Shown here: positions 1 to 36,959 of the stretch, piece by piece
How positions within the stretch are numbered: the first letter of the stretch is position 1
Layout: each line of letters starts with the position of its first letter
Origin: an uncultured Verrucomicrobiota bacterium
GTDB lineage: Bacteria > Verrucomicrobiota > Verrucomicrobiia > Limisphaerales > JADLHS01
Reading direction: 5' to 3'
Length of the DNA stretch: 36,959 nucleotides
Assembly: GCA_903828255.1 (NCBI GenBank)
Contig: CAIKLQ010000093.1
Coordinates: 1-36,959 of the forward strand
Notes under the pieces: generated by a model
Databases searched by the model: none
What the model was told of the DNA's origin: nothing
The model's input: only the letters and a program-made list of their open reading frames with translations
Translations under genes and position numbers: made by a program

Positions 1-855
1 AAGTCCATTCAGCGCGACCTGGAATTCATGCGCGACCGGCTCGCGTTGCCGCTGGCCTACGATGGCTCCCGTTTCGGCTATCACTACACGGAGAAGGTTC
101 GCGAGTTTCCCACCATGCAGATCACCGAGGGCGAATTGGTCGCCCTCATCATCGCCGAGAAGGCGCTGCAACAATATCGCGGCACCCAGTTTGAAAAACC
201 GCTCCTGAGCGCCATCCGCAAGATCGAACACGCCCTCCCCGATACCATTTCAATGAACCTGTCGGACATCGAGCAAACGATCTCCTTCAGCACCCGCGCC
301 GAGCCGATTCTGAACCTGAAAGTCTTCAACGTGCTGGCCGAAGCCACCGCGCACCGGCAGCAGTTGAAGCTGACCTATCGCAAACCCGGCAGCCGCCAGG
401 CCGAACCGCGACTGGTTGATCCCTGCCACCTCGCCAACATCAATGGCGAATGGTTTCTCTTCGCCTGGGACCACGCGCGCAAGGACATTCGCACCTTTGT
501 TCCCGCCCGCGTCCAATCCGCCAAACCCACCGGCCAGACCTTTACGCGCCCGCAAAACTTTTCGCTCGAAGCTCGGTTGCGCGACAGCTTCGGCGTCCAC
601 TCTGGCGACGGCCAATACGCGGTCGTTCTCCGCTTCAATGCCCGCGCGGCGGATTACGTGCGGGAAAAGAAATGGCACGCCTCGCAGCAACTGCGCGAGC
701 TTCGCGGTGGCGCCGTGGAATTGCGCTTGAAACTCTCGAGCCTCGCGGAGATTCAACGCTGGGTGTTGAGTTGGGGCGGCGATGCCGTGGTGGTGAAGCC
801 ACGCGAACTGGCTGACGCGGTGCGCGCGGCGGCCCGCTCGATCTTGCGCCGTTGA
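1..855 (+). CDS. WYL-domain transcriptional regulator, 5' end cut by the window
   Basis: The reading frame is open from base 1. The residues before the first Met (KSIQRDLEFMRDRL) match the end of the winged HTH in YafY/DeoR-like WYL regulators, so the true start lies upstream and the internal ATG at 28 is not the start. About residues 100-185 form the WYL domain, with a linker and the segment LVDPCHLANINGEWFLFAWD, where family members carry the P..L....G.WYL.A.D pattern. The rest is the WYL C-terminal extension. WYL proteins are usually ligand- or nucleic-acid-responsive regulators, often of DNA damage or defence genes. Here the next gene is rpoN, 90 bp downstream on the same strand, with no defence genes between. 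The family is clear. The target and ligand cannot be told. Confidence 0.85.
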   Translation, partial: KSIQRDLEFMRDRLALPLAYDGSRFGYHYTEKVREFPTMQITEGELVALIIAEKALQQYRGTQFEKPLLSAIRKIEHALPDTISMNLSDIEQTISFSTRAEPILNLKVFNVLAEATAHRQQLKLTYRKPGSRQAEPRLVDPCHLANINGEWFLFAWDHARKDIRTFVPARVQSAKPTGQTFTRPQNFSLEARLRDSFGVHSGDGQYAVVLRFNARAADYVREKKWHASQQLRELRGGAVELRLKLSSLAEIQRWVLSWGGDAVVVKPRELADAVRAAARSILRR

Positions 856-945
856 GCGGCGGCAACCCGTTTTCAATCACCCCCGCAATCAGGCTCAGTT
901 AATCCTTGAGCTTTCAGATTCGCGGCGTAAAATTTCGATGAAGAT

Positions 946-2439
946 ATGGGTCAGGGTTTGTCACTTTCGCACCGACTGACGCAGTCCATGGTGCTGTCGC
1001 CGCAACTCCAGCAATCGCTGGCGCTGCTCCAGGCCCCGACGCTTGAACTCAAGGCGCTCGTCCAGCAGGAACTTCAGCAAAACCCTGTCCTCGAAGAAGT
1101 CATGGGCGAGGAAATCGAAGTGCGCGAGTCGGGGGAGGGCGAGGGCGACGATGCCCCGGATTCCCACGACCCCACCGAACCGCCCGCCGACGTTAATTTC
1201 GATCCCGCCACCGAAAAGCCCGAACCCGCGGATGATTTTCAAGCCGAGTTCGACAAGCTCGTGCAGGTGGACCAGGAATGGCGCGATCATTTCGCCCAGA
1301 CCAATCTTCCCATGCGTGCCTCCGCCGAGGACGAGGAAAAGCGCCAATTCATGTTCGACTCGCTCGTGGCCAGCACCAGTCTCGCCGAGGTGTTGTTGGA
1401 GCAGGTCCGCGAATCCGAACTCCCCGAGGAACACCGCTCCGTGGCCGAACTCGTGATCGGCAACCTCGACGAGTACGGCTACCTCAAGGCTACCATCGAG
1501 GAAATCACCGGCTCGACCAGCGTGCCCGGCGAACTGATTTTTCAGGTCCTCAAAGTCATCCAGACCTTCGACCCCGTGGGCGTGGGCGCGCGCGACCTGC
1601 GCGAATGTCTCCTGCTCCAATTCGAGCGCGTCGGGGAAACCGATTCCCTCGCCTACCGCATCGTGCGCGACCACATGGAAGCCCTGGGAAAACGCCGTAT
1701 CCCGGAGATTTCCCGCGGTACCGGTCACCCCGTCGAAGAAGTGCAGCAAGCCCTCCTCCGCATCGCCCGTCTCGAACCCCGGCCCGGTCGCGCCTTTCTG
1801 GCCGTCACTGATCAATACGTCACCCCGGAAGTTTTTGTCGTGCGCAATGGCGACGACTTCGCCGTCAGCACCGCCAACGAACACATCCCCCACCTGCGCA
1901 TCAGCAACGTCTATAAAGACCTCATGTCCGGCGGCGGGAACGACGCCGAGGTCAAGAACTACATCCGCGAAAAAATCCGCGCCGGTAAATTTCTCATCAA
2001 GAGCCTCCACCAACGGCAAGCCACCATTCTGAGCATCGGCAAGGAAATCGTGAAGCGGCAAAGCGAGTTCATGGACAAGGGTGTTGCCTATTTGAAGCCG
2101 CTGACGATGGTGCAGGTCGCGGAAGTGGTGGGCGTGCATGAGACCACGATCAGTCGCGGCGTCTCGGGCAAGTACATGCAGACTCCGCAAGGCATCTTCG
2201 AGATGAAGTATTTCTTCACCGCCGGCCTGCAAACCGCCAGCGGCACGGACGTTTCCAACACCAGCGTCAAGGACATGGTCGCGGAAATCTTCAAAGGCGA
2301 GAACGCCAGCAAGCCCCTGTCCGACATGGAAGTGATGGCCATGCTCAAAGCCAAAGGCATCGTCATCGCCCGGCGCACCGTGGCCAAGTACCGCGGGGAA
2401 CTCAACATCCTCCCCTCGAACCTGCGCAAAGTTTATTGA
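946..2439 (+). CDS. rpoN: RNA polymerase sigma-54 factor RpoN
   Basis: This is the alternative sigma factor that recognises -24/-12 promoters and needs AAA+ activators for open complex formation. Region I is a Gln/Leu-rich N-terminus (about residues 5-50, starting SLSHRLTQSMVLSPQLQQSL). Region II is acidic (about 55-110). The core-binding region follows, then an HTH around residues 380-420 (MVQVAEVVGVHETTISRGVS). The RpoN box lies near the C-terminus at 475-484 as ARRTVAKYRG, against the usual ARRTVAKYRE, so one box position deviates. The length of 497 aa is normal. The ATG at 946 is the first in frame that leaves region I intact. I saw no sigma-54 activator with an AAA+ domain and no convincing -24/-12 promoter elsewhere in the window. 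Confidence 0.96.
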   Translation: MGQGLSLSHRLTQSMVLSPQLQQSLALLQAPTLELKALVQQELQQNPVLEEVMGEEIEVRESGEGEGDDAPDSHDPTEPPADVNFDPATEKPEPADDFQAEFDKLVQVDQEWRDHFAQTNLPMRASAEDEEKRQFMFDSLVASTSLAEVLLEQVRESELPEEHRSVAELVIGNLDEYGYLKATIEEITGSTSVPGELIFQVLKVIQTFDPVGVGARDLRECLLLQFERVGETDSLAYRIVRDHMEALGKRRIPEISRGTGHPVEEVQQALLRIARLEPRPGRAFLAVTDQYVTPEVFVVRNGDDFAVSTANEHIPHLRISNVYKDLMSGGGNDAEVKNYIREKIRAGKFLIKSLHQRQATILSIGKEIVKRQSEFMDKGVAYLKPLTMVQVAEVVGVHETTISRGVSGKYMQTPQGIFEMKYFFTAGLQTASGTDVSNTSVKDMVAEIFKGENASKPLSDMEVMAMLKAKGIVIARRTVAKYRGELNILPSNLRKVY

Positions 2440-2449
2440 GCGCCGTTCC

Positions 2450-2474
2450 GCCAGTTCCGCTGGCTGCTTTTCTT
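2450..2474 (+). terminator. Weak intrinsic terminator candidate after rpoN
   Basis: Eleven bases after the rpoN stop, GCCAG (2450-2454) and CTGGC (2460-2464) can pair around a 5-nt loop, and TGCTTTTCTT follows. The stem is only 5 bp, so this is a weak Rho-independent terminator at best. Confidence 0.4.
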
Positions 2475-2596
2475 CAAGGTGGCGGCAACATTTGTTCGCG
2501 GCCGTCACTCCCACTCAGAACCTGTTTGCGCCCGAGTTCCTAAGTGGAACTGGAGAATGGTTAAGCCCCCCGGTTCGTCCTCGTCATCCTCTTAGC

Positions 2597-2723
2597 GCCT
2601 GTTTGAAAAGCAGCAGCCGACGTAAGGGGCTCTAACCCTTAGTCGTGAAGGTCCACAAAAACCAAAAGATTTGAGCCTCCTTACGTCGGTTGCTATGACC
2701 GAGTTTGGAGTTTTCAAACAGGC
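2597..2723. repeat. Nested palindromic element A (MITE/REP-like), no ORF
   Basis: The outer arms are perfect 13-bp inverted repeats, GCCTGTTTGAAAA (2597-2609) and TTTTCAAACAGGC (2711-2723). Inside them, AGCAGCCGACGTAAGG (2612-2627) pairs with 2679-2694 at 15 of 16 positions, leaving an interior of about 50 nt. Short CCTCGTC-rich stretches also face each other outside the arms (about 2578-2590 and 2747-2759). A related element lies at 29359-29469. The rest of the gap 2475-2908 shows no gene and no clear promoter. The element could be a non-autonomous mobile element or a structured RNA. No transposase of matching ends is present in the window. Confidence 0.8.
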
Positions 2724-2908
2724 TCTCAGAAGAATGCGGGATTTGAGGACGAGGAGGAGTCAAGAATCCTCACCCGTTTTTTAGCACACCCCGGCGGTAG
2801 CGTTAGTCGAGAGTCGCTGTGCTATTGCCCATGCTGATACTATCCCAGCGGAACAAAAAGTTACACCCAGGCGCGAAAATGAGAAAATGTAGTCAAGTCG
2901 GACTGAAA

Positions 2909-5236
2909 ATGAGCCAGTCGGCACCAGGCAGTTGCAATCGGGCCAGCGGCTTTCCAGCCGCGCTCCGCCGCTTCCTCAACCGCATCGCAAGAATGACCCT
3001 GGCGCTATTTGTCCCATGCGTCACCGGTGTCGCCTGCCTCGGTGCGCCCGCTGCCGCCGCCGCGCCCGCCTTCGGCTGTTGGTTCTGGTCCGCCGCAGAG
3101 TTCGAACCAGAGGGCTACCGCCCCTTTCTCGATCTCGTAAAGCAACACGCCGCGTACGACCGGCTCACCACCAGCCTGCGCGTCGCCGGGCACGAAGTCA
3201 CCGAAGCGGCCACCCACGACCAGATTCGTCGCGCGGCCGAATACTCGGAGCGCAGCGGCATGAAGCTGGTGATGGACCTGGACGTGCGTTTGGCCCGGGC
3301 GGATTTTTATCGTGCTCACCCTGACGAACTCCAGGAAATGCTGCGCCTCCGCGAAGTGGGACTGTCCACGACTGGCGAAGTCCACCTGACGATCACCGCC
3401 GAGGTGCTCGGCGACCATTACACCGGCAACACGACTCCCTACGTGCCCGTCGCGAGCCGGCTCGTGCGCGTTTTCTCGTATCGCAAGTCGGCGAACGACG
3501 GCGTGCCGGAGTCGGTGGAGGACATCACCGCGCGTTGTCACCTGACGGAGTCCGCGAGCAACCGCGTCATTGTCGCGATTCCTGGCGATGCCACCGCGTC
3601 CGGCCGCCACGCGGCGGCGCTGGTGGCGTTCTCGCACTTCACCCCGGACGTGTTCGCGCCGCACCTGTTTGAATTTCAACGCGCAATTCTCCAGCAATAC
3701 GCCGACGTGCCGCTCGCCGGCGCGTGCAAGGACGAATGGGGTTTCCCGCCCTGCTTCGACGGCAATCCCGCGCACAACGACTTCTGGTTCTCGCGCGCCC
3801 ACGCCGCCGCCTACAAGCGCGTCTCGCGGGGACGGGATCTCGTGCGTGATTGCTTGTTGATGTCCCTTGGCGAGCGTGGCCAGGAGCGCGAGCGGTTGGC
3901 TGCCATCAACCGTTACCAGCAACTCGCCACGCAACGAAACGCAGCGGTCGAGGAGGATTTCTACCGGGCGGTGAAGAAAGTATTCGGGGCGAGCGGCATC
4001 GTCGCGACGCACCCGACGTGGTGGCCAAACCCCGATCTGCGGGAGATCAAAAAGAACGGCCTCGACTGGTGGGCCGCACGCCGGGACATCGCGCAGACGG
4101 ATGAGGCCACGCCGTTTTCGGTTCGGACTGCGCTGGCAAAAAAGTGGAACAGCCCGACCTGGGTGAACATGTTTTATTCGTCCAAGCTGGAGGACTACGA
4201 AAGTGCCGTCTGGAGCGCGGCATTGGGCGGTGGGCGGCTCAACTTCCATCCGCTCTACCCCTCGCCGCATGGGCTGCGTTTGGAAATCACCGCCGGACTT
4301 TTGTGCGGCGACTTGATGCGGGCCAACGTGCGTATTCGCCTGCTGGACTTCATCTCGCGCACGCCGCTGGATTGTCCGGTCGCGGTCATCTTCGGGCACG
4401 CCGCGGCCATGAACTGGGCCGGGCCGCACTTCAACGATGTGGGCCTCGCCCTCACCGACGCGCTGTGGCGCGCGGGCCAGCCTGCCGATTTGATTCCCAG
4501 TTCGGAAATCGCAAGCGGCGCATTGCGCATCGGCAAGAACGGCTGGCTTCAATATGGTCCGCAACGCTATTCCGCAGCGGTGTTGTATCATCCCGAGTTC
4601 GAGCCGGCGGAAACCGCCGCGCTCATCCGCCGTGCGGCCAAAGGCCCGACTGCCATCTGGCGCGTGGGGGAATGGACGCGGGACTTCAACGCCCGGTCGC
4701 TTGCGCCGCGGTTGCCGAAGCAACTCCAGTCCAGTCGCGACGTCGCGGCCTGCGCAGCGCAAGTGCTTACCCACCTGCGGGAACACGGCGTGGTCGCGCA
4801 GACGCCGGCCACCGCCACGATTGGCTGGGACGTGAAAACCGTCGCGCCGTCGCGCGCGGGCCAGTGCCGGTTGATTGACGGCACCGCGATTTGGCTGGCG
4901 GGCGCCGAGCGATTGGCGGGTGATAGCATCGAAGTCAATCAACCAGTGAATGGTCAAGTCATCACGGCAAAAGCGACCGGCGTTCTGGCCGTTCGACTGG
5001 ACATGGCTGGTCAACTCGAAGCGCTCGCCGCCGGCGGGTTGAGCCATATCCAAGGTGGCGGGCTGGACCTCGTGCTCGACCCACCGCTCGACCTCGCGCT
5101 ACGGCGTGACGCCAGCGGACGATGGCGGGGCTTGATTCAGGATTGCGCCGGTCCCGTGCCGCCGGCCTTGCTGCGCATCACGAGTGCGTGGGAACTTCGG
5201 CCGACGCCACCGCCTTTGGCGAACACTGAACACTGA
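2909..5236 (+). CDS. Large exported glycoside-hydrolase-like protein, family unassigned
   Basis: A long protein with a typical export signal: a basic stretch (ALRRFLNRIAR), a hydrophobic core and an Ala-rich cleavage region (GAPAAAAAPAFG). The ATG at 2909 gives a signal peptide with a basic n-region. Other in-frame starts are GTG 2819, ATG 2879 and ATG 2993; the last lacks positive charge. The body resembles TIM-barrel glycosidases of the beta-galactosidase (GH42-like) type. Its N-terminal part begins FGCWFWSAAEFEPEGY, and a DEWG segment (CKDEWGFPP) could hold an acidic catalytic residue. Further on, WVNMFYSSKLEDYESAVWSA and GGGRLNFHPLYP look like later barrel strands. A Rossmann-like part (VAVIFGHAAAMNWAG) recalls the trimerisation/GATase-like domain of that clan. 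It stands alone between the palindromic element and the hsdR relic. The enzyme class is a guess from fold-like features. Export is well supported. Confidence 0.75.
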   Translation: MSQSAPGSCNRASGFPAALRRFLNRIARMTLALFVPCVTGVACLGAPAAAAAPAFGCWFWSAAEFEPEGYRPFLDLVKQHAAYDRLTTSLRVAGHEVTEAATHDQIRRAAEYSERSGMKLVMDLDVRLARADFYRAHPDELQEMLRLREVGLSTTGEVHLTITAEVLGDHYTGNTTPYVPVASRLVRVFSYRKSANDGVPESVEDITARCHLTESASNRVIVAIPGDATASGRHAAALVAFSHFTPDVFAPHLFEFQRAILQQYADVPLAGACKDEWGFPPCFDGNPAHNDFWFSRAHAAAYKRVSRGRDLVRDCLLMSLGERGQERERLAAINRYQQLATQRNAAVEEDFYRAVKKVFGASGIVATHPTWWPNPDLREIKKNGLDWWAARRDIAQTDEATPFSVRTALAKKWNSPTWVNMFYSSKLEDYESAVWSAALGGGRLNFHPLYPSPHGLRLEITAGLLCGDLMRANVRIRLLDFISRTPLDCPVAVIFGHAAAMNWAGPHFNDVGLALTDALWRAGQPADLIPSSEIASGALRIGKNGWLQYGPQRYSAAVLYHPEFEPAETAALIRRAAKGPTAIWRVGEWTRDFNARSLAPRLPKQLQSSRDVAACAAQVLTHLREHGVVAQTPATATIGWDVKTVAPSRAGQCRLIDGTAIWLAGAERLAGDSIEVNQPVNGQVITAKATGVLAVRLDMAGQLEALAAGGLSHIQGGGLDLVLDPPLDLALRRDASGRWRGLIQDCAGPVPPALLRITSAWELRPTPPPLANTEH

Positions 5237-5354
5237 ACTCCACTTGGGTTCTTCCGGCACTTGGGTGGGGCAACCGGTTCAAACTGGAGGCCCGCGAAGA
5301 GTGGAGCCAGCGGTCGGGATTTAACCGACGACCAGCAGTTGACAAAATAGTAGG

Positions 5355-5645
5355 GCGCTGGTGGCCTTCTCCGGCACCGTGAAGGGTTGCGGCAAGGATT
5401 ACACCGAGGCGGGCATGAACACGGCGGCGGGTAAGTCCATCCCGGAAACCGCCACGGCGGAGACGTTCAAGCAGAACGAGTATCGGCTGTTGATCGTGGC
5501 CAACAAGTTCCAGACCGGCTTCGATCAACCGTTGCTTCACACGATGTATGTGGACAAGAAACTCGGCGGCGTGAACGCCGTGCAAACGCTGTCCCGGTTG
5601 AACCGCATTTGCCCGCCCGACAAGGAAGACACGATGGTCTTGGAC
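5355..5645 (+). pseudogene. Remnant of a type I restriction enzyme HsdR subunit (helicase motif V-VI region)
   Basis: About 97 codons read ALVAFSGTV, then YRLLIVANKFQTGFDQPLL and VDKKLGGVNAVQTLSRLNR, then KEDTMVLD. This is the C-terminal RecA-like helicase lobe of HsdR in the expected order. A stop lies just upstream at 5340-5342. There is no DEAD-box lobe, no nuclease domain, and no hsdM or hsdS. After VLD (5645) the similarity ends, and the frame runs on into the coding sequence of the next gene, which is read in another frame. Full HsdR proteins are about 800-1,100 aa, so this is a fragment of under 15 percent. The well-kept motifs suggest recent decay or a recombination scar. Confidence 0.88.
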
Positions 5646-5673
5646 TGCGACGGGAGTTTTGTAGAATGGGCGC

Positions 5674-5970
5674 ATGACGCGAAATTGCTGGAAGTGCGGC
5701 ACGGAATACACATTGGCTGGCTCGCCGGGCCGATCAGAAACCTGCGCCGGCTGTTTCGGCGACCTGAAAGTTTGCCTCAATTGCGTGAGCTACGATCGAG
5801 CGGTGGCTTATCAGTGTCGCGATCGGCGGGCCGATCCGGTGGAGGAAAAGCACACGGCGAACTACTGCGAGTATTTTGAAATGGTCCGGCGGGTGTGGTT
5901 GCCGCCGGCGGAGGAAAAATCACGCGAGGTCAAGGCGCGCGCGCAATTGAAGAATCTGCTGGGCGACTAA
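5674..5970 (+). CDS. Small double zinc-ribbon protein, function unknown
   Basis: A 98-aa protein with eight cysteines: CWKC (5, 8), CAGC (24, 27), CLNC (34, 37), then C48 and C65. This suits two zinc sites. The pattern CxNCxxYD...QC...NYCEYF is one I associate with small uncharacterised bacterial zinc-ribbon proteins that have a C...YDP...C.EP..E...DKE.ANFC.YF layout. The C-terminal 30 residues are charged and probably helical. The ATG at 5674 lies 28 bp beyond the end of the hsdR similarity, so its upstream region comes from the junction with that relic. It converges on rpsA. The role is unknown, possibly nucleic-acid or protein binding. Confidence 0.8.
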   Translation: MTRNCWKCGTEYTLAGSPGRSETCAGCFGDLKVCLNCVSYDRAVAYQCRDRRADPVEEKHTANYCEYFEMVRRVWLPPAEEKSREVKARAQLKNLLGD

Positions 5971-6175
5971 GGGTCGGGAAGTGGTGCCGCTTCCTTGAAA
6001 TTGATTCATGCGGGCCGTGCGTTCGAACGGACGGCGAGCCGGGGATGGCTCGCGGGTCGTCATCGGCCGGCGGCTTGGTGGTCTGCGGGTTCCGTTTGCC
6101 CTGACTCCAACCCAACCGAGACCTCAACCCAGGGTGGGCGATACGGTCGCAAGCGAGGACGCTTGCGCCAACTAC

Positions 6176-6211
6176 AAAAAACTCGGGCGGGCCGTGACTG
6201 GCCCGCCCGAG
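6176..6211 (-). terminator. Strong intrinsic terminator of rpsA
   Basis: A perfect 12-bp stem, CTCGGGCGGGCC (6182-6193) with GGCCCGCCCGAG (6200-6211), closes a 6-nt loop. On the minus strand it is followed directly by TTTTTT (complement of 6176-6181). It lies about 50 bp past the rpsA stop. On the plus strand no T-run follows, so it acts one way. Confidence 0.93.
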
Positions 6212-6261
6212 GGGAAACAATTCGCTGGCACGAAGTTTTTTCTTCGCGCACTCGCTTCCGC

Positions 6262-7941
6262 TTACTTCATTTCATCCTGCCGCGCCTCGTCGGCGGCGTC
6301 GAAGGCGTGCTGCAACGCCACTAGGTCTTCGCCGGGCTTCAAGGCGTCGAGCACAGCTTGCTCGGCCTTGAGTTGTTCGGGCGAGTAGTTCGCCGCCTTG
6401 ATCGAGAGACCGATGCGGCGGTCGCTGCGATCAATCTTGATGACGCGGGCGTTGACATCCTGCCCGACCCGAAGGGCGTTCTTGATTTTCTCCACGCGCT
6501 CTTCGGTGATCTGCGAGATGTGGACGAGGCCGTCAATTTCGTGTTGCAGGCCGACAAACGCGCCGAAGCTGGCGAGTTTTGTGACCTTGCCGCTGACGAG
6601 GTCGCCGACCTTGTAGAGCAGGTCAATTTTCTCCCACGGATCCACGGAGAGCTGCTTGATGCCGACCGCGATGCGCTGGTTCGCCTTGTCCACTTCGAGC
6701 ACCTGAGCTTCGACTTCGTCGCCCTTCTTGAACACTTCGCTCGGGTGGTTGATCTTGCGCGTCCACGAAATGTCGGAGACGTGGATCATGCCGTCCAAAC
6801 CTTCCTCCAGCTCGATGAACGCACCGTAGCTGGTGAGGTTGCGAATCTGGCCCTTGACGTGCGTGCCGGCCGGATACTTGGCCTCGGCGTGGTCCCACGG
6901 ATTGGATTCCAACTGGCGGATGCCGAGCGAAATCTTCTGTTCGTCGCGGTTGATCCCGAGGACTTGGGCTTCGATGTCCTGACCCTGCTTGAGCATGTCG
7001 CTGGGCTTGGTGACGCGCTTGGTCCACGAAAGCTCGGTGACGTGGATGAGTCCTTCGACGCCGGGCTCGAGTTCCACAAACGCGCCGTAGGGAACGAGGT
7101 TGACGATCTTGCCCTTGACCTTCATCCCGACCGGGTACTTGCTTTCGATGCCATCCCACGGATTGGTCATTTTCTGCTTCAATCCGAGGCTGACACGTTC
7201 CTTTTCCTTGTTCACGTCCAACACTACCACGTCGAGGTCCTGACCAACCTTCAGCACGTCCGACGGGTGCGCGATGCGGCCCCAACTCATATCCGTGATG
7301 TGCAGCAAACCGTCAATGCCGTTGAGGTCAATGAACGCGCCGAAGTCGGTGATGTTCTTGACCGTGCCCTTGCGGATGTCGCCGGGCACCATTTCCGCCA
7401 AGAGCTTCTGGCGGCGATCCGTGCGCTCGGCCTCGATGAGTTCGCGCCGGGAGAGCACGATGTTCTGCCGCTCCTGATTGATTTTGACGACCTTGAAATC
7501 GTAGGTGTTGCCCACGTACTGCGTGAGATTCTTGGGCGTCAACACGTCTATCTGCGACGCCGGCAGAAACGCCTCGACGCCGATATTGACGATCAACCCG
7601 CCCTTGACGATGGCTTTGACCTTGCCGGCAATGCGGCCGCCTTCGTTGCAAATGGTGAGGATCCGTTCCCAGTTCTTCTTAAACTCGGCCTGCTCCTTCG
7701 AGAGGATGACCATGCCCTCTTTGTCTTCGAGCTTTTCGATCAAGACATCCACCAAGTCGCCGACCTTGACCAGCTTGATGTCTTCAAATTCATTGGCGGG
7801 GATGACGCCCTCGCTCTTGTAGCCAATGTCCACGAGGACCTCCTTGGCGCGGACTTCGATGACGTGACCGGCGACAATTTCGCCGGTGACAAAGCGCAAC
7901 GGGGCGGTGCTTTGCTTCAGTGCTTCTTCCATTGTGAGCAT
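6262..7941 (-). CDS. rpsA: 30S ribosomal protein S1
   Basis: The mRNA-binding ribosomal protein that helps the 30S subunit load structured or SD-poor messages. Six S1 (OB-fold) repeats are visible in order. The first two are diverged (VTGEIVAGHVIEVRAKEVLV; GKVKAIVKGGLIVNIGVEAF). The next four are canonical, each with a GAF core: FGAFIDLNGIDGLLHI, YGAFVELEPGVEGLIHV, YGAFIELEEGLDGMIHV and FGAFVGLQHEIDGLVHI. The 559-aa length and six repeats match the long proteobacterial/verrucomicrobial form. Either ATG 7939-7941 or ATG 7930-7932 could start it. Neither has a strong Shine-Dalgarno sequence. It is monocistronic, with a leader holding hairpins (8054-8112) and a strong terminator downstream. Confidence 0.97.
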   Translation of the reverse strand: MLTMEEALKQSTAPLRFVTGEIVAGHVIEVRAKEVLVDIGYKSEGVIPANEFEDIKLVKVGDLVDVLIEKLEDKEGMVILSKEQAEFKKNWERILTICNEGGRIAGKVKAIVKGGLIVNIGVEAFLPASQIDVLTPKNLTQYVGNTYDFKVVKINQERQNIVLSRRELIEAERTDRRQKLLAEMVPGDIRKGTVKNITDFGAFIDLNGIDGLLHITDMSWGRIAHPSDVLKVGQDLDVVVLDVNKEKERVSLGLKQKMTNPWDGIESKYPVGMKVKGKIVNLVPYGAFVELEPGVEGLIHVTELSWTKRVTKPSDMLKQGQDIEAQVLGINRDEQKISLGIRQLESNPWDHAEAKYPAGTHVKGQIRNLTSYGAFIELEEGLDGMIHVSDISWTRKINHPSEVFKKGDEVEAQVLEVDKANQRIAVGIKQLSVDPWEKIDLLYKVGDLVSGKVTKLASFGAFVGLQHEIDGLVHISQITEERVEKIKNALRVGQDVNARVIKIDRSDRRIGLSIKAANYSPEQLKAEQAVLDALKPGEDLVALQHAFDAADEARQDEMK

Positions 7942-8053
7942 AATGATGATGGGACTTTCTTGAACTGCGGGAGACTAGGCGGGCGAACGGCCCGGCGAAG
8001 CTCCATTGCCTAACTGACCACCCGGCTTCGGAACGCTTCGCATTGGCGAGGAC

Positions 8054-8112
8054 GTTGCGGGGCAACGGAGGTTTACCCGGATTTCTCCGGGCCAATCCCG
8101 AATCGCTTCGGG
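8054..8112 (-). promoter_or_regulatory. Tandem-hairpin region in the rpsA leader
   Basis: Read on the minus strand towards rpsA there are three short perfect hairpins. CCCGAA-GCGA-TTCGGG (8112-8097) comes first, then CCCGGA-GAAA-TCCGGG (8091-8076), then GTTGC-CCC-GCAAC (8066-8054). The first two carry GNRA-type tetraloops, which favours folded RNA over chance. They sit about 110-170 nt upstream of the rpsA start. S1 is known to autoregulate through its own leader in E. coli. Such a role here is inference. The rest of 7942-8453 shows no gene; its short reading frames lack any recognisable protein. Confidence 0.5.
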
Positions 8113-8453
8113 GTTGAGGTTGGCTGGTTTGTTAACTGTCGTTTCTCAGCCTCAATGAACAGCCGCACACGCGGCGTTCAGGCAGGTTGGAGCATAAGCA
8201 AACGCCTCCAGACGGCAAGCGAAATCGCAATGCAATCGTCCTCCCATCCAGGGATTCTTCATCAGCCCCGCGCGGAGCGGGCGAGGCCGGGGCGACCGGC
8301 CGGACAGGCGCGGCGGTGGGGTTAGCGTGCCCGGGTGCGGCGCCATCGTCGGTCGCGTTGCGGAAGGGTGTTTTCCATCCGGGGGAGCCGCCTACCTTCA
8401 CTTCGCCATCTGAATTAGCCCGCCAAGTTTAACCCTGCGGGCCAAAGAAAGCC

Positions 8454-11400
8454 TTACCAAGTAACAGCGCGGTAGTAGCGGATCGGGTTTGTCCCAGTGC
8501 CCGGATCCACATACTGGAAGCTGCCAAAGGTGGCGAGATTGGTAGAGATATTTTGCCAGCCAATGGGAAACGCTAAGTTGGTGGCCCGTTGGATTACGTA
8601 TTCTCGATTCGTCTGGCCTTGGCCCAGAATCAGCACACTGTCATTGGTCTGCATCAGGAGTTGGAGGTAGGCAGGCGTGGAAGCGTCAATGGGCAGGCTG
8701 ATCGGCAATCTCACGTTGTCAAGGAACGCAGCGTCCAGCCCCTTGCTGATCGTCGAATCCTTGGTGTAACGCCATTCCAAAGTGTGAGAGCCAAAGGACA
8801 AGGGGAACGAATAGCTGGTCCAATCAATCTCGCCCGACCACTGTTGCTGCAACACCCCATCCACAACGAAATTCAGGAAGTCCCAGGGCGTCTCCGAACT
8901 GACTTTGAAATAGAAGGAGGCCACGCCACCGCTGAAGTTCGTCGTAAAGACCAGGGAGCTGGTTTTATTGTTGCCGATGTCCCCGGACTGAGCCGAGAAG
9001 CTCCCTGCCAGCACCGTAGCCGACTGGACCGTCCAGGGCAGGTCGCCGGAAGAAGTCCACCCGAGCTTCGACAGGTCTCCTCTTTCAAAATCGTCCGTGT
9101 AACTGATGGGACGAAAATTGGCCGTGACCGTCATGTTGGAATTGACAACGAGCGACAATGGATTCTTGGTCGCTGTGAGATCGCCGCTCCAACTGTCGAA
9201 TTGGAAGAATGAATCCGGCGTCGCGGTCAAGACCACGGTAGCGTTGCTGACCACGTCACCCGAGGCGGGATACACCTGGCCGTTGCCTGCGCTGTTGAGT
9301 GTGAGAACGAACAGGCTCGCGGGAGTGAATGCATACTGGAGCGCAACGATCCCAGAAACGCCATCGTAACCATCCACAGCGATGTGATAAATTCGATCGG
9401 CTCGGACAGGCTGGGTCATCTGGCTGAAGCCACGCGAAGCACCGGGGTAGGCATCGTCGTTCATCGCCACCGCAGTGAGTCCGTTAACGGTGTCGCCGGT
9501 GTACAGCCCGAGTAAAGTATCAAACGTCGAGTTGGTGGTGCTCAAGGCAAGGAAGCCATCCGCCGGAGGTTGGTACCACCACCAAACAGATTTTCCGCCG
9601 TTGATTCCCGCATGAGCGGGTTCACCCGGTTCCTTCGTCGCGCTGGTGGTAGCTGCTGAAGCCACATCCGGCACGGCGGTAAGCTCCAGCGCGTTCACAA
9701 AAAAGTCATTGGTGGGAGTCGCCGAAACGTAATTGACCTGAATGGACACGGGCGAGGAAAAATTCCCCGCCTCGTCCAGCGCCCGGACCTGAATCGTATT
9801 GTAACCCTGCGTCAACAAGGCCGGCGCGGTCCAAGCGGTCGTTCCATTGGCAGAAGCGCTCAGGCCGCCATTGATGGCGACCAAAACCTCCATGACGCCG
9901 GAGGCGTTCGGCAGCGGATCAAAGGCCGTGCCAGCAATGTTCACGTTGGGGCTATAGACGGTTAACCCGCTCAATGGACTTGACACAAAAACAGACGGGG
10001 GTGTAGTGTCGAACTGACCGCCCGGGGCGACCCGCAACTGGATGGATCCCAAAGCATTCGTGCTCGCCGCCGCCACTGCAATCCGATAGCCCACCCCAGC
10101 CTGAGCGCTAAAGCCGACATAAGCGGGCTGATGCTGCCCTAAGTTGCTATTCGTGGAAACCATCGGCGTGAGGTTGGTCAGTGCGTTCCCGGTATAGACG
10201 GCCAGCACGGTGTCAATCCGGCTGCCGGTCAGGTCAAGAAACACGTTCGTGTTGCGGGTCGGTGTATAAACCCACCAAAGCGAGGCGGCGGCACTCGAAC
10301 CCCCTTGGTGCGGAGGCTCGTTCGTCTCCAGCGTGGCAAACTGGTTGTTCGCGAGATACATGCCGCCACCCACGTCAACTTTGCTCGCGTTGGTGAAGAA
10401 ATCGTTGGGGGGTGGAGGAGCAACTGAGTAATTGACGAGGTTGGTTACGGCGATCTTTCCCGGCGCGGAAGCGATGACCGTCATCACCAACGGGTTGGTG
10501 GCGCCCGGCACCTTGAAAACCGAGCTGTAGATATTATCATTGGAAACCGCATCCGGAAAACGGCCGTTGTTGGTGAAAATGAGATTCGTATATCCCGCGA
10601 TGGAAGCCGTTACCGTCGCGTTGTAAACGCCAAAGGTGTCGAAAACCTTAACGTACACCGACTGCGCAGCGGAAGTGAGCAAGACAGATCCGGACGGGGG
10701 AGTAACGCTGGCCAACAACTGGCCGGTGCCAGTCAACGTAAGCGAAGTGTGGGCGTTTAATCGCCCACCGGTGGTCGTGACACCATTCAAGGCCAGACTC
10801 GGCGTAGTTCCCATAAGGATTCGTTGGCGCACTTCCGTGTAATCAGCCGAAGGATACAGAGCCAAAATCAAGGCCGCTACGCCAGTGACATGTGGAGCCG
10901 CCATACTGGTTCCAGCGATTGTGTCGTAGGCGGTATCGGAGGTGTTCCAACAAGAGTAAATTTCTACCCCCGGCGCGCCCAGATGGACAGTTTTCAATCC
11001 GTAATCCGAGAAACCAGCCAGATTGTCGCTCCTATCGATTGCGGCAACCGAAATGATGTTGTCCAGCTGATAATTCGCCGGATAATGCGGAACCTGGTCG
11101 TTGTCCATATCATCATTCCCGGCAGCAGCGATAAAAAGCACGCCCTTCGCCCGGGCAGCATTGATGGCGTTGAACATGGTTTGAGAGTAACCGCCACCAC
11201 CCCAACTGTTGTTCATGACGCGCGCCCCATTGTTCACGGCGAAATTGATGCACGTCACGGCGTCGGAAGTGGCACCGGAGCCGCCCGCGCTCAGGAACTT
11301 GCACCCCATAAGCCTAACCTTCCATGTAACCCCCACCGAAGCATTCTGGTCGTTCGCGGCCGCGCCAATGGTGCCCGACACATGAGTGCCGTGGCCGTTA

Positions 11401-12080
11401 TCATCCATGGGGTTGCTCGTCCCCGTGATTGCGTTGATTCCGAAAGTGCCATTGGTTGGGTTGCGCCACATTTGATTCGTCAGATCACGATGCGTGTAGC
11501 GAATCCCGCTATCAATGACTGCCACAATGACATTCGTGGATCCCGTCGTGAGGTTCCAAGCGTTGGTCGCCGCGATATCGGTGCCGGACTTGCCGCCGCT
11601 CTGGCCGTAGTTGCGGAGACCCCAGAGCGTCCCATCCACAAATTTCGAGTCGGTCGGTGCCACGGTGGCGTGGACGATGTAATCAGGCTCGACGTAGGCA
11701 AACTGACCCGACTGCACCAAAGCCGTCATGCGGGAAGTCAGCAGTGCTTGAAGTATGGTGGGGCTGTTAGTGGCGGTATCAGTCGGGTTAAGGTCATCCA
11801 AAACCACCATCCCGGGCACGATGTCATATTGCCGCAGAACCTGCATCCCAGCCTGCTCTAGCAAAGGCGCGTTGGCGGCGATCCGATTGGCGCCCTTAAA
11901 CTGGGCCAAGATGCGCGTTGGATGGACTTCGAAGCCACCGAGGGTCACGGAGGTGGTCACCGCCTTCAGAGTTAATGTGCCCATGCACATGACCACAAGG
12001 AACGCGAGCGAAAATGTCGCTACGCCACATGGAGACCGCACCAGCCGTTGCCAGATGGAGAATTGATACCGAATTTTCAT
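8454..12080 (-). CDS. Secreted subtilisin-like serine protease (S8) with C-terminal adhesion-type domains
   Basis: A 1,208-aa preproprotein. An N-terminal signal/membrane segment spans about residues 15-40, followed by a propeptide-like region (about 50-135). The S8 catalytic domain has Asp190 (VIVAVIDSG), His230 (DDNGHGTHVSG), oxyanion Asn322 (IAAAGND) and Ser392 (GTSMAAPH), so it should be active. Next comes a chain of beta domains: a filamin-like region (about 460-555), two NDFF-type modules (about 559-690 and 791-915), an Ig-like domain between them (695-785), a divergent InlB B-repeat-like segment (about 925-990), a jelly-roll-like domain (about 995-1125), and a C-terminal module (1134-1208) ending RYYRAVTW. 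It is the last gene of a four-gene set, 113 bp after its neighbour. A weak hairpin without a T-run follows at 8418-8442. The likely role is extracellular protein degradation or processing of co-secreted neighbours. Confidence 0.93.
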   Translation of the reverse strand: MKIRYQFSIWQRLVRSPCGVATFSLAFLVVMCMGTLTLKAVTTSVTLGGFEVHPTRILAQFKGANRIAANAPLLEQAGMQVLRQYDIVPGMVVLDDLNPTDTATNSPTILQALLTSRMTALVQSGQFAYVEPDYIVHATVAPTDSKFVDGTLWGLRNYGQSGGKSGTDIAATNAWNLTTGSTNVIVAVIDSGIRYTHRDLTNQMWRNPTNGTFGINAITGTSNPMDDNGHGTHVSGTIGAAANDQNASVGVTWKVRLMGCKFLSAGGSGATSDAVTCINFAVNNGARVMNNSWGGGGYSQTMFNAINAARAKGVLFIAAAGNDDMDNDQVPHYPANYQLDNIISVAAIDRSDNLAGFSDYGLKTVHLGAPGVEIYSCWNTSDTAYDTIAGTSMAAPHVTGVAALILALYPSADYTEVRQRILMGTTPSLALNGVTTTGGRLNAHTSLTLTGTGQLLASVTPPSGSVLLTSAAQSVYVKVFDTFGVYNATVTASIAGYTNLIFTNNGRFPDAVSNDNIYSSVFKVPGATNPLVMTVIASAPGKIAVTNLVNYSVAPPPPNDFFTNASKVDVGGGMYLANNQFATLETNEPPHQGGSSAAASLWWVYTPTRNTNVFLDLTGSRIDTVLAVYTGNALTNLTPMVSTNSNLGQHQPAYVGFSAQAGVGYRIAVAAASTNALGSIQLRVAPGGQFDTTPPSVFVSSPLSGLTVYSPNVNIAGTAFDPLPNASGVMEVLVAINGGLSASANGTTAWTAPALLTQGYNTIQVRALDEAGNFSSPVSIQVNYVSATPTNDFFVNALELTAVPDVASAATTSATKEPGEPAHAGINGGKSVWWWYQPPADGFLALSTTNSTFDTLLGLYTGDTVNGLTAVAMNDDAYPGASRGFSQMTQPVRADRIYHIAVDGYDGVSGIVALQYAFTPASLFVLTLNSAGNGQVYPASGDVVSNATVVLTATPDSFFQFDSWSGDLTATKNPLSLVVNSNMTVTANFRPISYTDDFERGDLSKLGWTSSGDLPWTVQSATVLAGSFSAQSGDIGNNKTSSLVFTTNFSGGVASFYFKVSSETPWDFLNFVVDGVLQQQWSGEIDWTSYSFPLSFGSHTLEWRYTKDSTISKGLDAAFLDNVRLPISLPIDASTPAYLQLLMQTNDSVLILGQGQTNREYVIQRATNLAFPIGWQNISTNLATFGSFQYVDPGTGTNPIRYYRAVTW

Positions 12081-12193
12081 GATGTTTTCGTTGTCACAAT
12101 TTCAGCGCAGCAATGGCTCGCCGTTGTACTGCTGTAATGAATCCTGTTCAGACCATCCGTTATCTTCGGCGGGGATCCCGGCCCGTCCGCTCA

Positions 12194-15100
12194 TCAAGGA
12201 GTAAAACCAACCCGATAAAACCGCCGCACGGCTCCAGAGGCCGCATTGGTATCAGTGACGCTCACAACGCGATTGGTGGTTGCGCTGTTCGTGTAACGCA
12301 CCAGCGGCTGCCAGTTGTTCAATGCTGGATTGCTGGAATACTCCACCTGATAAACAGCCTTCGCCTTGGCGGTCCATGAGACGACCATCGCGCTGATAGC
12401 TGGCGTGTTGCCCTTTAGCAGAGAAGCCGTCAGCGCTACCCCGCTGGCAGAGAATGGATACGGGTCGTAGTAATTCGGAACTCCATTGCCATTCGAGTCA
12501 ATGATCTTGCTGTTTCGCAGGGCTCTGTTCACGCTGATGCTCACGCCGTTGCTGACCACGGCCACCGAACTGTTGGGGCCCGCAAAATCCCGAACCCAAC
12601 GCAAGCGGCTGTCGAATTGACCATCCAGATACTCTTCAGGTTGTTGCGGAACGCCATTCGTGGGCGGTGGGGTGAATCCTACCTTCGCCGAAGCGAAGTA
12701 AATGACGAGAGTGGGATCAATCGCGACCAAGTTTTGATAGTTTGTCCCAAGGTCGCTCAAGTCAAGCTGGTCCACATACATGCCGTTGTTGTTGCCCGTG
12801 CCGGAGAAATAGAAATAGGGATATGGGCTTTGGGATGACACCACCAATTTGCCAAGCGCCGTGTTGTTGGTATAGCCTGCCGTAATCGCACCGCGATTGG
12901 CACCGGCCCAAGTATGATCAATTCCAACGGCGTAATTGGCCGGGGCCACGGTTTCGATTGAGGTGCCTAGCAGGTCACCCGTGGGTGGCTTCGACTGCAG
13001 GTTAAACCCATTTTGGACAATGAATTCGTTACCGGAAGCTCCGCCCGCATCGTAAAGCGCATTTGTTACCAACAAATCGAGCGTGCCATTTACGGTCATC
13101 TGGTATTTGTTGAATTTGAGGCTCCCAGACAGGAACTGGGACGATCCGCCCGAGGTGCTGCTGCCTCCCTCAAGAAGGCCTGACCCGCATTGCATCGAGA
13201 GGAAGACATCCGTTGTCAAAGCCCCGCGGTTTTCGAAGTAAACGCTCTTCAAAAGAATGCTCTGCGCACTGACCGTTCCCGTGTTGACGAATGTGGAATA
13301 CGGCGTTGCCCGGTCATCCCCGAAATGAGCAATGCTGGCGATGCTAAAGGTGCCGCGGTTCGTCAAATACAGCAGGGTCGGCGCATTGGCTGACGTCCAG
13401 TCCTGCAATGGCACGCCTGGCGGCGCATACCCTAGAATGGGATTCACCACGGGAACAACCCCCGGAAGTGTCAAACCACCTTCAATGGTCAGGCTACTGC
13501 CGTCTATGAGCAACGATTCAGCCACCGACAGATTGTCGCTGATGAGAACATTCGTGCTGTGGCTGGTAAAGTCATGAACCGTAACTGGAAGTTGCCAAAC
13601 CCCCAAACTTGAAGCATCCAGCATCATAGTGTGGAAGGAGATAGTGACCGTATTCGTCAACGGCGCAAGAGTGGCCCCATTAGTGTCCACAAGGTAGTTG
13701 GTCAACATTAAAACGGCCGTATTGCTCCAGATGGCACTCCACACCCGAATCTGTCCCCGGAACCGGTTCACAGTATCCGGGCTGAGATTCTGAATTTTCA
13801 AGTTCCCGTTGGTGGAAGCGAGATTGAAACTGAGATGCTCGCAATCCACCACCGCATTGCTGCTCGATATCAAATGTGAGCTTTGGATGGTGATCTCCCC
13901 CTCGGCCCGCATCCGTGTGTTGCTTAGGTTCAGGGTGTCCGCTAAGATTCGGATACGGCCCGGTATATTGGTGACCGTCCCCCCAGCGACCGGCGGGGGG
14001 CGTGTCACGACGTTGTCCGCAAAAGCGCTGTAGGAAGCGTATTCTCCCGCCTCCACCACGCTATTGGTGACCGCATCTCCCATCACCCCGGCGAGAAATT
14101 GTCTGGCGCCAGAACTCAGGAAAAAGTCATTGGTCGGGTATCCATTATTGCCCGCTGAATAGCCGATATTCGCAAGGCTGCCCCCAGAATATGCACCCCG
14201 GTCAATGTAATAATTTGCCGGCCGGGAAGTGGTGTATGAAGGACACCCAATGATACTGGTCAGCATCCCGGTGGTACCCAAGCCTCCGTAGGCAAGGTTG
14301 TCTTCCACGTAAAGATAAGCCGGCTCCATCCGGCTGGTCACCGCGTTTGATACTTGCACCGCCAGCAGAACGGCTGCGCTGTTATACCCGGCAAGATTAG
14401 GCCCGGCAAACCCTTGCTGAAGAGCCATGCCAGGGCCCAGACCCACAAACACCGCACCTTTGGTCATGTTGGTGTAGAACGATACGGTGTTGCTGCTACC
14501 ATCCTTGTTGGTGACAACAACTGAGGCAAGGCTCTCGGGAAAGACGTTGATATAGGAATCAGCCTCCGGATTGGCGATCGTAAACCCTGGCCCTCCATAG
14601 GGCCGCACGTCCCCACGACTTCCTTGGGCGCGCGCCGTGGATCCGTTCCAGAGTCTCGCGCTAAACAAAGGGTGATCTTTGTCGTAATTTGTCCGCCCCC
14701 AGTAAAGATCACTGATAGCAATATCGGGCGAGAAATTCGTTTCCCCGGTGCCACTCCCAACCGTTTCAGACCACACTGGCAGAACTTCAATTCCACTGCG
14801 AGAAAGGTCCACATTCTTGCCGGTCAATTCCATCTCCCCATTGGCGCCCACGACCAGCGACGCTTTCGGGGATCCGGAGGAGCCTGCTTTGACCGTGATG
14901 TTGGAGGCCCAAACAATCAAATGACTAGGGCCCACCGGGGCCATGGCGCAACCGTAAAGGTATGGCCGGGGGCCGTCATTCGCCTGTACCACAGCGCCGT
15001 TATCATTGAAGAAGCTGGATGCCATAGTCCGCATCCCGTTCAGGGAGGAAGTCGTGCTAAATCGGAACCCGGGCGTTCCGTCCATAGTTCCGGAGCCAAA

Positions 15101-15313
15101 AAAGGTCCCGACGGTGTTGGTGAAATAGCGCGTATCCCAAGTTTCGTAGGGACCAGCGGTTGAGGCTTGAAACAGACCCTTGTTCACAAAGACGAAGGCG
15201 TCAACTTGGGGATTAAACACCCTTCCAAGATTTTCGTACTTGGCGTCGGCGGCCTTGCTCGCACCCGGGAGCAGGGACAACCCCAGCAATCCAAAAAGTA
15301 ACAATCGCTTCAT
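12194..15313 (-). CDS. Large exported beta-rich protein, function unknown
   Basis: A 1,039-aa protein with a clear signal peptide (MKRLLLFGLLGLSLLPGASKA). The body is rich in Ser, Thr, Asn and Gly, with many short beta-prone stretches (LNLSNTRMRAEGEITIQSSH, GTVSAQSILLKSVYFENRGA). These resemble parallel beta-helix or filamentous-haemagglutinin-like passengers, but I recognise no named domain. The C-terminal 75 residues (about 965-1039) form a module with YQVEYSSNPALNNWQPL and a terminal FYRVGF. It has the same pattern as the ends of the genes at 8454 and 16732. It starts 25 bp after the stop of the upstream gene and so is probably cotranscribed. It may be a surface or matrix protein, and secretion by the adjacent secretin is possible. 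Export is well supported. The function is not known. Confidence 0.85.
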   Translation of the reverse strand: MKRLLLFGLLGLSLLPGASKAADAKYENLGRVFNPQVDAFVFVNKGLFQASTAGPYETWDTRYFTNTVGTFFGSGTMDGTPGFRFSTTSSLNGMRTMASSFFNDNGAVVQANDGPRPYLYGCAMAPVGPSHLIVWASNITVKAGSSGSPKASLVVGANGEMELTGKNVDLSRSGIEVLPVWSETVGSGTGETNFSPDIAISDLYWGRTNYDKDHPLFSARLWNGSTARAQGSRGDVRPYGGPGFTIANPEADSYINVFPESLASVVVTNKDGSSNTVSFYTNMTKGAVFVGLGPGMALQQGFAGPNLAGYNSAAVLLAVQVSNAVTSRMEPAYLYVEDNLAYGGLGTTGMLTSIIGCPSYTTSRPANYYIDRGAYSGGSLANIGYSAGNNGYPTNDFFLSSGARQFLAGVMGDAVTNSVVEAGEYASYSAFADNVVTRPPPVAGGTVTNIPGRIRILADTLNLSNTRMRAEGEITIQSSHLISSSNAVVDCEHLSFNLASTNGNLKIQNLSPDTVNRFRGQIRVWSAIWSNTAVLMLTNYLVDTNGATLAPLTNTVTISFHTMMLDASSLGVWQLPVTVHDFTSHSTNVLISDNLSVAESLLIDGSSLTIEGGLTLPGVVPVVNPILGYAPPGVPLQDWTSANAPTLLYLTNRGTFSIASIAHFGDDRATPYSTFVNTGTVSAQSILLKSVYFENRGALTTDVFLSMQCGSGLLEGGSSTSGGSSQFLSGSLKFNKYQMTVNGTLDLLVTNALYDAGGASGNEFIVQNGFNLQSKPPTGDLLGTSIETVAPANYAVGIDHTWAGANRGAITAGYTNNTALGKLVVSSQSPYPYFYFSGTGNNNGMYVDQLDLSDLGTNYQNLVAIDPTLVIYFASAKVGFTPPPTNGVPQQPEEYLDGQFDSRLRWVRDFAGPNSSVAVVSNGVSISVNRALRNSKIIDSNGNGVPNYYDPYPFSASGVALTASLLKGNTPAISAMVVSWTAKAKAVYQVEYSSNPALNNWQPLVRYTNSATTNRVVSVTDTNAASGAVRRFYRVGFTP

Positions 15314-15338
15314 AATTCGTCTCCTGAAAGCCCGGCAA

Positions 15339-16727
15339 TTAGTAGCCGTTCAAAACCTGCTGTTCCAATTCTTGGATGGAACTTCCGACGGGATAAACGA
15401 CAGGCTCATTGGCGGTGCCATCGAAAGAACCCCAAACCCAACCGCCAAAGCCGGTGATTTCGTCCAAAAAGCTGCCGCCGTCAAACGGGCCAAGGTTGTA
15501 TATGAAGGGGCCAATCTTGTTGAATGTAAGCACGATTGGCCCGGAGATGACGCCGGGGCCGGCCAAAGCTGCTTGGCCATTGAGTGCATCGTTATTGATC
15601 CATACTGGAGCAGCCGCAAAGGTCCGCCTGATAAAAATGGGATTACCTCCGCCATCTAAACCCAAATCTTCTGCGGAGATAAGGATGTCAGGCTGAGTCA
15701 GGACTCGCTGGATGGTTTGGGTCACCAAGGTTGAATTGGTGATATACGTGTCTTGGTATTGATTTGTTTGCGTGATGAACTGCCCCATCATCGAGTCATA
15801 GCGGCCCTGTTGGAAGGTTAGGTGGTCCACGCCAGGGCGGGGCGACACGCCGACCGGAGCGTTGGTGCCCCCAGTCTGCCCCGCCGGCCACCACGGACTA
15901 CTACTGTTGGCCAAGCTTGCGCCAGCAGCCACATTCTCCGTGTTGACGTTGCTCGCGCGATAGAGATATCGCAATCCGCCCACGTCATCACGAGTCAACC
16001 CCGCATAGAATTCGCCAAAACCCAAGCCTGGTCCTGACGCCCCGGAACCAGCCGCCGAGGTAACCAAACTATCTATGTCGGATGCCACGGCCGTGAATCC
16101 GGACGCCAAGGGGTCCACCTGCACTTCAATAGCATCCCACCATGGCCCGGGAAATTCCAGAATGCCGTAGGTGTACAACACCCCATTCACGTAGGGGGTT
16201 GGCGACAAGGTAACGGGGTCAAAATTCCGCTTAATCACCAAATAGTAAGGAATGGCGTTGATGACGCGTCGGTCGCGCAGGGTCCATGCGTAACGCTCTG
16301 GACTGGCCAAGCCCAACTCCTCCGTCAGCATACCCAGCAAGGCGGATTTCACATCCTGCAACCCCAAGGCACTGGCCCGGTAATTGGCTCGCCGGGTGTC
16401 GGTGGGGAATTCAGCCAGATTGGCACTCATCTGGGAAAACGCTGGCAAGCTGTTCAGGATGGCGAAGGCTTTGTTGACGGCGTCCACCCCCTTCTGCCCG
16501 AAATAATTCAGGAAGGACTCGTCAATTCCGTAGGTGATCGTCTTGAGGTTCCAACGATACTCTTCCCCGAGATTCAATGGCCCGCCAATGTCGAACCCAA
16601 GGGGGTCATAGCCGATTTCCGGAGTTTGCCAAGCTTCGCGCGGCCCAATCAGCGAAAATGCCTGTGCTGAATGCACGGCGGCAGCAACCGTGAGAGCGAA
16701 TAAAGCTTTTTGAAGGTGTCGCAGCAT
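15339..16727 (-). CDS. Exported protein with matrixin-like layout but no zinc motif
   Basis: Starting at ATG 16727 gives 462 aa, a good signal peptide (LFALTVAAAVHSAQA) and a 4-bp gap from the upstream gene. A start at 16769 would add 14 residues and overlap that gene. The N-terminal half resembles the frame of matrixin-type metalloproteases: an ITYGIDESFLNYFGQKGVDAVNKAF segment in pieces, then a helix at about residues 130-143 (LLGMLTEELGLASP) where a matrixin has HExxHxLGLxH, then GLTRDDVGGLRYLYR (243-257), like the DD..GI..LYG end of that fold. The zinc histidines are missing. The C-terminal part is Gly/Asn-rich with no known domain, and lacks the FYRV module of its neighbours. It is probably a catalytically dead family member, a binding protein or a chaperone of the set. 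Confidence 0.85.
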   Translation of the reverse strand: MLRHLQKALFALTVAAAVHSAQAFSLIGPREAWQTPEIGYDPLGFDIGGPLNLGEEYRWNLKTITYGIDESFLNYFGQKGVDAVNKAFAILNSLPAFSQMSANLAEFPTDTRRANYRASALGLQDVKSALLGMLTEELGLASPERYAWTLRDRRVINAIPYYLVIKRNFDPVTLSPTPYVNGVLYTYGILEFPGPWWDAIEVQVDPLASGFTAVASDIDSLVTSAAGSGASGPGLGFGEFYAGLTRDDVGGLRYLYRASNVNTENVAAGASLANSSSPWWPAGQTGGTNAPVGVSPRPGVDHLTFQQGRYDSMMGQFITQTNQYQDTYITNSTLVTQTIQRVLTQPDILISAEDLGLDGGGNPIFIRRTFAAAPVWINNDALNGQAALAGPGVISGPIVLTFNKIGPFIYNLGPFDGGSFLDEITGFGGWVWGSFDGTANEPVVYPVGSSIQELEQQVLNGY

Positions 16728-16731
16728 AAAA

Positions 16732-18255
16732 TTATTGCGGACGAATGACCCGGTAGAACGAGATGCCACTAGTGGCGCTGACTGTCACGGAATCGGTGTA
16801 ACCAGCCGCCGTCCGCGCCGCGCCAAAGTTGGTCCACTTCACGTTGTCAGCGGAAGTTTGCACATAATAGGCCAAACCTGGCTGGGTGTTCCAAGAGAGG
16901 GTCATGCCGGCCGGAGCGTTGGCCGTTTCCAAGCGGATGAGATCATACGAACGGGCAAACAGATCGAAGCTGGTGCCAGCCACGAACGAGGACCAGAGCA
17001 CGAGAAAGCGATTGCGTCCATCCGAGGCAACCGTAGGGTGAATCTGCCGGCTGGCGGTGGTGGTATTGACCCGAAACTCCACGCCCGCCAGATCGCCGCT
17101 GCTGGTGAGAAACTGACCGAACACCCCTTCGCGCGACGCGTCCTGACCCAAGCTGCTCCAGACCGCAAGGAAATTTCGGCCAAAGGTGCTGAGCTTGGGA
17201 GCAAACTGGTCGCCGTGGGTTTGGGTATTCAGGCAAACCGCAGCGCTGGCCGCGGCACCATTCGCATTGAACAACCGTCCATAGACATCCCAGCTCTTTT
17301 GGGATTTTGTAGTCGCCGGGAAACCGGTGCTCGCGTTTTCGATCCCCCGCACCATTCCGTCTTTCTGACTCCAAGCCACGGCAAACCCGCCTTGTGGAGA
17401 GCCAGCCACCGTGGGATTGGCGCACATGTTGATGGCGTCGGCGTTGGCAGGAAACTCGTTGCCCACGGCCAAGCCAGAAGGAGTGAAAACTCGCCCATAC
17501 GCATCCACGCTCGCGGAGCTGCGCTGTAGCTCCGTGATCCAGACCACGACAAAATTGGAATTGGCCAACGCCGCCACCGCTGGCGTTCGCTGGTTTTTTG
17601 ATGTCCATTGGTTGATCTGGAACTCTGCCCCCAACTTCACGCCAGCGGCGGAGAATCGCTGACCGTAAATCCCCTGCAAGCTTCCGTCCTGGCCATCACT
17701 AGCCCAAACAATCATCACGCTGCCATCCGCAAGCGTGGCCACACTAGGGTTGATCTGGAAGTTGTTGGTGTAGGTGTTGACGAGCAGGTCACTGGTAAGA
17801 AAGGTCCCGTTGGCGGCATAGAACCGGGCATAAATCTTTTGAAATCCGTAACGGCCACCCTGCCAGACAAATACTGCGCCGCCGTCCTTCAACAAAGCCA
17901 CCTGAGCTTTTTCCTGATCACCAATGTTGGCGCTGCTGGCAACCGAACTGACCGAGAAGGGCGACTGTGATTGGGCGAGGCTGGTGTTAAGTAGTTGCGC
18001 CCGAATTCTCAGGCCGTTGGTATTCACCGCATTGTCCTGCCAGACCAAATAGCCTCCGGTGGCCGTCACCGCTGCTTGGGGGCTGGTTTGATCACCGGCC
18101 AAAGCCCGCCCTATGACGTAATCATTCCCGCCTGGGGAGAAAGCATTCTGGCCCCGGACCAACAAGGGAATCGCCAGAAGCCAGACAAGAATGACTGGTT
18201 TTCGGGCCGCGCACAGCAGTGGTGACATAAAGTATATTCTTTTTAGCAAGGTCAT
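16732..18255 (-). CDS. Exported seven-repeat protein, predicted beta-propeller, with C-terminal FYRV-type module
   Basis: The start at ATG 18255 (alternative ATG 18228) gives a signal peptide with the core VILVWLLAIPLLVRG. The upstream in-frame ATG at 18363 adds 36 residues that do not look like an export signal. Seven repeats each end in a hydrophobic-VW motif: GGYLVWQ, GGAVFVWQ, GSVMIVWAS, NFVVVWITE, GFAVAWSQ, NFLAVWSS and RFLVLWSS. The tryptophans are 53-71 residues apart. Most repeats also contain an IYGRxF-like strand after the motif. Seven such repeats suggest a seven-bladed propeller. The last 70 residues hold the module with YYVQTSADNVKWTNF and the terminal FYRVIRPQ. It is the first gene of the four-gene exported set, about 260 bp after the exonuclease gene. 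I see no clear promoter in 18256-18515. Confidence 0.87.
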   Translation of the reverse strand: MTLLKRIYFMSPLLCAARKPVILVWLLAIPLLVRGQNAFSPGGNDYVIGRALAGDQTSPQAAVTATGGYLVWQDNAVNTNGLRIRAQLLNTSLAQSQSPFSVSSVASSANIGDQEKAQVALLKDGGAVFVWQGGRYGFQKIYARFYAANGTFLTSDLLVNTYTNNFQINPSVATLADGSVMIVWASDGQDGSLQGIYGQRFSAAGVKLGAEFQINQWTSKNQRTPAVAALANSNFVVVWITELQRSSASVDAYGRVFTPSGLAVGNEFPANADAINMCANPTVAGSPQGGFAVAWSQKDGMVRGIENASTGFPATTKSQKSWDVYGRLFNANGAAASAAVCLNTQTHGDQFAPKLSTFGRNFLAVWSSLGQDASREGVFGQFLTSSGDLAGVEFRVNTTTASRQIHPTVASDGRNRFLVLWSSFVAGTSFDLFARSYDLIRLETANAPAGMTLSWNTQPGLAYYVQTSADNVKWTNFGAARTAAGYTDSVTVSATSGISFYRVIRPQ

Positions 18256-18515
18256 GGAATCTGGTCCACGCATCTCTGCAAAGCCGACATGGCCGCCGGG
18301 CAAAATCCCAGCCGCCGCGCGACTCTGTTTCTCTGTACAACCAACAAAATTGACATAAGCCATCTTACCGTCTCCACCAGACCAATTATTCTAGTCCGGG
18401 ATTCCCGCTCGCACAACCGATTCCAAAAATTTCCACCATTCGTCCGTCGCCCTCCGGTTTGGGTTTGCCGGTTCGGGCCGCACCAACCGCGTAGATTGCT
18501 CCCTCAAGAACGATG

Positions 18516-19487
18516 CTAAAGCAAAACTTCCTGGCGGGCCGATTCGAGCTCAGCCAAGAGAGAGCGGAAGCCCCAACCTTGGAACAAGTCGCACAACGCC
18601 TCGGTGTTCGCCGGCTTTTCCACCAACTCATGCAACTCCGTCTCAAATGGCAGATCATCCGGCAGTCGCACCAGTGCCACATTGCGCCGAACCGCTGCCG
18701 CCGCAGACTGCAAAGCCCCGCGCACGCGTTCCGACTTCACGTCGTCCAAGTGCCCGTAGAGTCCCGTCACGGACCCAAATTGTTTCAACAACTCGGCGGC
18801 GGTTTTTGGTCCCACGCCCGGCACGCCTGGTATGTTGTCCACGCTGTCCCCGATCAAAGCGAGCCAGTCCACAATCTGGGCCGGATTCACGCCGGTTTTC
18901 GCCCGCACCTGCTGCGCCGTCCAAACGGATTCAGACTTGTCGTTCGGATTCAACAAGCCTATCCTTGGCGACACCAACTGCATGAAATCTTTGTCCGCAC
19001 TGGCGATGACTACGTTGCAACCCGCCCGCGCCGCCCGCTGGGCCACGCAAGCAATATAGTCATCCGCTTCCACACCATCCGCACAGAACGAAGTCACGCC
19101 TGCCGCATCCAAATAGGCAACCAATTCGTCCATCTGCACTGCCAAGTCCACAGGCATCGAAGGACGTTGCGCCTTGTACTCCGGCAGAGCGGCCAACCGC
19201 TCGGCACTGATCCCCCCATCCCAAACCACGATCAAATGAGTCGGTAATAGCGTCGCCCGCATCTTCGCCAGCATCTTGATGAATCCGTAAATGGCGTTGG
19301 TCGGCTCGCCGGTGGGCGATCGCAGCGTGCGAATCGCATAAAACGCGCGATACGCGTAAGCATGACCATCAACGATTAATAGCCTAGACTCTCGGGTCTG
19401 GCCGCTAAAATCTAATGCCTCCCGTCCGAAGTCCCCCGACTCCCGACCCGAGACACCAGACTCCAGAGTGTTACAGACCTTAGTCAT
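18516..19487 (-). CDS. Stand-alone 5'-3' exonuclease (PolA N-terminal/FEN-like)
   Basis: A 323-aa protein equal to the 5' nuclease part of DNA polymerase I, without proofreading or polymerase domains. From about residue 35 it reads LLIVDGHAYAYRAFYAI. It keeps metal-binding motifs GVEADDYIA and IASADKDFMQLV, the GDSVDNIPGVPGVGPKTAA helix-three-turn motif, and the C-terminal basic/helical part. Such enzymes remove RNA primers and flaps. The start (ATG 19487) lies 4 bp after the secretin stop, so it is probably coupled to the pilus/secretion operon, an odd setting for a DNA enzyme. Residues 1-34 are not part of the family and come from GC-rich repetitive DNA (see findings). No other ATG, GTG or TTG in frame lies closer to the domain. 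Confidence 0.93.
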   Translation of the reverse strand: MTKVCNTLESGVSGRESGDFGREALDFSGQTRESRLLIVDGHAYAYRAFYAIRTLRSPTGEPTNAIYGFIKMLAKMRATLLPTHLIVVWDGGISAERLAALPEYKAQRPSMPVDLAVQMDELVAYLDAAGVTSFCADGVEADDYIACVAQRAARAGCNVVIASADKDFMQLVSPRIGLLNPNDKSESVWTAQQVRAKTGVNPAQIVDWLALIGDSVDNIPGVPGVGPKTAAELLKQFGSVTGLYGHLDDVKSERVRGALQSAAAAVRRNVALVRLPDDLPFETELHELVEKPANTEALCDLFQGWGFRSLLAELESARQEVLL

Positions 19488-19491
19488 CTAC

Positions 19492-22257
19492 CTATTTTCC
19501 CAAGGCATTAGAGCTGTCGGCGACGGCCCTCTGAACCGGTGGAAGACTGTTCACATCGAACGGCATGGTGCCATCCGGGTGCATCCGATTGCCCGCCGGA
19601 TCAATGATCGTTGGCGTTACAAAGATCACAAGGTTACGCTTAAAGTTTTGAGTGGATTCACTGCGGAACAGTTTTCCAATCCACGGCAGATCCCCCAGCA
19701 CCGGCACTTTGTCTTTGTGTCGGGTCACGTTTTCAGAAATCAGCCCGCCCAGAACCACGGTCTGTCCATCCCATACAATAGCGCTGGTGGTAATTTGTCG
19801 AACGCGCGTATGCGGCAGCGGCAGTTGCGCGGTGATCGGGGTGCCGAGGCTATTGCCGGCCCCACCCTGGGCTTGCGGGATGAACGCGCCTGGATCGTCG
19901 TAGCGGACAAACTCGGTAATCGTGGGAATAATCGTCAGTTGGATCGTGTAACCGTCGGCCGAGATGTAAGGAATCACATCCAGCGTCGTGCCTTCTGGGA
20001 ACGGCGTGGTGGGATAATTAACCGTGGTGCCGACGGCACCGCCGCCACCACCTGTGTTCACAGTGGTCCCACCAGTACCGCCGCTGCCTCCGCTGGAGGT
20101 TTGGTTCTGCGAGACGCCGCTCACCAATGTTAAGATGTCCACAACCTGAATTTGGGCCTGGCGTCCGCTTGGGGTAAGCACCTCGGGCGCGTTGAGCAAA
20201 TCCACGCCGCTGCGCTGTTCCAATGCCTTCAAAACCACTCGAAATTGCGGATCGGTCAGGATTCCGCTGATGGTAGCCAAAGCCGGCACGTCCCGTGGGC
20301 TGGAACCCTGCCCACCCCCAACAACATTCCGCAAACTACCGGAGAGCAAAGCATCCGTGGCGGCAGGCGCAATGGCGGTCCCAGCGAGCGTACTGCCGGG
20401 GAAAGTCCCCTCCGGATTAGCCGTGCTCGGATTACCGGTGAACGACGGCTGCGTCCCAGCCGAACCAACGACGTTGTTTCCAAAAAACATGTTACCCAGA
20501 AACCAATCGAAACCCAAGGCTTTAACGTCACCCTGGGTGATTTCAACAAACTTGGCCTTGATGCTGATCTGATGCGGAACAATGTTCAGTACTTGGATGA
20601 TCTTCTCAATGTCGTCCAGGTCTTGCAGCGAGGCCTTGACGAGCAAGACTCCAGCGCGGTCATTCCAGAAGACAGATTTCGGAGGGTTCAAATCTATGCC
20701 CATGAGCGTGAAGAAATTCCGAACGGCGGCATGAACTTGCTCCATGTTGTTGGTCTTGGTCAAGAAACTCACGCCACCACCACCACCGCCACCACCACTT
20801 TGTCCGCCACCTTGTCCCCCGCCCCCACCGCCACCCTGGGTGCTGCCGCCAGCAACATTGACGCGCGGAATACTGACACCGCCACCACCCTGACCCCCCT
20901 GGCCACCTTGGCTACCGCCACCACCACCGCCACCACCGCCACCGCCACCACTTTGGCCGCCACCCCCACCGCCACTGCTATTGCCACCAAGGTCTCCGAC
21001 GACGAGTGATCCGACACTTTCCAAACCCTGGTAGAACGTGTTCGGGTCCACCTTATACTGCCGCATGAACAGCGGAGAATTCTCCGCTCCTTTCAGGGAG
21101 AACATAATGCCCCACTCTTCGATCGAGTATTTGAGCGGTTTGTCCGCCACCTGGATAATAATGTCCAAGACATCCGCCAATCGCATGTCGCTTAGCGCAG
21201 GGTTAATTTTCACCGGAATCGAGGCAACGTCCACGGCTTCCTGCGGCGGGGCTGCGACTGGGAGCCCGGTGCTCGGATCAATTGCAGTGAGTCCGGCTGG
21301 TGCCGCAGCCTGTGAGTTCGGATTAATTATGAAATTGAGACCCTTTTTAAGTGGGTCGCGCTTTCGAGTTTCGTCACTAAGTGTTCGAACCACCTCGCTA
21401 AGGGGAAGCCCGTCGAAGAACACACTGTCCAACTTAGTTGAGTTAAGTTTGCTGACAACCATCTGGCGACCACTACCAGTCCAAATCAGAGTATTGGTTG
21501 CAAAAGGGTTTGGCACGGGAAGATTTTCTCCTTTGTTCGCCGGCGACCAGTCCTGCTCGACCTTCACCGTGGAGTCCTTGGAATTTTGTTCGCGCAGGCG
21601 ATCGGCCTGACGATAGCGACTCTCTTTTACGAAACTGAGATAGTAAAACGCAGCTTGGTTTTCCGGATCTAGTTTTAGCGCTGCTTTCAATTCCTTTTCC
21701 GCCTCATCAATCTTGCCCATTTCCAACAAAAGTTTCCCGTTTTGGACATGGGTGCCAGCCGACGCTTTCTCTCCTTGTATCTGCCCGATGCGCTCCAGCG
21801 TCTCCGCATTCGGCTCCCGCCCTTTCAACGAGTCCAGAACGACCTCGTTCTCCTTCATGAGCGACAGACCGGCGGCATTCTGGGGATCAACTTTGAGCAC
21901 CAACGATAGGTGGGTCTTGGCCTCGTGGTAATCGCCATTTTTTTGCGCGGCGCGGGCAAGTTCGAGTTGTATGCTGGCGTAGCCGGAGATGGTCGCCGAT
22001 TTCTCAGCATCAATGTTGTTGCCGATGCCCAGCACAAGTTTATACGCCTCCTCGTACAGCTTCGCGGCCGCAGGGATGTCCTTGCGCGCCTCGGCGGCTT
22101 GGGCATCCGCGATTTTTTGTCGGAGGGTGACCCGATCCGCTTCGCGTTGAACGGCTTGTTTGATGGCGGTGTCGGTGGCGGTAGATTGAGCCCGGCCGAT
22201 GACGACGGTCCCACTCAGGACGATCAGACCGATGGAGAGGTAGGCTGCTTTAGTCAT
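19492..22257 (-). CDS. Secretin (GspD/PilQ superfamily), Amuc_1098-like, with TPR N-terminus
   Basis: The outer-membrane pore of a type IV pilus or type II secretion-like machine. It has a signal peptide (AYLSIGLIVLSGTVVIGRA). A TPR-like helical region (about 45-225) has two repeats, with AAKLYEEAYKL and AEKELKAALKLDPENQAAFY. N-domains follow at about 280-420, then a Gly-rich linker (about 424-496), another N-domain (about 500-570), and the secretin domain ending with VPVLGDLPWIGKLFRS and NLVIFVTPTIID. The 921-aa length is long for the family because of the TPR part and the glycine tracts; a second one lies inside the secretin domain at about 735-765. It is fourth in the operon, 33 bp after its neighbour. 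The TPR region may replace a separate pilotin or TPR protein. That is inference. Confidence 0.95.
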   Translation of the reverse strand: MTKAAYLSIGLIVLSGTVVIGRAQSTATDTAIKQAVQREADRVTLRQKIADAQAAEARKDIPAAAKLYEEAYKLVLGIGNNIDAEKSATISGYASIQLELARAAQKNGDYHEAKTHLSLVLKVDPQNAAGLSLMKENEVVLDSLKGREPNAETLERIGQIQGEKASAGTHVQNGKLLLEMGKIDEAEKELKAALKLDPENQAAFYYLSFVKESRYRQADRLREQNSKDSTVKVEQDWSPANKGENLPVPNPFATNTLIWTGSGRQMVVSKLNSTKLDSVFFDGLPLSEVVRTLSDETRKRDPLKKGLNFIINPNSQAAAPAGLTAIDPSTGLPVAAPPQEAVDVASIPVKINPALSDMRLADVLDIIIQVADKPLKYSIEEWGIMFSLKGAENSPLFMRQYKVDPNTFYQGLESVGSLVVGDLGGNSSGGGGGGQSGGGGGGGGGGGGSQGGQGGQGGGGVSIPRVNVAGGSTQGGGGGGGQGGGQSGGGGGGGGVSFLTKTNNMEQVHAAVRNFFTLMGIDLNPPKSVFWNDRAGVLLVKASLQDLDDIEKIIQVLNIVPHQISIKAKFVEITQGDVKALGFDWFLGNMFFGNNVVGSAGTQPSFTGNPSTANPEGTFPGSTLAGTAIAPAATDALLSGSLRNVVGGGQGSSPRDVPALATISGILTDPQFRVVLKALEQRSGVDLLNAPEVLTPSGRQAQIQVVDILTLVSGVSQNQTSSGGSGGTGGTTVNTGGGGGAVGTTVNYPTTPFPEGTTLDVIPYISADGYTIQLTIIPTITEFVRYDDPGAFIPQAQGGAGNSLGTPITAQLPLPHTRVRQITTSAIVWDGQTVVLGGLISENVTRHKDKVPVLGDLPWIGKLFRSESTQNFKRNLVIFVTPTIIDPAGNRMHPDGTMPFDVNSLPPVQRAVADSSNALGK
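20773..20987. repeat. Low-complexity GGN/NCC tract encoding polyglycine in the secretin
   Basis: On the plus strand this is mostly CCACCG/CCACCA triplets, with islands encoding SIPRVNVAGGS and Gln-rich spacers. It encodes about 70 residues, over two thirds glycine. Triplet slippage here would change the linker length without breaking the frame. Confidence 0.85.
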
Positions 22258-22290
22258 GGATTCGCTTCAGTTACTAAAAATTAGCCGCAC

Positions 22291-23121
22291 TCAAGGGGCG
22301 GCAGTGTAGGGTCTGGGTGTTTTTTTGTTGTTCGACTTTGCGGATAATACAACTTCGTTCTTGCTGATGGCAACGACAATAAACGACTCACTTGCAATTA
22401 CGACGGCCGGCATACCGGGACCACCCGCACCAACCCGCTGCTTACTCCAAGTCTTGTTGTCCGGCGGATACTTGAGGTCGGCCTCGTAGCCGTCCACCCG
22501 TTTATATGGTTTTTCCTTGGATAGCGAAACGCGCTCGCCGGTGTCAGTCATTTCAATGACCAGTTCGGTCGGATTATCCGGCGGCCCCTTGACTTCCCGG
22601 AGGACGAACGTATCGGTCTTCCCGTTTAGCGGTGCGGGGTAGTGTTTGCGGGTGCGTTGGGAACTCTTCGCGGCGGCTTCCTTCTCCACGGTGAAGTCAT
22701 ATCGCGCGGACGTATCGGCGGTCGGCGGGGCCAACACCGCCTCGAACACGATGGTGGTGTAAAGTGGCGAAATCTTGATCACCTCGATCGCTTCTGGACC
22801 AATTTGGTTTCCCGACGAAAGTTTCCTCAGCGTCGTATTGTCCTCGCCTTTTCGCAGCCAAGGCAGCGTGTTAAATACCTTGTTCGAGTTCGAAAGGTCG
22901 AGGCAGCCCGCCCCGCCCATCCGTTCGATCAAGAAGGTAGATTTGCTGAGATCCAGCGCCTCCAACGGTTTGGCCGGTCGGTTGATGATTTCCTCGGACT
23001 GGGCCTGCAACTTCGCCCGCTCGCTTGGAATCATCAAGGTCAGAAAGGCCGCGCCCGCGGCCAGGCCCAGCAACACCACCCCCAGCAAAACTTTCTCGTA
23101 ATGTTTTTTTAGGAAATCCAT
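22291..23121 (-). CDS. Single-pass inner-membrane protein in the PilP/GspC position (Amuc_1099 position)
   Basis: With ATG 23121 as start the protein has 276 aa and begins MDFLKKHYEKVLLGVVLLGL, a short basic cytoplasmic tip and one membrane helix (about 8-30). The start at 23190 would overlap the upstream gene by about 60 bp and put Pro-rich residues in front of the helix. The rest is periplasmic, mixed alpha/beta, with a C-terminal SESFIVVAISKNEVVLSAKSNNKK. This resembles the short beta domains that PilP/GspC use to contact secretin N-domains. Sequence alone does not place it in PilP or GspC. The call rests on topology and on its place between the PilO-like gene and the secretin. Confidence 0.85.
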   Translation of the reverse strand: MDFLKKHYEKVLLGVVLLGLAAGAAFLTLMIPSERAKLQAQSEEIINRPAKPLEALDLSKSTFLIERMGGAGCLDLSNSNKVFNTLPWLRKGEDNTTLRKLSSGNQIGPEAIEVIKISPLYTTIVFEAVLAPPTADTSARYDFTVEKEAAAKSSQRTRKHYPAPLNGKTDTFVLREVKGPPDNPTELVIEMTDTGERVSLSKEKPYKRVDGYEADLKYPPDNKTWSKQRVGAGGPGMPAVVIASESFIVVAISKNEVVLSAKSNNKKTPRPYTAAP

Positions 23122-23128
23122 GCGCGAT

Positions 23129-24205
23129 TTATGGGGCGGCGGGGGCAGCGGGGACAGCTTGGGCAACCGACGTTTTACGGCTGACGCCAACTTTTACGAC
23201 CTGCACGAGCATCGTGACCTTTAGTTGTTTCTCGTTCAGCACCGCGCGAGGCGCGGTGGAAACGGGTGCGACCAATGGCGCGGCCAATGGCGGAGGCGTG
23301 TAAGCTTGGGGCGGGCGCATTCCACCACCATCCTTGCCCATGCCATATCTACCGCCATACCTCTCATTAAAGGCACTATTGGGCTGGGTTGGACGAGGGG
23401 CTTCCAGAACTGGCTGGTAAGTCATCACGGGTTGCACGGCCTCGACTACCGTAACAGGTGCCAGCTCAACATTGAAACTCTTGACGATGATTCCATGATG
23501 TGAACTTGCAAACCCGCACAACACTTGGGCGAGTTCCGGGGTGAAGCAGCGGAACGTGAACTGGTAGGGCGTCAGTGCAGCCAAATCGGTTTCTTCCGTT
23601 TTCTGATCAAGGTAATCGGTCATCTGCCCGGCTTGGTCATCGGGGGAAACCCGCTCGCGCTGGATGTTATCCAGCGCGTTGACCTTGGCGGCGATCAGCA
23701 CTTCGGACAAGACTTTGACTTCCCCAAGCTGCACCGCCAGTAGGGCGGGACTGCCGGGCGCGAACTTCATAAGGCTGCTCTGCTGCTGAAATGAGAAAGC
23801 ATACTTGGGGGGCAAGATAACGCTGGCATTTGTAGCCTCCCGCTGGAGGTAGGAAATAGTCCGGGACAAACTGTTGGCAAAAGCTTCCGCAGTCACATTG
23901 GTCTCATCCGGCCGGATGGCCGGGATGGCCGGGATGGCTACAAATTGAGTCTTGGCCTGTTCGTAAACCTTGCGCACGGTCTGCTGTTGTTCGCGCGCGG
24001 TCTTGATATTATCCACCTTGCTGCTGCCCGGATTGAGATTGAGGCCAGACAACCGTTTGAGGTCTGCGTATTTGGCGAGCAATTCCTCGCTGGCAGCGGT
24101 ATCGTGGCTGTAGCCGGTCCAAGTATAAAAACCGGCACCCACCATCAACAACAGCGCGACCGAGGCACCGATGACAAAGACTAAATTACGTTTGATCCAG
24201 TCCAT
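23129..24205 (-). CDS. PilO/GspM-like membrane protein, probable homologue of Akkermansia Amuc_1100
   Basis: ATG 24205 gives 358 aa, starting MDWIKRNLVFVIGASVALLL, one N-terminal membrane helix followed by a coiled coil (about 30-95) and two ferredoxin-like halves. It lies 1 bp after the stop of the PilM-PilN gene. A start at 24301 would overlap that gene by 95 bp. Similarity to Amuc_1100 is seen in layout: the membrane helix, a FANSLSRTISYLQ segment, a PPKYAFSF segment, a PALLAVQLGEVKVLSEVLIAA segment in parts, and a Pro/Ala-rich tail before the last strand (KVTMLVQVVKVG). Amuc_1100 is the abundant envelope protein of A. muciniphila, with a PilO/GspM-like fold. The homology is judged by eye from memory of that protein. 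Confidence 0.88.
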   Translation of the reverse strand: MDWIKRNLVFVIGASVALLLMVGAGFYTWTGYSHDTAASEELLAKYADLKRLSGLNLNPGSSKVDNIKTAREQQQTVRKVYEQAKTQFVAIPAIPAIRPDETNVTAEAFANSLSRTISYLQREATNASVILPPKYAFSFQQQSSLMKFAPGSPALLAVQLGEVKVLSEVLIAAKVNALDNIQRERVSPDDQAGQMTDYLDQKTEETDLAALTPYQFTFRCFTPELAQVLCGFASSHHGIIVKSFNVELAPVTVVEAVQPVMTYQPVLEAPRPTQPNSAFNERYGGRYGMGKDGGGMRPPQAYTPPPLAAPLVAPVSTAPRAVLNEKQLKVTMLVQVVKVGVSRKTSVAQAVPAAPAAP

Positions 24206-24206
24206 A

Positions 24207-26222
24207 TTACGGCGGAGCGGGCTGTGTAGTCGGATCGGCCGGCTCGACGGCGGGTTTGATTTTGTCGGACTCTTTGACTTTCCGGCTGACTGACATGACA
24301 AACGTGAAAGTAAGGTTGGTTTCGTCCACCCGGATCTGCTCCGCAGTCAACTCCGTTTTCAGTGGGTCGAGAAGCGCACATCCCTTCAATCCACTTCCTC
24401 GATTATCTTTCGAGGGGGCCTCGCCCTGAACGGCGTAGGCTAGTTCTTTATTCGCGGTCGCCGAGACACTGTCAAGACTGACGGCCCGGAAAGTAATCGT
24501 TATGGCGTTGGTATCAGGGGCCGCCGCGCCAACCGCCCCAGGGACACCTAGTTCGCCACCGGGAGCGGCCCCACCAAACCTGCCCGGCTCGCCTGGCAAA
24601 GCCATCGGACCTGGCCCGCGACCACCCGGCCCGATGCCGTAACGCTCCCGGAACATTTTCTGTCGAATCGCATCCTCCGCGCTAGGGGCACCGGTGGGTG
24701 CTGCGGGTGCGGCTGAAGCCCCACCAGATGGGTCCGCCGCCGCCGCCACTGAAGCCAAGTTTGGACAAGCCATCTGCTCAATCCACACGCCAGTATCCAC
24801 GCCGAGCTTCCGCTTATTGACCGCCTCAACGCGGATGAGAATCTCGCGAATTTCCTTCACCAAATCCACCCACTCATAACGGTCCCGGATCCAGCCCGTG
24901 AGTTTATCGAGCTGCTGCTGGCTGGTTTTGAGATCGCCACTCGCTTTCTTAAATTGCGTTTCTTTGGTCTGCAGCGGCGCGATTTGCGTATCCAGCTTCG
25001 CGGACTCGGCCTTCTTCACATCCGAGAGCTTCTCGAACAACAGCCCGACCGCGAAAGCCATCGCCACCAGACTGAAGACCGTGGCGATAAAATAGGGTTT
25101 CTTCTCGTTGAAACTCTGCCAGCGAAGCGTGCTGTCCGGCATCAGGTTCAGTTCCACGGGGCAATGTGCCAAGTTGCGCAGCCCCAAACCGACCACTTCG
25201 CCCAGCGCATGCGCCACCCGCGCCAGCTCTTCGAGGTTCACCCCGGAGTCAATCTGAACGGAACGGAAGGGATTAAAGTACTCGACCGGCACGTTGAGCT
25301 TCTCCGCAAAGAACTGTGCCGTGTAAGGCATGATGGACGCCCCGCCCGCCAAGAATAACCGCTGAGGCGCGGAACCGCCTTGTTGCCCGCGGTAAAACTG
25401 TAGCGTCTGATTCACCTGGATGTGCAGGCGCGTCATGAATTGGCGGGCAATCTTGGAAATCGCGGCTTGATGCGGGTTCTCCGGCTCTTCGTACGCGCCG
25501 CCCAAGCTGACAAAGCCCTCATCAATCTTGATCTTGTCCGCCTGATCGAATTTCAACTTCGCCTCGTTAGCGAAGTCCTGCGTGATGGAGTTCGCGCCCA
25601 AGTTGATGCTGCGGGAAAAAACCTTGCCTTTCTCGAAGAACAGAAGATTGCTGGTCTTGGCCCCAATATCGAGGAGCATGGTGCAATCTTCCAACTCGCC
25701 ATAGTTGTAGCGAAACGCATTGCACAAGGCCGCCGGCGAGACATCCGCCACTTGCAACTTCAGCCCGGACGTCGCCGCCACACGGAACAGCCCCTCGACA
25801 ATGTCTGCCTTGATGGCGACTAGCAAAACTTCCAATTCGCCGCTCGCCGTGGTGCCCAGAATCTGGTAATCCCAAACCACCTCCGCCAGCGGGAACGGGA
25901 CGTTTTGCTGCGCCTCGTATTGGATAATCTGGGTGACTTTGTTCGCCTCCACCGGCGGCAATTTCACAAACTTGGAAAACACTTGGAAGCCGGCCGCACA
26001 GACATTGACATCCTTGGACTTGATGCCGCGCTCCGCGATGACTTCCTGAAGCGCCTTGAGCAAAATAGCCTCGCGCTTCGTCTCCGACGAGGCATCCAAG
26101 CCCAGCGGCTTGATGACGAAGTGTTTCAGGCGCAGCCCGCCTGACTCGTTCACCTCAAACTCGGCGAGCTTGAGGCTACCTGCCCCAAAATCAACCGACA
26201 AGAATGACTTTACGTTCAACAT
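24207..26222 (-). CDS. PilM-PilN fusion, type IV pilus/T2SS assembly ATPase-fold protein
   Basis: A 671-aa protein. Residues 1-350 are an actin-like PilM domain (FLSVDFGAGSLKLAEFE near the start; phosphate-2 region MLLDIGAKTSNLLFFEKGK at about 182-200; LFLAGGASIMPYTAQFF at 289-305). It continues into a PilN-like part with VELNLMPDS, one membrane helix (about 375-396), a coiled coil (about 400-460) and a periplasmic ferredoxin-like region. The latter is split by a Gly/Pro/Ala-rich insert (about 505-585). In most bacteria PilM and PilN are separate proteins that bind through the PilN N-terminus, so fusing them fixes a 1:1 ratio. It is the first gene of the operon. Upstream on the minus strand a TTGACC lies at about 26310, but no good -10 box follows at the right distance. 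Confidence 0.95.
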   Translation of the reverse strand: MLNVKSFLSVDFGAGSLKLAEFEVNESGGLRLKHFVIKPLGLDASSETKREAILLKALQEVIAERGIKSKDVNVCAAGFQVFSKFVKLPPVEANKVTQIIQYEAQQNVPFPLAEVVWDYQILGTTASGELEVLLVAIKADIVEGLFRVAATSGLKLQVADVSPAALCNAFRYNYGELEDCTMLLDIGAKTSNLLFFEKGKVFSRSINLGANSITQDFANEAKLKFDQADKIKIDEGFVSLGGAYEEPENPHQAAISKIARQFMTRLHIQVNQTLQFYRGQQGGSAPQRLFLAGGASIMPYTAQFFAEKLNVPVEYFNPFRSVQIDSGVNLEELARVAHALGEVVGLGLRNLAHCPVELNLMPDSTLRWQSFNEKKPYFIATVFSLVAMAFAVGLLFEKLSDVKKAESAKLDTQIAPLQTKETQFKKASGDLKTSQQQLDKLTGWIRDRYEWVDLVKEIREILIRVEAVNKRKLGVDTGVWIEQMACPNLASVAAAADPSGGASAAPAAPTGAPSAEDAIRQKMFRERYGIGPGGRGPGPMALPGEPGRFGGAAPGGELGVPGAVGAAAPDTNAITITFRAVSLDSVSATANKELAYAVQGEAPSKDNRGSGLKGCALLDPLKTELTAEQIRVDETNLTFTFVMSVSRKVKESDKIKPAVEPADPTTQPAPP

Positions 26223-26982
26223 TTACCGAGTTGCCTTACGATTTTATTTGCCGTCTCGCAGCCAGAATTTCAAACCAGCCCGTGCTTGCTACGCGAAATG
26301 ATCTAACCGGTCAAACGAAATCATTTTTTTCGCAAGCGCCGACCGCGGTTATTTTGGCCTCGCGTCGGGCTTGATGTTTTTCGGCTGCACTCTTTTCTAC
26401 CAACCCCGCAAGAAAGCCAAGCACAAAACCATCGGCGGACAAAATAAATTCTTCTGCAGCCCAAGAAGAACGGGGGTGATTATGCTGGGCGCGGTCACGA
26501 TCTGCGCTTTTCAGTTGCCCAGCGGTCGGGGGGGGGGACGGCCTGTCCCCATTGGTTTTTCGCAACGGAGGGACGACCCGCCCCCACCCCGACAAAAAGC
26601 TCAGCCGGGGCCCGCGCGAAGAATAATCCTATCCGTCATGCCCGGAGTGTGGCTGTCTTCGGCCACAGCCAGGCGGAACGGTGGTAAGCGATTGGAACAA
26701 ACCAAACCGCCAAGCGCGGCTACGGTTTACCCGACTCCCCTCCTCAAGCCTTCTCAAGGACTGCCCGATACAGGCAACACCGCCAGCCTACAAACGCGGC
26801 GGTGTCGTCCTCGACCTGCGCAGCGCGTCGGAACAAGTGACGCGACAGAATTATCCCAGCGACGGCTCATTGTGGAACTGCGGCGGCTGGGTTCGCCACC
26901 GCCGTGATTCGACGTAACTGCCGCACTTCCCGTCACACCGGACACTCGCCTGATACTTAACGCAACACGCAATCCGCCCCGC
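26223..26982. other. 760-bp gap with short hairpins and a G10 tract, no gene
   Basis: This separates the pilus operon start from the 3' end of the 32-residue-repeat protein. It contains a run of ten G (26528-26537), two mutually exclusive hairpins at 26648-26671 (TGTGGC with GCCACA; TGGCTGT with ACAGCCA), and AAACCG (26704-26709) facing CGGTTT (26723-26728). Reading frames of up to 178 codons exist on both strands but have biased composition and no recognisable domain. The part from about 26640 to 26910 looks like a dispersed non-coding repeat, but only one copy is in the window. Confidence 0.5.
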
Positions 26983-34709: not shown

Positions 34710-35735
34710 ATGACTTCCCGCGAACGAGTTTTGACCGCCCTAGCCCACCAGCAACCCGACCGGACGCCGCGCGATTTTTGGGCGGAACCGCCGGCGCTGA
34801 ATCGCTTGTTCCAGCATCTCGGTCACACGGATCAGGATCGTTTGCTGGACGATCTGGGCATTGACATCGCGCACCTCGAAGCGCCGCCCACACCGGAGCG
34901 CCCGCTCGGTGACGGCATCTTCCAAAACTTCTGGGGCGAACGATTCGTCTATCAAACCACGCCGTGGGGGCCGATGCGCGAGGACGTTCCCGGCACGCTG
35001 GCCGACGCGAAATCCTTCGCCGATCTGGAAGCTTTCGACTGGCCCACGCCAGACTGTCTGGACCGGTCACGCTTGCGGGAACAATGTCGCCGCCACGAAC
35101 CGCGGGCGCTGCTCTATGGGTTTGCCGATGTCTGGCAACGGCCCGCATTGGTGCGCGGCTGGGAAGGCATGTTCGTGGACATGGTGGAGCGGCCCGACTG
35201 GGTGCATTTCCTGGGGCGCAAATTCACCAATTTCTATCTGGAAGATTACACCCGCGCCGCGGAGATCACGGACGGGCGGATTGATCTTTACCTGCTCATC
35301 AGCGACCTCGGCAGCCAGCGCGGGCCGCTCATTTCCAAGGCGATGTTCGAGCAATTTGTCGCGCCCTATCTGAAGGAGATGATTGACCGCATCCATGCCC
35401 TGCGGGGACGGGTGTTGTTTCACAGTTGTGGCGCGATCACCGCCTTCATCCCGCGCCTTATTGAACTCGGCGTGGACGTTCTCGATCCGATCCAACCGGT
35501 TGGCCCCGACATGCAACCGGAGAAGTTGAAAGCGGCCTACGGGCGGCAACTCAGCTTCCACGGCGGGATTGATATGCAGCACCTGCTGCCGCACGGCACG
35601 CCCGAACAAGTGACCGCCGAGGCCCGCCGCTACGGCGAATTGCTCGGGGCTGGTGGCGGTTACATCCTCGGCCCGGCCCACTTGTTCCAGCCCGATGTGC
35701 CGCCGGAGAACATCCTGGCGGTCTATCGCGGGTGA
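34710..35735 (+). CDS. URO-D superfamily protein (MtaA/CmuA-like or related), not HemE
   Basis: A 341-aa protein of the uroporphyrinogen decarboxylase superfamily, which also includes corrinoid/methyl-transferring enzymes. The family start is SRERVLTALAHQQPDRTPRD. Later come VLFHSCGAITAFIPRLIELG, VDVLDPIQPVGPDM, LSFHGGIDMQHLLPHGTPEQ and GGGYILGPAHLFQPDVPPEN. The HxCG segment puts a Cys and a His where methyltransferase-type members bind zinc. True HemE has other residues, RxxxxRQAGRYL near the N-terminus, which are absent here. The substrate is unknown. Such genes are frequent as lone paralogues in Planctomycetes and Verrucomicrobia. It is followed directly by the 20/21-bp array. Confidence 0.9.
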   Translation: MTSRERVLTALAHQQPDRTPRDFWAEPPALNRLFQHLGHTDQDRLLDDLGIDIAHLEAPPTPERPLGDGIFQNFWGERFVYQTTPWGPMREDVPGTLADAKSFADLEAFDWPTPDCLDRSRLREQCRRHEPRALLYGFADVWQRPALVRGWEGMFVDMVERPDWVHFLGRKFTNFYLEDYTRAAEITDGRIDLYLLISDLGSQRGPLISKAMFEQFVAPYLKEMIDRIHALRGRVLFHSCGAITAFIPRLIELGVDVLDPIQPVGPDMQPEKLKAAYGRQLSFHGGIDMQHLLPHGTPEQVTAEARRYGELLGAGGGYILGPAHLFQPDVPPENILAVYRG

Positions 35736-35770
35736 ACCTGGCGAACCGTCCGGGCGGGGCGATTTTCGCC

Positions 35771-35980
35771 CGTGCGCGCAAAAATCGCTTCCCGCACCCC
35801 GGAAACCGTTCCGTGCGCGGCGGGGCCGGTTCCGTGCGGGCGAATATCAACCCGTGCGGCCATTTTCCCTTCCGTGCGGCCAAAATTCGATCTGTGCGGG
35901 CAACGGATCGTTCCGTGCAAGCCGGCTTTGATTCCGTGCGGGCGAAAATCCATTTGTGCGGCTAGAATCCATTCCGTGCG
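35771..35980. repeat. Array of eleven degenerate 20/21-bp units with core CCGTGCGG
   Basis: The core CCGTGC(G/A)(G/C) or a close variant starts at 35771, 35792, 35812, 35832, 35852, 35872, 35892, 35913, 35934, 35954 and 35974. Steps are 20 or 21 bp, about two DNA helical turns. The 12-14 bases between cores vary but often end in ATT or TT. The second unit is diverged (CCCGCACC). GATTTTCGCCCG at 35762-35773 is the exact inverse of CGGGCGAAAATC at 35939-35950. The mixed 20/21 period breaks any reading frame, so it is probably not coding. The stretch 35985-36196 after it has no gene. Confidence 0.85.
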
Positions 35981-36196
35981 CGGTATAGGTAGCGGAGGGT
36001 CGGCAGACCGCCGCATTCTTCTCTCACCCGCCCAGGTGTCCGCGCTCTGCCGAGAGGTCGCCTCGGGGGAACGGTACATGGAGAGAACAATCAATTCAAC
36101 GGCGCGCAATTCCGGCGTGGCATCTGGCCGAAGGCTTTTCAGGCCAAACAACCTGCCCGAGACAATGTGTTTTTGGAGGATTGTTGGCCTAGCTTC

Positions 36197-36959
36197 TCAA
36201 TTCGGTCGGAGTGTCGGTGCGTTTGTGGAATCGGCTGCATCCGAGTCCAGAATCTCCATTGCTAGCTTTCGTATGAGAATATCCACAAACCGGCCCAAAC
36301 GCTCCCGATCTCGAACTGCTTCGAAGTAGGGCTTGTATTGACTAACGTCCGCTCCGGGTTCATTTGAGATCGAAGAAGTATTGGTTGCCACGGCATCGGG
36401 CACACGGAGGTCTTCGGCCAGCTCCTTCACCCTTTGGTCGGCCTCCAGCCACTTTGCCTTTTCTTCCCTCCATCTGCTTTTGAGTGTCTCGATTCCACTT
36501 GCGAGTATCGGGCTGCCGGGTTCGACATTCGGGGCAGAGATCGAATTCTTGCTCTGTTGATTCTCCAATTCTTGGTTGCGTGCCCTGATTATTCCAACTT
36601 CACCACGCAGCTTGAGCAGTTCGCGAGTATTGCGATTCAAAAGTTCATTTTCCTCCCGCAATATGGCGAGTTGGCGCAGAGTGTCGTCGCGCACTTGCTG
36701 CAACTGTTGGACTTGGTCGGTCAATGGCTCTTGCTGTTGTCGGAGCGATTGAAGTTTATCGCGAAATTGCGAGGCCAGGCGCGCTTCGTAAATTCCTGCG
36801 CCGACGGCGACGGCGAGCGCGGCGGTGATGAGCGTCTTGTGCAATGTGGTCATGGCGACAGTTTTGATGACGGTGGCGGTCGTGGCGGTGGCGAGGGTTG
36901 TTCCCGCGAGGGCGGCGGTCGAAAGCGTGGCGGCCAAACCGGCGGGCGCGAGGGGAACG
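36197..36959 (-). CDS. C-terminal membrane and coiled-coil tail of a probable ECF sigma factor fusion, cut by the window
   Basis: The frame is open to the right edge (upstream residues read VPLAPAG), so the 5' part is missing. What is present starts with an Ala/Thr-rich stretch (LAATLSTAALAGTTLATATT), then KTVAMTTLHKTLITAALAVAVGAGIYEAR with one membrane helix, then a coiled coil of about 80 residues rich in Gln, Leu and Arg (DQVQQLQQVRDDTLRQLAIL), then a helical C-terminus. This tail is what I associate with verrucomicrobial sigma-70/ECF proteins, in which it follows regions 2 and 4. The sigma part itself is not seen, so that identity is inferred. A TTG at 36937 looks like a start codon but is internal. 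Confidence 0.7.
   Translation of the reverse strand, partial: VPLAPAGLAATLSTAALAGTTLATATTATVIKTVAMTTLHKTLITAALAVAVGAGIYEARLASQFRDKLQSLRQQQEPLTDQVQQLQQVRDDTLRQLAILREENELLNRNTRELLKLRGEVGIIRARNQELENQQSKNSISAPNVEPGSPILASGIETLKSRWREEKAKWLEADQRVKELAEDLRVPDAVATNTSSISNEPGADVSQYKPYFEAVRDRERLGRFVDILIRKLAMEILDSDAADSTNAPTLRPN

Follow-up and report, generated by a model that had tools for sequence, protein, structure and literature searches.

A C-terminal module on many exported proteins of Verrucomicrobiota as a candidate tag for sorting or surface attachment

The secretin locus

The window, that is the whole 36,959-nucleotide stretch of DNA analysed here, contains a secretin locus in which all the genes described below lie on the minus strand. 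Its upstream part encodes PilM (24207..26222; PF11104, E 8.6e-40), two uncharacterised proteins of 390 residues (23129..24301) and 299 residues (22291..23190), neither with a Pfam match, and a secretin with N-terminal TPRs (19492..22257; PF00263, E 8.1e-33). Judged by position, the 390-aa protein may be of the PilN/PilO type and the 299-aa protein of the PilO/PilN type; the latter is kept beside the secretin in relatives, the former in part. The secretin matches the Amuc_1098-type model NF042912 with an E of 1.1e-103, which is below the curated cut-off, and is of the same type as that of the Amuc_1098 (PilQ) locus in Akkermansia muciniphila (PMC4960237). A 5'-3' exonuclease of housekeeping type (18516..19487; PF02739, E 3.3e-47) is embedded in the locus. 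Downstream follow an exported-looking 543-aa protein (16732..18363) with no domain above cut-off and with orthologues only in the order of the source organism, an exported-looking 476-aa protein (15339..16769) that has no Pfam domain and is syntenic in 17 relatives, an exported 1039-aa protein (12194..15313) with the signal peptide MKRLLLFGLLGLSLLPGASKA, no Pfam or NCBIfam domain and syntenic orthologues, and an exported 1208-aa subtilase-type protease (8454..12080; Peptidase_S8, PF00082, E 3.9e-52). The 476-aa protein is longer in several relatives, where it ends with a different, Ig-like repeat, as seen by eye.

The coding sequences ending at 8454, 12194 and 16732 share a common C-terminal module that makes up their last ~70 residues, and the 476-aa protein lacks it. 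Module 1 (8457..8678, 74 aa) closes the S8 subtilase, which terminates in YYRAVTW; module 2 (12197..12421, 75 aa) closes the 1039-aa protein, which terminates in FYRVGFTP; and module 3 (16735..16944, 70 aa) closes the 543-aa protein, which terminates in FYRVIRPQ. The bodies of the three proteins are unrelated in pairwise BLASTP (all E >0.1), and a pairwise comparison of the three ends gave weak similarity, with a best E of 0.004. We then built a leave-out HMM on 38 copies from elsewhere in the genome, excluding those of the window. Among the 520 open reading frames of the window it found exactly three matches, modules 1, 2 and 3, with E values of 9.4e-19, 2.7e-9 and 2.1e-5, and the best E among 12,362 reversed reading frames was 0.012; the similarity of the modules is thus not due to chance. 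The first-pass annotation had described three neighbouring proteins with unrelated bodies and the same kind of end, and this is what we find: the strings it quoted are present, and the HMM picks out these very proteins.

The gene order is kept in 18 relatives from 14 families, as far as their contigs reach. The secretin is followed by the exonuclease (missing in some), then by the proteins of the 16732, 15339 and 12194 types in turn, and in many cases by an S8 protease or a giant protein. Most relatives retain this position of the exonuclease, behind the secretin and ahead of the module proteins. Module 3 is recognisable by eye in the orthologues of 16 of the 17 relatives with an intact end; with the window included, the figures are 17 by eye and 11 by HMM out of 18 intact ends. 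On the same count, the module is present in about 13 of 15 orthologues of the 12194-type protein (10 by HMM) and in 7/7 of the S8 type. One genome (G035) has two modules in all, one of which sits in the secretin locus. The 16732-type protein and the linkage to this locus were not seen outside the order; the link between the module and the secretin locus is thus order-specific. The syntenic orthologues represent one inherited arrangement and not independent events.

Size and distribution of the family

We searched the source genome (8.9 Mb in 1053 contigs) with one module end and found 59 places. A profile made from an alignment of 41 rows (A1) gave 353 candidates and 150 scored places, 145 of them at E<=1e-4. 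This puts the family at 145 copies or more in the genome from which the window comes. Within the order, 37 of 38 genomes carry the module, and copy numbers of 20 to 137 are the rule; the module-poor ones are G018 (0), G035 (2), G037 (3) and G031 (10). An even sample across the phylum gave a patchy distribution, with 94 of 240 Verrucomicrobiota genomes positive, and a scan of public genomes (GTDB) returned four named relatives, all Verrucomicrobia. No relative of the module was found in the viral contigs and plasmids searched. Among the Pfam and NCBIfam models compared with the 41 modules (E<=1), none covers the module meaningfully and none is a sorting-domain model, and a literature search found no published description.

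Position, ending and cargo

We determined the position of the module in copies with an intact 3' end, drawn from the contigs of the source genome, from other genomes of the phylum and from GTDB. No more than 10 residues separate the module from the stop codon in 93/104, 44/46 and 4/4 copies, respectively, or 141 of 154 in total, and the protein nearly always continues for just 0 to 3 residues beyond the model. A further 17 copies, many of them weaker matches, all end within 9 residues of the stop. The 13 internal copies comprise four ahead of an FGE-sulfatase-type domain, some in tandem and a few weak matches. As a control, canonical Fn3 domains (PF00041) occupy 10 places in the same genome; these are mostly internal, and none is a module. 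The expectation that hits would always be C-terminal therefore holds for almost all copies, with the 13 internal ones as exceptions, and the converse, a module found as often inside proteins, is not what the copies show. The FGE-sulfatase-type domain lies C-terminal to the module in the four proteins at L072, L083, L089 and L052.

The ending itself is uniform. The consensus reads G.F.F...G..G..Y.V(E/Q).STNL....W..L.TN...G...F.D......RFYRV...P. Of the copies, 99% have the Arg of FYR, and 4-7 residues usually lie between FYR and the stop. The final residue is proline in 54/93 copies of the source genome (58%) and in 25/44 of other genomes of the phylum (57%), compared with 14/111 control reading frames (13%).

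Signal peptides were assigned by a simple rule cruder than SignalP, so that only the contrast between carriers and controls counts: 80% of the carriers whose 5' frame is intact (72 of 90) have a signal-peptide-like start, against 35 of 111 control reading frames from the same loci (32%), and several of the negatives are visibly truncated frames. Signal peptides had been expected on every carrier; most, not all, have such a start. A Pfam scan of 62 carriers from the source genome matched 104 families, chiefly Ig, HYR, P-domain, RCC1, S8 subtilase, PKD and beta-propeller; the module also closes enzymes, the S8 protease among them, and proteins shorter than 300 residues. Overall, the copies make up a genuine and numerous family that has no name and sits overwhelmingly at the C-terminus of exported proteins with unrelated bodies.

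Predicted fold

We ran AlphaFold2 twice on 6-row alignments, once led by the window copy (module 1) and once by a relative. The runs gave pLDDT values of 74.1 and 87.8, respectively, and the same six strands. Structural comparison returned Fn3 domains; the whole model is aligned and stops about one strand before the Fn3 end, with alignments extending over residues 2..76 of 93 in Tencon and 805..876 in tenascin, so that matches cover the first ~73 of ~90 residues. Both models have as their top VIA-align match the Fn3 domain at the N-terminus of the pectate lyase PelI, at 14% identity and with Z scores of 8.1 and 7.4, which the tool itself warns are not distinctive. The models, built on six-sequence alignments and with middling Z scores of 7-8, predict an Fn3-like sandwich with strand order A-B-C-C'-E-F and without strand G. 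The PF00041 model itself did not match the modules, either in Pfam scans or in a PF00041 search of the genome. Sequence similarity to the discoidin domains of a glucanase from Paenibacillus is weak (E 0.0012), as is that to an Fn3-like protein, and the F5/8 type C (discoidin) model gave a best E of 0.043 against the modules, well below cut-off. We rejected a discoidin or galactose-binding identity, for which there are only weak sequence matches; both predicted models are Fn3-like.

Interpretation

C-terminal sorting domains define whole secretion systems, with the T9SS CTD as the model case, and how cargo is chosen in type II secretion is a long-standing open question. We know of no universal signal for secretin-based pathways, and to our knowledge no sorting or surface-attachment tag of this kind has been known in Verrucomicrobiota. 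With the same end on many different exported proteins, the module is a good candidate for such a tag. The reading that we favour is that Verrucomicrobiota proteins exported by Sec carry it for sorting or for attachment to the surface, and that it works like the T9SS CTD while being a different domain, a proposal that we consider evenly poised between right and wrong. The sorting-domain reading of the first-pass annotation draws support from the C-terminal bias, the export signals and the diversity of the cargo, and is plausible; the link to the secretin is not exclusive, and 13 of the 154 copies are internal.

The carriers would be exported by Sec and would fold in the periplasm. With strand G predicted to be missing, the protein would close with a strand (consensus RFYRV) that borders an open edge of the sheet, and a component of the outer membrane or cell surface may recognise the module there, possibly by strand addition. 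Common recognition would bring unrelated cargo to the same putative destination. The likeliest machine would be a type-IV-pilus/type-II-like secretin system, with that of the window as the leading candidate in this order. In its most specific form, a transferable Fn3-like tag that lacks its last strand and is recognised through strand addition by a secretin system of the type-IV-pilus/type-II family, the idea seems rather unlikely to us. If true, it would make the module a general tag for a secretin-based pathway. An unannotated domain with up to about 150 copies per genome would show which proteins of a major soil and water phylum are destined for the surface or the exterior, and would offer a way into the question of how the secretin systems of this phylum select their cargo.

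The main rival sees in the module a generic Fn3-like domain for interaction or carbohydrate binding, which happens to sit at the C-terminus of exported proteins, attaches to polysaccharide, cell wall or proteins and plays no part in sorting; we take this to be quite possible, if on the doubtful side. The predicted Fn3-like fold agrees with it, the similarities to glucanase discoidin domains and to an Fn3-like protein, weak as they are, point in its direction, internal, N-terminal and tandem copies do occur, and the carriers are proteins of extracellular type. However, so strong a preference for the very end (141/154) and so uniform an ending, with proline as the last residue, are unusual for binding modules, and canonical Fn3 domains in this genome lie mostly inside proteins. 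The module resembles PF00041 domains in predicted strand order and fold, yet it escapes their model, would lack strand G and is strongly C-terminal. The Fn3 domain of PelI/Pel3 carries determinants of type II secretion (PMC7949064), a precedent that speaks for the proposed sorting role, but it differs from the module in being N-terminal, a full Fn3 domain, limited to one enzyme family and only 14% identical. That the module merely caps long repeat proteins at their C-terminus, aiding folding or protease resistance in cis only, appears improbable: many carriers are indeed long repeat or beta-rich proteins, and a C-terminal proline would be expected to resist carboxypeptidases, but the module also ends an S8 protease and short proteins (<300 aa), and its predicted fold looks self-contained.

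The T9SS CTD is a seven-stranded Ig-like sandwich with the signal in its last strands, of which the last 22 residues can suffice (PMC4804311). The type A CTD of Bacteroidota resembles the module in its ~70-80 residues, its extreme C-terminal place, its Ig-type sandwich, which for the module is predicted, and its occurrence many times per genome on Sec-exported proteins that are otherwise unlike each other. It is nevertheless very improbable that the module is a divergent T9SS CTD served by a T9SS, even if size, place, signal peptides and sandwich agree (compare PMC4804311). None of the NCBIfam or Pfam sorting models matched the module, which is predicted to have six strands, not seven, in an Fn3-like arrangement without G, and which ends in RFYRV...P; the translocon gene SprA, the T9SS gene sought, was found in 0 of 40 genomes in a search that had no positive-control signal. 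PEP-CTERM, GlyGly-CTERM, LPXTG and similar signals share with the module the common end on different exported cargo, but they consist of short motifs with a transmembrane helix and a basic tail, whereas the module is predicted to be a folded domain and has no helix. A PEP-CTERM-like signal for an exosortase is the least credible reading and extremely improbable. Exosortase is present in 34 of 38 genomes of the order, which says nothing about the module, and is missing from the near-complete genomes with the fewest modules, G018 (0) and G035 (2), a pattern seen in two genomes, which is too few to rely on; yet among the 141 C-terminal ends we counted 0 PEP motifs, 1 hydrophobic stretch and 3 basic tails (last six residues with at least three K/R). 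The earlier remarks that the ends lack a hydrophobic helix and that anchoring would not be of the PEP-CTERM type are borne out by these counts. We also rejected the idea that exosortase replaces modules in module-poor genomes, since the pattern is the opposite, with exosortase absent from G018 and G035.

Candidate machinery

We compared the occurrence of secretins and modules across the sampled genomes and found no secretin type both necessary and sufficient for modules. Judged by gene order alone, the best candidate for the machine in this order is the T4P/T2SS-like secretin system encoded in the window. A tie between the module and this secretin had been suggested; the gene order kept within the order supports it, but Amuc_1098-type secretins also occur in module-free genomes. 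As an exclusive partner this type was rejected, since it is present in G018 and in genomes of the genus g33, which are module-free. The secretins of g33 give the highest scores with the Amuc_1098 model, and in the three genomes tested the secretin is present and the module absent.

A PilQ-like secretin (type X) is present in 25 of 38 genomes of the order and, among the matches first listed, seemed absent from module-poor genomes. We rejected it as the partner because, with a specific profile, it is missing from the module-rich genomes G019 (92 modules) and G024 (73). A GspD-type (T2SS/T4P-type) secretin occurs in 93 of 94 module-positive compared with 113 of 146 module-negative genomes. Its presence fits a need for this secretin; as an explanation we set it aside, the pattern being confounded by phylogeny.

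A second PilM/PilQ-like locus was also seen (L148, which is G000:C113, L149, L163 and L153), with a distinct secretin of 510-660 residues. In three genomes (G001, G005 and G015) the next gene in this locus encodes a large exported protein that ends in the module. Contig C306 of the source genome begins with an end very similar to that of the second-locus module protein. In several genomes of the order, GspD-type matches fall in two adjacent frames, covering model positions ~1-300 and ~274-600, and possibly represent a split secretin. The frame split is seen at G000:C465 (L160) and elsewhere, and one stop is read through in G008, G036 and G011.

Follow-up and report, generated by a model that had tools for sequence, protein, structure and literature searches.

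What purpose is served by a row of eleven short cores, repeated every 20 or 21 bp in the DNA between two genes, is the question raised by a locus near the end of contig CAIKLQ010000093.1 from an uncultured Verrucomicrobiota bacterium of the order Limisphaerales. The window is the whole stretch of DNA analyzed, 36,959 nucleotides in length, and its contig is C93 of genome G000. The features of the locus are as follows.

34710-35735, plus strand: gene for a URO-D family protein (PF01208), with its stop codon 35 bp before the array.
35761-35772: inverted copy, 12 bases long (GATTTTCGCCCG), of a segment of unit 9 (35939-35950), at the left edge of the array.
35770-35981, plus strand: eleven-unit array, the unit being an 8-bp core CCGTGCGG and a 12-13 bp AT-containing spacer.
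35791-35810, plus strand: unit 2 of the array, with the degenerate core CCCGCACC.
35832-35953, plus strand: units 4-9, the best conserved part of the array, with spacers homologous unit by unit with those of other copies.
36197-36937, minus strand: convergent downstream gene for a protein without assignment, which is not a member of the array-linked family described below.

The array is intergenic, with ~212 bp separating it from the end of the convergent gene. The units start at positions 35770, 35791, 35811, 35832, 35852, 35872, 35892, 35913, 35934, 35954, and 35974, with the last core occupying 35974-35981, and the steps in order are 21, 20, 21, 20, 20, 20, 21, 21, 20, and 20 (204 bp, mean 20.4). 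The initial annotation described eleven cores at a spacing of 20 or 21 bp, which is confirmed for their positions and is only partly true of their sequences, as four units (35832, 35852, 35872, and 35934) match CCGTGCGG exactly, a further four differ from it at one position and two at two positions (CCGTGCAA and TTGTGCGG), and the core of unit 2 is degenerate. Chains of 8-mers in the array (two mismatches allowed, step 20-21 ± 1) extend to 9 units, whereas no chain exceeds 5 units among 1000 dinucleotide shuffles of 35701-36050 or 3 units in the remainder of the window. The array is real and far above chance expectation. With up to one mismatch, CCGTGCGG has 66 matches in the window against 75 expected and is not over-represented; the arrangement alone is special. 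Tandem Repeats Finder calls only 35931-35980 within the array. The 12-base inverted copy, which had been taken to close the array on its left side, is present but is not conserved, being absent from the left edges of the other array copies with which it was compared, and is probably incidental.

The proposal that all cores face one side of the helix is only roughly correct. At 10.5 bp per turn the 20.4-bp step drifts by ~20 degrees per unit, and an exact constant-phase order of the 20s and 21s was rejected because the order is not tighter than a random one. Intrinsic curvature as a conserved property was also rejected, with a wedge model placing the window array straighter than most of the background; some arrays with other cores are predicted by the model to be curved. 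Substitutions between copies fall evenly over the three codon positions, which excludes a coding repeat and agrees with the earlier remark that the frame is not kept. One antisense frame is open in all three array copies compared, by happenstance. RNA structure was rejected as the nature of the array, as for both strands the folding energy is no better than in shuffled sequence (z -0.2 and +0.8), the array copies show almost no covariation and Rfam gives no match. The same folding result sets the array apart from REP/BIME elements, for which a stable hairpin is the mark.

Searching for the core with its 20/21 spacing in the rest of the genome and in relatives had been suggested as a check. Copies were sought by a pattern search and then with a sequence-only model, R1 (214 positions, built from three gap-free copies), in genomes that are mostly draft bins; R1 covers one core type, and array-negative genomes may hold other cores. 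The search recovers the window array and homologs on contig C983 of its own genome, in G085 (family f24), and in G212, G213, G220, G248, and G252 of genus g47 in family f43. Six CCGTGCGG copies from three families (the window copy, one on C983, and four in two other families) can be aligned over 212 bp with no gap. The mean difference among the six is 0.17 in the cores and 0.41 in the spacers, in keeping with the initial suggestion of a repeat that has drifted with the core under selection. The spacers of one array are little alike, and they resemble the same-position spacers of other copies (0.56-0.62) more than other spacers (0.44-0.47), a position-specific match reached in at most 28 of 5000 permutations (p <= 0.006, three copies). 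A similar variant of unit 2, CCCGCAGCCC, occupies the same place in G000:C983 and G212:C264, and this odd unit common to some copies indicates that the array is inherited as a whole. Position-matched spacers and gap-free copies lead to the same view of whole arrays passed on with step and cores kept and the rest drifting. The absence of any gap at such divergence would be hard to explain without a constraint on spacing. Two findings had been named in advance as arguing against the initial reading, namely loss of the spacing in relatives and an array that is coding there. Neither is seen, with the relatives keeping the spacing without an indel as the spacers drift and the related copies showing no coding signal.

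The core CCGTGCGG is one of several. Arrays of the same build in genus g47 carry the cores TTTGCGCGG, TTGCGACG, GTGCAG, or CAGTGCGG, and two core types can adjoin each other (L285 and L286). Several same-step arrays of unlike sequence occur per genome, as illustrated by the core common to C93 and C983 and that of C727 in the own genome, and relatives are built likewise. A survey of lags in a ~1.0-Mb sample, some segments of which were picked because of an array, gave exact-step chains of at least 6 units at lag 21 (n = 4), its harmonic 42 (n = 2), and lag 36 (n = 1); a one-base tolerance adds scattered chains at other lags, mainly in G048. A pattern scan with the core GTGCGG returned mostly simple 5-, 7-, and 10-bp repeats among the matches listed, together with at least two Limisphaerales contigs (L093 and L149). 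Weak R1 matches (E 1e-4 to 1e-2) in other families are mostly ordinary-looking, and those in G028 include 21-bp arrays with other cores. This genome, from another family, has 21-bp arrays with the palindrome-like cores TTCCGTGTGCAAGGAA, GGTCGTGCGACC, and GTTGGnGnCAAC at L175:8474-8670, L176:1549-1766, and L215:18244-18534, and the stretches of it that were examined contain no member of the linked protein family. A comparison of the window array with phage records gave a single chance-level match of 31 bp, and 72,556 plasmid records gave none.

The main fact lying beyond the view of the initial annotation is that such arrays stand upstream of one uncharacterized gene family, each gene having a core of its own. 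On C983 the array ends 122 bp before a gene on the same strand whose product has 224 residues, and homologs of this protein adjoin three further arrays (L284, L295, and L299). The family is present in 13 of the 313 genomes of the order. Each of the 18 full-length homologs in the order is preceded on its own strand by a 20-22 bp array, the end of which is 65-480 bp from the gene; under strict settings the arrays of 15 reach 6 units and the remaining three (L315, L319, and L320) are weak with 4-5 units, arrays of fewer than 6 units being close to noise. The cores differ from gene to gene and the step is constant. One homolog from another family of the class (G588) is preceded by 14 units of exactly 21 bp. 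Within the Acidobacteriota, 8 genomes besides G608 carry the protein family, and in G758 there are ten members, most of them preceded by arrays with a 21-22 bp step and cores that are unlike; several Acidobacteriota homologs are without an array.

Counted as at least 6 units in the 600 bp upstream, arrays accompany 16 of 19 homologs in the Verrucomicrobiota and 7 of 22 in the Acidobacteriota (23/41), compared with 0/41 in the 600 bp downstream and 2/1500 random windows of the order, which are from Verrucomicrobiota only and thus leave the Acidobacteriota figure with the downstream control alone. The enrichment (Fisher p ~1e-37 against random windows and 3e-9 against downstream) overstates independence because the homologs are related, yet the cores are unlike and the two phyla far apart. 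In this count exact-step chains occur only at lags 20-22 and 41-42. A putative sigma-70-like promoter (TTGC, ~17 nt, ATAATCGCC) is visible by eye between the array and the start codon of many family genes. For the protein itself, Pfam, NCBIfam, PHROGs, PADLOC, and the PDB gave no match of substance, so it carries no DNA-binding domain recognizable from Pfam, NCBIfam, PHROGs, or the PDB. The Acidobacteriota members are strongly basic (pI ~9-11), and those of the Verrucomicrobiota are mostly near neutral (~6-9.6). Phage and plasmid comparisons of the protein gave no convincing match, and the viral contigs searched contain no copy of it; a phage or plasmid element was rejected since neither array nor protein matches convincingly.

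Arrays without a gene follow the gene in their distribution. Six of the seven genomes with strong CCGTGCGG arrays have the family gene, compared with 13 of 313 overall (hypergeometric p ~1e-8, with array and gene searches drawing slightly different genome sets), and the exception, G220, has eight array matches and is not among the genomes reported with the gene. TGCGACG-core arrays are found in 9 of 13 gene-bearing genomes, linked arrays being counted in the nine, against none of the 12 in which the gene was not found, and some lie on contigs where no gene is seen in G210 (C169 and C241), G236 (C3), G239 (C71), and G252 (C165 and C176). In G126 (L272) a gene remnant sits beside an orphan array. 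Gene-less arrays are thus mostly in gene-carrying genomes. The window array has no family gene directly downstream and is therefore termed an orphan; a search for a remnant of the linked gene at this array found none. In the protein tree the gene of the own genome pairs (support 95/92) with that of G212, a member of family f43 with the same core, in a clade that is mostly f43, and the cores of the sisters L311 and L317 are unlike. Array and gene are both absent from the searched relatives in the own genus and family. The pairing with G212 suggests that array, core, and gene were transferred together between families.

The G000 bin (8.9 Mb, 1053 contigs, contamination 6.3%) is large, its sister genome having 4.5 Mb. 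A URO-D gene 94-95% identical to that of the window is present on C359 of the same bin with no array after it, and because the intergenic DNA there does not align, C359 is not a clean empty site. The second URO-D copy and the size of the bin suggest that it contains two strains, or else a large duplication. Misplacement of the window contig from f43, the family in which the array is most frequent, was rejected, as its sigma-54 protein is 82% identical to that of the sister G001 and 71-73% identical to those of f43. Elsewhere in the window, a pilus or secretion cluster occupies 19492-26222 on the minus strand, with a secretin with TPR at 19492-22257 and a PilM-like protein at 24207-26222, and the region 32162-34180 encodes a response regulator receiver with PAS domains and a SpoIIE phosphatase domain.

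Within the broader idea of an array of protein-binding sites, which remains the best-supported reading of the sequence, the window array is most likely the orphan of a module made of array and gene, a helix-phased row of sites for the protein of that module, and we hold this with confidence a little above even. A full module consists of an array (~7-17 units, step 20-22 bp), the promoter-like sequence, and the gene (~200-225 residues), with each gene having its own core, common to the units of its array; for core CCGTGCGG the full module of the own genome is that on C983. The step near two turns, the core, and the orientation are kept, and spacer sequence, curvature, and RNA folding are not, which points to double-stranded DNA read by a protein at one core per two turns. 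As each gene has its own core at a common step, the simplest reader would be the product of the gene. The array would then present ~eleven equally phased sites on which the protein, or a complex containing it, may assemble cooperatively, with the core as the part that is read, contacts between neighbors setting the two-turn step, and the sequence of the spacer mattering little. Binding to a gene-linked array may act on the gene itself, either as auto-control or through a nucleoprotein structure, and orphan arrays such as that of the window would be remote sites for the same protein. We infer the binding, its cooperativity, and its effect from these patterns. Counting against this reading are the lack of a recognizable DNA-binding domain, the mostly near-neutral charge of the Verrucomicrobiota members, the window array with neither gene nor remnant beside it, the array matches in G220, the Acidobacteriota homologs that have no array, and the unlike cores of L311 and L317.

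The wider proposal, put forward tentatively and at somewhat less than an even chance, is of an undescribed two-part system in at least two phyla in which family genes have private phased arrays, the cognate protein reads the core, orphans are remote sites, and up to ten genes occur per genome. Catalogues from many bacteria list repeats with a fixed length of 20-21 nt and variable sequence, with neither function nor partner assigned, and a gene family is now tied to such arrays in two phyla, the first concrete handle on their possible purpose. As the cores are particular to the genes, function becomes a direct question of binding. Should the protein indeed read its own core, the module would represent a new type, DNA-organizing or self-addressing, and the orphan arrays would mark its targets on the chromosome.

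A mobile element, with the array as a structural part for spreading, the protein as a mobility or maintenance factor, and the orphans as remnants or gene-less passengers, is an unlikely explanation, although it accommodates the copies at unrelated places, the sporadic distribution across families, the likely transfer between families, the gene remnant beside the G126 orphan (L272), and the 94% identical gene on C359 that no array follows. Neither common flanks nor terminal repeats are seen, the protein contains no recognized recombinase or transposase domain, and the unalignable DNA at C359 yields no clean empty site or target duplication. Step and core are moreover kept over long times, which would not be expected of dead passengers. 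Slippage can create tandem arrays, and the low similarity of spacers within an array would agree with a neutral satellite that has since decayed, linked to the gene by descent only. This is very improbable, as cores are kept while spacers drift, no indel has entered six old copies, the steps are 20-22 bp only, and the gene linkage extends over two phyla with unlike cores. That the array acts as RNA, either as small RNAs or as a sponge, is scarcely more probable. Here the array precedes the promoter-like sequence of the linked gene, folding energy is no better than that of shuffles, covariation is nearly nil, Rfam has no match, and there is no evident reason for an RNA to hold a 20-21 step without indels; the constant orientation to the linked gene and the transcription of repeats of a related 52-nt class in Bacillus coagulans (PMC8161180) would favor this explanation.

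In ParMRC partition systems, ParR binds the parC repeats, which are phased direct repeats beside a small-protein gene, and in plasmid pSK41 20-bp repeats form the centromere. The iterons of plasmid origins have a conserved core and recur as direct repeats at intervals of some two helical turns. The arrays share the direct repeats, the two-turn distance, and the conserved core with iterons but have no recognized Rep protein, lie in copies at many unrelated places, and match no plasmid. A centromere-like site for segregation or for anchoring the nucleoid, comparable to parC bound by ParR and with the protein as adaptor, would account for phased tandem sites beside a small-protein gene and for different specificities in one genome, in line with the centromere repeats of pSK41. 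Different ParMRC specificities are reported to coexist in Clostridium perfringens plasmids (PMC9426499). Such a site is nevertheless quite improbable, as no ParM, ParA, or TubZ homolog is recognized beside the copies examined, no plasmid matches, there are several modules per genome (up to ten) with orphan arrays among them, and many relatives have none. Pfam scans of the array neighbors reveal no rep, parM, or parR gene; several of these neighbors have no Pfam domain, so a very divergent ParR is possible. The iteron and centromere versions of the initial annotation are accordingly not borne out, with no replication or partition gene recognized beside the copies, no plasmid match, and only the chance-level phage match. 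TIGR-Tas and CRISPR arrays likewise alternate short constant parts with variable parts. TIGR-Tas was rejected, as no Nop-domain protein is present in the 13 genomes tested and archaeal controls were positive, and CRISPR was set aside because the spacers are homologous by position in three places, and hence inherited and not acquired guides.

The closest described counterpart is the class of constant 20-21 nt repeats that Subirana and Messeguer report in Bacillus and other bacteria (PMC8161180 and earlier work); they leave its function unassigned, point to two helical turns, and propose a polymerizing protein or small RNAs. The window array has the attributes of this class, with at least four constant-step units, a common short sequence (unit 2 excepted), and a non-coding position, and in both cases several unlike families occur per genome. 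The class is given without a linked gene in the parts consulted (PMC8161180), whereas the arrays here precede genes of a single protein family in both phyla; unlike the class as described there, they are preserved across families unit for unit with no indels, and their orphans go with the gene. No gene partner of such arrays was found in the open-access (non-subscription) literature searched. The array class is thus already described, and the link to a gene is new here.

Arrays occur in other settings also. On the Bacillales contigs L082, L068, L144, L165, and L137, arrays of 20-21 bp step combine cores such as TATGTGCGGATAA with spacers that are AT-rich and variable, resembling the published 20-21 nt class, and the linked protein family is absent from these five loci. 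The Acidobacteria bin JADZCN01 (L069, L085, and L128) contains several arrays with an exact 10-bp step (GTGCGGGCAG/GTGCGAACGG), equivalent to one helical turn, and the same genome has a member of the linked family at a contig edge. In G163 (L301:9562-9778), 11 units of exactly 21 bp (CAGTCCGTGAGGRAAGTTCCC) are located ~155 bp before a 430-aa ORF from outside the linked family.
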